A stretch of DNA of 64,000 bases, taken from contig CM067298.1 in the NCBI GenBank assembly GCA_034231615.1, positions 8,918,140 to 8,982,139 of the forward strand. The letters run 5' to 3'. Source of the DNA: Meghimatium bilineatum. Lineage: Eukaryota > Mollusca > Gastropoda > Stylommatophora > Philomycidae. Positions 1-64,000 of the stretch are shown one piece after another. The notes below the pieces were generated by a model. That model worked only from the letters and a program-made list of their open reading frames with translations. It had not been told where the DNA came from and ran no database searches. Every line of letters begins with the position of its first letter. Position 1 is the first letter of the stretch. The position numbers and the translations under genes were made by a program.

Positions 1-300
1 GGAGTATAAGAGTTATTTGGAGATGGCTTTATGCCTTAGAGCGACTCTTCTTATGTCTGTAAGAAGAGTTCTCTTGAGACGGACTTTCTGTGGGCATTAT
101 CTATTTTTTGTTCGTGGAATCTTATGTAATCCGTGTTTTGTCAATTGTGCCCTGTCTTTGTATCCATCGTATTTATATAGTAATGCTTTTTGGCGGACAC
201 TCTCTGATGGTAGTCTGGAAGCTTGAGAAAATTATAATTTATTGTCTTCTGATGTAATCCATGATTTGGCAATGTGTTTGTTAGTCTTCTGATGTTTTCA
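1..300 (-). mobile_element. Non-LTR retrotransposon fragment, reverse-transcriptase C-terminal end
   Basis: Read on the minus strand this matches, with many differences, the 3' coding end of the non-LTR element at 61540-61760 and the fragment at 30165-30560. The shared part is the stretch equivalent to 'tggtagtctggaagc' near 205-225. It has no intact reading frame and is truncated by the window edge. The family assignment rests on this internal comparison only. Confidence 0.45.
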
Positions 301-689
301 CTTCTGTGTTACCCCGAGAATTAATATGGGTTGACAAGTCATTGCTGCTGTAACAAGTTCTTGTTTTGCATTTTGTTGTTAATGTCCACGTTGACAATGG
401 TAACACAATGATGGTATGATTATCATTATATATAGTACAATTGTGTAGTTCACGTTCACATGTTTGCAAAATATAAGACCTTTCCCCTTAGATCTGGTAT
501 GTTATGTTGCATCTATGTTATATTTATTTTGTGCTTTTCCTATTTGATGATATGATGCTTCCAAGATAAGTGAATTATTTTACTTGTTTAAGTTTAAGAT
601 TGTGCAGGCTATGTGATCTATATTGGTTATCATAAATTTTCCATGCTGATTTCATGTTCAATTCTGGTATGTAGATATCTGCTATAGAT

Positions 690-1085
690 GCCATCACATC
701 TGTGTTTATATTTTTCTCTGCGTTTCTGAGTTGTTCAATTTGCTTGTTACATTCTTTTTTTAATTTGTTTTCTTTGTTTCTAGTTCTGTATTATTTCCTG
801 GGTTATGCGATTACGAAACGGCGGTCTGTAGTCACTGTACAATTGTGCCTTCCTGTATGCCGTGTCAGTATGAAAACTATCTGTGCAGATTGAACCAGAT
901 TGTCGCATTTATACAATGTGTGTAGTTGACTATGTTCAAAGAAAATCTTAACGATGTATAGCTCGTGTTCTGCACAGATCTCTAATATTTGTTGTTCATT
1001 GTAGTTGCAATCTCTGTTGTTATCTGTAAATGGGCCTAACCCGTTTTCCACGGTGTTCGTCCCTCACCTGCATGACCGTGGAGGT
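690..1085 (-). pseudogene. Non-LTR retrotransposon endonuclease fragment
   Basis: The minus strand encodes an open stretch (1051 to 803) resembling the C-terminal half of an APE-type endonuclease of an RTE-like LINE. The pattern is an asparagine-rich turn, 'LEICAEHELYI', then an 'AQIVFILTRH' segment in place of the usual Q-I-D-(F/Y)-I-L. The aspartate expected in that segment is a valine here. Downstream the frame continues as a lysine-rich linker typical of the region between endonuclease and reverse transcriptase. It is a dead fragment. Confidence 0.55.
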
Positions 1086-1164
1086 TTCCCATTTACAAAG
1101 ACATCGTTTTCATTACGAACATCTTGGATGAGGTCACATTAGTGATCGTTTTCACAATCGTGTA

Positions 1165-1275
1165 TCCAATGTTTGTGAGTGCGTACAAGTTTATATGAGA
1201 AAAGTGTCTTTTCTGTTTTTATTGTTGTGCGGGTGCGTACAAGTTTATATGAGAAAAGTGTCTTTTCTGGTTTCT
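1165..1275. repeat. Tandem duplication of about 55 bp
   Basis: The stretch beginning 'gtgcgtacaagtttatatga' occurs twice in direct orientation, about 55 bp apart, with near identity. It lies in otherwise unassigned sequence between two non-LTR fragments. Confidence 0.8.
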
Positions 1276-1559
1276 AAAAGAGGCATCGTTACTATTCTTT
1301 TTGGTACGAATTATATTTTGTTTATGTTCTTAGCGGTGTCTAGATCAAGAATCCAACTTCGTGTATTGTTCTTTATTATTCTTCGACACTAATCCACGAT
1401 AATACATAGTTGATGTGTGTTACCTTCGTGTCTTTAGCTTTCTTTATACAATATGTTATTCCCATTATGAACATCTTATGTTTCATCATAAATTCAACTA
1501 TTTCTGGTTCTTTATTTATGAATCCACAGATTTCAAAAGTGTATCTATTTTTCCTGTCG

Positions 1560-2105
1560 TAGTGCTGTTTGTTGGCGGATTTATACTATATAACTCACAT
1601 TACGTATTAGGTATGTTGATTATACTCTCTTACACCAGACACGTCCATAGGTACTCAGATATCCGCTTCAGTAAATCTCTCAGGGTATAACGGCTGATGG
1701 TTCTGGTTCTATGTTGGTTCACTGCTCTTTTTGAAATCTTTGTTAGGGGTTCTCTACGGGCCACGCCCATCCTCACTCCCAATTCTCGCATTCTTGATAT
1801 TGACTCATGTTTATTCATCTCAAAATCCTCTGATCTTGAGGACTCACGAAGAGCAATGAGTATGCCTGCTCGGTCCATAGGCTGACCGTCTGTTGTGGTA
1901 GAGAGGCTAGCTAATTGAACGGCTCGTTCGTTTCCTTCCACACCCGTGTGTCTGGGGGGCAAAAATAAGTGTGAGTTTTTGTAGTGATGCCAGCGTTTTT
2001 GCTCTCTCTAATGCCTCCACCCATTCCCTACGTATATCACCTGTTTTTACTTTCTGAATCACATTTAGAGAGTCACTTAGTATGCACGCACGGGAATAGA
2101 CTAAG
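1560..2105 (-). pseudogene. Non-LTR retrotransposon RNase H domain and 3' end
   Basis: On the minus strand a frame from about 2105 carries 'SDSLNVIQKVKTGDIRREWV', typical of the RNase H domain of I/Jockey-type LINEs. It then slips frame at about 1960 into 'RHTGVEGNERA' and a tail with 'SISRMRELGVRMG' and 'YTLRDLLKR'. The residue after GNERA is valine, where the RNase H catalytic aspartate is usually found. The frameshift and the lost residue mark a pseudogene. The element class is clear, the exact clade is not. Confidence 0.7.
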
Positions 2106-3000
2106 TGACTCTCTCATAGCTCACATTATGAACTGTTATTCCGATCTTTGATAGATTTACTAATTGTCTTAAGTTTGCACAATATTTAGAGCAGAATTTT
2201 GCGACTACTCAAACCACCTACATGTTTGCTGAGCCTTTTCTAGTTTCTTCCTTGAATACAAATATATATTATAAGAAAATCACAATGAACACTTACACCG
2301 ATTTAATTGCATTGTGTATGTTGCCATCTTTACAAACTTGGGATCTTTGTTAATTCTAATATTTTATGGTAGTATGTCCTGATATAACCTAATTTTACTG
2401 TATTGTCCGCTGAATAAAAGGTACACGCCTCTCCAAAAGAGAGGTCAATTCATTAAGTGTCGATCTTATTTACGTCACACAAGTTCCCAAAGAGATAAGA
2501 AAACTCACTTATTTGTGCTACCGACAACACAAGTGCAATATTAACATTTCTGTATTCAAATTTGTGTTAGGGAATGAAGCCGATACTGTCACACTTCCTC
2601 GACATTTCAAACAAAAGTATAAAAGAAGTTTGTTAAGTCACTTGACAATTTTTCGTTACATTCCTAGATTACTGGTCTACAATTTGTTTTTGGTTTTTTT
2701 CAAACGAAATTAGGAAAATGGGTAGACAAATATGTACTTCGTTTCCCCTTCAAGTATTATTTCCCTTGGTTATAATTATACAGCAACGGGTGAATGTATT
2801 TATTCTGTTTAGTTACAGGCTAGGAAAGGGGATATTTATTTGTGAGGGTGTGGAGGTTGTATGTGTGAGAAAAGACTTGGTTTAGGAGGTTTGCATGTGT
2901 GGAAAAAGATTGAGTTTAGGCAAGTTACTAATATTCGCTAAATTTCAATAGGATGGTGTAGAAAGGATTGATTGTGGTCTGCAGTCTAGATCTCCACATG
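2105..3000. other. No recognisable gene
   Basis: AT-rich sequence. I see no coding pattern, tandem array or transposon terminus that I can support. Confidence 0.5.
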
Positions 3001-3615
3001 AACTAGACCACGCATCTTTTCCGTGGTGCCGTACTGTTCCAATGTGCTTCTTATTCCGCTACATGCCACTTCTCCATATTCGTTCAACTATTTAAGTGTA
3101 GGCTCCGCATATAGATCCACAAAGTTGTATCTGTCGTTTACTGCCAGGTGCGTAAAGCTGTCTATCTCGGCCGTTTGGTATCCTTTCCAGCAGTGAGAAT
3201 ATATGGTGGATCCAGGATTCACATTTTCAACTATTGCTCTCAGAATGGTTTTGCGATTCTTTTCTCCGCCAGCAGAAGGATGGGATCACGTGTCTCACGT
3301 CACAAGCCTCAAAATATCCATGGCTGATGTAAAACTCGACTCGTGTTCGTCTATCGCCTATCGTCAACATAATTGGCTCTCGTCAACCTCCAAAACCTTG
3401 CCCTCTCCTGCGATGTGACGTCGTGGCAGTTGTGCAATGATGTACATGCACAACTCACGCATAGAAGAATTAAATTCAACCACTATACAATGTTGGTGCT
3501 GCCTAACATTGCATTCCCATCGAATTATTCCCCCAATGAAGTAAGATAAAGACATACGATACCCCATCACGCATATATGTCCAGGAGCACTCCTCGCAAC
3601 TGTAACGTACTGCAT
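3000..3615 (-). pseudogene. Merlin/IS1595-like DDE transposase relic
   Basis: On the minus strand, 3615-3364 ends with 'IAGEGKVLEVDESQLC', the region of the first catalytic aspartate (EVDES). Further on, at about 3240-3095, the same strand reads 'VNPGSTIYSHCWKGYQT' and 'HLAVNDRYNFVD'. This is the layout of Merlin-type transposases, where a second aspartate normally sits just before the CW pair; here that position is histidine. Several stops and a frameshift separate the parts. I saw no terminal inverted repeats. The family call is by motif order only. Confidence 0.6.
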
Positions 3616-3964
3616 GTTGATCGGTCGATGGCGAGCTCAGCAAATTTACGGTTTAGGCTATTCCCGATCACAGACAAATGTCCATAAAATTACGGATCAG
3701 CCTAGATTTTATAATACATGCTAATGAAGACCCGTTATCTGGGAATGTACCTTTTTATACATAGGAAGATATTTTTACATAACATGATTTTTTGAATATG
3801 TGTATATAGTATATATGTAAACAATATACTTTTATTTAAATTGGTAGGGTATCCTTTTCAGGACGTAGACATCAACCCAGCAATTTTGATAATATTAATT
3901 TTCCAGGCAATATAAATACGTTCAGTAATTTGCTATTGCTTATATATAGTATGTATGACGCATT

Positions 3965-4310
3965 ACATCTAGAGTGAGAAACTTTTGCACATATGAACTA
4001 TAGTTGGAAAAATTACTACATTTGAACTAGAGTGTGAAAACAATCGGTGATTTTAACTAGTGTTAAAAACTACAGAATTTGAACTAGAGTGTAAAAAATT
4101 GGCACATTTTTAATTAGAATGTAAAAAAATGGGTGCACACGAACTAGAGTGTGTAAAATTGACACATTTTAACGTTGGTCATTTGACCTAGAGTTTAAAA
4201 ATTAATTGCCGAATTTGAACTAAAGTGAGAATAAAATTGGTGTACTTGAATTAATGTGAACAAAATCGAGGCATTGAAACTAGTGTAAAATATTGACGCA
4301 TTGAAATAAA
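3965..4310. repeat. Degenerate tandem repeat, about 30 bp
   Basis: About ten diverged copies of a unit close to 'gaactagagtgtgaaaaa' followed by 'attg.cacatttt'. Copies differ by many substitutions and indels, so the array looks old. No coding potential. Confidence 0.7.
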
Positions 4311-4335
4311 AATGTTAACCAACCTTGACTTACAG

Positions 4336-4448
4336 CAGAGGTTCCAAACCTGGTACTTACGAACACCTCGTGACTTAAAAATGCGCTTGCGAGAGCTAAC
4401 GATAACTTGTAGGTTGTGCTCGCCATCTGAAAGGCTTGAGAGCCCCTG
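4336..4448. mobile_element. hAT-type MITE, copy 1
   Basis: A 113-bp element with imperfect inverted ends 'cagaggttccaaacctgg' and 'ggcttgagagcccctg', the ends typical of miniature hAT elements. A second, more degraded copy lies at 50129-50210 and shares the interior around 'gtaggttgtgctcgccatctg'. No clear 8-bp target duplication remains. Confidence 0.55.
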
Positions 4449-4839
4449 GTCTAGTCTAGATATTGGTGTAATTCGGCGAATTTCAATGACAAAATGCCGA
4501 CGATTACTTACAAAGGTAAGGGGGATGGGATTACCAGAACTGCAACCTTCACTATTTTGTTATGTCTGAAAATCTCTAATATAATCAAAATTCGACTAAC
4601 GACCACGGTTGAAGGTACGTACCTCTCACCACAAGAGCTACATTAAACAAAAGAATATCAATAGAAGATGGTACTGCTAGTAGAACATAATTGAAAATAA
4701 TACTCACGTGCAAGACAGGTAATGGAGTTCTACTTGATGACGACTTACACACTATCACTGACGGATGTTTACATGAATAAAAATATGGTATACGCAACAA
4801 AACAAAACACAGAATATAATCATACAAATGACAATACAC

Positions 4840-5125
4840 AGGACATAATCGACGTTTCGGACCAATAGGCCGTTTTCAAGATACGCACATAACATACAAA
4901 CATAAAAATACCACAATTAGAAATGAATGCACTACAACAAGAGTGTCCGAGTTAAATATGGTAGTGAGATACCGGAAGGATACGAACAGGAAGTACACAA
5001 AGACGATAATACATGTGGAACGAGAGGAACAAAACGATGACGTAAATGGCGGCACAAAATGAATAAAGACCACAAAGACCAATTCGACCGGGAACTAAGC
5101 AAAAGAGTGGTCGGAATGGAGTCCA
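4840..5125 (-). mobile_element. Penelope-like element 3' tail with ribozyme-like motif
   Basis: The minus strand contains a 'GGCC-tatt-GGTC' stem-loop directly followed by 'CGAAACGTCG' (4850-4881), matching the layout of the hammerhead-like motif found in Penelope-like element terminal repeats. The adjoining pyrimidine-rich tail (about 4880-5110) has the same general look as tails at 9620-9905 and 33490-33760. No coding part is preserved. Confidence 0.4.
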
Positions 5126-5208
5126 CAGAAGAAAGGAGATAACTATAAAAACACCTGCAATTAGAAGTTTTTTGCTATTTATATCCCTTTGGGATTTTCT
5201 TGTAGATA

Positions 5209-5305
5209 CACATGCAGTGACTGGATGGAAAAGCGGTTTGGGAAATAGAAAGAAAACAAATGTGCTTGGGAAAAATTAATTATTATTCTTCAGTCACTGC
5301 ATGTG
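5209..5305. repeat. 97-bp segment with perfect 15-bp inverted ends
   Basis: 'cacatgcagtgactg' (5209-5223) and its exact reverse complement (5291-5305) bracket a short A-rich interior. It could be a very small MITE or a hairpin. I see no obvious target duplication. Confidence 0.6.
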
Positions 5306-5336
5306 ACTGAATTACAAACAATATCCAGAATAACAT

Positions 5337-5476
5337 GATCAAACATTGCACACCAATGAGATCAAACATTGCACACCAATGATATCAAACATTGCACACC
5401 GATGATATCAAACATTGCACACCGATGATATCAAACATTGCACACCAATGATATCAAACATTGCACACCAATGAGA
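5337..5476. repeat. 23-bp minisatellite, short array
   Basis: About six copies of 'gatatcaaacattgcacacc' plus 3 bases. It is the same unit as the large array at 6222-7097, and both arrays end in the same right flank ('gagaacgttgtctggatata'). Confidence 0.95.
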
Positions 5477-5507
5477 ACGTTGTCTGGATATAGAATAAAG
5501 CTGTTAT

Positions 5508-5568
5508 TGTTTGTAATTATGTTTGTAATTATGTTTGTAATTATGTTTGTAATTATGTTTGTAATTAT
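5508..5568. repeat. 12-bp repeat, about 5 copies
   Basis: Perfect head-to-tail copies of 'tttgtaattatg' directly before the dispersed 140-bp repeat at 5569. A shorter version follows the second 23-bp array at 7165-7208, so the module 'array plus flank plus 12-bp repeat' occurs twice. Confidence 0.95.
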
Positions 5569-5706
5569 CATTCTCAAACTCCTGCGGGATCTCTCATATG
5601 GCAGGACCATGATCCATTCTAGATTACCAGCAGGATCTAGTCCAGTTAATGGAAATGCGTTGCATCGCCGTTTTTTACGCCAATGGCCCGACACATCCGT
5701 CATCGG
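5569..5706 (+). repeat. Dispersed 140-bp repeat family, copy A
   Basis: Starts 'ttctcaaactcctg' and ends near 'cacatccgtcatcggc'. The same order of blocks (ttctcaaac, ggatctctcat, cagcaggat, tagtccag, atcgccgttttt, cgccaatgg, acacatccgt) recurs at 12655, 34296, 50455 and 54225, and partly at 28195. All copies found are in plus orientation. I know no name for it. It has no coding potential, so a non-autonomous transposon or SINE-like unit is likely. Confidence 0.8.
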
Positions 5707-5734
5707 CAGGGAAAAACAGAAACAAAATAATTGT

Positions 5735-5930
5735 GATTTAGAAAAACAAATAAAACAAGTGTGCTTGGGAAAAAGAAATGAAAAGTGTATTTGAGAAAAA
5801 GAAAGAAAAACGTGTGTTTGTGAAAAAGAAATAAAACAAATGTGTTTAGGAAAAAGAAATAAAAACAAGTGCGTTGAGGAAAAAGAAATAAAACAAGTGT
5901 GTTTAGGAAAAAGAAAACACAAGGGAAAAG
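5735..5930. repeat. Degenerate tandem repeat, about 31 bp
   Basis: About six copies of a unit like 'gtgtgtttaggaaaaagaaa' plus 'taaaacaa'. A single related unit lies at 5240-5275. The array gives long low-complexity reading frames on the minus strand that I do not regard as genes. Confidence 0.85.
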
Positions 5931-6221
5931 AGTTGTCACTACATGGTTGCAACAATGCTGTAAATAGATCATATTAAAAAATGAAAAAAATATGTATGGG
6001 TCCATTGAGCTAGGAGACCTTAAACATCTTTCTAAGTGACAAGGAAAAAGCCAAAATATCTGACTTCAGCATGAATTGTTACTCGCTTTGACCACCAAGA
6101 TAGAACATCCTACACTCTTCAAATCCCAGTAGCCTTTTTCTATACAATACACATTGTTAGTCACAGTGTGGCTATTTGTGATTTCTCTTTTGTAACACTA
6201 ACACCATTCTGTATATTGAAG

Positions 6222-7097
6222 TATCAAACATTGCACACCGATGAGATCAAACATTGCATACAGATGATATCGAACATTGCACACCGATGAAATCAAACAT
6301 TGCACACCGATGAGATCAAACATTGCACACCGATGATATCAAACATTGCACACCGATGAGATCAATCATTGCACACAGATGAGATGAAACATTGCACACC
6401 GATGAGATCAAACATTGCACACCGATGAGATCAAACATTGCACACCGATGAGATCAAACATTGCACACCAATGAGATCAAACATTGCACACCGATGAGAT
6501 CACACATTGCACACCAATAAGATCAAACATTGCACACCAATGAGATCAAACATTGCACACCGATGATATCAAACATTGCACACCGATGAGATCAAACATT
6601 GCACACCGATGAGATCAAACATTGCACACCGATGATATTAAACATTGCACACCAATGAGATCAATCATTGCACACCGATGAGATGAAACATTGCACACCG
6701 ATGAGATCAAACATTGCACACCAATGAGATCAAACATTGCACACCGATGATATCAAACATTGCACACCGATGAGATGAAACATTGCACTCCGATGAGATC
6801 AAACATTGCACACCAATGAGATCAAACATTGCACACCGATGATATCAAACATTGCACACCGATGAGATCAAACATTGCACACCGATGAGATCAAACATTG
6901 CACACCAATGAGATCAAACATTGCATACAGATGATATCAAACATTGCACACCGATGAGATCAAACATTGCACACCGATGAGATCAAACATTGCACACCGA
7001 TGAGATCAAACATTGCACACCAATGAGATCAAACATTGCACACCGATGAGATCAAACATTGCACACCGATGAGATCAAACATTGCACACCAATGAGA
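6222..7097. repeat. 23-bp minisatellite, large array
   Basis: About 38 head-to-tail copies of the unit 'gagatcaaacattgcacacc' plus 'gat'. The variable positions are mainly gaga/gata and cgat/caat. There are no spacers between units, so it is a satellite-like array and not a CRISPR. It ends in the same flank as the 5337 array. Confidence 0.97.
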
Positions 7098-7479
7098 ACG
7101 TTGTCTGGATATAGAAAAAAGCTCTTCATGAGCAATATATCATTTCACAAAAAAGGATTCAAGAACTGTTATTGTTTGTAATTATGTTTGTAATTATGGT
7201 TGTAATTAATGTGAATTGAAACAAACAAATACAAAATACAAAAAAAAATTATAGTCTAATGGCAACCCTTAAAACCATGATGATTAGCAAGTTTTTTTCC
7301 ACAAATTTTTGTAATACTCTCACAGCTACATCTAATGAATTGAGCAGATGTCTCATCCTCACTCAGCACTTTTCGCACACAGCAGGGAGAACGGATCATT
7401 GAACATATTATTTTCAACGTTTCGGACTCCATCACCTGCACTTCAAATCATATTTAATACGAGTTCAACATACATTTAT

Positions 7480-7665
7480 GTTAACACATTCGATAATTCT
7501 AAAACAATATAGGGCCTACATTTATTTTAAAATTTCAACAAAATCAAATACAATATGCATTTATGTTAACACATTCGATAATTCTAAAACAATATAGGAC
7601 CTACATTTATTTTAAAATTTCAACAAAATCAAATACAACATGCATTTATGTTAACAAGTTGAACA
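7480..7665. repeat. Direct duplication of about 93 bp
   Basis: The block from 'acatttatgttaacacattc' to 'caaatacaatatgc' occurs twice, with a partial third start, at near identity. AT-rich and non-coding. Confidence 0.85.
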
Positions 7666-7724
7666 GATCCAACAGACAAAGCTTAGAACGGTGTAATAAA
7701 GTTGTGCAAATCGCTAGAGTATAG

Positions 7725-7957
7725 AGAATGAAGTGGGTCCAAACACACCCCCACATTACTCCGCGACAACAGGTGATTTTTAATTACTTGATGAGATGTA
7801 AAAACAATATTTTTTAATCAATTAAAAGCAATATTTAAACAACATTTAAAATAACATTTAAAAACGAAATTTAAAAACAATATTATTAGACAATTAACAA
7901 TCAATTAATACGTTCTGCGTCAAACAACCAATCAAAAGCACAGACCCACTTCATTCT
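7725..7957. mobile_element. Possible MITE with 15-bp inverted ends
   Basis: 'agaatgaagtgggtc' (7725-7739) and its perfect reverse complement (7943-7957) bracket 200 bp of A-rich sequence with repeated 'aaaaacaatatt'. Bases 'tag' lie on both outer sides, a possible short target duplication. No transposase. The superfamily cannot be told. Confidence 0.5.
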
Positions 7958-8004
7958 TAGAGTGAACAGAGTACATCAACAAGTATGCCAGAATTTCATC
8001 CCAC

Positions 8005-8127
8005 ATTATGAGAACCCTCATAACTGGTGATTATAGAGCACACATTAAAAAGAACCCTCATAACTGGTGATTATAGAGCACACATTAAAGAGAACCCTCA
8101 TAACTGGTGATTATAGAGCACACATTC
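8005..8127. repeat. 38-bp repeat, 3 copies
   Basis: Three near-identical copies of the unit beginning 'agaaccctcataactggtga'. Non-coding. Confidence 0.93.
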
Positions 8128-8604
8128 CAACTCGTGGTTGCAAACATTATAGCAACACAGGACCGTGGACATGTGCAATAGTACCAGTTTAATCATATTA
8201 CAGACTTCGTTACCAATAAATCAGCTGTGGAGGAAAACGTTGGAACAACCAAAGCTGGAGAGTATTGTCCACACAAACAAACACGGTGTAATGAGGTTTT
8301 TACTGAACTTGATGTACTTGAAGACCTTGACTAAATGATGGAAGAATATTATAGCTTATATTATGTTGTGCTCTGTCAATTTCTGTTTATTTTGTTTTGT
8401 CTTCACATCTTCAAGTATTTGCATTATTATTATCAACCATCTGCTTCAGATATTTTTATTTTCATTTACTTTTATGGTATTCGGTGAAGTCCTTTACTAG
8501 ACACGTGATAGTTGTATTCTTAATAAAGTATTATTGGTAGAAACGTTAATTTTATGCATTTTGTCCTTTGTGTGTCTTGTGATTTACATAACTTCATTAC
8601 GTTG

Positions 8605-8756
8605 TGTAATCTTTCTCACCAATATTTTGTAACATTTCTTACCAATTTCAATAATCTTTTTCACCAACATTTTGTAACATTTCTTACCAATTTCAATAAT
8701 CTTTTTCACCAACATTTTGTAACATTTCTTACCAATTTCAATAATCTTTATCATAA
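8605..8756. repeat. 45-bp repeat, about 3 copies
   Basis: The unit contains 'caacattttgtaacatttct' and 'taccaatttcaataatc'. Because 45 is divisible by three it gives an apparent repeated peptide on the plus strand. I do not consider it a gene. Confidence 0.92.
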
Positions 8757-8764
8757 ATAATCAT

Positions 8765-9215
8765 CATCAAGGGCCGTCTCTGCAACGAATGTTGGCTGCA
8801 GCACATCTCCAACATCTCCTATCTCTTGTTTTGGCGGTGCACTCTGCTAGACTGTAGCCTGTCCATCTTGTGATGTTATTCTCCTACTTGTATCTCTGCC
8901 TACCTCTTGCTCGTTTCCCTTTGACTTTAACCTCAAGTAAGGTCTTCAATAAGGTGTCATATCTTTTAATGTGTCCAAAATATTTTATTTGCCTGATCTG
9001 TATTTCTCTTAGTAATTATTTGTTCATATTAAGTGTTTTAGCACTTCTTTATTTGATTTCTTCTCCTTCCATGATGTTCTCCCTATTCTTCTATATACCC
9101 ACATCTCAAAGGCTCAAATTCTGTTGTCTAATTATTTATTTAGTGTCCATGTTTCTGATCCATACATTAATATAGAATAGATGTAATCTTTTACAATTCT
9201 CATTTTTAGCTTGTT
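8765..9215 (-). pseudogene. Non-LTR retrotransposon reverse-transcriptase C-terminus
   Basis: Reading the minus strand across stops gives the typical end of RTE-like LINE proteins: a 'NMDTK' segment, then 'GKVKGKRARGR'-like basic residues, 'WTGYSLAEC'-like residues and a cysteine/alanine end near 8765. Many stops and frame changes show an old copy. Assigned by motif order only. Confidence 0.5.
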
Positions 9216-9239
9216 TGTAATTTGTTTAGATGTTACTAT

Positions 9240-9620
9240 TTTCCTCATGTCACTGAAAGTACTCTCATCAAGTCAATAATTTATGATCTTCATCCAAATT
9301 CAATAAACTTCCTCATCAACATTCAATAAATCTTCCTTACAAATATTCAGTATTTTTTTCTAAATAGTGTTTTATAATCTTTTTTCCAAAACATTCAATA
9401 ATATTTCTCACCAATATTCAATAATATTTCTCACCAATATTAAATTTTCTTCCTAACAACACTCACAAATATTTTCCTTACCATCATTTGCTAATATTTC
9501 ACATGAACATTCAGTAAACTTTCTCACCAATTTTCAGGTATCTTTCTCATTAATATTCAGTAATCTTTCTCATCAACATTGAATCATTTTTCTCACCGAC
9601 ATTCTATAATATGTACTTGA
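9240..9620. repeat. Degenerate 'ctcaccaatattcaataat' repeat region
   Basis: Roughly fifteen diverged units of 20-30 bp built from 'ttctcaccaatattcaataa'. Similar single units recur at 11110-11165 beyond the inverted Penelope-like pair, which suggests that the pair was inserted into this array. Confidence 0.6.
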
Positions 9621-9696
9621 CTGCGCAAAACTGAAATCCAACAGATAAATCTAGGAAGAGGGTAATGAAGTTTTGATAATCACTATAGACACACAT

Positions 9697-9732
<36 letters not shown>

Positions 9733-10540
9733 ATTTAGACCAAAAGTAATTTATCAGGACACAAATTAAAACAAAATTAAAACATACAACAGAAAATGGA
9801 CAGTAAGGATATAGACGTTCACATTGGCATTTGTAATATAGAGTGACCGGAATAGATGAAACGATATCGGACAAGGAGGAATATACAAAAATGACTAGAT
9901 ACATGTAACACGAAACAAACAGAAACTATGGAACAACTAGAATCATACATGAGACAGGCGCTCATTAATGTCGTCGAGTTTAAAAGTGCCATATTGATAA
10001 ATGTCGCAGTTTTCAAGCTAAAGTCGGGTTCGGTGGTCAGCGCAGCACGACTTAATGGTCGTAACCTGAATGTTCTGGACGCCCCGATTACCCGTGCCAC
10101 TGAAGTGGACGTCTACAGGATAACCCAAATGATTTTTATGCCATACAGTCGTTCGCAGAATCGGTCTGCGAGCCTCCTTCCAGTTTCACCTACATATTCC
10201 ATGATGCATGCTTCCATATGATGGCATAGATGGCTTTGCGGAACACACATGTGAATCTCTCCTCATTGGCATAGGAAATATGACAGACCGGGTCTTGTGG
10301 ACATAGGAACAAGTGTAGCATTTGCTGCGTTTGCAGCTGATGGTGCCGAAATTATTAGGAACATCAGGCTGGTGGTGACTCCGAACATAAAGATCTCTCA
10401 GATTGTGTCACGTCTGTAAGCAACAAGAGGGGGTGGGGGATTCTAAAACATTTCCCGCGTCTCGGAATGAGACTAGAGAAGAGGAAGGTGACGAAGCAGG
10501 ACATGACGAACTGCAGCGCCACCTTCACCATTGAGGATAG
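9620..10540 (-). mobile_element. Penelope-like element 3' end, copy 1 (minus)
   Basis: On the minus strand, from about 10540 downwards, come a remnant of the reverse-transcriptase C-terminus ('FVMSCFVTF' region, frame-broken), a linker, and a GIY-YIG endonuclease relic with 'MEYVGETGRRLADRFCE' (about 10205-10155). The tail contains a (CA)n run at 9703-9726 and ends near 'cattaccctcttcc'. Penelope-like elements combine a reverse transcriptase with such an endonuclease. Stops and frameshifts show that this copy is dead. Confidence 0.75.
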
Positions 10541-11095
10541 CTTCACATATGTGTCTCACAACTTAATCTATGCCATCATATGCAAGCGTTGCGTCGTGGA
10601 ATATGTAGGTGAAACTGGAGGGAAGCTCACAGACCGATTCTGTGAACATATGTATTGCATAAAAACCAATCGGGTTATCCTGTAGACGTCCACTTCAATG
10701 ACATGGGCCATCGGGATGCCATGAACATTCAGGTTACGACCATTAAGTCGTGCTTCTCTGATGACCGGACCCGTCTTTCGCTTGAGAACCGCTACATTTA
10801 CCAATATGGCATTCTTAAACCCTACGGTATAAATGAGCGCCTGTCTCATGTATGATTCTAGTTGTTCTATAGTTTCTGTGTGTTTCGTGTCACAAGTATG
10901 TAGTCATTTTTGTATATTCATTGTCCGGTGTCGTTTCACCTCTTTTATATTACACTCTATATTACACATGTCAATGTGCACTTCCTTATTCCTACTGTCC
11001 GTATTCTGTTTATTGTTTTAATTTTGATTCAATTTTTGTCCTGATAAATTCATCTTGGTCGAAACGTCGATGTGTGTGTTATTATGTGTGAAGTG
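10540..11095 (+). mobile_element. Penelope-like element 3' end, copy 2 (plus)
   Basis: The plus strand encodes a GIY-YIG-type endonuclease: 'VEYVGETGGKLTDRFCEHMY' at about 10597-10657, then, after a frame change near 10670, a C-terminal part with 'NIQVTTIKSCFSDDRTRLS' and the end 'GINERLSHV' at 10855. The tail continues to 'cattaccctattc' at about 11090 and contains 'CTGATAAA...GGTCGAAACGTCG' (11040-11070). It is joined head-to-head with copy 1. Confidence 0.8.
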
Positions 11096-11407
11096 ATGAG
11101 CAAAACTTCATTACCCTATTCATGGATTCATCAACATTCAGCAATCTTTCTAGTCGATATTCAGTAATAAGTCTCAATAACATAACAGCAGCTGTGATTG
11201 TCTCCAGATTATTAAGGCCTTACAGCTGACCACACATGCATGACTATTGCTTGAAACAGTTACATCTACCATGAACTTTGAAATCCCTCTTAACTAATCC
11301 CTCTGTCACGCAGACCTGCACACATTGATTCTTGAATACAATAGAATCAAATGGTTTCTCAAACTGATCTGTACATTTGTCAAAAATAAGACACAATACA
11401 TTAATGC

Positions 11408-11570
11408 TGCATTACTCGTGTACAAACTGTGGGTTACTCATGTACAAACTGTGGGTTACTCGTGTACAAACTCTGGGTTACTCGTGTACAAACTGTGGGT
11501 TACTCGTATACAAACTGTGGGTTTCTCGTATACAAAATGTGGGTTACTCATGTACAAACTCATGTACAAA
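11408..11570. repeat. 22-bp minisatellite, array 1
   Basis: About seven copies of 'actcgtgtacaaactgtggg' plus 'tt'. A second array of the same unit lies at 11745-11868. Variation is mostly cgtg/cgta/catg. Confidence 0.95.
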
Positions 11571-11700
11571 TTTTTTTATTTTGTCGTTTTCTGTTGTTTG
11601 TCTCTTGAAAAAGGTTCAATTTGAGCCGATACGTTGAGAATTGTCCTGTTTAGTTTTATTGTATGTTTTTTTTCTTAAAAATATATTTTTTATTAATAGG
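11570..11700 (+). mobile_element. Possible Penelope-like tail between 22-bp arrays
   Basis: Contains 'cttgaaaaaggttcaatttg' followed by 'agccgatacgttgag' (11604-11640), which resembles the ribozyme-like motif of other Penelope-like tails here with changed core bases. It splits the 22-bp minisatellite into two arrays, as an insertion would. Weak call. Confidence 0.3.
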
Positions 11701-11744
11701 CTAGGTAAGTGTTTTAGTAACCTTTTTACATCATTTTGCATTAC

Positions 11745-11868
11745 TACAAACTGTGGGTTTCTCGTATACAAACTGTTGGTTTCTCGTATACAAACTGTGG
11801 GTTACTCGTATACAAACTGTGGGTTACTCGTGTACAAAATGTGGGTTACTGGTGTACAAACTGTGAGG
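11745..11868. repeat. 22-bp minisatellite, array 2
   Basis: About five and a half further copies of the 22-bp unit of 11408-11570 ('actcgtatacaaactgtggg' plus 'tt'). Confidence 0.95.
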
Positions 11869-11879
11869 TGTATGAGAAT

Positions 11880-12650
11880 AAATGAACAGGCTAAGAATAG
11901 TTAGGAAATGTTATATCTAGTCTGCGTCGCTGGAAGTTCCATTTCTGATAAGTGCTGTTCGTGCAGGGAGTGATGGTTATTCTATATGCGATCACATCAG
12001 CAGTCATGCACTGTTTGGTAGGTATGTGGTAGATTGATTTGTCCTGTAGGACATGAGATCAGTTAATATGGAGGACACGAATATAGATATAATAATATTA
12101 ATTAAAATGGAGGGCATAATTAGAGCTGTGATTATAGTAGTTAATAAGCAGGCCATCGTTATAACGTCTTCTGTGAGGATTCTCAAACTCTTTTTGGTTA
12201 ACAAGATGTAGTCCGTAGAACATAATTATTTCGTCATGCTTTACAGTTTGGGTGTGATATCTGTGCCTTTCAGATACATCTGATTGATACATTCTGATTG
12301 ATTATAATGGCCTTGCCCCACTGGAGTATCTCACCACCCCCTCCCCCTCCCACAAAGGGGTGTTTCCGCTCACTTTGAGAAACTGAGAACTATACTACCT
12401 AGAAGATTGATATGTGGTCTTATATTTGTTCCGTGTGATTAATGAGGATTATAAGTGATATTTTGAGACAATTAAAATGTAAAATGTCGAATATATGTTA
12501 AACAGAAACGAAAATACGCAGTTTTTAAATAGTTTATCTATACTGAAAATATATTAATAACCCGAGACAATGTGACGGCCATTCAGTTTCCGAAATTATA
12601 TTTTTTTTTAATAAAAAATTAAATTTTAATTATATTTTGTGTGTGTGTGT
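11880..12650. other. No recognisable gene
   Basis: AT-rich unassigned sequence with a C-rich stretch at 12330-12356 and a (GT)n run at 12638-12652 directly before the next dispersed repeat. Confidence 0.5.
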
Positions 12651-12654
12651 GTTA

Positions 12655-12795
12655 GTTCTCAAACTGTCACTGATCTCTCATGTGGCAGAAAAATGGTCAC
12701 ACTAGACGCCCAGGACAATGTAGTACAGAGAACAGAATTACGCTAAGTTTAAGTTATTATTTCCGCAAATGGTCAGACTGACTCCGGCGTTGTAA
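12655..12795 (+). repeat. Dispersed 140-bp repeat family, copy C
   Basis: Begins 'ttctcaaactgtcactgatc' and shares 'atctctcatgtggcag', 'atgtagtacagagaacagaa' and 'aatggtcagactga' with the other copies. It is more diverged than copies A and B and directly follows a (GT)n tract. Confidence 0.65.
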
Positions 12796-13139
12796 CTATT
12801 ATATTCAGCGTTTTTGCCACTTCCAATGAACCGAGGACGCCTGTAGTGATATCGATAGTATGTTTGCAGTACGAGAGAACTGGTTTTCATACTATCCACT
12901 GGGCACCAAATTTAAATCCAAAACAATCTTGCATGTTTGACCTTTTCTCCGATATAAGATGCCCACGACTTACATACTAGTTGTTTCTGATCCCTCCAAG
13001 GTAGTCCCATGATGATTGTATACACTTATAGCAGCGCTTCTGCCACTGAACTAAACAACCATGGTACGTAATTCTCGAAATAGCCCTCATTTTTCTCGTC
13101 TCTTTGTCAGTGAACCTTCTCAATGTCATCGAATCGGTG

Positions 13140-13305
13140 ACTTTTTCAATTATATCTCATGCGAAAATATAAACAAAATATTGCTGAACAAGACTGGGTA
13201 AGTCTGGAGATTATAAACAAAATATTGCTGAATAAGACTGGGTAAGTCTGGAGATTATAAACAAAATATTGCTGAACAAGACTAGGTAACTCTAGAGATT
13301 ATGGG
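13140..13305. repeat. 44-bp repeat, 3 copies
   Basis: Three copies of the unit containing 'aaacaaaatattgctgaaca' and 'agactgggtaagtctgg'. The third copy carries a few changes. Confidence 0.92.
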
Positions 13306-13589
13306 AGCAATGGAATAATGTATTTTGTTAAAAATCCGTTCGTTGTGACAAATCTGTACGCAGGGGCATTGTCATATTAAGCAACCCAAGTGCCTGTGCA
13401 ACACTTCTCAGGACGATGTCTGCCAATAGCTTCGCTTGGATTGCTTGCACAAGTGTCACTGTGTTCCGTATACGTTTGCATTGAGACTGTCATCTAAAGA
13501 CATATTCATGATTCGTGATGAATCTACTAAATATGCCAGTCATGAGTGAGCGTACACGATAGTAGTGTACGATGCATGGAACGAGCGGC

Positions 13590-13860
13590 GAGTGTGCTGA
13601 GTGTGCCGAGTGTGCCGAGTGTGCTAATATAGCTCATATAACAAAATACTCTGGCTGGCGAGGTTGTGCAAAGGACGTGCCGAATGTGCCGGAATGTGCT
13701 ACTATAGCTCATATAACAATATACTCGGTCTGGCGAGGTCGTGCAAAGGTCGTGCCGAATGTGCCCGAATGTGCTAATATAGCTCATATAACAATATACT
13801 CGGTCTGGCGAGGTCGTGCAAAGGTCGTGCCATGTCATGCCATGTTACATAACCGGATAA
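13590..13860. repeat. 75-bp repeat at outer edge of left arm
   Basis: Three copies of a 75-bp unit containing 'agctcatataacaatatact' and 'ggcgaggtcgtgcaaaggtc', spaced exactly 75 bp (13632, 13707, 13782), then degenerate relatives to about 14100. The GC content is higher than in the rest of the arm. Confidence 0.93.
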
Positions 13861-14329
13861 TACACTCGACACGAGTGTGCTTTTTATAGTCCATATAACA
13901 TTATACTCGACCTGGAGAGCTCGTGCAAATGGGTGTCATGTTACGCCATATTACATAACCGGATAATACTTAACTCATATAACAATATACTGGATACGGA
14001 GAGGTCGTGCAAAGGAGGCACCATATGTCGTGATGTTATATAACCGGCTTCAATATAGCTCAAATAACAATAAACGTGTCATACAAAAGTCGGGTAAAGG
14101 TCGTCACCTGGTACTTATCCGCCTAATATATACCTCATATAACAATAATGAGCCGCGAATATGCCGAGTGTGTAATCGAATGGGCCTGTATCCCCGCTCA
14201 TCCAATATGGTGCCAATCGAAACCAGCCGAACCGACCAGCGGCGGAGTGTGGTCAGGAGCTATACCCACTCGCTGTGGACGAATCCGGTCAAATTGTGTA
14301 TTGAATGATGCGAATGTGTGTGCGGTGGA

Positions 14330-15410
14330 TCTGGTATGTGGTAGTGGAATTTTCCTTTTATTTGTTTTGCTGATACAAGGAGCTGGGCCCGTGATAAAGA
14401 AAATTTTCAATGCGACTTTCAGCGAATGAGGTCTGAATAGCCCCATCTCCCCTCCTTGTGTTGGTGGGGCTGCGTTTGGTGAGTATTAACATGTTTTGAC
14501 TTTATTTGTTTAGTGGGTATCTTGTGGTTTTTCCACTGAAATTTATTTATGGCACTATCTTTTTATATAAAACGAACCAATTTTAAACCACATGTGAAAG
14601 AGCATGCAAAGTTCAGATCATAAAACTGCCAGATGCAATATAATTACACTCGCGGAAACTAGCCAGAACAGTGTAATTAACACATGGTCGTGTCTGGGGT
14701 GTTGTGGAGATGGTAATAAAAATAAGGTATGGATGCTGTAAGAGCGGTTAAAGGCACGTGTATGTGAGTGGGTGTATGATAGTGACATTTTTTCCTTAAT
14801 TGTTAGGCTGATACAATGAGCGGGGCTCATGATAAAGAAAATGTCCACTGCACCTTCCAGCGAATGAGATCGGCATAACACTACCTCTCCCACTTGTGTC
14901 TATGGGGTTGAGTTTGATGCGTATTAACATGTTATAACTGAATCTGTTTAGTGGGTATGTTGTGGTTTTTCTACTGAAATTTATTTATGACAGTATCTTT
15001 TATATAAAACGAACCAATTTTAAACCACATGTGATCGTAATTTTAAACCACATTACGATCACGCAAAGTTCAGATCGTAAAACTGCCAAATGCAATATAA
15101 TTACAGTCCTAGGAACTAGCCAGAACAGTGTAATTAACACATGGCCGTGTCTGGGGTGTTGTCGAGATGGTAATAAAATATGATATCGGTGCTGTCAGAG
15201 AGGTTAAAGGAATGTTTATGTAAGGAGGTGATTGGTAGTCGTATTTTTACTTCAGTTGTTATGCTGTTACAATGAGCTGGGCTCATGATAAAGAAAATTT
15301 CCACTGCCACTTCCAGTAAATGAGGTTAGCATAACCCCACCTTCCCCCACTTATGCTGGTGGGGGTGTTTGCTGGGTATTAACATTAACATGACCTTATT
15401 TGTTTAGTGG
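14330..15410. repeat. 440-457-bp direct repeat in left arm
   Basis: Two full and one partial copy of a unit that includes 'aacgaaccaattttaaacca', 'cagaacagtgtaattaacac' (14664 and 15121) and 'gataaagaaa' (14393, 14831, 15287). The copies are clearly diverged from each other, while each is nearly identical to its mirror in the right arm (25230-26200). Confidence 0.88.
15031..15062. repeat. Short perfect hairpin inside arm
   Basis: 'gtgatcgtaat' and its exact reverse complement, separated by 10 bases. The same hairpin is present in mirror position in the right arm (about 25550-25582). Confidence 0.8.
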
Positions 15411-15599
15411 TTATGTTTGGGATTTCTGCTTACATTCAAGTGGTTCTCAAATTGTAAAATTCTGACCATGCAATGTAAAACCCCTGACATATAGACACAA
15501 CAAAACTTGATGGTCTCTGTATGCTCTTCAACTATGTTCTACCATATTATCATTATGGTCCCACTAAATTCTAACAGGGTCTACTTTGGTTCAATATAT

Positions 15600-18310
15600 T
15601 CTTAGTATATTCTCGCTTGAGTCTTAAACTAGGTTCTCATGTGCAGCTTCAATTATGTTCTCTCTGTGTTTTGAGTTATTTTTCTCTACCAAAAGGTTTC
15701 TTATTAACATTTCTTCATCGCAAATGGTGTGTTTATCAGATGTCGAAATTAACAAGTCACACGAAAACACATTTCAGCGATTTCTCACTAACAACATAGT
15801 ACATTTGAGAAGTTTTATTTGTGTAAACTTAACATTTATCGGTGGGTTTTTTTTCACAATTAGATAAGCCACTTATACGGATTTTCGATGTTTTATTAGT
15901 TGTCTAAATTGTCATAAGAAAACACATTTCAGTATTTTTGCAGTAACAAGATGACAAATTTTATCGTGTTTCTATTTGTGTGACTGTACCATGTACCATT
16001 TTTCCACAACTAACCAACCTGCTTTTAGTGATTTTCGTTATGTTTTATCATTTGTCTAAATTATCATACCACACGAAATATACTTCAGTACTTATACACA
16101 AACATTATAACACATTTTTTTTTATTTGTGTGAGTACATCATTTACAATTTTTCACAAGTAACCATCCCACTTTTACTATGTTATCATACTAAAAGAAAC
16201 CATTTTTCAGTACGTTGCCACTAAGAACATTGCAAATTTTGCCATATTTTTATTTGTGGGACTGCGGCATTTATCAATTTTATTGATGTTCGTTATGTTT
16301 TGTCAGTAGTTATCTAAATTAGATACCATACAAACCCATATTTCAGTACTTTTGCACAAACATCACATATTTACCATGTTTTATTTGTGCGCTTTCAACA
16401 GTCATTACTATTTTTGCAATTACACAATCCGAAGTGGGTGATTTTCGTTATGTTTTATGAGATGTCTAAGTTATGATACCATACGAAGCTATTTTTCAGT
16501 ACGTTGCCATAAACAACATAACAACTTTTGATATGCTTTTATCTGTTAAACTTACTCACTTATCACTTTTTCACAACTAGGCAAGTTGGTGGTAGTGCCT
16601 TTCAGTGTGATCAAACAGTATTTATCTCTTTTCTATACTTACAGTTGCGCATTTCACGACATTTAGACACAAAACACGGTTCCAATGAACTTATTTTCAT
16701 ATGGTCAACTGCATGTTTTAGCTGTTTTCAAAATTATTACTCCATACGAAAAAACACTTCTCACTAACCTCATACACCATTTTGACAAACTTCTGTTTAT
16801 GAAACAGCATCGTTGATCACTACTCATAGACAATACCAACACATTTCACACATAGACCCTGTAAATATCCCGTACTGATAGCCCGTGCTGATCCCCCGTG
16901 CTTATACTTCGTTCTGATATCCCGTGCTAATAGCCCGTGCTGATATCCCCTGTCAAAATCCGCTGGTGATATCCGTTGTCAAAATCCGCTGCAAATTTAC
17001 GCTGTCAAGATCCGCTGCTGATATCCCCTGTCAAGATTCGCTTCTATCACCTGTCAAGAGCCGCGGCTGATATCACCTGGTGAGATCCGCTGCTGATATC
17101 AGCTGGCAAAATCCGCTACTGATTACTCTAGTCAAGAACTGATGCTGACATCCCTTGTTGACAATCGACATGTTACATCCCTTTTCACAACTAGGCAAAC
17201 TGCTTATAACATTTTTTGCTATGATCGAAAGCATTGGACGCTGATTTTCTAGACATACAAGATAAATGTTTCTATTTGTATATACCAACGCCTCATATTA
17301 CATATTTCCATATGACAAATTGTCTGTTTAGCCCTTTTAACAGCTAGGCAAGTCGCTTTTACCACATTTACATATGATAAATGGCATGTTTTTCACTTGT
17401 CACAGTTAGGCAAGCCGCTTTTAACGCATTACCATATGACAAACGGTATGTTTTATAAGTTATCACACCATATGAAAACCTATTACAAGGCGTTTACACT
17501 AAAAACACAACGCATTTATCACTTTTCACAGGTAGACAGTCTGATTTTCGTAGTTTTCACAATGAGTAAAGTCACTATTTCACCCGTCTCTAGACTTACA
17601 ATGACAAATTACAGTGGTTTTATGTACCAACATGTTTAATATTACATATATCCAAATGACAGAAGTCATGTTTTATCACTTTCACAACTAAGCACATAAT
17701 TTCTAACACATTTTGCTATAATCAAAGACACTGGATGGGGCCTTTCTAGACTTACAGTGCAAATATCCTTATTTGTATGTACCAACAAGTTTATATTACG
17801 TATTTCCATAGGACTGCCGTCATGTTTTATCACTGTTCACAACTAGGCAAACCGCTTTTAACAATTTTTGGTATTACTAAAAACATTGTGTGGTTGTTCT
17901 CTAGACTTACTCTATAATTTTTCCTATTTTTATGCACCAACCGGCTTCAAATTGCATTTTTCCAAACGACAAAGTTCTTCTTGTTTTATCACTTTTGACA
18001 GCTAGCGAAAACGATTTTAACAATTTTCATAGGACAAACAACATGTTTTATTAGTTTTCTAAATTATCAGTTTATATGAAACCAGATTACAATACGTTTA
18101 CACTAAAAAACATAACGCATTTAAGCACTTTTCACAGGTAGAAAATTACCTTTCGTAGTTTTCGCAATGATCAAAGACATTATTTTGGTCGTTGCTAGAC
18201 TTACAAGGCAAATTACCATACTTTTATGTACCAACAAGGTTCATATTATATATTTCCATATGACAAGCTTCAGGTTTATCGCTTTTCACAATTAGGCAAA
18301 CCGCGTTTCG
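15600..18310. repeat. AT-rich degenerate long-period repeats in left arm
   Basis: Recurring blocks such as 'ttttcacaactaggcaaacc', 'gtctagacttacaatg', 'tatttccatatgac' and 'tgttttatcac' reappear about every 200-250 bp with heavy divergence. No coding sequence is recognisable. A sub-block at 16860-17130 is built from alternating 'gctgatatc' and 'tgtcaagatccgctg' words. Confidence 0.75.
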
Positions 18311-18848
18311 CAAACCCCTAACGATAACCCTGGTGATATCACATTGCATTAGCCAAGGCCGATAGCCCCTATTGATACACATGGAAATGACCTATGACAC
18401 TACACCCTGTTAATAGCTCATCCGGATATCACCATACTAACAAACCATACTAATATAATATTCGTTATTAACACCAACACGACTAAAAAAACCCTGATAC
18501 AGGACTATCTGGCTAGAAACAACTGACACATTATATACAACTAAATACCGATACAATATAAGAGGTGGTGTTGTTGGTTATGGTTTGCATATATTTCCCA
18601 GTTATAGATAAATATATACCAAACTAAACTCGACAATATATAAAAAAAGACAATCACATATTTTAAAAAATACTGACAAATACAGAAAAGACATACAAAG
18701 AAAAATTTAACAACGCAGCTTTTCTCATAATGGTTTATTGAAGCATTTGAACGATATACATAGCGTAGTTAGAAAGGGACATATGTTGGTGTCAGCATTT
18801 ACCATCTATAAGAACAGCTTCAATTGGTTGAGTCTGTTGTTTAAACAC

Positions 18849-19741
18849 TCAACCCAACGGATGGTCATTTATAAAATATAAGTCGAAAGAAGTTCCCACA
18901 ATGTTCTCCAGCTGATATTTGGTATTTGGCCGCGTATTCTGGGCAACATCCATAGGGTCAGCTTCGTTAACTTTCTGAACAAAGAGGTCAAAGTCGTGTC
19001 TATTATTTATCAGCGCTGGGTACTCTAAAACAGCCGAATTGTTTACTGAGCCGTGAAAAAATCTTGGTTCTAATGTCTCTCGATGCCGTAAAATCAAATG
19101 TTTGGAAAAGTTCACTTTGAACCTCTTAGTTTGGTCAGTGAACATGGGTCTTAGAACCTCATTCCAGTCTTGTATATGAGGTATCGTTGGGGGATGAAAA
19201 AACGTGTAAGTAGCGCTGGACTTACGAACTGTGATATGTGTATGTATAGTTGACCAATTATCAATATATATTTGCTGTATGTCTAATGGTAAACCATCTA
19301 AAAAATCGAATTGGGGTGAGCTAGGTGCACGTGGTGTTAGTGCTCTTATGGTGCCGTTATTGTCTGGTAGTAGTGGTTGTGATGATAATGGAGGTACACT
19401 GTTTTCAGAGGTAGCAGACAGCGACAATGGCGATGTAATTTCCAAAACTGCTGCTAACGAAGATCCAGTCATATGTGGGGGTGAAACTGATAAAGTTAGT
19501 GGTGTAACTGGCGCGGATCCACGACCAACACGCCCATTCATTTGTTCTTGGTGTTTCTTTACGTGCCGCTGTAAAGACGCAACATCAGAATAGTCACTCT
19601 TACAAACAGAACAGTTAATCGACGCTTCATGTGCAAATTCTGACAATGTCTGTGCAGTGTATATACGCGTTCAAACTCTTTCCCACAAGTTTCACAGGCG
19701 TAGGCTTTGCTACCTGGGGCGACCTGGTGATGATAAAACAC
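18849..19741 (-). pseudogene. Two-C2H2-finger protein gene, left-arm copy (truncated, frameshifted)
   Basis: Transcribed outward from the palindrome centre. The first frame (19741-19559) has one complete C2H2 finger, 'CETCGKEFERVYTLHRHC', whose second histidine follows four residues later (C-x2-C-x12-H-x4-H). The second finger, 'CSVCKSDYSDVASLQRHVKK', is in the frame shifted by -1 (from about 19646), so the two are separated by a frame break. A serine/proline-rich linker follows, then an acidic and aromatic region ending 'FDLYFINDHPLG' at a stop. There is no good ATG at the 5' end; 'tcatcaccag' before GTCGCC could be a splice acceptor. The organisation resembles, from general memory, the N-terminus of large invertebrate proteins that continue into a B-type DNA polymerase; no polymerase motif is present here. 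The identity is an inference. Confidence 0.6.
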
Positions 19742-20292
19742 AAATATGTCAATAGGACAAACACATATATTTTAGTCGATGTAACAACCAAACCATAATA
19801 AAAGCATCGCTAAATAACAGAATATACGCAATAATACACACTAATTATAACCATACAGAACTAATGCAGTGACAAACGGACATGGTGTTTAGTTCGCCAC
19901 AGACCGACGATGTAAGCAGCATAAAAACTAACATACATCATATAACAAAACAAAGGTATTACATACAACCAACGTACTGATGGAGCTGAAACCATAACGG
20001 CTAATTAGACAACAACAGTGGTTAGCTTTTCGGTTATCTATTATAACTCTAACACACTAGAAAACACGTTGTGTGTTGGTAGTTCAAAGAAAACGACTTA
20101 ATGAGACCGCTAAGGACTGTCGCGGATATTTATTAGCCCTTGGGAACCAAATTACTATTTTCACTAACCCTAATCGCCATGAAATATTCTATGTCTATGT
20201 ACCAGTGAATTTCTTCTTTTTTTTTAAACTAGTCATAAGCGAACTTTTATCACACCAAGCAAAATCAAACACGTCCCCTCCTCTTATTACTA

Positions 20293-20317
20293 GTCACCTT
20301 GTATGTGTTAGTGGCTA
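20293..20317. other. Palindrome centre, 25-bp unpaired spacer
   Basis: The sequence between the two inner arm ends. It is not self-complementary, so if the palindrome extruded it would form the loop. The innermost 35 bp of each arm carry more mismatches than most of the arm. Confidence 0.9.
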
Positions 20318-20869
20318 TAGTGATAAGAGGAGGGGATGTGGTTGATTTTGCTTGGTGTGATAAAAGTTCGCTTATGACTAGTTTTAAAAAAAAGAAAGAA
20401 ATTCACTGGTACATAGACATAGAATATTTCATGGCGATTAGGGTTAGTGAAAATAGTAATTTGGTTCCCAAGGGCTAATAAATATCCGTGACAGTCCTTA
20501 GCGGTCTCATTAAGTCGTTTTCTTTGAACTACCAACACACAACGTGTTTTCTAGTGTGTTAGAGTTATAATAGATAACCGAAAAGCTAACCACTGTTGTT
20601 GTCTAATTAGCCGTTATGGTTTCAGCTCCATCGGTACGTTGGTTGTATGTAATACCTTTGTTTTGTTATATGATGTATGTTAGTTTTTATGCTGCTTACA
20701 TCGTCGGTCTGTGGCGAACTAAACACCATGTCCGTTTGTCACTGCATTAGTTCTGTATGGTTATAATTAGTGTGTATTATTGCGTATATTCTGTTATTTA
20801 ACGATGCTTTTATTATGGTTTGGTTGTTACATCGACTAAAATATATGTGTTTGTCCTATTGACATATTT

Positions 20870-21803
20870 GTGTTTTATCATCACCAGGTCGCCCCAGGTA
20901 GCAAAGCCTACGCCTGTGAAACTTGTGGGAAAGAGTTTGAACGCGTATATACACTGCACAGACATTGTCAGAATTTGCACATGAAGCGTCGATTAACTGT
21001 TCTGTTTGTAAGAGTGACTATTCTGATGTTGCGTCTTTACAGCGGCACGTAAAGAAACACCAAGAACAAATGAATGGGCGTGTTGGTCGTGGATCCGCGC
21101 CAGTTACACCACTAACTTTATCAGTTTCACCCCCACATATGACTGGATCTTCGTTAGCAGCAGTTTTGGAAATTACATCGCCATTGTCGCTGTCTGCTAC
21201 CTCTGAAAACAGTGTACCTCCATTATCATCACAACCACTACTACCAGACAATAACGGCACCATAAGAGCACTAACACCACGGGCACCTAACTCACCCCAA
21301 TTCGATTTTTTAGCTGGTTTACCATTAGACATACAGCAAATATATATTGATAATTGGTCAACTATACATACACATATCACAGTTCGTAAGTCCAGCGCTA
21401 CTTACACGTTTTTCATCCCCCAACGATAACTCATATACAAGACTGGAATGAGGTTCTAAGACCCATGTTCACTGACCAAACTAAGAGGTTCAAAGTGAAC
21501 TTTTCCAAACATTTGATTTTACGGCATCGAGAGACATTAGAACCAAGATTTTTTCACGGCTCAGTAAACAATTCGGCTGTTTTAGAGTACCCAGCGCTGA
21601 TAAATAATAGACACGACTTTGACCTCTTTGTTCAGAAAGTTAACGAAGCTGACCCTATGGATGTTGCCCAGAATACGCGGCCAAATACCAAATATCAGCT
21701 GGAGAACATTGTGGGAACTTCTTTCGACTTATATTTTATAAATGACCATCCGTTGGTTGAGTGTTTAAACAACCGACTCAACCAATTGAAGCTGTTCTTA
21801 TAG
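20870..21803 (+). pseudogene. Two-C2H2-finger protein gene, right-arm copy (more damaged)
   Basis: Mirror of the left-arm gene. It has the same frame break between fingers 1 and 2, so that lesion is common to both copies. In addition a T-run at about 21410 has five Ts where the left arm has six, which breaks the frame again after 'SATYTFF'. Near 21755 it has one G fewer than the left copy, so the end differs ('HPLVECLNN'). Amino-acid changes include S/N and D/A near residue 110 of the long frame. Not functional as read. Confidence 0.6.
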
Positions 21804-24800
21804 ATGGTAAATGATAACACCAACATATGTCCCTTTCTAACTACGCTATGTATATCGTTCAAATGCTTCAATAAACCATTATGAGAAAAGCTGCGTTGTT
21901 AAATTTTTCTTTGTATGTCTTTTCTGTATTTGTCAGTATTTTTTAAAATATGTGATTGTCTTTTTTTATATATTGTCGAGTTTAGTTTGGTATATATTTG
22001 TCTATAACTGGGAAATATATGCAAACCATAACCAACAACACCACCTCTTATATTGTATCGGTATTTAGTTGTAAGAAATGTGTCAGTTGTTTCTAGCCAG
22101 ATAGTCCTGTATCAGGGGTTTTTTTAGTCGTGTTGGTGTTAATAACGAATATTATATTAGTATGGTTTGTTAGTATGGTGATATCCGGATGAGCTATTAA
22201 CAGGGTGTAGTGTCATAGGTCATTTCCATGGGTATCAATAGGGGCTATCGGCCTTGGCTAATGCCATGTGATATCACCAGGGTTATCGTTAGGGGTTTGC
22301 GAAACTCGGTTTGCCTAATTGTGAAAAGCGATAAACCTGAAGTTTGTCATATGGAAATATATAATATGAACCATGTTGGTACATAAAAGTATGGTAATTT
22401 GCCTTGTAAGTCTAGCAACGACCAAAATAATGTCTTTGATCATTGCGAAAACTACGAAAGGTATTTTCTACCTGTGAAAAGTGCTTAAATGCGTTATGTT
22501 TTTTAGTGTAAACGTATTGTAATCTGGTTTCATATAAACTGATAATTTAGAAAACTAATAAAACATGTTGTTTGTCCTATGAAAAGTGTTAAAATCGTTT
22601 CGCTAGCTGTTAAAAGTGATAAAACAAGAACTTTGGCGTTTGGAAAAATGCAATATGAAGCCGGTTGGTTCATAAAAATAGGAAAAATTATAGTGTAAGT
22701 CTAGAGAACAACCACACAATGTTTTTAGTAATATCAACAATTGTTAAAAGCGGTTTGCCTAGTTGTGAACAGTGATAAAACATGACGGCTGTCCTATGGA
22801 AATACGTAATATGAACCTTGTTGGTACATACAAATAAGGAAATTTGCATTGTAAGTCTAGAAAGGCCCCATCCAGTGTCTTTGATTATAGCAAAATGTGT
22901 TAGAAATTATGTGCTTAGTTGTGAAAGTGATAAAACATGACTTCTGTCATTTGGATATATGTAATATTAAACATGTTGGTACATAAAACCACTGTAATTT
23001 GTCATTGTAAGTCTAGAGACGGGTGAAATAGTGACTTTACTTATTGTGAAAACTACGAATAGTAGCATGTCTAGCTGTGAGAAGTTTTAAATGCGTTGTG
23101 TTTTTAGTGTAAACGCCTTGTAATAGGTTTTCATATGGTGTGATAACTTATAAAACAAACCGTTTGTCATATGGTAATGCGTTAAAAGCGTCTTGCCTAA
23201 CTGTGACAAGTGAAAAACATGCCATTTATCATATGTAAATGTGGTAAAAGTGACTTGCCTAGCTTAGCTGTTAAAAGGGCTAAACAGGCAATTTGTCATA
23301 TGGAAAATATGTAATATGAGGCGTTGGTATATACAAATAGAAACATTTATCTTGTATGTCTAGAAAATCAGCGTCCAATGCTTTCGATCATAGCAAAAAA
23401 ATGTTATAAGCAGTTTGCCTAGTTGTGAAAAGGGATGTAACACGTCGATTGTCAACAAGGGGATGTCAGCATCAGTTCTTGACTAGAGTAATCAGTAGCG
23501 GATTTTTGCCAGCTGATATCAGCAGCGGATCTCACCAGGTGATATCAGCCGCGGCTCTTGACAGGTGATAGAAGCGAATCTTGACAGGGGGATATCAGCA
23601 GCGGATCTTGACAGCGTAAATTTGCAGCGGATTTTGACAACGGATATCACCAGCGGATTTTGACAGGGGATATCAGCACGGGCTATTAGCACGGGATATC
23701 AGAACGAAGTATAAGCACGGGGGATCAGCACGGGCTATCAGTACGGGATATTTACAGGGTCTATGTGTGAAATGTGTTGGTATTGTCTATGAGTAGTGAT
23801 CAACGATGCTGTTTCATAAACAGAAGTTTGTCAAAATGGTGTATGAGGTTAGTGAGAAGTGTTTTTTCGTATGGAGTAATAATTTTGAAAACAGCTAAAA
23901 CATGCAGTTGACCATATGAAAATAAGTTCATTGGAACCGTGTTTTGTGTCTAAATGTCGTGAAATGCGCAACTGTAAGTATAGAAAAGAGATAAATACTG
24001 TTTGATCACACTGAAAGGCACTACCACCAACTTGCCTAGTTGTGAAAAAGTGATAAGTGAGTAAGTTCAACAGATAAAAGCATATCAAAAGTTGTTATGT
24101 TGTTTATGGCAACGTACTGAAAAATAGCTTCGTATGGTATCATAACTTAGACATCTCATAAAACATAACGAAAATCACCCAATTTGGATTGTGTAATTGC
24201 AAAAATAGTAATGACTGTTGAAAGCGCACAATAAAACATGGTAAATGAGTTATGATGTTTGTGCAAAAGTACTGAAATATGGGTTTGTATGGTATCTAAT
24301 TTAGATAACTATTGACAAAACATAACGAACATCAATAAAATTGATAAATGCCGCAGTCCAACAAATAAAAATATGGCAAAATTTGCAATGTTCTTGGTGG
24401 CAACAGACTGAAAAATGGTTTATTTTAGTATGATAACATAGTAAAAGTGGGTTGGTTTACTTGTGAAAAATTGTAAATGATGTATTCACAAATAAAAAAA
24501 ATGTGTTATAATGTTTGTGTAAAAGTACTGAAGTATATTTCGTGTGGTATGATAATTTAGACAAATGATAAAACATAACGAAAATCACTAAAAGCAGGTT
24601 GGTTAGTTGTGGAAAAATGGTACATGGTACAGTCACACAAATAGAAACACGATAAAATTTGTCATCTTGTTACTGCAAAAATACTGAAATGTGTTTTCTT
24701 ATGACAATTTAGACAACTAATAAAACATAGAAATTCCGTATAAGTGGCTAATCTAGTTGTGAAAAAAAACACCGATAAATCTTGAGTTTACACAAATAAA

Positions 24801-25229
24801 ACTTCTCAAATGTACTATGTTGTTAGTGAGAAATCGCTGAAATGTGTTTTCGTGTGACTTGTTAATTTCGACATCTGATAAACACGCCGTTTGCGATAAA
24901 GAAATATGTTAATAAGAAACCTTTTGGTAGAGAAAAATAACTCAAAACACAGAGAGAACATAATTGAAGCTGCACATGAGAACCTGGTTTAAGACTCAAG
25001 CGAGAATATACTAAGAATATATTGAACCAAAGTAGACCCTGTTAGAATTTAGTGGGACCATAATGATAATATGGTAGAACATAGTTGAAGAGCATACAGA
25101 GACCATCAAGTTTTGTGGTATCTATATGTCAGGGGTTTTACAATACATGGTCAGAATTTTACAATTTGAGAACCAATTGAATGTAAGCGAAATCCAAACA
25201 TATCCACTAAACAAATAAGGTCATGTTAA

Positions 25230-26200
25230 TGTTAATACCCAGCAAACACCCCACCAGCATAAGTGGGGGAAAGGTGGGGCTATGCTAACCTCATTTACTG
25301 GAAGTGGCAGTGGAAATTTTCTTTATCATGAGCCCAGCTCATTGTATCAGCATAACAATTGAAGTAAAAATACGACTACCAATCACCTCCTTACATAAAC
25401 ATTCCTTTAACCTCTCTGACAGCACCGATACCATATTTTATTACCATTTCGACAACACCCCAGACACGACCATGTGTTAATTACACTGTTCTGGCTAGTT
25501 CCCAGGACTGTAATTATATTACATTTGGCAGTTTTACGATCTGAACTTCGCGTGATCGTAATGTGGTTTAAAATTACGATCACATGTGGTTTAAAATTGG
25601 TTCGTTTTATATAAAAGATACTGTCATATACAAATTTCAGTAGAAAAACCACAACATACGCACTAAACAGATACAGTTATAACATGTTAATATGCAGCAA
25701 ACTCAACCCCATAGACACAAGTGGGGGAGGTAGGGTTATGCCGATCTCATTCGCTGGAAGGTGCAGTGGAAATTTTCTTTATCATGAGCCCCGCTCATTT
25801 TATCAGCCTAACAATTAAGGAAAAAATGTCACTACCATGCACCCACTCACATACACGTGCCTTTAACCGCTCTTACAGCATCCATACCCTTATTTTATTA
25901 CCATCTCCACAACACCCCAGACACGACCATGTGTTAATTACACTGTTCTGGCTAGTTTCCGCGAGTGTAATTATATTGCATCTGGCAGTTTTATGATCTG
26001 AACTTTGCATGCTCTTTCACATGTGGTTTAAAATTGGTTCGTTTTATATAAAAAGATAGTTCCATAAATAAATTTCAGTGGAAAAACCACAAGATACCCA
26101 CTAAACAAATAAAGTCATAACATGTTAATACTCACCAAACGCGTTTCCCACCAACACAAGGAGGGGAGATGGGGCTATTCAGACCTCATTCGCTGGAAGT
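25230..26200. repeat. 440-457-bp direct repeat in right arm
   Basis: Mirror of the repeat at 14330-15410, on the opposite strand, with the same order of blocks. Confidence 0.85.
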
Positions 26201-26779
26201 CGCATTGAAAATTTTCTTTATCACGGGCCCAGCTCCTTGTATCAGCAAAACAAATAAAAGGAAAATTCCACTACCACATACCAGACCCACCCACACACAT
26301 TCGCATCATTCAATACACAATTTGACCGGATTCGTCCACAGCGAGTGGGTATAGCTCCTGACCACACTCCGCCGCTGGTCGGTTCGGCTGGTTTCGATTG
26401 GCACCATATTGGATGAGCGGGGATACTGAGCCCATTCGATTACACACTCGGCATATTCGCGGCTCATTATTGTTCTGTGAGGTATATATTAGGCGGATAA
26501 GTACCAGGTGACGACCTTTACCCGACTTTTGTATGACACGTTTATTGTTATTTGAGCTATATTGAAGCCGGTTATATAACATCACGACATATGGTGCCTC
26601 CTTTGCACGACCTCTCCGTATCCAGTATATTGTTATATGAGTTAAGTATTATCCGGTTATGTAACATGGCGTAACATGACACCCATTTGCACGAGCTCTC
26701 CAGGTCGAGTATAATGTTATATGGACTATAAAAAGCACACTCGTGTCGAGTGTATTATCCGGTTATGTAACATGGCATG

Positions 26780-27115
26780 ACATGGCATGACATGGCACGA
26801 CCTTTGCACGACCTCGCCAGACCGAGTATATTGTTATATGAGCTATATTAGCACATTCGGGCACATTCGGCACGACCTTTGCACGACTCGCCAGACCGAG
26901 TATATTGTTATATGAGCTATAGTAGCACATTCGGGCACATTCGGCACGACCTTTGCACGACCTCGCCAGCCAGAGTATTTTGTTATATGAGCTATATTAG
27001 CACATTCAGGCACATTCGGCACGACCTTTGCACGACCTCGCCAGCCAGAGTATTTTGTTATATGAGCTATATTAGCACACTCGGCTCACTCGGCACACTC
27101 AGCACACTCGCGGCT
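26780..27115. repeat. 75-bp repeat at outer edge of right arm
   Basis: Four copies of the 75-bp unit seen at 13590-13860 in reverse orientation, one more than in the left arm. One copy lacks two bases ('cacgactcgcc'). Confidence 0.93.
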
Positions 27116-27138
27116 CGTTCCATGCATCATACACTACT

Positions 27139-27599
27139 ACTTACGATCTCTTGCAGACTTGCCTCGATCTTATTAGTGGGGATGGGGGGGGCGGGGTGAA
27201 GGCTCATCTTTGAAGCTTGTCATCATCAAATTATCTACGTCCAATATTGAAACCAGAACAAAACTCAAATATTGTAGATTTACTTAAATCGGACTCTTCA
27301 AACGCGGATTGGAATACTTTAAAAGTTGTGGTACCATTTTTTTAAGCCGAATGCAGAAAATAATATAAACACACATTATTGAAGAATAAATCCATTTTTT
27401 GAAATGCGACCACATAAACTGAGTCACCTTCACTTCTGGGATCGCATACAGAGCATATGTGATGTTACATACATCCCGTTACGTGAATACATTAGCACAT
27501 GGATATCACATACACCTGGTAAATTGCAATGCTCAACGTATTGCGTTTTTTCGTGGTGACATCAGTCAAGGAAATTATTGAACAGCCCTCGTAACATAC

Positions 27600-27600
<1 letters not shown>
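27139..27600. other. No recognisable gene outside right palindrome end
   Basis: Unassigned sequence with a G-rich run at 27175-27197. I looked here for the missing last GALNT lectin exons on the minus strand and did not find them. Confidence 0.45.
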
Positions 27601-27945
<345 letters not shown>

Positions 27946-28189
27946 TGCCTGCCTAGAAATTTATTTTTTTAATTTCAGGAATTACCAGTATGAGCAAACT
28001 TTGATATGAAGAAAATGTATTTCTAATGAAATTGACTATATGGGCGATACAGATATTATGCAGTAAGCCCTATATTATAATTGGATTAACTAAGACACTT
28101 CTGAAAAGACTGCTTGAAAAATGCGTTTTGGTAACTTTTTTAATGCATCGTTATTTGCCTTACTTTTTCTGCGTTTGTTGTTAAATTGT

Positions 28190-28260
28190 AAAGATCCGAA
28201 GAATGTAGTCCAGAGAACAGAATTCGTCGTGTCACAGTTTACAGCTGAGCTGTATATTTA
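28190..28260 (+). repeat. Dispersed 140-bp repeat family, partial copy F
   Basis: Only the middle is preserved: 'agaatgtagtccagagaaca' and 'gaattcgtcgtgtcac', closest to copy D at 34296. Confidence 0.5.
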
Positions 28261-28344
28261 CAAAATGCCTAGGAGGTCACTGTGCTGCTATTATTTGCCT
28301 CCATTTCAGTCATTGGCAACAATGTTCATGATTATAAATAACGA

Positions 28345-28800
28345 AAATTGACACGACTAGTCACACCACAAAGTAGTGTGACATATCTAGCCATACCAGC
28401 AAGTAATGTGATAAGTCTAGGAAAAGTAGAAAGTAATGTGACACATCTAGTCACACCAGCATGTAATGTGACACATCTAGTTATACCAACAAGTAATTTG
28501 ATACGTCTAGGCAAACTAACAAGACATGTGCCACGTCTAGTCAGAACAGCAAGTAATGTGACACGTCTAGTCAGACCAACAAGTAATGTGACACGTCTAG
28601 TCACACTAGCAAGTAATGCGACACGTCTAGTCACACCAGCAAATATTGTGACACTCCTTTTCATACCAACAAGTAATTGTGTATTGTGACACTTCTAGCC
28701 ATACCAACAAGTAATATGACACGTCTAGTCATACTAGCAAGTAATGTGACACATCTAATCATACCATTAAGTAGTGTGACACTTCTGGTCATACCACACA
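28345..28800. repeat. 30-bp minisatellite, about 15 copies
   Basis: The unit is 'gtgacacgtctagtcacacc' plus 'agcaagtaat', moderately diverged. Open frames appear on both strands because 30 is a multiple of three. These are repeat artefacts. Confidence 0.93.
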
Positions 28801-28939
28801 TACTTGACTGGACAAACCACACAGGATTACGTCGTTTTAGAACAATCTACTGCGAGACATTATTCTTGAATAGATCTATGAAACCATTACTGCGGATGTT
28901 GGAAGAAATATTACTACTTTTGGATGAAGATAATGGTGA

Positions 28940-29095
28940 TGATAGTAGTTTCTGATGACGACAAAGACGATGATTATACTGTTGATGACATTGACAATGA
29001 TGATTATGATGATGGCGACGATTATAATGATGATTATGATGATGGCGACGATTATAACGATGATGATAACGATGATGATAACGATGATGCTACTG
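28940..29095. repeat. GAT-rich trinucleotide-like tract
   Basis: Irregular 'gatgatgatgatt' and 'gatggcgacgattataa' words with an 18-21-bp higher period. Translation would give poly-aspartate. It lies just downstream (in gene direction) of the last GALNT exon found. Confidence 0.85.
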
Positions 29096-29134
29096 GTATT
29101 ATAAATTCGAAATATATAATATAATAAAGACAAC

Positions 29135-29356
29135 CTCTCTATACTCCCACTGAGGTCCTTGAGGCTGACATTCACCTGTAACCAGAAAAACATATTGGTC
29201 TTGAACACACATGCTAATGTCTTCCTGTTGAATCTGTGCTGCGCTGCCCATGTTCCAATATTCGTTTTTGCCAAATCCGGTACACGTATAGAAAACTGGT
29301 TTACCCAATCTGGTATCGTTTTTATGTATACATTTGGAAATTGCGTTACTCTGGAT
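29135..29356 (-). CDS. GALNT: GALNT exon: ricin-type lectin domain, first part
   Basis: The seventh exon found. The acceptor 'ttgctccaacag' ends at 29357; the exon starts in phase 0 and runs 74 codons to a probable donor 'GAG|GTTGTC' (an alternative is GA|GTATAG ten bases earlier). It has the cysteine spacing of a QxW (beta-trefoil) repeat: 'SKCIHKN', 'VFYTCTGFGKNEYWNM', 'DISMCVQ', 'GECQPQGPQWEY'. In GALNT enzymes this C-terminal lectin domain binds GalNAc already on the substrate and guides further glycosylation. The remaining lectin repeats are not visible downstream. Confidence 0.85.
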
Positions 29357-29669
29357 CTGTTGGAGCAAAAATAATAACGATTTCTTATCTTTGTTAAAAT
29401 GTACTAGTTAATCTTTCTGTTTTGTTTTGGAAGTTGTGTCTCACATTTATCTAGTTTTTGTATTAAGCAGGATACTGACAGAGCACTGTCATCTATGACT
29501 TCATGTTGAACAGACACCAACTCACCGGTACAATTTTTGTGAAACAATTCTCTGTTGAGAAATGTGTTCATTTCTACAACACTCGGCCAATTATCTAATC
29601 GTCCTCTTCTCATTTTTCCCTGTAGAATCCACTATTGTCTATTCCCAGGTGGATGATGATTTATATTAT

Positions 29670-29895
29670 ATGAGAAGGTGAGAAGGTGAGGAAGGATGAA
29701 GACGAATGAGGAGATGGTGATGAAGAAAGAAGACGAAGGCGGAAGAGGAAGAAGGAAAGGCAGGATAAAAATGAGGAGCAGCCCCAAGTAAGAGGAGAAT
29801 GAGAGGACAACAGGAGGAAAAGGTGAGAAAGGAAGAAGAAAGACCAGAAGAACGGTATGATGAAGAAGAAGAAAAACAAAAAGAGAAATAGTTGG
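29670..29895. repeat. Purine-rich tract, about 220 bp
   Basis: The plus strand is almost all A and G ('gagaaggtgagaaggtgagg' and similar) with few interruptions; the minus strand, which is the transcribed sense of GALNT, is therefore polypyrimidine. No exact tandem unit. Confidence 0.85.
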
Positions 29896-30164
29896 TGTAA
29901 GTGAAGAATAGAAATATCTGACTCAGTGACCGATTGATTACGATGAACAAATCGTGCCATATGTTCTACATTATTATGTTATAGCTGAACGTTTCATCGT
30001 ATGAAACCAATGAATTTTAAGTCGTGGTACCAGAATTACCTGAATCATTACGTCCGTTTGTTTTCTGATAGACATAGCTCTGATATAACTAAATTTGACT
30101 ATAATTTAGAGATTGAAAGAGTATTCAGCATTACATGAAGCGCTTTATATTTTGATGCATATAT

Positions 30165-30560
30165 ACGCTGTGGTCCTCGTTTGCCTTGCGCCGTCAGGGG
30201 TAGAAGAGTTCTCTGGAGATGGCTTTCTTGTGTGCTTCTTGAAAGCTTGTTCATGCCTATGCCTTCTTTGATTTCTGTGGTCCATCATTTACATGGCCTG
30301 GCTTTATAGCCGTGATGTCTATGAGTCATGGTTATCTGTGGCATGCTGTCTGTTGGTTGTCTGGAAGCGTGCGAAAACCACTTGATCTATTGTCTTTTGA
30401 TGTGTTCCTATACTGGTATTGTTTTGGTTATCTGTCTGATGTTAACTTTTCTAATTCGATTTCTCAATGACACACAGAGCATTCTTCGTAGACATGACAT
30501 TTCTGCTGTCACTATTTTTCTTTTGTCTTGTGCTGTCATTGTCCAGGTTTTATAATATTT
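30165..30560 (-). mobile_element. Non-LTR retrotransposon fragment, reverse-transcriptase C-terminal end
   Basis: The reverse complement corresponds to 61530-61900 of the better-preserved LINE. For example, the antisense frames at 30328-30555 and 61744-61511 are alignable over about 70 residues ('LEACENHLI', 'TGIVLVICLML'). The copy is inserted in GALNT sense orientation in intron 6. Confidence 0.7.
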
Positions 30561-30664
30561 TGTTTAAAATGTCCCCTATTTGGCTTAGTAAAGATAATCC
30601 TTAATATTTTCTATTTTAGTTAATAAATATAATTCAATTTCATATTTGTACTGTATTTATTATA

Positions 30665-31025
30665 ACTTCAAAGTCCGCACGTAGTCTCAAGGTTTCATCA
30701 CTGTAATCCTCACGTAACCTGAAGGTTTCATCACCAAAGTCCGCACGTAGTCTCAAGGTTTCATCACTGTAATCCTCACGTAACCTGAAGGTTTCATCAC
30801 CAAAGTCCGCACGTAGTCTCAAGGTTTCATCACTGTAATCCTCACGTAACCTGAAGGTTTCATCACCAAAGTCCGCACGTAGTCTCAAGGTTTCATCACT
30901 GTAATCCTCACGTAACCTGAAGGTTTCATCACCAACGTCCGCACGTAGTCTCAAGGTTTAATCACTGTAATCCTCACGTAACCTGAAGGTTTAATCACCA
31001 AAGTCCGCACGTAGCCTGAAGGTAT
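30665..31025. repeat. 66-bp minisatellite made of two 33-bp subunits
   Basis: About five copies. Subunit a: 'caccaaagtccgcacgtagt' plus 13 bases. Subunit b: 'cactgtaatcctcacgtaac' plus 13 bases. They alternate strictly a-b-a-b with very high identity between like subunits and lower identity between a and b, which is a higher-order repeat. Confidence 0.96.
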
Positions 31026-31537
31026 CCTCACTGGCCCACCAAAGATATAGCACAGCAACTGCAAATATAGTAGTATTGGGCAGAATAAGGAGTTGTACAC
31101 GAGAACGCTGCCTAAAAAAGGTCACACATCATATTGATATAGATGAGAGTAAAACAGAAAAACATTAGGTCAGAAGTCAGATTGAAGTGCCATAATGTGC
31201 ATTCTGTGTTTCCTTTACAATCTTATATTGATTAGCAGAATATTGTCCAGAAACACATATCGATTAGCAGAATATTGTCCATAAAATGGAATACGTAACA
31301 TTGTCGTTTACATCATAGCTGCGATATATCCGTGTTTGTGCCACAGGCACTTGATTTCCGCCTGGTATTATTTGGGTCACTAATCAGCTATAAAACACAG
31401 TAGATATAACGGCTTCCAACCTCCTTAATCGTTTTTGGAATATGCATGACATTGTACAATATGGCTCTTCGTTATTCCAATATTTGAGATAACATATGGA
31501 AGAAACACTCGTTTCTTGTCTGTTTCTTGGAACTTAC

Positions 31538-31666
31538 CTGACCGGCGAATTTCGCATCATAAGGGAATGTCTTCTCTGGGAAGATGTTTTTCAAGTACCA
31601 ACCGAAGCTTTTACATTTCAGATTTTGACGTATTTTTACACGGTCTGTGATGTTACCTGCATCTTC
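31538..31666 (-). CDS. GALNT: GALNT exon: end of catalytic domain and linker
   Basis: 43 codons in phase 0 at both ends. The acceptor is 'ttctttctgcag' and the donor 'CAG|GTAAGT'. It encodes '[20 protein letters not shown]' and '[14 protein letters not shown]', matching the family pattern of a basic RxxLxCKxFxWYLxNxxPE segment that closes the glycosyltransferase region before the lectin domain. Its 5' edge is partly duplicated in the intron (31699-31758). Confidence 0.93.
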
Positions 31667-31758
31667 CTGCAGAAAGAAATGTCATCTGTTATATTTTAAC
31701 ACGGTCTGTGATGTTACCTGCATCTTCCTGTAGAAATAAATGTCATCTGTTATATTGT
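31638..31758. repeat. 61-bp duplication covering a splice acceptor
   Basis: 31641-31697 is repeated at 31702-31758 with a few changes. The duplicated part includes the acceptor and the first bases of the GALNT exon, so a second acceptor-like 'tttctacag' plus the exon start lies 61 bp upstream in gene direction. Confidence 0.9.
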
Positions 31759-31859
31759 TCAGTATTGTATAGTAATCTATATAAGGTAATACTGCGTGAA
31801 ACGTAACAACAATAGTACTTACCGTAGAACACAGGTTTTTGAATGTTTCACTTGAACAA

Positions 31860-32480
31860 GACGGACTATTGCTAAGGGGTTGCGAGGCTTACACACAAAA
31901 ATAAACAAAATGACACTACACAAGACATTTTCAACGTATCGAGACGTTAGGTCTTTCTGAAGAATATGCAAAACAAACAGTGAAAAACAATTAAAAATTA
32001 AAAACAATGTTACCACCACAGAGGTACTAGATACACTATTGACATGTAAACAATACAAAGTTCAAGGTGACAATGATTTATGTGGAAACATGTAGTCATG
32101 GAAGCGAGTTTTGTTGAAAATTGGACGGGATATGATAACAGCTATAACAAATTAACAAATTATAACCCATACAACACGGATAGCAATACAGTAAGGACCA
32201 CATCAACAAAAATTAAACAAATTAATGATCGGAGTTGTCCAAAACGCTTGAGTGTACCAAACTTAAAAATAAATACATTTTCTAGAGCGTACCTAGATCT
32301 GTCATCCGTTTTGCAAGATCTGAGGGCAGTGACCTGAATATTGAGGACACCATTATGACCAACACCAACCAAATAAATGACCACAGGGGTAGGTTCTCTA
32401 TGTTTTATGGCATGAAGATGCCAAAAGAAGAGGTCACTCAATCGTAAGCCCGTTTCGGCTATATACTTCTTGTCACAACG
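31860..32480 (-). mobile_element. Penelope-like element, endonuclease and tail
   Basis: The minus strand from 32480 reads 'CDKKYIAETGLRLSDLFFWH' (GIY-YIG type, with the usual glycine-glutamate-threonine neighbourhood), then 'VLNIQVTALRSCKTDDRSRY' and 'LENVFIFKFGTLKRFG' at about 32235. The tail extends to about 31860 and includes a degenerate ribozyme-like motif at 31931-31970. It belongs to a different subfamily from the 9620-11095 pair. Confidence 0.75.
32015..32240. repeat. Inverted repeat arm 1 (Penelope-like tail)
   Basis: Reverse-complement match to 32534-32760, including 'ttgacatgtaaacaatacaa', 'ggaaacatgtagtcatggaa' and 'agcaatacagtaaggacc'. The arms are about 220 bp with small indels, separated by about 300 bp. 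Confidence 0.88.
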
Positions 32481-32533
32481 TTTACATATGAGAAGATATA
32501 TTCTTTTTTATATAACCGATATATCCTTTTGGA

Positions 32534-32770
32534 CGTAACACCGATCATTCATTTGTTTAAATCTGTGTTAATGCGGTCCTTATTGTATTGCTATTCATAT
32601 TGTATATGGTAATAATTTGCTATATCTGTTGTCATATCCCGTCCAATTTTCAACAAAACCAGCTTCCATGACTACATGTTTCCACGTTGCCACCTTGAAC
32701 TTTGTATTGTTTACATTTTAATAGTTTATCTAGTGCCTCTGTGGTGGTAACATAGCTTTTACTGTTTCAT
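32534..32770 (+). repeat. Inverted repeat arm 2 (Penelope-like tail)
   Basis: The tail of the same Penelope-like family in plus orientation, mirror of 32015-32240. It leads directly towards a plus-strand reverse-transcriptase fragment. Inverted tail copies of this sort are a known habit of Penelope-like elements. Confidence 0.85.
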
Positions 32771-32799
32771 TGTTTTTCACTGTTTTCTGTGTATGTTCG

Positions 32800-33232
32800 T
32801 GTATGCCATTTCAGTTGTATTTCATTTAAATCAGGTAATTCATTGCGAGGACGACTTCCTCGAGACAGCCTACGAGATGACAGATTTCTTCCACTGTCGC
32901 CTATACCCCGAGAGAGTCATCAGGTCTGCCCTTCTACGAGCATGCAGTCCCTCCCGTCAGGAAACCCTGTTGAACACTCGGAAGACTTCCACAATGACAG
33001 GGTCAAGCTTGCTCTCACTTTCCACCCCCATAGCGCTGCCGTTCGTCATGTCCTGCTTCGTCACCTTCCCTTCTCCACTCTGATACCGAGACGCGGAAAA
33101 TGTTCTGTAATCCCCCTCTTGTTGCTTACAGACGTGATAAGAACTTGAGGAATCTACTGGTCCGGAGCCACTTCCATCATGTCGTTTCTAATCATTTCTT
33201 CACCACCAGCTGCAAATGCTACACATGTGTGT
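32800..33232 (+). pseudogene. Penelope-like reverse transcriptase C-terminus
   Basis: Two plus frames (32793 and 32789 starts) cover 'ERVIRSALLRACSPSRQETL', 'LNTRKTSTMT' and, in the other frame, 'DRVKLALTFHPHSAAVRHVL' followed by 'IPRRGKC'. The same nucleotide block precedes the endonuclease in copy 1 at 10440-10540. It is broken by a frameshift near 33000 and cut at about 33232 by a LINE fragment. Confidence 0.7.
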
Positions 33233-33234
33233 AT

Positions 33235-33465
33235 GTGTATATTTCTTTCTTTCATTGAGTCTCCGTCAACAAGCATTCGACTGCCCAAGAACTTAATGTT
33301 GAAGACTTTTTCCAGTATTTGGTTGTTTACTGAGATGTTATTTCTTGAACTGGTAAGTTCCATGATTTTTTTTGTTTGAATATTTTGTAAAATGACATCA
33401 GGTATTGATTCTGCAATGTCAGTTGTATCTGTCTTGTGCAAGACGTATATCCAGGAATACGGTAA
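33235..33465 (-). pseudogene. Non-LTR reverse transcriptase fragment
   Basis: The minus frame has 'NIQTKKIMELTSSRNNISVN', then 'LEKVFNIKFLGSRMLVDGDS', the pattern of the LINE segment that follows the catalytic core (KT...M...V.G..LE.V..F.YLGS...DG). Small fragment. Confidence 0.6.
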
Positions 33466-33489
33466 TTAACTTTTGCTAAACTAGAGGCA

Positions 33490-33760
33490 CACATAATAAC
33501 ACACATAAATCGACGTTTCGACTAAAAGACCTTTATCAAGGCAAAAATTGAAAAAAAATGAAAACATACAACAGAAAACGAACAGTAAGGACATGGACGG
33601 TAACATTGTGTGTAATATAGATTGACTGGAAGAGGTTAAATGACACCGGACAAGGAAAATACAAAAATGACTACAAACATGTGACACGAAACAAACAGAA
33701 ACTATGGATCAACTACACTCATACATGAGACAGCCGTTCATTATTGCGTCGGGTTTAATG
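33490..33760 (-). mobile_element. Penelope-like element tail
   Basis: Highly similar on the minus strand to the tails of the 9620-11095 pair ('gaaactatgg', 'acacgaaacaaacag', 'cataataacacacat'). It carries the best-kept 'TTGATAAAGGTC...AGTCGAAACGTCG' motif at 33511-33540. Confidence 0.75.
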
Positions 33761-33959
33761 AGAATCTATCTCATGTTTGATTCTTCATGACTCCATTCTG
33801 ATGTGTCGTGTTAAAGAGCCATGCAATCATGTCGATTGTGTTCAACATTGATATTAACCATTGATTTCTGTCTTCTATATGATTTGATACAGAAATCAGC
33901 AACATACCTTATAGTTATACTTTCTTTGAGTACATATAATATATACTGCTCTATTTATC

Positions 33960-34200
33960 TTTATATTCCCCTCAACTAAAAGGAGAATAGGAATGGTTAA
34001 AAGTACTTTCAATGACATAAGGCAAATATTACCATCTAAACTAATTACAAATGATGGTAGATGTAAAACAAATGTTGAAATGAGAATAGAAATGGTTAAA
34101 AGTACTTTCAATTGCATGAGAAAATTACTAGCCACGGAACAAATCACAGACAAACTAAGAATGACAATTAAACGTATTAGCAACACTAGAAACAAAGAGA
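33960..34200 (+). pseudogene. Non-LTR reverse transcriptase fragment with internal duplication
   Basis: The plus frame contains 'RIEMVKSTFNCMRKLLATEQ', matching the LINE pattern (E-I-x-R-I-x-x-A-K-x-A-F-x-x-M-x-x-L-L). The phrase 'MVKSTFN' occurs twice, about 30 residues apart, so part was duplicated in tandem. No full domain. Confidence 0.55.
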
Positions 34201-34295
34201 AGCTTGTACATTGGCTTGCAGAGATACTTGATTGCCTAGCCCACTTGACATGGCACTTGATTTATTTTTTGGCATCTATTTTCTTCTTAATCGTT

Positions 34296-34425
34296 CATTC
34301 TCAAATTTCTGTTGGATCTCTCTTGTAGCAGGAAAATGATCCTAACAGAATGTAGTCCATGAAATGAAAATTCATTGTGTCCCCGTTTTATTTCCACCAA
34401 TGGTCTAACACATCCGACTTCGGTG
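34296..34425 (+). repeat. Dispersed 140-bp repeat family, copy D
   Basis: Shares 'attctcaaatttctgttgga', 'tctctcttgtagcagga', 'agaatgtagtccatg' and 'ccaatggtctaacacatccg' with the other copies. It lies about 215 bp downstream of the donor-side... in plus coordinates below exon 5, inside GALNT intron 5. Confidence 0.75.
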
Positions 34426-34641
34426 GACATTCATTCTAAACTATTGTATCGCTCAGATACATAGATAATGAACTAATAACTAGAGGACATTATTGATGTT
34501 TTTGATATATGGATATATAGAAAAGTATAGAGAACTTTGTGAAAGGTGAAGAAAACAAATACAACTATTATGATAATACTACGTATGAAAAGAAACTATT
34601 AAACGAAATAAAAATCAAACAAGTAATTTTAGACACATTAC

Positions 34642-34827
34642 CGTAGCCAGGTTATAATTGTTGTATTCATAGAAATAGTTCTTGAAATCATCCATCCAGA
34701 CTTCTGCCACACGAACTGTATTTCTTGAGATGATACTGAAACTACCTTTGTTTGGATTACCTGAACGGTAGATATGTCCCACATAAGAACAAGTATCTAG
34801 TTCCAAACTCCCCCCACACATCCACGT
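34642..34827 (-). CDS. GALNT: GALNT exon: 'CGGSLE ... EVWMDDFK' catalytic segment
   Basis: 62 codons, phase 0 at both ends. The acceptor is 'ttctgtttag' and the donor 'ACG|GTAATG'. It encodes 'TWMCGGSLELDTCSYVGHIY' and 'VRVAEVWMDDFKNYFY', two of the most recognisable GALNT signatures (W-x-CGG-x-LE, C-S-x-VGH, and AEVWMD-x-(F/Y)K). The spacing between the two blocks is close to that of the family. Confidence 0.96.
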
Positions 34828-35014
34828 CTAAACAGAAATGTAATATAAATATAAATTAATTACTTAAATCAAATTTTGCTAAAAGGAATAAATAAATAAA
34901 CATTTAGACATTTCATACAAAATAGTCAATAAACCAGAATACCAGAGAAAATTCTGATTGGCAAAGAAGTAGCAAATAACAGATATATAGAATTAATATA
35001 AATGGTATAAAAAG

Positions 35015-35482
35015 TTAAAGAATTTGACGTTTCATGAGAACAGTAGCCTTTGTCAGAACAAAATCAATGTGATAACATGTAACAAATATGCTACGAAATA
35101 ACATAATTATGGATCTCATGAACAGTGTCCGGGGTAGGTAGAGATTTAAAAATATGTGTAAATAGAGATGGATATGGCACACCACATCAGATAAAACGTT
35201 TGAAAACATAACTAGACATTTTTTGGAATGGACCGACATGAAAAGAGGAGAGTTGGAAAACCGGGGAATACCGAGAGAAGTGGAGAAAGAGACTAAATCA
35301 ATTACGAATTCGTGGGCATAGATGAAGACTACAGCACAGAACAGAACTTGTTGGTGACCGACAGTAGCAGCCACATGTTGGCATGTAACTGAAATAAAAT
35401 ATATTGATGTCACAAAAGATGTTCGTTCGACTTGTGTGAGTGGTTCTTGATAAAGACCAAATGTTTGCCGAAAAGTCAATAT
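35015..35482 (-). mobile_element. Probable Penelope-like tail with ribozyme-like motifs at both ends
   Basis: On the minus strand 'gacaaaggctactgttctca' plus 'tgaaacgtcaa' (35025-35060). On the plus strand near the other end 'cttgataaagaccaaatgtt' plus 'tgccgaaaagtc' (35448-35482). No protein part is visible. The assignment rests on the repeated motif layout. Confidence 0.35.
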
Positions 35483-35499
35483 ATCAATTATGTTTATGT

Positions 35500-35790
35500 A
35501 TTGATGATATTATATAATACTGCTGTTATCTACCGATTTGTTGTTTTTCCTTGTAATGTAGCACATCTCTGCTTATCCCTGCTAATGTAAAGTAGTGTAG
35601 TTTCTGTATGTTTTGTTTTCTCTCTATCATTCTAGTTTTTATATCACTCATGCTTGACTTCCGGCATTTACTCATTTTAGCTGCTGTGATATAAACGTGA
35701 ACAGTCTTGTTCCGAACATATCGTGTGTTATGTTTTGATTTTACAAAGGCCTGTTGGCCAAAACGAAGACCTTTATAAGTTATTCTGTGT
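35500..35790 (+). mobile_element. Possible Penelope-like tail
   Basis: Plus orientation. It contains 'acaaaggcctgttggccaaa' directly followed by 'acgaagacc' (35742-35772), a perfect GGCC-tgtt-GGCC stem-loop in the place where other tails carry the CGAAACG element. Confidence 0.3.
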
Positions 35791-35844
35791 ACTTCCAGTT
35801 ATTAGTAACCCTTAATTACACAATTTTCAAGTTAATTATACGGT

Positions 35845-36450
35845 ACTCACCGAGGAGGTACACGGAACTCTCCATGCGATACACGGAACTCACCGAGGAG
35901 GTACACGGAACTCACCGAGGAGGTACACGGAACTCACTGAGGAGGTACACGGAACTCACCGAGGAGGTACACGGAACTCACCGAGGAGGTACACGGAACT
36001 CATCGAGGCGGTACACGGAACTCACCGAGGAGGTACACGGAACTCACCGAGGAGGTTCACGGAACTCTCCATGCGATACACGGAACTCACCGAGGAGGTA
36101 CACGGAACTCACCAGGAGGTACACGGAACTCTCCATTCGATACACGGAACTCACCGAGGAGGTACACGGAACTCACCGAGGAGGTACACGGAACTCACCG
36201 AGGAGGTACACGGAACTCATCGAGGCGGTACACGGAACTCACCGAGGAGGTACACGGAACTCACCGAGGAGGTTCACGGAACTCTCCATGCGATACACGG
36301 AACTCACCGAGGAGGTACACGGAACTCACCGAGGAGGTACACGGAACTCACCGAGGAGGTACACGGAACTCATCGAGGAGGTACCCGGAACTCACCGAGG
36401 AGGTACACGGAACTCACCGAGGAGGTACACGGAACTCTCCATTGCGATAC
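35845..36450. repeat. 22-bp minisatellite, about 27 copies
   Basis: The unit is 'acacggaactcaccgaggag' plus 'gt'. Interspersed variant units ('acacggaactctccatgcg' + 'at') recur as a block at several places, giving a higher-order pattern. The unit is not a multiple of three, yet all three frames stay open over long stretches; these are not genes. It lies inside GALNT intron 4. Confidence 0.97.
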
Positions 36451-36622
36451 ACGGAACATTCTGACGAGATACACGAAACTTAACGACGACATAAATGGAA
36501 TTAACCGACGAGATAAACGGAATTTTCCGACGACATGCGCGTAGAACTCTGACGGGAGAGCGCGGAACTTTATTGTGTCCATTAACATAACCACAAATTT
36601 CAAAAACTTTTAAATAAATAAC

Positions 36623-36740
36623 CTTGAATGACAGCTCCATATTTTCTCCACCCCAATAAGCCAACTCTGGATCATACGTTCCCAATTTCTGGAAGAATTC
36701 TCGACTAATGACAAATAATCCACCTGGCATAACTGGAGAT
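36623..36740 (-). CDS. GALNT: GALNT exon: 'MPGGLF ... [10 protein letters not shown]'
   Basis: 118 bp: one base completes a codon from the upstream exon, then 39 codons. The acceptor is 'tctggtttcag' and the donor 'AAG|GTTATT'. It encodes '[20 protein letters not shown]' and '[18 protein letters not shown]', diagnostic of the UDP-GalNAc:polypeptide transferase catalytic domain (M-x-GGLF and WGGEN-x-E-x-SF). Both splice phases fit the neighbours. A minisatellite begins about 12 bp from the acceptor. Confidence 0.97.
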
Positions 36741-36751
36741 CTGAAACCAGA

Positions 36752-37250
36752 ATTTGAATATGGACATTGTTATCACTCATCAATACAATATCTGGACATT
36801 TGTAACACACATAAATACAATATCTGGACATTTGTATCACACATAAATACAATATCTGGACATTTGTATCACACATAAATACAATATCTGGACATTTGTA
36901 TCACACATAAATACAATATCTGGACATTTGTATCACACATAAATACAATATCTGGACATTTGTATCACACATAAATACAATATCTGGACATTTGTATCGC
37001 ACATAAATACAATATCTGGACATTTGTATCACACATAAATACAATATCTGGACATTTGTATCACACATAAATACAATATCTGGACATTTGTATCACACAT
37101 AAATACAATATCTGGACATTTGTATCACACATAAATACAATATCTGGACATTTGTATCACACATAAATACAATATCTGGACATTTGTATCACACATAAAT
37201 ACAATATCTGGACATTTGTATCACACATAAATACAATATCTGGATACATT
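36752..37250. repeat. 32-bp minisatellite, about 15 copies
   Basis: The unit 'acaatatctggacatttgta' plus 'tcacacataaat' is nearly invariant through the array. In GALNT orientation it ends within about 12-30 bp of the splice acceptor of the WGGEN exon. Confidence 0.97.
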
Positions 37251-37339
37251 ATCACTGGCAGCAACAGTTTTAGAGATGTTACTCATTAACAATTCTCGCT
37301 GAATGGTACAGTTTAACTATTTTCACAATTATACTGTAG

Positions 37340-37381
37340 ACTATATGTATATATATATCTATATATCTATTATAATGTAGA

Positions 37382-37443
<62 letters not shown>

Positions 37444-37535
37444 GTAGACTGTATGTATACATCTATTATAATGTAGACTGTATGTACACATCTATTATAA
37501 TGTAGACTGTATGTACACATCTATTATAATGTAGA
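37340..37535. repeat. (TA)n microsatellite plus 28-bp repeat
   Basis: About 50 bp of (TA)n flanked by copies of a 28-bp unit containing 'tattataatgtagactgtat' (about five in all). Confidence 0.93.
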
Positions 37536-37739
37536 CATATCGAGAATCTTCCCTCCAAAATAAATATATAACTTATTATTCTTTCTGTTCACTTTCAGAT
37601 TTTTACATTGTTGTCTGGAACATTGTTAGTTGAACTGCCGATGACAGGACAGTAAAACCCTGTTCCATATGATAAACATATTTAAGCATATTAAAAGCAA
37701 AATATGGGTTTAAAAAGAGATTTTACGTTGATAAATACA

Positions 37740-37900
37740 CAGAATCGATATTTCGAACGAAGGGTATTAATAAATATGTGAACATATAAAGTCAAAAAGT
37801 AGTATAAATTGCTATAATAGTGTCCTAATTTTTTATAGAAAAACTGAGAATAGGAATTAATAGTAAAAGTGAATACAATGGAAATATGTGAAGTTAGATG
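37740..37900 (-). mobile_element. Possible Penelope-like tail
   Basis: On the minus strand 'ttaatacccttcgttcgaaa' plus 'tatcgattc' (37745-37770) has the ribozyme-like layout with a changed core. Weak. Confidence 0.25.
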
Positions 37901-38814
37901 TCACAAAAATGTATGATGTAAAGAAAATATGAGATTGATAGTAAAATATTGAAATAATATGAATAATAGTGTTGGAACATTGTTAGCCAAACTGCAGATA
38001 TAAAGACAAAATTGAAATGTGGCGACTGTAACATGTATATAAAATCTAGCATGATATTTCTCTCTTTTAGCATCTTCATTTTATAAATCAGTTATTTCAT
38101 AAAATAACACTTTAACCACAACTACAATCAGTGGCGGACGATTATTGCACTAGTAGGACTTGCATAAACCCCCGTATTTTTAATAAAACTAATTTAGTTT
38201 ACTTTTCATTAGACATAATACACAAATTACAATACAAAATATTATATAAGCAAAAGAAGTAATTTATTCGGAATAATTTCATTCTGTGTCGTAATGTACT
38301 TTCATTTCTGTTGCTAATGACATGACACATTCATGGGAAGCTACTTGTGTTTCAGTAAATCAGGCAACAGAAGTGAAATAACTGGTTTGTATATGACATA
38401 GAAAATATGTTAATAATACGCGTTAAGAAGCAAATAAACATAGTATCTATTTTATTTTTATATGCGGCAGTGTTGTTATTGTTATATTAATGTACTTGTT
38501 TCCGATAATAGGAAGAAATCTTGTTAAATTTAAAGTATTCGATTGTTAATATAATTTAATGTTCTTCCATAGTGTTAGATGTGGAATATAATTAGGATTG
38601 GCAGCCGAGTCTGTACAAAAAGTAGTACAAGTTAATATAAGGTAGTTCAGAGAGCAGTAAATACTGATATATAATTCTGATGTGTGCCACCGATAGTTCA
38701 CTGATTTGTAGCCTTCAAAATCCAAGACAGAGGATGGTGATAATGAAAGATAACAATTTCTGATTAGAATAAAAAAGAACCATCACTTTATTTTACAATA
38801 CAGTTATTAACAGC

Positions 38815-40100
38815 TAAATGCAACTTATATACGAAATATTGAAATTTATGTAAGAAATAATGCGACATGTATACGAAATAATAAAATATGTATAAGAATT
38901 CATGCAACTTGTATAATCAATAATGTAGCTTGTATAAGAAATATTGCAATTTATGTACGAATAATGCAACTTGTATACGAAATAATGCAACATTAAATAA
39001 TGCATTTTATGTAAGAAATAATGCAACTTGTATTTAGCAATAATGCAACTTGCATATGAAATAATGCAATTTGTTTAAGAATTCATGCAATTTGTATACG
39101 CAATAATGCAACTTGTATAAGCAATAATGCAAAATTATTAAGGAATAATACAACTTGTATAAGAAATAATTCAATTTATATGAGAAATAATGCAATTCGC
39201 ATGAGAAATAATGCAAATTTTGTAAGAAATAATGCAACTTGTGTAAGAAATAATGAAATTTATCCAAGAAAATAAAGCAACTTGTGCAATAAATAATTCA
39301 ATTTGTGTAAGACATAATGCAACTTGTATAAGAAATAATACAATTTATGTAAGAAATTATGCGTCTTGTAAAAGAAACAATGCAAATTGAATAAGAAATA
39401 TTGCAATTTATGTAAGACAGTGATACTTGTGTAAGAAATAATGTAATTTATGCAAGAAATAATGCAACATGTGTAATAAATAATGCAACAATATATAATT
39501 CAATTCATGTAAAGAAATAAGTATACGCAATTTGTATATGCAATAATGCGATTTATGTAAGAAATAATGCAATATATGTAAGAAATAATGCAACTTGTAT
39601 AAGAAACAATGCAATTTATGTAAGAAATAATGCAACTTGTATAAGAAATAATGCAATTTATGTAAGAAATAATGCAACGTGTATAATAAATAATGAAACT
39701 TATATAAGAAATAAAGCAACTTGTGTAAGAACCAATTCAATTTCTGTAAGACATAATGCAACTTGTATAAAAAAATAATGCAATTTATGTTTTACATAAT
39801 GCATTTGTATAAGAAATAATGCAATTTGTATAAGAATTCATGCAACTTGTATAAGCAATAATGCAACTTTTATAAGCAATAATGCAACATTAAATAATGC
39901 AATTTATGTAAGTCAATGCAACTTGTATAAGAAATAATATAATTTTTGTAATAAATAATGCAACTTTTATAAGAAATAATGCAATTAATGCAAGAAATAA
40001 TGCAACGTGTATAATATATAATGCAGCGAGAAATATGCAACTTATGTAAGAAATAATGCGTCTTGCATAAGAAATAATGTAATTTATGCAAGAAATACAG
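38815..40100. repeat. Degenerate 20-24-bp minisatellite, 1.3 kb
   Basis: More than fifty diverged units built from 'aagaaataatgcaacttgta' and 'aatttatgtaag'. Unlike the neighbouring arrays the copies are highly heterogeneous, so it is older or no longer homogenised. It makes long H/Y/L-rich minus frames that are not genes. Confidence 0.93.
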
Positions 40101-40438
40101 AAACGTGTGTCAGAAACTTTAGGTAGTCTGGACGCTAAGTTGTTAAAGTATATTTCTGCTACCAAATGTGTGGATTAGGTAACTGATTTCAGTTAGTTTG
40201 TCTTTCTAACGTTAAAAATTACATCTCTATTAGTGCAGCAGCTTTCTTTCAATCGTAAAATTAATTTTCTTTACATTTGAACCATCGTAATTAATTAAGC
40301 TTGTTGTTGAAGTCATACGAAAGTTAAATATTTCATTGCTTTAAAACCATTAAACCTACAAGAACCGAGTCCCCTATGAGAAAGGTCACCACACTCCACT
40401 GACTTGAATTTGAAACTGTTTTGTTCTTCATTCTACAC

Positions 40439-40655
40439 TTGCTGAAAGGTTCCGCATCATCTTTTCGCCTTTTAAATTCTCTTTCCGGAATATCAATCCA
40501 GTTAAACCACAGATTTCTCCAATCAAATGTGCCATATTTCGTAATCTCTGTTTTACAGTTTACACCGAATGTCTTGTCATCTATTCCTTCAATTCTAGGA
40601 AACACAACAGCGTTTTTGTTGTTGAAAATTCTAATAAGGCTTGATTCTGCCCAGC
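40439..40655 (-). CDS. GALNT: GALNT exon: region after DxH ('VVFPRIEGID ... YGTFDW')
   Basis: 217 bp: two bases complete the glycine shared with the upstream exon, then 71 codons and two bases. The acceptor is 'cttgttcacag' and the donor 'AGCAA|GTGTAG'. It encodes 'WAESSLIRIFNNKNAVVFPR', 'IEGIDDKTFG', 'YGTFDWRNLWFNWIDIP' and 'EREFKRRKDDAEPF', matching the stretch W-x-x-P-L-L-x-R-I...V-x-P-x-I-D-x-I...G-x-F-D-W. The usual W-L-E-P after the DxH segment is replaced by W-A-E-S. Confidence 0.95.
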
Positions 40656-40734
40656 CTGTGAACAAGTAATGAAAAATATAACACTCTGTTCAACTTGTTA
40701 GCAAATGTAAAATAATTATATAAATAATTATGTA

Positions 40735-40862
40735 AAAATAAATCAAGTAATCTTCACCCTGTACACAGGCGTTCAATAATATAAATCATACATTATCAAC
40801 CTGTACGCAGACGTAAAAAAATATAAATCACATATTCTTCAACCTGTACACAGGCGTATCTA
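40735..40862. repeat. Degenerate repeat of about 55 bp
   Basis: Two to three copies of 'cttcaccctgtacacaggcg' plus 'aataatataaatcac'. A further relative lies at 41205-41250, on the other side of a LINE insert. Confidence 0.7.
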
Positions 40863-40879
40863 TCTATTTATCTTTCCTT

Positions 40880-41215
40880 CCTCTTTCCCTTTACAGGTGT
40901 CGAGGGAGATACAATGTTCTTTTTCTGCATTTTTTGACAGCTTCAGATAATGTCATTTGCTGTTTATGTAAGGCCCCTTTGATGTTGTCGATCCAGCGTA
41001 CTCTGGTCTATCTCTGGCTCATCTTTCTGCTTCTCCTCTCTTCATATATGACTTATAAACTAATGAATAACACGGCATTCATTCCAGATGACCGAGCCAT
41101 TGTATTTGTTGATGTTGTATGTATTTGTAGAATTGATATGACACACACTTTTTCTCTTATGACCTGGTTTCTAATTCTGTGTCTTCTGGTCATACACGAG
41201 CATGAAATAATATAA
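40880..41215 (-). mobile_element. Non-LTR retrotransposon C-terminal tail
   Basis: The minus strand, in one frame, reads 'RVRWIDNIKGA' and 'QMTLSEAVKKCRKRTLYLPR', the basic 'W-I-D-N-I...' tail found after the reverse transcriptase in RTE-like LINEs. The remainder (to 41215) is frame-broken. It splits the 55-bp repeat. Confidence 0.5.
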
Positions 41216-41339
41216 ATCACACATTATTCAACATATACATACACGTTGAATTAATAATTTGATAGTAAATTTTATCCTTTCATGGCCGTCTCTATCAAAG
41301 ACCCCTCAACAGAATTAATTAAGACCCAATTCGTTGCTT

Positions 41340-41680
41340 CGTTTAATTATTGTTGGCCTGGCGGTTGGTCACTTTTTGAATAAAAATTCTTGAGACTAAT
41401 GGGAATTGAACCAGTCCGTTCAACGGCACCTAATCGCCTAGCAACTATTGCACAAGTACTTGACAAACGGCATCTCCAAAAAAAAGATGCGATTTCGTCA
41501 ATACATTCAAAGTGTGCACTCAAAGCGACCCGAACGGACCAATCGAGACAAGGACTATTACAACAACAACAAACATCACGTACAGGTATTAAAATATCCT
41601 CTGTAACAACAAACCTATAACATTTAATATCCGTATTAGTTATACAAAGGCCGATAGGTCTTCTTGTAAACACGGATAAA
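41340..41680 (-). repeat. Dispersed 320-bp repeat, copy 1 (minus)
   Basis: The reverse complement is highly similar to 56745-57070: shared 'tttacaagaagacctatcg', 'tgttgttgttgtaatagtcc', 'ttgtctcgattggtccgttc' and 'cgttgaacggactggttcaa'. The last block resembles a tRNA B-box (GGTTCAATTCCC), so a SINE-like origin is possible. I know no name for it. Confidence 0.8.
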
Positions 41681-42414
41681 TTATATAGACAGCACTATTT
41701 GCATACTTAGAATTGCATGACAACATTAGCTAAGTCGACTCCAAGTATGTGAATAGTGACCGACCGATAGCCCAGCAATAATCAAAAGCGTAACGAATGG
41801 AGTCCTAATTAATTCTGTTGGAAGGTCTTCTATACCTACAACTGTCTCGGTAAATATTGAGAGGGAACAAAAAATTAATGTTTGTTCTCCATCGCACTTA
41901 TGTCGACTCCATACGCTTTTTTTTTTCTTTTTTTTTTAAATTCCTAGCTGGGTGCAGATAAATGAAGGCGTTGTTACGACTATTATTAGTTCAGCTAATA
42001 ATTACTAGGTGTAAACTAAATTATTCTTTTAGCTCCAGAAATTCTACACAAGATGCACATTTCCGTCTTTCCAGGTGATATAGTAGTATTGTTGTGCAAA
42101 CGTAATATAATCTACGATCCATGGGACTCATGGGTGTGACACACAACACTAATTTGAGTCACAAAAGTCTTCCACAGTTTGTACAAGAAATCACAGACCT
42201 GCTGGTGCCGTCGTGGGCTGTTGTGTGTATCGGACGTGAAGCCCTTGAACTAACTGCTATCACTTTCTCTTTTGTATTTAAGCCATTCGTGATCTTTCCC
42301 CTAAAGACAATACCCGACATCCTGTTTCCATGATTCCGTACCAATACCTATATCATGAATACGTCTTTGTTCCAAAGAGGTCGACACTCAGATCTTTTCA
42401 TTATATAATTCTCT

Positions 42415-43575
42415 ATACAGTAGATCCTTCGGTACTCTGTCAAAATATAGTAGATCCATGGATATTGTGTCAAAATAAAGTAGATCCATGGATATTGTGC
42501 CAAAATACAGTAGATCCATGGATATTGTGCCAAAATACAGTAGATCCATGGATATTGTGTCAAAATACAGTAGATCCATGGATATTGTGCCAGAATACAG
42601 TAGATCCATGGATATTGTGTCAAAATACAGTAGATCCATGGATATTGTGTCAAAATACAGTCGATCCATGGATATCGTGTCAAAATACAGTAGATCCATG
42701 GATATTGTGTCAAAATACAGTAGATCCATGGATATTGTGTCAAAATACAGTAGATCCATGGATATTGTGTCAAAATACAGTAGATCCATGGATATTGTGT
42801 CAAAATACAGTAGATCCGTGGATATTGTGTCAAAATACAGTAGATCCTTGGATATTGTATCAAAATACAGTAGATCCATGGATATTGTGCCAAAATACAG
42901 AAGATCCATGGATATTGTGTCAAAATACAGTAGATCCATGGATATTGTGCCAAAATACAGTAGATCCATGGATATTGTGTCAAAATACAGTAGATCCTTG
43001 GATATTGTGTCAAAATACAGTAGATCCTTGGATATTGTGTCAAAATACAGTAGATCCATGGATATTGTGTCAAAATACAGTAGATCCATGGATATTGTGT
43101 CAAAATACAGTAGATCCATGGATATTGTGCCAAAATACAGTAGATCCATGGATATTGTGTCAAAATACAGTAGATCCATGGATATTGTGCCAAAATACAG
43201 TAGATCCATGGATATTGTGTCAAAATACAGTAGATCCTTGGATATTGTGTCAAAATACAGTAGATCCATGGATATTGTGCCAAAATACAGTAGATCCATG
43301 GATATTGTGTCAAAATAAGTAGATCCTTGGATATTGTGCCAAAATACAGTAGATCCGTGGATATTGTGTCAAAATACAGTAGGTCCATGGATATTGTGTC
43401 AAAATAAGTAGATCCTTGGATATTCTGCCAAAATACAGTAGATCCATGGATATTGTGTCAAAATACAGTAGATCCATGGATATTGTGTCAAAATACAGTA
43501 GATCCATGGATATTGTGCCAAAATAAGTAGATCCTTGGATAATGTGCCAAAATACAGTAGATCCTTCGGTACTCT
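42415..43575. repeat. 30-bp minisatellite, about 38 copies
   Basis: The unit is 'agtagatccatggatattgt' plus 'gtcaaaatac'. It contains the palindrome 'atccatggat'. Variation is concentrated at two sites: gtc/gcc and ccatgg/ccttgg. It is open in several frames for more than 300 codons because the unit is a multiple of three and lacks stops; I do not call these genes. The edges share the variant 'gatccttcggtactctg'. Confidence 0.98.
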
Positions 43576-43993
43576 GCCATCTTCCGGTACTCTGCCATTT
43601 TCCACCCCCTAATGTGTCCCAGCCACTCTCGGAGGATTGAATATTACACATATCGATCAATCAAGCATACAATATTGTTCTTACATAATATGTGTGTACA
43701 CGTTGTATGATACAGGCATTACTCTTCAATCATGGGAACGTGATGCCATTTCATGATAAAAACTTTCAACATGGTGTCTCGTTACGTGTACAAACCAGGT
43801 AAGTTTACACATCATACAACTGTTCTATATACATTAATCTATGACAGTGAATGGTGTCTCAATACTTGTACAAAACTACGACACATTTACGCAACTTTCA
43901 CCATGCTATCGTATTACGTGTACAACCCGCGCAAGTTTTCGTAACTTCCACCCTACTTCCTGTCAACATGCAAACGCGCCTTTATTTTCAAAA

Positions 43994-44215
<222 letters not shown>

Positions 44216-44249
44216 TAGAAAGACAACACCAATCTTAGATGACTTCTAA

Positions 44250-44480
44250 ATTATGAACAGACCAGAACAAGTTGTCATTCTACATCTCAGAACAGGACAC
44301 AACCGACTACTCGGCCACATGTATACAAAGCTCAAGCTTGGCTACACATCCATGTTTACATGTCGACTGGCACTTCAGAGAGAATATATGCTTCAAGAAT
44401 TCACAGAAGATAAAATTCTACGGCAAACACACTGGCCTAGAAAAACATAAGTGGAATACAAACTCTACAGGACCTCTATA
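44250..44480 (+). pseudogene. Non-LTR retrotransposon C-terminal end ('LRTGHNRL')
   Basis: The plus frame has 'QVVILHLRTGHNRLLGHMYT', a C-terminal signature common in LINEs with RNase H, usually followed by a CxC...H...C zinc-knuckle, which is lost here. A related fragment is at 58330-58640. Confidence 0.6.
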
Positions 44481-45109
44481 AGTTACACAACAAAGTCACG
44501 TTTATGGTTCGCTCGTTGTTTGACTGGCTGCTGGTCTAGTGGTCTTTGACTTCATGCTGTTTGACCAAATCCCAGTCAGGTTTATAGAAGGACACAATTT
44601 CTTATAAAAACGCATTCCAAACTAGCGAAAGAAGAAATTTAAAACATGAATACTCTCTGTCAAAAAATAGATAGTACCAACAATTTTTGAATTCGCAATT
44701 CAGACGTGATTCGCTTCTAAAATGTTATACATTTTAACGTTCATAATTAACACGAATCAAAATATTACCATTATACAATCAGAGTAGGAGATCCCTCGTT
44801 GAAGCATTGCATACTACAGACAAATGTTATCACCTGGGTATGAAACAAAGCTCTGGACACAATCACAATAGTTTAAACACGACGCAGGAGATCTAGTGCT
44901 CATATGTCTTGATGATCGCTGAGTAACTCTCTCTTGTGTACTTACATGAAGCTTAATTGCCATCATTGTACTTTCATTGTTGTATATACAAAATAGCTTC
45001 ATATCCTTACGTTACGGGGCTGTACATGTGAATTTCACTGACAGAAGGAAACTACTAACATCCACTCACATCACACACAAATTAAACAGGAAAATTGTAA
45101 AATGCTACA

Positions 45110-45330
45110 TTTAATTTTCACTAATACTCGCTCCCGAATGTGGATAATGAGGAAACAGCTAGAAGACTTGATGCATTTGAGATGTGGATATATAGAGGAA
45201 GATGGAGAACATCATGGAAAGAAGACAAGAGGTTCTGAAAATACTATGAATGTCACAATTAGATATTTAGAGGGAAAAGATATAACAAAGAAAGTATTTG
45301 GGCATATTTTGTTTAAATGAAACTTCTCTA
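45110..45330 (+). pseudogene. Non-LTR reverse transcriptase fragment
   Basis: One plus frame reads 'AFEMWIYRGRWRTSWKED', the F-E-M-W-x-Y-R-R-x-x-R-I-S-W LINE motif with substitutions, then a frame-shifted remainder near 45300. Confidence 0.55.
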
Positions 45331-45890
45331 ATGATCTTACTTGATGGCACAGTGGAAGGGGCTGCGGGCAAGAGGTAAGTCAGGCACATACATTAAAGTA
45401 AAACATCAAGAGATGACCAGTTGCAGTTCAGCAGAGTGCACCACATAGTTCAATATGCAGGATATTAGAGATCCGTGTACCCAACCTTCGATACGGAGAC
45501 GGCACTTTATGATGATGTCATGTTGTGTAACTGTCTCCATAAAATATTAAACATCGAATGTTGGGACAAGGATATTAACAGATGCAGACACAGAAATGTT
45601 GAACGATTGTTTGTTACTCAAGAAAGATCATCGCCTGCCAAAGATCCTTCTCTATAGTGAGTTTCAGAAAGGCATACGTTTTCAAGATGGCCAAAAGAAG
45701 CACTGCAAATATCACACTGGCAGTCTTTGAAACAGACAGGGATACATGCGAAGGACTTGCACAAAATAGAATTACATTGCGCTCAATAGTTTTTAAAAAA
45801 GCGTAGCATCTTGTAAAAACAGAAGAAGAAATGCAGCTCAACATCGGAGAATATCTAGAAAGTCACGGATAGCCCAAAAACCACACTGGT

Positions 45891-47628
45891 CAACATCAAA
45901 TTTCCTGTTTATGGTTCTTTTTTTTAAACAGATTTATGATAATTTTATTGTGCTGAATCCAAAAATCACATTGGTTTTGTTCAATCAGGTCAGGTTTTTT
46001 TATCTAGCAACACAAAATGTGTTTTTATTGGTGGGTAATATTCCATGTCAAATCAATCAGTAAAACGACAATTGATTTCCACACATTTGATCAAGAGTGG
46101 TTTCTTTTCCTATTTAAAAGGACAATTGATATAGAAAGCAGGTATTTTATTGTCACATGTATGGATATGTTCACGACATATGTTGCAAAATTGCTTAATC
46201 TATCTTGGAATATACAAATTATGAAGATTTCACATGTTTAAACTTACTAGTATTGTTAATTTTTGTGGGTATTTTTTAAGGTTTCGAGTGATTCAAATGG
46301 CTTCAACTAGAAGATCTTCAGGAAATACACGCATCACTTTTTATCGCAACAGTCATCAAGAGTTCCTCCATTTTTTCTTTGAAGAGAAGGAATTGGTCTA
46401 CTGTACAGATATTGTTAAACTTCTGCAGAAGCTTGGAGTGCAACATTATGAACCCAGACATTGGAGACAGTTCATTGACAGCTGCAAGATATCACTAAAA
46501 TGTGTTCTGCTTCTCAATGGTATTCAGTCTGCTTCTGTACCCCTTGCTCACTCGACTACACTGAAGGAGAAGTAAGAAGCGGTGAAGTATGTGCTGGGTA
46601 AAGTTTCTTATTATCATCACGAGTGGTATATTTGTGTTGACTTGAAGATGGTGAATTTCCTATTGGGACAACAGTCTGGCTTTACAAAGTACCCCTGTTT
46701 TCTGTGCATGTGGGATAGTAGGGACAGGTCTCAGCGCTATACCAAGAAGGACTGGCCTGCACGAGAAGAATTGGTGCCGGGTAGATCAAAGAACATCGTC
46801 AACAATCCTCTGGTAGATAGAAACGAGATACTATTCCCACCGCTGCATATCAAATTTGGCTGATTAAACAGTTCACCAACACCCTGGACAAGGATGGTGG
46901 CTGCTTCACTTACTTCTGTCGCGCTTTTCCAGGATTAATCATAGAGAAGTTGAAAGGTGGCATTTTTGATGGTCCTCAAGTTCGTTAGCTCATCAAAGAT
47001 CCTGAGTTTGAAATAGAAATGAACAAATGGGAATTGGAAGCATGGAAGGCTTTGTTCTGGTTGTGAAGAATTGTTTGGGCACCACCAAAGCCAGTAACTA
47101 TGAAGAAGTTATCAACAATATGTTGACTGCTTTCAAAAACCGTGGATGCAACATCAGCATAAAAATGCATTATTTATTCTCGCCTATGGATCTGTTTCCC
47201 GAGAACCTTGTATCAATGAGTGACGAGCAGGGAGAGAGGTTCCATCAGGACATAAAAGAGATGGAGACCAGGTATCAAGGACATTAGGATGCAGTAATGA
47301 TGACTGATTGCTGCTGGACTCAATGTTTTCTCTTCATTTATATAATTCCATGTTTGAAACATTTAAGTTTGTATACATTCTGTTAAATACTTTTTATGTG
47401 AGAAATGTAACACATAAAGAAACTACTAATATCACCAAAATGTAGTTATAAATAGAAGGATATGGTCAGATAATAGAATTTTGTTTAATCAATTCAGAAA
47501 ATAAACCTGACCTGATTGAGGAAAATGGATGTCATTTTTGGCTTCAGTGGCACACAATGTTCCTAATTCAGTTAAAAAATTATAGACAACTTTCAACTTC
47601 ATTCACTGTCCAAAGATATTTGATGCTG
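45891..47628 (+). mobile_element. DNA transposon of an unnamed family with long imperfect inverted repeats
   Basis: 'tcaatcaggtcaggttt' (45981-45997) has a perfect reverse complement at 47503-47519. Pairing extends outward with mismatches for about another 30 bp ('ctgaatccaaaaatcacatt' against 'ctgaagccaaaaatgacatc'), and a weaker match ('caacatcaaatttc' against 'cagcatcaaatatc') lies further out. The broken protein gene sits between them. Outer ends and target duplication are unclear. Confidence 0.6.
46285..47290 (+). pseudogene. Transposon-like protein of unknown function, broken
   Basis: Successive plus frames read 'RITFYRNSHQEFLHFFFEEK', 'LVYCTDIVKLLQKLGVQHYE', then after a stop at 46575 'ICVDLKMVNFLLGQQSGFTK', 'YPCFLCMWDSRDRSQRYTKK' and 'LFPPLHIKFG', a stop at 46861, a decayed stretch, and 'SDEQGERFHQDIKEMETRYQ'. 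I recognise this as a multi-copy protein family of invertebrate genomes without an agreed name. The C-x-x-C and conserved acidic residues would suit a transposase, but that is inference. At least two stops and frame changes. Confidence 0.65.
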
Positions 47629-47704
47629 AAATATGGCGCATTAGTCATCTACGAACATAAACTCGTAGTTAAAGACGTAATTTTAATTGAATTTCAAAAG
47701 CCAA

Positions 47705-48455
47705 TGTAACAAATGTTCATCATCGTTACTTGTGATGGACAAACAACATCATCAAATTCTTGTGATGGACAAACAACATCATCGTTACTTGTGATGGTCG
47801 AACAACATCATCAAATTCTTGTGATGGACAAACAACATCATCGTTACTTGTGATGGTCGAACAACATCATCAAATTCCTGTGATGGTCGAACAACATCAT
47901 CGTTACTTGTGATGGTCGAACAACATCATCAAATTCTTGTGGTGGACAAACAACATCATCGTTACTTGTGATGGACAAACAACAACATCAAATTCTTGTG
48001 ATGGTCGAACAACATCATCGTTACTTGTGATGGTCAAACAACATCATCAAATTCTTGTGATGGTCGAACAACATCATCGTTACTTGTGATGGTCGAACAA
48101 CATCATCAAATTCTTGTGGTGGACAAACAACATCATCGTTACTTGTGATGGACAAACAACAACATCAAATTCTTGTGATGGTCGAACAACATCATCGTTA
48201 CTTGTGATGGTCGAACAACATCATCGTTACTTGTGATGGTCGAACAACATCATCAAATTCTTGTGGTGGACAAACAACATCATCGTTACTTGTGATGGTC
48301 GAACAACATCATCAAATTCTTGTGGTGGACAAACAACATCATCGTTAATTGTGATGGACAAACAACAACATCAAATTCTTGTGATGGATGAACAACAACA
48401 TCAAATATTTGTGATGGACAAACAACATCAAATATTTTTGATGGACAAACAACAA
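47705..48455. repeat. 29/30-bp alternating minisatellite, about 25 copies
   Basis: Two related units alternate: 'cttgtgatggtcgaacaaca' plus 'tcatcaaatt' (30) and the same start plus 'tcatcgtta' (29). A block of several units appears to have been duplicated ('cttgtggtggacaaacaaca' recurs at about 47936, 48114, 48261, 48321). Confidence 0.95.
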
Positions 48456-48479
48456 CATGAACATATAATTCTTGTATTG

Positions 48480-48545
48480 CGTTAAGATACCGCCCACATC
48501 ACGTCTTCGACATAGACGTTTAAGATGGTTTGGCAATGTGACCCA
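48480..48545 (+). pseudogene. Tiny non-LTR reverse transcriptase fragment
   Basis: The plus frame 'RLRHRRLRWFGNV' is the R-x-L-x-W-F-G-H motif of LINE C-termini. It immediately follows the 29/30-bp array. Confidence 0.5.
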
Positions 48546-48661
48546 AAAAAATCAGATAATCGCACAGCCTATAAAATTCAGCTCAGTTTTTAGTGACTCA
48601 GGTGAAAAATATCTCCTATCGCTTTTATATATACATACTACAATAGTGTGTATGATCTTAC

Positions 48662-48826
48662 CTGGAAAACATTCGATATGTGAATCTAAGAATACGACCA
48701 CGGGTGCCACAGATGCTTCAAACCCTAGGAGCCGTGCTTTAGTCAGACCTATCCATTGTGAAGAGCGTATGATTTTTACTTTGTGCAGAAAGCTCATGTA
48801 TTTCTCCAAGGGAGTTCCAAGATGAT
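48662..48826 (-). CDS. GALNT: GALNT exon: carries the catalytic DxH motif
   Basis: 165 bp: two bases complete the aspartate split from the upstream exon, then 54 codons and one base. The acceptor is 'ctaccttcag' and the donor 'CCAG|GTAAGA'. It encodes 'HLGTPLEKYMSFLHKVKIIR', 'GLTKARLLGFEASVAPVVVF' and 'LDSHIECFP'. The D-S-H is the metal-binding DxH of the GT-A fold that binds Mn2+ and UDP-GalNAc. The catalytic residue pattern is intact, so the enzyme is probably active. Confidence 0.96.
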
Positions 48827-48929
48827 CTGAAGGTAGATGTACAAATCATGGCATAACGTGAATTCCAAAATCATTGCATTTAAAACCAGTTATACTGTAA
48901 GCGAAAGATATTAATATTTCGTAACTGGC

Positions 48930-49322
48930 CCATCAAACCAATTGCCATGCAATATTTACCCATCAGATCACCTACCATGCAATATTTTCCCATCAGACCA
49001 ACTACAATGCAACATTACTCATCAGATCAACTACCATGCAATATTTGCTCATCAGACCAACTACCATGAAATATTTGCCCATCAAATCAACTACAATACA
49101 ACATTTACGCATCAAACCAACTACCATGCAACAGTAATCAATCAGACCAACTACCATGCAACAGTGATCTATCATACCAATTGCCATGCAACAGTGATCT
49201 ATCATACCAACTGCCATGCAACAGTGATCTATCATACCAACTGCCATGCAACAGTGATCTATCATACCAACTACCATGCAACAGTGATCTATCATACCAA
49301 CTGCCATGCAACAGTGATCCCC
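48930..49322. repeat. 30-bp minisatellite, about 13 copies
   Basis: The unit is 'caactaccatgcaacagtga' plus 'tctatcatac'. There is a gradient: the left units are diverged ('atatttgcccatcaaatcaa'), the right units nearly identical, as expected for growth from one end. Confidence 0.95.
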
Positions 49323-49504
49323 TAACATGTGCAATACCTCAACAATGAGGCATTCCTCTTGTAGATGCCTCACAACAATTGCACATTGACCTTTACATTC
49401 CCACTGAATAGGTGACCTCTTACCACAACATTGCTTGTCGCTAAAATTTTAGGTCTTTTTGAATGAAATAAAGCTGGAGTGAAACATTTTCTTTGTACAG
49501 AAGG

Positions 49505-49760
49505 ATTAATCTATCTATCTATCCTTCAGCGCCGAATACATTGCATAGCGCAAAAACCAGAGCTCTCGTGTAGATTTCAAGCGATGTGATGCTACTGTGC
49601 ATAATGCTCGCATGTTGTGGAGACTGTGGATACCCTCTCTGATGTTTCTTCTACAAAAAATCTCTCGTTGTCTACCTGTTTTTCTTTTGCCATATGGTAC
49701 CCATATTTATGAGTGTAGTTGCAGTCTGTTTTCCTATATTCTAAGAACATGTCAGATATA
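49505..49760 (-). mobile_element. Possible LINE 3' end with (GATA)n tail
   Basis: The minus strand ends in 'gatagatagatagatta' (49509-49525) after a frame-broken arginine-rich coding-like stretch. The microsatellite tail suits RTE-like elements. Weak. Confidence 0.3.
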
Positions 49761-50128
49761 AGTCCAACGTTTTCTACTTAACGTTAGTGACGAGTAGCTT
49801 TCTGTTTTTAACAACGAATTTTTACGGTAACAACTTGTTAGACCGTTGATCAACCCTGACATCCAGTCGATCTTCTTAAAGTTTTTTGGGATTAATTACT
49901 GGACCACAAAAAAAATACAATAGCTATATTGCTTGTAATTCCTTGAGACAATTCAAACAACCTAGTTATAATAATAACATAAATAACAATTTGGGGTAGT
50001 TACTGTGCCACATTGCAGAAAACTCACAAAACCGACTAACTTCGCTTTCGGCATTACTTTAGATGACACGTTATTCCCTGGCCATTCCTTAGATTACACA
50101 TTCCAATATGACAATCCACTGTACAAAA

Positions 50129-50210
50129 CCGGCGTTCTCAACCTGGTGCTTCCGAACTAACGATTACATGTAAGCAGTGTTCACCGTCTGAGAAGGTTAA
50201 GAACCCTTGG
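50129..50210. mobile_element. hAT-type MITE, copy 2 (degraded)
   Basis: Matches 4336-4448: 'gttctcaacctggtgcttcc', 'taagcagtgttcaccgtctg' and 'gagaaggttaagaaccc'. The interior is shortened. Confidence 0.5.
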
Positions 50211-50454
50211 TATACATTTTTAGACCGCACTCCATAATCACTCAAATCTCTGTTTAGTTAAGGATATCTATTTAGATGTATAACATCAGAGCCCGGGAAT
50301 CGTTCTCGTGTCTATTCTCTAATCATCATGATTCAAAATTGCATATCTGATTAACTAATGCACCGACTTGTCACTTGTCATATCCATCTCTTGTGTTGCT
50401 GTGTGTTCTTTTCAATCGAGGACATTCTTCCTCCTTCTTTTTCTTCGACAGCGT

Positions 50455-50594
50455 TCATTCTCAAACTCCCAATGGATCTCCTATGTAGCATGACCATGAT
50501 CCTACTAGATTTCCAGCAGGATAGTCCAGAGAATAGAAATACGTATTATCGCCGTTTTGTTTGCGCCAATTGCCAGACACATTCGTCATTGGCT
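50455..50594 (+). repeat. Dispersed 140-bp repeat family, copy B
   Basis: Closest to copy A: 'attctcaaactcccaatgga', 'catgaccatgatcctac', 'agatttccagcaggatagtc', 'tatcgccgttttg', 'cgccaattgccagacacatt'. Confidence 0.8.
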
Positions 50595-50641
50595 GAAATT
50601 TTAATCCAATTTGGTTATATAAGAGGGCATAATCATAAGTC

Positions 50642-50720
50642 CGGCTCTGTGGCGAAGTGGTACATAGTGCATCTGTGACGACCAAGGTACCGAGTTCGAT
50701 CCCCGCCACAGGCAATTTTG
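50642..50720 (+). mobile_element. tRNA-derived SINE head (older, interrupted)
   Basis: 'cggctctgtggcgaagtggt' resembles a pol III A-box region and 'gagttcgatccccgccaca' a B-box with tRNA 3' arm, in a tRNA-like order but without a full cloverleaf that I can defend. It is interrupted by the younger SINE at 50721 and resumes at 51008. Confidence 0.55.
50708..50720. repeat. Target-site duplication, left copy
   Basis: 'acaggcaattttg', identical to 50995-51007; it brackets the SINE. Confidence 0.93.
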
Positions 50721-50994
50721 GGAGCCGCGTTAGCGCAGTGGTTAGCGCACAGGCTTCGCATATGAGTAGTCCCAGGTTCATTCCCCAGTTGGGGTGGAAA
50801 TGTTTTTCAGATCGCAACGGCTCACGGGTCGACCCAGCCTTAAATGGGTACCGGATTAATCCGGGAAGTAAAGACTGCGAGTGAGAGAAGATGGCTACCG
50901 CCCTCATTTGCAGAGCCTCTAAAATGTGAGATCGCTAATATCTCGCACCCATACGTCATTAATAAATGCTATGGGTTACTTTACTTTTACTTTT
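50721..50994 (+). mobile_element. tRNA-derived SINE, young insertion
   Basis: Starts 'ggagccgcgttagcgcagtg' 'gttagcgc' (A-box) and has 'ggttcattcccc' (B-box) about 55 bp in. A unique body follows, with 'gggtcgacccagccttaaat', and a tail of 'tttac' repeats. Perfect 13-bp target duplications on both sides show that it was inserted by reverse transcription and has not been disturbed since. A degraded relative is at 57225-57310. The LINE partner is not identified. Confidence 0.88.
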
Positions 50995-51007
50995 ACAGGC
51001 AATTTTG
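50995..51007. repeat. Target-site duplication, right copy
   Basis: 'acaggcaattttg', perfect copy of 50708-50720. Confidence 0.93.
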
Positions 51008-51499
51008 CATCCGGACCATTTAGAACGCATTAGCAAACTACTGAACGTATTTATATTGCCTAGAAAATCACCACAGTCAAAGAATGCTGGATTGATAGCT
51101 ACATCCTGAATAGGTTATCCTACCAATAATCATCAACGTAAATTTCTCACGAATCACGTAGTTTACCACTAGCATATGTTTGTTTTTATTCACCGATTTG
51201 AATGGAAACAGTCCAAACAGCCCATGTTTATAGTTGCAGTTTTAACATTTGATAAAGATTTGTCCACTGGTACGAAGACCCAAAGGGCAAAGATTAGAAA
51301 CACTGCTGTCTGTCATGTATGTTATAGCAGACGACTAATGGAGATTTTTGGGAATAAGTTGGCTGTCTCATCCCCTAAAGTGTTAAATAGTTCTGAAATC
51401 ATTCTCAGGGCCCGATGTAGCAAGCTGAAAGGCAAAGATATCGCAGTCAAGCTGTAAACCATTACACAGAGCTTTGAGAACGAACACAGAATAATAATA

Positions 51500-51835
51500 A
51501 TAAAAAATTCCCAAACAAATTTGAAACGTGCAAAGGAAAAATATTTGGCAAAGTACCAGGAGCATAGACAAACTATATATGATCATAACATACATATTCC
51601 TAGTGTTGAGACGCAGTTGTGAGGCATGGACATCAAATAAAACAATAGCAAAGAGAATCTCTGCTTTTGACATTATAAGAACAGAAAAATTTGACGTATA
51701 TTGGCAGTTAAAAACATAAATCAATATGTGTTAAGATCAATAAATGTAGAAGAGTATTGGCTTTTTAACGTCATAATAAGAAAGCGGTGTTTCTTTGGTA
51801 ATATAAAGAGACATAGAAGCATGGATAGATTAACA
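51500..51835 (+). pseudogene. Non-LTR reverse transcriptase C-terminal fragment
   Basis: Plus frames contain 'SCEAWTSNKTIAKRISAFDI' (LINE W-T-x-x-K...R-x-x-A-F-E) and later 'WLFNVIIRKRCFFGNIKRHR' (the G-H-x-x-R region). It is cut off at the start of the octamer array at about 51835. Confidence 0.65.
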
Positions 51836-54225
51836 TTCTCACACACTAAAATTCTCACACTCTCACACACTCACATTCTCACATTCTCACATTAAAACAT
51901 TCTCACACACTCACATTCTCACACACTCACATTCTCACACTCTCACACACTCTCACACACTCACATACTCACATTTTCACACACTCACAATCTCACACAC
52001 TCACATGCTCACACTCTCACACACTCACATTCTCACCCTCTCACACACTCATATTCTCACACTCTCACTCTCTGACACACTCACATTCTCACACTCTCCC
52101 ATTCTTACACACTCACATTCTCACACTCTCACACTCTCACATACTCACATTCTCACACACTCACATTCTAACATTGTCACACTTTCACATTCTCACATTC
52201 TCACACTCTCACATTCTCACATTCTCACATTCTCACATACTCACATTCTCAAAATCTCACAAACTCACATTCTCACACTCTCACATTATCACACACTCAC
52301 ATTCTCACACTCTCACACACTCATATTCTCACACTCTCACTCTCTGACACACTCACATTCTCACATTCTCACACACTGACATTCTCACACTCTCACACTC
52401 TCACAATCTCACATTCTCACACTCTCACACTCTCACATTCTCACAGCCTCACACTCTCGCATTCTCACATTCTCACACACTCACATTCTCACATTCTCAC
52501 ACTCTCACATTCTCATATTCTCACACTCTCACATTCTCACATTCTCACACTCTCACATTCTCACACTCTCACACACTCACATTCTCACATTCTCACACTC
52601 TCACACTCTCACATTCTCACACTCTCACACACTCACATTCTCACACACTCACATTCTCACATTCTCACACTCTCACATTGTAACACTCTCACATTCTCAC
52701 ACTCTCACACTCTCACACTCTCACATTCTCACACACTCACATTCTCACACACTCATATTCTCACACTCTCACTCTCTGACACACTCACATTCTCACATTC
52801 TCACACACTGACATTCTCACACTCTCACATACTCACATTCTCACATTATCACACTCTCACACTCTCACAGCCTCACACTCTCGCATTCTCACATTCTCAC
52901 ACACTCACATTCTCACATTCTCACACTCTCACATTCTCACATTCTCACACTCTCACATTCTCACATTCTCACACTCTCACACTCTCACATTCTCACAGCC
53001 TCACACTCTCGCATTCTCACATTCTCACACACTCACATTCTCACATTCTCACACTCTCACATTCTCACATTCTCACATTCTCACATTCTCACACACTCAC
53101 ATTCTCACATTCTCACATTCTCACATTCTCACACTCTCACACTCTCACACTCTCACATTCTCATACACTCACATTCTCACACTCTCGCATTCTCACACAC
53201 TCCCACACTCCCACACTCACATTCTCACACTCTCACATTGTAACACTCTCACATTCTCACATTCTCACACACTCACATTCTCACATTCTCACACTCTCAC
53301 ATTCTCACACACTCACATTCTCACACACTCACATTCTCACATTCTCACACTCTCACATTCTCACATTCTCACACACTCACATTCTCACACACTCAAACTC
53401 TATCTCTCACATTCTCACACGCTCACACTCTCACATTTTCCCACACTCAAACTCTCACACTCTCACATTCTCACACACTCAAGCTCTCACATTCTCACAC
53501 ACTCAAACTCTCACACTCTCACATTCTCACGCACTCAAACTCTCAAACTCTCACACTTTCACATTTTCACACACTCAAACTCTCACATTCTCACTTTCTC
53601 ACACTCTCACACTTGCACATTCTCACACTCTCACACTCTCACATTCGCACATTCTCACACTCTCACACTCTCAAACTCTCACATTCTCACACACTCACAT
53701 TCGCACATTCTCACACTCTCACATTCTCAAACTCTCACATTCTCACACACTCACATTCGCACACTCTCACACACTCACACACTCACATTCTCACACTCTC
53801 ACACTCTCACACACTCTCACACTCACACTCTCACATTCTCACATTCTCAAACTCTCACATTCTCACATACTCACATTCGCACATCCTCACACTCTCACAT
53901 TCTCACATTCTCACATTCTAAAACTCTCACATTCTCACACTCTCACACTCTCACATTCTCATACACTCATATTCGCACATTCTCACACTCTCACATTCTC
54001 AAACTCTCACATTCTCACACACTCACATTCGCACATTCTCACACTCTCACATTCTCACACTCTCACATTCTCACACTCTCACACTCTCACATTCTCACAC
54101 TCTCACATTCTCACACTCACACACTCACACTCACACACGCACACACTCACACGCACACACTCACACACTCACACTCACACACGCACACACTCATACTCAC
54201 ACACTCACACTCTCACACTCTCACA
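51835..54225. repeat. Octanucleotide satellite, 2.4 kb
   Basis: About 300 head-to-tail copies of an 8-bp unit (t/a)CTCACA(c/t), with rare variants (gcctcaca, tctcgcat, tctgacac). Longer blocks recur inside: one with 'actctcactctctgacac' near 52070, 52335 and 52765, and one with 'cacagcctcacactctcgca' near 52441, 52866 and 52993. The array runs from a LINE fragment to the 140-bp repeat at 54225. Confidence 0.97.
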
Positions 54226-54332
54226 CGATTTCTTGCAGCACCATTATAGTCCTCCTAGATTTCCAACAGGATGTAGTCCAGGATGTTGTATCGCCTTTTT
54301 TACGACAATGGCCTCACACATCCATCTTCGGC
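54225..54332 (+). repeat. Dispersed 140-bp repeat family, copy E (5' truncated)
   Basis: Has 'ttcttgcagcaccattatag', 'tcctcctagatttccaacag', 'gatgtagtccagga', 'gttgtatcgccttttttacg' and 'cacatccatcttcggc'. It begins where the octamer array ends. Confidence 0.75.
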
Positions 54333-54634
54333 GCTTTCCTTAATTGTACTACTTTAAGATTTGTGTTGGGGAGGTTGTCTATCATTCATCATAATGCTGT
54401 ATTTCTGCTATATATACCTATAGAAGTGGGTTGAAACCCTCAATCCACAGCATGTTTGCGAGGGTGTGTTTGATCACAGAATTTCCAAATTAATTCTGAG
54501 TCACCACGACTTTTTCTAGGTCTAGAATATTCTTGACGTTAAACTCACTGCTTTTCTATGCCGTCTGGTGGTATGTTTACCTGACCCATGGTTTCCAATA
54601 TTTTTTACATTTTACAGATCTGATGTAACAACAT

Positions 54635-54800
54635 GTGAATGATTCCTGCTGTTGAAATCAGCTTATCTGATATAACAATATTTGAATTATTTCCGCTGTT
54701 GAAATCAGCTTATCTGATATAACAATATTTGAATTATTTCCGCTGTTGAAATCAGCTTATCTGATATAACAACATTTGAATGATTCCCGCTGTAGAAATC
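54635..54800. repeat. 47-bp repeat, 3-4 copies
   Basis: The unit contains 'ctgatataacaatatttgaa' and 'tgaaatcagctta'; the outer copies are diverged. Confidence 0.92.
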
Positions 54801-55214
54801 AGCTTACCTCACCATAAGCTGCACCTTCTTAATTTATTTACTGAACAATTCTCCGTAGGATTAAGACTAAGATGCGATGTAACATTAGGGCAGTGTCCTC
54901 TCTAAGACAGTGATGAATCCATTAGGTCGTACCATTATAAAGACCCTCTGACACAATGTTATACCAAGACGGACCTCCATCCTGGACTGAGATCGAATTG
55001 TCTCGCCCTAAAAATACTTTAATCCAGGACTCACCAAACAGTAGCAAACAACTTATCGTTTTTTTCACATTTGATAATCCTCATGCTTTTCTCCTCATTT
55101 TTTCATACATAAATTTACCTCTTTCTCTGAGTTTCTCATTTTTCTCGACCAGTCTTCATTAATTCTGGTACATTGCTCATCGATCATATCCACAAAATTC
55201 AAATGATATCGAAT

Positions 55215-55335
55215 CCACTTGTGAAACAACTTGATGTGATAACATTGTTTTGCCCTATTGCTTCGCCATACATTCAAACAACTTGATGTGATAACATTGT
55301 TTTGCCCTATTGCTTCGCCATACATTCAAACAACT
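55215..55335. repeat. 52-bp duplication
   Basis: The block 'caacttgatgtgataacatt' to 'cgccatacattcaaa' occurs twice, followed by a partial third start. Confidence 0.93.
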
Positions 55336-55479
55336 TTGTGAATCGCTCAGTAATCACATTGCATTCCTACCAAAAAAAACGGTAACCTACTGGAGTAAGG
55401 TGCCTAGAAATTTCAGAATGGATACAGTGAACAGTTGTGTAAATAAATAATAACGGGGACAGTTGTGTATTCAAAAAGA

Positions 55480-55935
55480 TAGAAGACGTTTCAGTGGCAA
55501 CAGTGCCTGTGTTAAAAGTAGAGGCAACAAATGAATGCGAGACGTGGACTTTAAACAAGACAATATTCAAGAGAATACATTGATTTGAAATGGGGTACAA
55601 CAGGAATATCCTACGAATAACATGGACAGAAAAAAGAAGAAAATTGAAGTTTTGAAATTACTAAAACTGAATGCAGGATGGCTTCTAAATACCATCATAA
55701 GTAGGAAGTTACAGTATTGTGGACACTTAAAGTGACATAATGGTATCGAAAGGTTGATTATAGAGGGCAGAGTGCCTGGGAGAGAAGAAGAGGAAGACCA
55801 AGAAGACGATGGACCAGCTATATCGAAGAATATATGCACATGTCTCTGGCCAATGCTGACCTGCTTGCCCGGAACAGAGAGGTGTTCAAAGTATCCACGA
55901 CGAAGACAATGTTCTGGAAAGCACATGTCCATTAA
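55480..55935 (+). pseudogene. Non-LTR reverse transcriptase C-terminal fragment
   Basis: Plus reading across frames: 'CETWTLNKTIFKRIH', then 'RLIIEGRVPG' with arginine-rich codons, then a 'MHMSLANADLLARNREVFK'-type end at about 55900. This is the canonical order of an RTE-like LINE C-terminus. Multiple stops. Confidence 0.65.
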
Positions 55936-55959
55936 TATATAATCACGTTACTGTACCCA

Positions 55960-56362
55960 CTTCTCATAAAATATGACACCTCTAGATTATTTATCATAAA
56001 ATACGACACCTCTAGTATACTTCTCATAAAACACGACACCTCTAGATTACTTCTCACAAAATACGACACCTCTAGATTACTTCTCATAAAACACGACACC
56101 TCTAGATTACTTCTCATAAAACACGACACCTCTAGATTACTTCTCATAAAACACGACACCTCTAGATTACTTCTCATAAAACACGACACCTCTAGATTAC
56201 TTCTCATAAAACACGACACCTCTAGATTACTTCTCATAAAACACGACACCTCTAGATTACTTCTCATAAAACACGACACCTCTAGATTACTTCTCATAAA
56301 ACACGACACCTCTAGATTACTTCTCATAAAACACGACACCTCTAGATTACTTCTCATACATT
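55960..56362. repeat. 30-bp minisatellite, about 13 copies
   Basis: The unit is 'tctcataaaacacgacacct' plus 'ctagattact'. The central copies are identical; the left copies are diverged. An open minus frame is a by-product. Confidence 0.97.
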
Positions 56363-56508
56363 ACAATTGTGTTTATCTTTCTTCAAATTTGGTCAATATG
56401 GTCACGCGCGTCGTACGAAGTTAAAATAAACATAGAATACACATTATATATATATATATATATATCCAGTCAAGCTGAAAATACAACACATGTCCTCAAA
56501 TTACTGAC

Positions 56509-56681
56509 CCATTGTAGAGTTATCATCAACAAGAATGACCTCCTTCAACAAGTGGTCAGGTGTCCGAGAAAGTACACTGTGTACAGATCTTAGAAGCGTT
56601 GTCCAGGCTTCGTTTTTGAAGATTATAATAACACTTATTTCTGGTAGTGTACCGTTGAAGCTCTTGACGTGTTCTTTACAT
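56509..56681 (-). CDS. GALNT: GALNT exon: start of glycosyltransferase fold
   Basis: 173 bp: one base, 57 codons, one base. The acceptor is 'tttccgatacag' and the donor 'ATGG|GTCAGT'. It encodes '[20 protein letters not shown]', '[20 protein letters not shown]' and '[17 protein letters not shown]', the N-terminal part of the GT2-like catalytic domain (LP-x-x-SVIIxF-x-NEAW, [10 protein letters not shown]-x-x-LVDD). The usual FHNEAW has lysine for histidine. The Golgi-anchor and stem exons upstream are not identified. Confidence 0.96.
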
Positions 56682-56744
56682 CTGTATCGGAAATAAACGA
56701 TTTATTTCAAGTAAATTTAAGTAGGAAGCCAGAGGACAATTTTT

Positions 56745-57070
56745 TGTTTTTCATGTTTACAAGAAGACCTATCGACCCTTGTATAACTAATACGGATATT
56801 ATGTTATATGTTTGTTGTTACTGAGGATATTTCAATATCTGTACGGGATGTTTGTTGTTGTTGTAATAGTCCTTGTCTCGATTGGTCCGTTCGGGTGACT
56901 TTGTGTTCACGGTTTGAATGGCTTGACGAAATCGCATCTTTTTGTGGAGATGCGGTTAGTCAAGTACGGAAGAACGCGTGTGCAATTGTTGTTAGGCGAT
57001 TTGGTGCCGTTGAACGGACTGGTTCAATTCCCGTTAGTTTCATGGATTTATTTCAAGAAAGGTGTTTCGA
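56745..57070 (+). repeat. Dispersed 320-bp repeat, copy 2 (plus)
   Basis: Counterpart of 41340-41680 in opposite orientation, with small indels. It carries the same 'ggttcaattcccgttagt' B-box-like end. It lies just upstream of the first GALNT exon found. Confidence 0.8.
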
Positions 57071-57224
57071 ATTGTATTACATATTATTATTATCTGAATA
57101 ATTTTGTCCAAATCAGCAGAAAATCACCTGAATGTACATCTATCCATACATACACACACATATACGTGCGTAACTGTGTCGTCATTTTATTTGTTCCAAA
57201 GCCCAACACATCCTTCTTCGGCGA

Positions 57225-57310
57225 GATCCGAGGTTCATTTTCCAGTTCAACTGGAAATATTTTGTTATATCACCACCGGCTCCTATTTCGACCCAGTCTC
57301 ATGAAATAGG
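57225..57310 (+). mobile_element. Degraded SINE copy
   Basis: Aligns with 50770-50855 of the young SINE: 'gaggttcattttccagttca', 'actggaaatatttt', 'atttcgacccagt'. The A-box part is lost. Confidence 0.5.
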
Positions 57311-58000
57311 TAATTGATATACTGAAATAATAAAGGCGACGGGCTTTATTTTGACCACTTCATACCTAGGTATGATTCTGGTCAATGAAAAATATGGGTC
57401 TAGCAACGAATTCACTGAAACGCCACAATTTCATTGAAAAGGGAAACTGATTTTATGAAATATGTTATTCTTAATTCAATATTAATATATATTTTTCAAT
57501 GACGTTAATCCCTTTAATCGTTTCAACAAACAACAAGAAACATCAATCAATAACGAAATTTAAAGTATAACAACTTAATTCTTTTATTGTTATTCGAAGA
57601 GTATTTCCATCACGAGACTGTACGTCACGCAGACAACACTGTACGCTGTGCTTGATCATGTATAACTGAATTATTTGTTAATGTTTTGAAGAAAATTACA
57701 CGCTCTGTTTACTTTTAAAAGTGTTTTGCCTTGCTTGTTTTTGATCTCCAAATATGGGTAGATTTCCTTCAGTTGTATCTGATGTTTCAGCTAGATTAAC
57801 ACCTGTTACTGGCTAGATAAACCAATCATGATGTCTGTATTCTTATCCTCTGAGAACATGTTCTAATCATTGTTCTTTTCCAGAACTCATATATATCTTC
57901 ATTAGAGCACAATCTATACGAACTTTGTCATCTAACTTTTTAAATGTCATTTTCTTCTCGGCAATATATCCCTTCAATTTAGCTCAAAACTTATAACTGT
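57310..58000. other. No recognisable gene
   Basis: AT-rich unassigned sequence. At 58003-58035 'cagtgggtacaatcaaaatg' 'tggtccacgg' resembles the 5' end of a hAT element. Confidence 0.45.
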
Positions 58001-58049
58001 ACTTCAGTGGGTACAATCAAAATGTGGTCCACGGGAACTGAGGGGGCCA

Positions 58050-58310
58050 ATGAGTTAACCAAATAGGAAGGAGAGTGTATGCGGGAAGACAGTGACGTAT
58101 CATATGAAAATAGATGAGAGCTATACAAACAAAAGAGCCAGGGGTAGACCAAAAGAAACACTCAGAAGAACACTACTTAAAGAAAGTAAAACAATCAATA
58201 TTCAAGAACTGCACAGAATAGCTTTAAACAAACAGAATTGGAGAGATCTGACCTCTGCCCTATGCACTAACTTCAGTGGAAAATAAAAATAAATGAATGA
58301 ATGAATACAA
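58050..58310 (+). mobile_element. Non-LTR retrotransposon 3' end with tetranucleotide tail
   Basis: The plus frame ends 'RARGRPKETLRRTLLKES', 'IQELHRIALNKQNWRDLTSA', 'LCTNFSGK' and stop at 58286, the C-terminal pattern of RTE-like LINEs. It is followed at once by '(aatg)n' at 58290-58306, a microsatellite tail used by such elements in place of poly(A). Confidence 0.75.
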
Positions 58311-58329
58311 ACCATCAGAAGTGAACATA

Positions 58330-58640
58330 GTATGACAAAAGACGCGTACCACTGTCTACATCGACAGGAGCAGGGACATATGACATATTTTGCCTGAGAA
58401 TGGGACACAACAGACTAAATAAAAACATACACGGTATGCGACTGCGTGCCACACCACTGTAATGTGCACTTGTGGAACAGATGAACAGACCTCTAAACAT
58501 ATTCTGTAGAGCTGTCGCCAGTATGAATAATTGAGAGAAACGTCCTCGCCCAACAGCCCAAGCCTGCAAGAAGAGATATATGGGACAAATGAAAAGTTTC
58601 AGACAACGGTAAAGTTCACACACACGACATGCCGGACGAT
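58330..58640 (+). pseudogene. Non-LTR retrotransposon C-terminal end ('LRMGHNRL')
   Basis: The plus strand reads 'TYDIFCLRMGHNRLNK' followed by a frame-broken cysteine-containing segment, the same family of ends as at 44250-44480. Confidence 0.5.
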
Positions 58641-58799
58641 GTAGACAAGAAGTAGCGTATACAAGAAAGACAGAAAGCTCAAACTAATTATACCTGGCTA
58701 GCTTATAAATTATACGTTGAATGTGGAAGAGAAGTGTGACCATATTATTCAATTAATTTGTCAACACAATCGATCATAGCCCTTTTAGCTTGTTTCACT

Positions 58800-59235
58800 G
58801 TCAATGGGCGTATTCTTTCTAAAACGTTGTCTTAATAGTGGACATTCTTAACGTTTCTCCGTCCTGTTCCATCTGGTCTGTATTGTGGACATTCTTAACG
58901 TTTCTCCGTCCTGTTCCATCTGGTCTGTATTGTGGACATTCTTAACGTTTCTCCGTCCTGTTCCATCTGGTCTGTTTTGTGGACATTCTTAACGTTTCTC
59001 TGTCCTGTGCAAGTACGCCTGCATTGGTCAGGAACGTGTTCATACACATCGATAATTTATCGTCTTCTTTGTCTTCCTATTCATCTCTTTCCTGGAACTT
59101 TGCTTCAAGAATCAGCTGTTCATACTATCATGTATCTTTATATGTCCAAAATACTGTAAACTTCCTTCTTGTGGTTGAATTTAGAAGCTACCCTTCATTT
59201 AATTTTAGTATTTTTGTTTGACTAGCTGTAGTAAT
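58800..59235 (-). mobile_element. Degraded LINE fragment with 47-bp tandem repeat
   Basis: 58840-59000 holds about three and a half copies of a 47-bp unit ('attcttaacgtttctccgtc' and 'tgttccatctggtctgt'). The rest, on the minus strand, resembles the C-terminal part of a LINE with many stops. The tandem repeat is certain, the LINE call is weak. Confidence 0.45.
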
Positions 59236-59269
59236 TCAGCTTTAAAATAGATTAACGTTTCCTTTGTTT

Positions 59270-60382
59270 ATTACAGTTCGATGGTTGAGTCTCGGAAAGA
59301 TTTTAAGGAGAGTATGTGATCGTAAAGAAGAAATAGTAATGTTTCTAGAGATGAATGTGACTTCAATGCTAACATTGTTGATGCAGAGTGGAAGCTTGAC
59401 TTTATTGAACTGAATGTTAAACTTCAGGGCAATGGTTTGTTTGCACATAAAATGTATGTTCATGTAAAATCATTTCAAGCCAAACTCTCACTGTTTTCCA
59501 GACAAGCAAGTTAAAACACGTTTTGTCACTTCCCTTTGCTGAAACAAGAAACTATTTCTGATGAAATGAGTAAAAAATTCAAAGCTCAGTTAGTTATAGA
59601 CAGACAACATTGGTTGAAGAATTTGAAAGAAAATTCCAAGATTTCAAGAACTTGAAGCAGCACTTCAATATTATCAGTTCTCCTCTCAGTGCAGAAGCTG
59701 ATAAAGCCCCAGAGCACATACAGTTGGAGTTGCTTGAATTACAAGCCAATCATTACCTGAAGAAAAAATTTAAGTCTGAATGTTTGTTGGATTTCTATGT
59801 TTCTCTGCCTGAACAATCATTCCCAAACTTAAAAACTTTGCAGCTAAATTTTTGTCATTATTTGGATCTACATATATTTGTGAACGGGCATTTTCTTGCT
59901 TAAAAATCAACAAATCTAAGAATAGGTCTTTATTATCTGATTGTAACTTAAATGCAGTCATGCAAATTTCTACAAGTAAACTTGTTCCAGATTTCAAAGG
60001 AAGTATAACATCTACAAGCAATTACATACATCTTATTAGAAATTAATTATATCAATAAAGTTGTAACTGTTGTGACTCTATGTGTATGGTGTTATTTTTT
60101 TAATCTTCATTAAAACTATTGATATAAACCCATATTGTAACTGTATGCAACATAATATTTTTCAACTATTGTTAAAATATTTGCAAACCCTGTTATCCAT
60201 ATTAGAAAATATACTGTTATAGTGTAAGTCTGTTCGAAATGTAATTTATTTCTGAAGTTATCTACATTATGTAAAACTTACCGAGAATTTTAAACAAAAA
60301 TATACATAATATTATATGTGGCCCTCCAATAGCTTTACAATTTTCAATGCCTCCCTCTGCACAAAAAGTTTGCCCAGCCCTG
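59270..60382 (+). pseudogene. hAT transposase relic (C-terminal half and 3' end)
   Basis: The plus strand has 'RWLSLGKILRRV' at about 59280, then a frame with 'ELLELQANHYLKKKFKSE' and 'LDFYVSLPEQSFPNLKT' (59610-59903). After a frame change near 59850 come 'SLFGSTYICERAFSCLKINK' and 'SRSLLSD'-like residues, the dimerisation region of hAT transposases of the type domesticated in GTF2IRD2-like proteins. The 3' end runs to 'tgcccagccctg' at 60382, a typical hAT terminus. The 5' part is missing. Confidence 0.75.
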
Positions 60383-60384
60383 CA

Positions 60385-60455
60385 TTACAACATTATAATA
60401 GGATATATTGTCCATTACAATATTGTGATAGGGTGCATGGTCCATTACAATACAT
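60385..60455. repeat. Short 30-bp repeat, 2-3 copies
   Basis: 'cattacaacattataatagg' and 'atatattgtc' with variants, directly after the hAT end. Confidence 0.75.
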
Positions 60456-60764
60456 GACGGTATATCAAGAAGCGAGAAATGTTTTGTTTTCATCCAGTTA
60501 CAGAAAATATGTGTCGTAATCGCTACTATTTGTTTCAATTCATTGGAATTATACTTCATGTACCATTCCCTTCATAATGCTGCACAGCATGTACAGTTAT
60601 ACTGCGCTATGTTTTGATACTGAGAATTGTCCTTATGTTAAGTTTATGAGAAGATTGACCATCTTTCTCATTAGTTTTCATTATCTCATTATCATATTCT
60701 CATTATCTTTCTCATTAGTATAATACACATTAACCCAAGATTTGTCTTAATCTACCATATTCTT

Positions 60765-61975
60765 TCTTTTCATCATTCGCGTTTTCTTAAATGCTATCTT
60801 TACACTTAGACAAATCACAAAAAGAGCCACAGAAAACGACAAATACATCGTATTCCTGGACCAACAAAAGGCCTTCGACAAAGTGGACAGACAACAATGA
60901 TGGAAAACACTATCAATATACGGAGTACCAGAACATTTAATCAACATATGCAAGGGCATTTATGCTAATAGCAAATGTGAAGTAAGAGCAAATGCAGGAG
61001 TGTCCAATAAGTTCCAAATCCAATTAGGAGTTCGCAAGGGGCGTGTTCTGTCCCCTCTACTTTTTATAACATATATCGACCACATCTGTAAACTAACAAG
61101 TAACAACGAAGAAGATAACATGAAAGACAAATTCAACGAACTACTCTTTGCAGACGGCCAAGTACTAATAACGACATCAGAAGAACAATTGCTAGAACAT
61201 ATGAACAGACTTCACACAACATGCCGAAAATTCAACATGAAGACTAATATTGAAAAGGCCGAAGAAATGGCAATAGCAAAGAAAGAAAGAAATATCACTA
61301 TCTCCATCGATAATAAACATCATCAGAAAGTTCAGCAGTTCACTTAGGAAGTATTATAACGAGTGAATGGAAACACAGTAAAGAGATACAAAATAGATGC
61401 AAGAAAACATACTAGATCCTAGGACAGATGACATGTATTTTCGAGAACAAAAATGTAAACATAGACACTAAAGTTGCATTATTCAATACTATTATTATTC
61501 CATCGCTGTGCTACCAGTGCCAAAGCTGTACAATGACAGAAAAAGACAAAAGAAAAATAGGGACAACAGAAATTACATGTCTACGAAGAATACTCGGAGT
61601 GTCATTAAGAGATAGAATTTGAAACGATAACATCAGACAGATAACCAAAACAATACCAGTATTTGAACACATCAAAAGACCACAGATCAAGTGGTTTTCA
61701 CACGCTTCAAGACTACCAATAGACAGAATGCCACAGATGGCCATGATACAGACATAAAGGATATAAATCCAGAGGCAGACTATGTAAATTATGGATCACA
61801 GAATTCAAATAAGCCACATGAACGAACAAGCTTAAAAACAGCACACAGGAAGGCCATCTCCAGAGAGCTCTTACCCTTGACGCCGCACGACAAACAAAGG
61901 GCCACAGCGTATAGACAGATATATAGAACCATTAACACTATGTTTGCAGCAGTTATATATTTCATCAATTAGCGG
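60765..61975 (+). mobile_element. RTE-like non-LTR retrotransposon, reverse transcriptase portion
   Basis: The best-preserved LINE here. In order on the plus strand: 'ITKRATENDKYIVFLDQQKA' and 'FDKVDRQQ' (palm motif with the first aspartate), 'GVRKGRVLSPLLFITYIDHI', 'LLFADGQVLI' (the usual F-A-D-D box reads FADG, so a catalytic aspartate is lost), 'KAEEMAIAKK', and a C-terminal part with 'RRILGVSLRDRI' and 'RPQIKWFSHASRLP'. A stop at about 60899 and frame changes near 61345 and 61620 make it inactive. Its C-terminal end matches fragments at 1-300 and 30165-30560. Confidence 0.85.
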
Positions 61976-61999
61976 TGTCAGTTTGTTTGTTTTGTTTTG

Positions 62000-63250
62000 C
62001 GTTGTAATCATCCATTGTAACTATCACGGATATCCGTGCGATTTCCGCCGGGAGCGTGATTACGTTGTGCCACCGTTATGCGCCTTGTAGGCCTAGCACA
62101 TCCGATTTCGGCATGCCTTGACAATTCGGGTGGGCTACCTTTAGCCTGTGACAGCCTCTATATCTGTCTCCAGGCACGCGTAGTGGCGACTCTTCGCCCA
62201 GACGATTTTTGCTCTCGTCTGACTCGCACGAGGTGTTCCACTGAACTTGACTCGTGTAATTTGACGTGCAGTGCCTGTGCCCATTGGGTACTGAGCCGTT
62301 TCTCATCTGTGAGCCTGGTTCCTTAAGGGGAAGAACTCAACAGAGGAGTTGGGTCCTGGTTCTTTCGCCCTCTTAGCCAAGGTGTCATTCACCGACATCG
62401 TGTACCCCTTGCCCTAGTTCGAGTCTCACACCACGCGTTTGAGAGCAAGGCGTACTCGAGCTGATCGTCCTTGTCCCAATAGCGCCTGAGCCCATCAGGT
62501 ACTGTACCCTTTCTCTCTTCAAGTGTATTTCCGGTGTAGGAAAACCTGACAGTAGAGTTGGGCCAGGGCTAAATCGTTGTCTTTTTTGTGCCTGAGCCCA
62601 TCGGGTACAGAACCCTTTCTCTTCGAAAGCATATTTCCGGTTTAGGAAGGCTCGACATTAGAGTTGGATTAGGTCTTCTTGCTTTACCAAACGCCAATGA
62701 ATTTGGTCTGGGGCTCTGTCTGTAAGGAACACAGGTAACTAGAAGCTCGTCTCGAGCTGACGGAGCTTGTAGTTCCCCTTTCCTAGGGACTTTTCACTTT
62801 CTATTTGCAGTTCGCGCTGCCCTCTAGCGCTGTTCTGCTCTTTCATTGTTTCATTGTACTCGGTATGAAATCTTTTTTGTCTCTCGCCATGCATCTACCT
62901 TTACGTGCATTTTACATTGGCCGCCCCACCAATGTTCGGACTGGATTGACTAGCTTCACTGTATGTAGACAGTGTCGCTATATGTGGTGATGCTGGTGGT
63001 GTCGGAGATATTGTCTGTCTCTTGTGCAGTCAAATCTCTTTCCATCTGCTACCTCCACATTCTCGGACACGATCCCCAAAAGATTTGGCCAGAATCAGCT
63101 CGAGCTGCTGTATTTCTGTTTCCAGGGTGCACCGCGTGGAGGTACATTTGGGATCTTGGTTATCTGCTAACCCTGGGTCCGCCTAGAGCAATGCGTTCCC
63201 TTTGCACCCCAGCGGTGTCAGTGAGATTTACACAGAAATTCTCATCTAGG
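62000..63250. other. GC-richer block with imperfect long repeats, unassigned
   Basis: Differs in composition from the rest of the window. Three imperfect copies of a unit of about 100 bp contain 'gcctgagcccatcgggtaca' and 'ccctttctctt', then 'atttccggtttaggaa' and 'agagttgg' (about 62270, 62480, 62590). No clear reading frame. It may be the untranslated leader or internal region of a retroelement, but I cannot name it. Confidence 0.5.
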
Positions 63251-63254
63251 ACAG

Positions 63255-63655
63255 CAAGATAACATAGGTTACTCACGCGTCACTTCTGCAGTCAGGTATC
63301 TAGATAACATAGGTTACTCACACGTTACTTCTGCAGTCAGGTATCTAGATAACATAGGTTACTCACACGTTACTTCTGCAGTCAGTATCTAGATAACATA
63401 GGTTACTCACACGTTACTTCTGCAGTCAGTATCTAGATAACATAGGTTACTCACACGTTACTTCTGCAGTCAGTATCTAGATAACATAGGTTACTCACAC
63501 GTTACTTCTGCAGTCAGGTATCTAGATAACATAGTTTACTCACACGTTACTTCTGCAGTCAGGTATCTAGATAACATAGGTTACTCACGCGTCACTTCTG
63601 CAGTCAGGTATCTAGATAACATAGGTTACTTACACGTCACTTCTACAGTCAGGTA
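63255..63655. repeat. 45-bp minisatellite, about 9 copies
   Basis: The unit is 'tctagataacataggttact' plus 'cacacgttacttctgcagtcaggta' with rare changes (acgcgtc, 44-bp variants). Identity is high. Confidence 0.97.
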
Positions 63656-63839
63656 GTGACCGATGTACTGATATCATGTTGCTGACAATCTCATTAAAAT
63701 AATTGCGTGTCCACATATTCCTGTAGTCTTCTTCAGATGACATATTCCTGCTACCGAAATGTACATCGGTGCCATTTTCACCTAATAAATGATAGACATT
63801 ATTCGATGTTTATATGTACAGTATGTGTTTTTTCTTTAC

Positions 63840-64000
63840 GTGTGTATGTGTGTGTGTGTGTTCGGGGTGAGTGAGTGAGTGATTGAGCTGTGAGTGTGTG
63901 AGTGAGTGAGTGAGTGAATGGCTGAGTGGATGGGTTGGTGGGTGAGTGATTGTGTGTGTGAGTCAGTGAGTGAATGGCTGAGTGGATAGGTTGGTGGGTG
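63840..64000. repeat. (GTGA)n-like low-complexity repeat at window edge
   Basis: Starts as (GT)n, then 'gtgagtgagtgagtga' words mixed with 'atggctgagtggatgggttg'. A block of about 60 bp recurs near the edge. The array continues beyond the window. Confidence 0.9.

Follow-up and report, generated by a model that had tools for sequence, protein, structure and literature searches.

A giant palindrome in Meghimatium bilineatum, probably a non-autonomous Maverick (Polinton) satellite

Layout of the palindrome

The window (the whole 64,000-nucleotide stretch of Meghimatium bilineatum DNA analysed here) was compared with itself and gave a single inverted match, of 13,474 columns at 97.3% identity. 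With limits set by the AGTAGT...ACTACT termini, positions 13561-27141 form one palindrome of 13,581 bp, with arms of 6.74 kb (left) and 6.84 kb (right) that are ~97% alike. The 13.6-kb palindrome with a 25-bp centre described in an earlier note was thus confirmed (centre ~20292-20317), as was its left end at 13561; its right limit of 27138 was replaced by the exact terminus, 27141. The features are as follows:

13555..13560, no strand: left target-site duplication CACGAT, matching the right copy at 5/6 bases
13561..20291, plus strand: left arm (self-comparison, arm alignment)
13561..13624, plus strand: left terminus AGTAGT..., 64 bp in common with a resident Maverick's terminal inverted repeat
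13603..13831, plus strand: 75-bp tandem units of the left arm, ~3 copies (repeat analysis)
14333..15436, plus strand: outer non-coding repeat modules of the left arm, ~440-bp period, 78% alike (self-comparison)
18849..19723, minus strand: main exon of the left-arm PolB N-terminal gene (predicted limit 19723, read by eye from the acceptor CACCAG/GTC, the slash marking the cut)
19978..19995, minus strand: predicted first exon, left arm, from the ATG to before the donor GTACGT (read by eye)
20292..20317, no strand: asymmetric centre, ~25 bp, common to the other copies (copy comparison)
20318..27141, minus strand: right arm (self-comparison, arm alignment)
20941..21803, plus strand: PolB N-terminal gene, right arm, split into frames 20941-21429 and 21390-21803
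25190..26299, minus strand: outer non-coding repeat modules of the right arm (self-comparison)
26794..27096, minus strand: 75-bp tandem units of the right arm, ~4 copies (the left arm having one fewer)
27078..27141, minus strand: right terminus ...ACTACT, mirroring the left terminus
27142..27147, no strand: right target-site duplication TACGAT

Arm-to-arm alignment gave 140 substitutions in 6,727 aligned positions, together with short indels; the right arm alone has a 74-bp unit and a 10-bp block. The earlier note had listed substitutions, indels and one 75-bp unit. The window had no Rfam match at gathering score, and tRNA scans of the window and of a further locus (L019) found none.

A polymerase fragment in each arm

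A full-length Maverick resident in the genome (C11:8844714-8858202; terminal repeat 378 bp, target duplication CTCGTG) carries genes for an rve+Chromo integrase, an adenovirus-type protease, an Adeno_IVa2/A32-like ATPase, PC4 and a 1,458-aa PolB. The Pfam polymerase model did not match the 1,458-aa protein itself, which was identified as PolB because many of its 120 listed relatives carry PF03175.

Each palindrome arm carries one gene, corresponding to the ~300-residue N-terminal part of Maverick DNA polymerase (42% identity to the resident PolB over 284 columns) and placed as sister of the resident PolB in the tree (support 100/99). The match covers the N-terminal part alone and stops where homologues of 1,458 aa go on. 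As the identity is only 42%, the gene was not recently excised from the resident PolB. It runs from the centre outward; in the Maverick fetched for comparison, PolB starts near the terminus.

In the left arm of the window copy the frame is broken just upstream of 19670 and is open over the 273 codons from there to its stop, at 18849. Ten other palindromes, drawn from the best matches of the genome search, have the frame open in all 20 arms; the window copy is the broken one. Internal stops were found in 20 of 107 close gene matches. dN/dS was 0.29-0.47 in the seven of ten pairs with at least five synonymous changes (the pairs being non-independent); the other three, with 0 or 1 synonymous change, gave a ratio above 1 or none. 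When protein databases were searched, with candidates restricted to at most 1.75 query lengths, the 273-aa and 307-aa frames had no match and the 1,458-aa frame had many. A viral-contig scan with the arm-gene frame gave none, PDB sequence searches with the arm-gene protein and the resident PolB gave zinc-finger chains at best, and a structure prediction for the arm-gene frame (mean pLDDT 38) was set aside.

The other seven frames compared from the resident Maverick (integrase, protease, ATPase, PC4 and three unnamed frames) had no tblastn match at E 1e-3 in the 18 arms of nine copies; no gene of that Maverick was recognised as a capsid gene as such. Besides the arm gene, a single frame in these arms reaches 130 codons; it has 179 and lies within the end repeats of copy c19a.

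Termini and target sites

For nine copies the ends were placed at the AGTAGT closest to the palindrome limit and target duplications were scored at zero offset: all nine start with AGTAGT and end with ACTACT, and a 6-bp duplication abutting both ends is perfect in eight (5/6 bases in the window copy). In a vertebrate Maverick set the commonest end motif is (AGT)2//(ACT)2, used there together with perfect 6-bp duplications (PMC8097293); these ends and duplications are hallmarks of Mavericks/Polintons, as that report describes them.

The likeness extends into the terminal sequence. The ends of the window copy and of c3a are 86-89% identical to the first 64 bp of the resident Maverick, and the 64 bp of the window end align base 1 to base 1 with three Maverick copies. 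An end of c19b matches a second Maverick (L048) over 96 bp at 97.9%; this element, partly seen, has an integrase, a protease, an ATPase and the C-terminal 676 aa of a PolB that is 87% identical to that of the first. The termini of c19a, c3c and c25a are three further end types, without a Maverick matched to them. Between the Maverick end region and the arm, DNA matches of at least 60 bp amount to the 64 bp of the terminus and a further stretch of 60 bp.

Copies across the genome

The genome search for single-arm versions and other junctions that the earlier note had proposed was run: the arm gene is present at 62 loci of the 1.6-Gb genome, 38 as head-to-head pairs (the window's included) and 24 on one strand only. 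These counts are lower bounds, as scoring covered 129 of the 2,006 candidates from the first look. Copies are 12.0-15.7 kb long with arms of 5.9-8.1 kb; the Maverick genome is 13.5 kb. At C1:61411189-61423821 a Maverick end was seen with arms unlike those of this family, the outer arms being inverted.

Eleven further loci were fetched around the centre. Six (L032, L033, L034, L036, L037, L047) are palindromes in which sequence has been lost beside it, on one or both sides; the region is intact at four (L028-L031), and L035 was assigned to neither class. After chromosomal insertion, a palindrome would decay through such deletions adjoining its centre.

Comparison of the arms

The arms evolve in concert. 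At 115 of 154 variable core columns both arms agree in every copy, and same-copy arms are sisters in the tree with support of at least 100/99 in the window copy, c19a, c25a and c3a, and 97/95 in c3c; in c19b, c16, c3b, c1a and the C20 copies they are not sisters. The terminal 400 bp are 99.3-100% alike between the arms of a copy in eight of nine copies, and 56-100% alike between different copies.

Copies c3a and c19b have cores 0.65% apart and first 400 bp that are 58% alike, and the two ends of c3a are identical. This suggests copying from terminus to terminus within a short time, although conversion could do likewise. In the youngest group, differences between the arms moved along with the copy: c3b and the two C20 palindromes have in common three variants of the right arm, of which two are adjacent. 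Given this, and the copies whose arms are not sisters, homogenisation need not accompany every move.

Differences between the window arms are patchy: the variance/mean in 200-bp bins, to which the end bins at terminus and centre contribute, was 3.08, and 5,000 random placements reached 2.43 at most. The longest stretch free of differences (622) was no longer than the largest obtained at random.

Interpretation

We consider the palindrome to be a non-autonomous satellite of the virus-like Maverick (Polinton) transposons, its whole length being one inverted repeat (probability roughly 0.85). Judged from its sequence, it would be moved in trans by Maverick enzymes: a Maverick polymerase would replicate it and a Maverick integrase would insert it, with the 64-96 bp of shared terminus as the site of action of both. 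Strand-displacement replication would yield single strands that fold back along the full arm, and on these mismatch repair or end-to-end copying would equalise arms and termini. We give this fold-back route to equalisation about an even chance.

The same satellite could instead have its arms kept alike by ordinary chromosomal gene conversion between inverted repeats, for which the chances are somewhat short of even. The patchiness of the window differences and the right-arm variants retained through a move in the c3b and C20 copies speak for conversion. The centre-proximal deletions, which show that chromosomal palindromes decay, speak against it, as do the near-identical c3a and c19b cores with termini unlike on both arms, a pattern that conversion could also produce.

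An independent fold-back transposon family, with an unseen enzyme of its own and AGTAGT ends gained by convergence, would accommodate the three end types that lack a Maverick match; it is very improbable in view of the 64 and 96 bp of terminus in common with two Mavericks, the 6-bp target duplications, the derivation of the gene from Maverick PolB and the single additional frame of at least 130 codons in the 18 arms. A break-repair inverted duplication or an assembly fold-back, an artefact of a kind known for long reads (PMC12870357), can be dismissed because of the target duplications abutting both outer ends and the copy number, and the arm-specific differences also oppose it.

The earlier note had listed four options and missed the Maverick connection. 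Its giant fold-back transposon holds in outline; break repair and assembly fold-back leave the 38 head-to-head loci and the flush 6-bp duplications unexplained, and no hairpin-ended linear element joined head to head is needed, because the centre is internal and common to the copies and the outer ends are integrated termini. The idea that the palindrome is simply a snap-back of a Maverick's PolB end was rejected, since the orientation of the arm gene relative to the terminus is opposite to that in the fetched Maverick.

Comparison with known systems

The palindrome resembles Mavericks in its ends and target duplications, in size (vertebrate elements are 12.7-24.6 kb; PMC8097293), in its PolB-derived gene and in terminal sequence common with Mavericks of the same genome. 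It differs in having no complete polymerase and no match to the seven other frames, and in being an inverted repeat throughout, whereas the vertebrate inverted repeats are 46-1,447 bp (PMC8097293). Snap-back defective genomes of AAV (PMC8235507) are likewise palindromic derivatives of a DNA replicon with a partial replication gene and depend on a helper. However, AAV replication is generally held to be rolling hairpin, without protein priming (PMC11575299), and the palindromes are a lineage resident in chromosomes, whose own gene has diverged and is opposite in orientation to the end. A snap-back keeps the terminal stretch of its helper in native order; gene orientation and DNA matches show that the palindrome arm does not. 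The arms of fold-back elements vary by tandem modules, as in the palindrome. Those such as Galileo (PMC4168063, PMC2775673) share the long inverted repeats, but Galileo is described as a member of the P superfamily, and the termini and gene of the palindrome are of Maverick type.

Significance

Taken together, and only tentatively, with the odds rather against all parts holding at once, the palindromes may be a lineage of Maverick hyperparasites that replicates by fold-back with one arm templating the other. Such a lineage may adopt the terminal sequence of any Maverick that happens to be active, at both ends together; express from each arm a truncated polymerase for binding or competition at the ends of Mavericks; stay at the length of a Maverick genome, which may serve packaging; and include two or more unrelated representatives (compare C1:61411189-61423821).

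The open-licence literature searched, in the text available, described no Maverick that is palindromic or non-autonomous. To our knowledge, direct evidence on the replication mode of Mavericks in animals is scarce, and a satellite with arms recording end-to-end copying would, if real, be a genomic trace of that mode. Dozens of 12-16 kb palindromes with near-identical arms are unusual material for the study of palindrome decay. If the satellite reading is true, animal Mavericks have parasites of their own.

Palindromes in the window and in the genome

Self-comparison of the window confirmed the giant palindrome proposed in the earlier note (inverted match of 13,474 columns, 97.3% identity) and its 25-bp asymmetric centre; the left end stood exactly as proposed, and the right end was moved from 27138 to 27141. 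The repeats of the window were as follows (window coordinates):

13561-27141: giant palindrome, two inverted arms
about 20292-20317: asymmetric centre of the palindrome
9644-10269 / 10528-11132: shorter inverted repeat, arms of about 600 bp, 80% alike (self-comparison); it looks like another mobile element
33033-33758: further partial copy of that shorter inverted repeat
30162-30550 / 61522-61913 and 41373-41672 / 56754-57059: dispersed inverted pairs of 300-400 bp, 83-86% alike
51834-54226, 42415-43564, 6223-7097, 38817-40097 and 47718-48458: dense minisatellite arrays, many in the 64 kb, with units of 21-59 bp

When aligned to each other, the arms of the giant palindrome differed by 140 substitutions in 6,727 aligned positions and by short indels, and an extra 74-bp unit and a 10-bp block were present in the right arm only.

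The window lies at C1:8918140-8982139 of a genome of 1.61 Gb in 32 contigs. This genome was searched with the 341-bp centre, which gave at least 70 matches, many in oppositely oriented pairs (40 of 73 first-look candidates scored), and with the arm gene, which gave at least 129 matches (129 of 2,006 candidates scored). The arm-gene matches were split into 107 close ones (at least 59% identity, fragments included; internal stops in 20) and 22 at 42-44% identity. The close matches represented at least 62 loci: 38 head-to-head pairs (window counted) and 24 single-strand loci. Ten further palindromes, drawn from the best centre-query matches, were fetched entire and piecewise from nine loci (the C20 locus contains two), and 4.4-5.0 kb were fetched at each of eleven more loci. 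Arm identity within copies was mostly 99.4-99.9% in long aligned stretches, dropping to 94-98% where stretches crossed repeat-unit differences. Palindrome length was 12.0-15.7 kb (nine copies), and the Maverick resident on contig C11 measured 13.5 kb. At C20:14349898-14376107 (loci L019-L021), two palindromes followed each other in one orientation at a distance of 13,060 bp; their junctions were irregular mixtures of end and inner-arm fragments, resembling the outcome of a tandem duplication.

Termini, target duplications and resident Mavericks

Ends were scored in nine copies (the window copy plus eight more, without the C20 pair), taking as end position the AGTAGT closest to the palindrome limit and allowing offsets of up to 4 in the duplication search. 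A perfect 6-bp target duplication with zero offset on both sides was found in 8/9 copies (CGCGTT, AATGTG, TCTGTG, AGAGAC, GATGTG, CAGGTT, CGCGCT, CTTGTG), and the window had CACGAT/TACGAT, with 5/6 bases equal. Some copies carried one additional AGT at one end. According to PMC8097293, vertebrate Mavericks most commonly end in 5'-(AGT)2//(ACT)2-3', show 6-bp duplications and have terminal repeats 46-1,447 bp long.

The C11 Maverick (C11:8844714-8858202) had a terminal repeat of 378 columns (96.8%) and the 6-bp duplication CTCGTG. Adjoining its polymerase were an rve+Chromo integrase (361 aa), an adenovirus-type protease, an Adeno_IVa2/A32-like ATPase and a PC4 protein; no capsid genes were identified by Pfam near the polymerase. 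Among six upstream pieces from this Maverick family, four reach the end, and these share that end but differ in their flanks. Its first 64 bp matched the window terminus from base 1 (86-89%, three of the four end-reaching pieces compared) and the c3a palindrome (88%).

A second Maverick, C12:18630891-18646158 (first 10 kb and last end seen), contained frames for integrase, protease, ATPase and PC4, together with the C-terminal 676 aa of a PolB that shares 87% identity with the C11 PolB; it was flanked by ATTATA on both sides, given one extra ACT. Its end was 97.9% identical over 96 bp to that of palindrome c19b, an end type also found at other loci. Two palindrome end types therefore each have a matching Maverick in this genome; the ends of c19a, c3c and c25a lie outside these matches.

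Another element with a Maverick end was seen at C1:61411189-61423821 (L049, L051), its first ~430 bp being 94% like the second Maverick (L048). Past the end repeats it had no match to the c19b arm; 1 kb of its right half matched its left half inverted (98%), inside tandem repeats. This element is apparently an unrelated palindromic satellite.

The arm gene and its origin

Each arm contained one gene, reading from the centre outward. Its 307-codon frame was open in every arm of the ten fetched palindromes (20 of 20), whereas the window copy has it broken in both arms. The encoded protein combines two C2H2 zinc fingers with a C-terminal part some 150 residues long. Inspection by eye predicted a short first exon and an intron (ATG...GTACGT...CACCAG). 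Of ten pairs compared, seven had 5 or more synonymous changes and gave dN/dS of 0.29-0.47; these pairs share branches and are non-independent. The other three had 0 or 1 synonymous change, making dN/dS unusable. No second frame of at least 130 codons was found in 18 arms (nine copies) except a 179-codon frame in c19a. That frame, seen in c19a only, lies in the terminal repeats, 181-717 from the end, and is identical in both arms.

The gene originated from a Maverick polymerase. The resident polymerase matched the arms essentially in N-terminal residues 22-327, one window fragment reaching 366 (tblastn), and seven other Maverick frames (integrase, ATPase, protease, PC4 and three unnamed) gave no tblastn match in the 18 arms at E 1e-3. 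The 42-44% matches sit within longer open frames (at least 1,430 codons in 14/22), a length that suggests young Mavericks in the source genome. The C11 frame (1,458 codons, L040:873-5249) aligned with the arm gene over 284 columns at 42% identity. It had 1,796 relatives (E <= 0.001) among 7,995 candidates scored; PF03175 (DNA polymerase B) was present in many of the 120 relatives listed, and the Pfam polymerase model gave no match to the C11 frame itself. Among the matches listed, named relatives were from Bradybaena similaris (a land snail, order Stylommatophora), Pomacea, Littorina, Elysia and Branchiostoma, which points to a gastropod, probably a land snail, as host. A 27-row tree, built from the arm gene and 26 of 121 other sequences, placed the arm gene as sister to the resident polymerase (100/99) inside a Bradybaena group, and that polymerase was also its best BLASTP match (121 sequences compared). 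The arm-gene frame terminates at DHPLG, beyond which the long relatives continue.

Concerted change and decay

The two arms of a copy change in concert. Eleven palindromes were compared over their inner 1.85 kb, the two C20 copies among them being tandem relatives and non-independent. Arms differed by 0.11-0.38% within copies (window 1.04%) versus up to 5.2% between copies. Of 154 variable columns, 115 agreed between the two arms in every copy; the other 39 differed between arms in at least one copy, one of them being a centre column, which differed in all 11. Over the first 400 bp, arms were 99.3-100% alike in 8/9 copies (window 85%) and different copies as little as 56%; the termini thus follow the same pattern as the cores. 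Palindromes c3a and c19b have cores 0.65% apart and termini 58% alike, each with its own terminus on both arms.

Arms of one copy were tree sisters in the window, c19a, c25a, c3a and c3c, and non-sister in six other copies, all within one young group. Three right-arm-only variants, two of them adjacent, were common to c3b and the C20 palindromes, and left-left distances in the young group were mostly no larger than left-right; both count against full homogenisation at each move. Arm lengths differed within c16 (832 bp), c19a (249), c25a (573) and c3a (149), so repeat-unit gain or loss is not always copied onto the other arm.

Six of the eleven further loci (L032, L033, L034, L036, L037, L047) retained outer arm on both sides and had lost centre-adjacent sequence on one or both; these centre-proximal deletions form a natural series of palindrome decay, which gives no decay rate because L033-L037 were picked for single or irregular orientation in centre-query matches and L047 for its diverged gene. 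The second inner arm of L035 was absent within the stretch seen, and the centre was intact in L028-L031.

Proposed mechanism and classification

Given the orientation of its gene, the palindrome is unlikely to be a simple PolB-end snap-back of a Maverick. The data above establish its anatomy, ends, target duplications, shared termini, gene origin and concerted arm change; as the way in which such a Maverick satellite would work, we propose that the Maverick polymerase would start at the shared end and that strand displacement would release single strands able to fold over the whole arm. Copying or repair in the folded form could keep arms and termini alike, and the linear product would be inserted by the Maverick integrase. 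The truncated polymerase, from the divergent gene pair flanking the centre, may bind Maverick ends. More speculatively, the likeness in length to the C11 Maverick may hint at packaging.

In form, the palindrome resembles the AAV snap-back genomes described in PMC8235507. Lacking an integrase and a complete polymerase, it falls outside the Mavericks proper and probably behaves as a satellite of one, or as a derivative akin to a defective genome.
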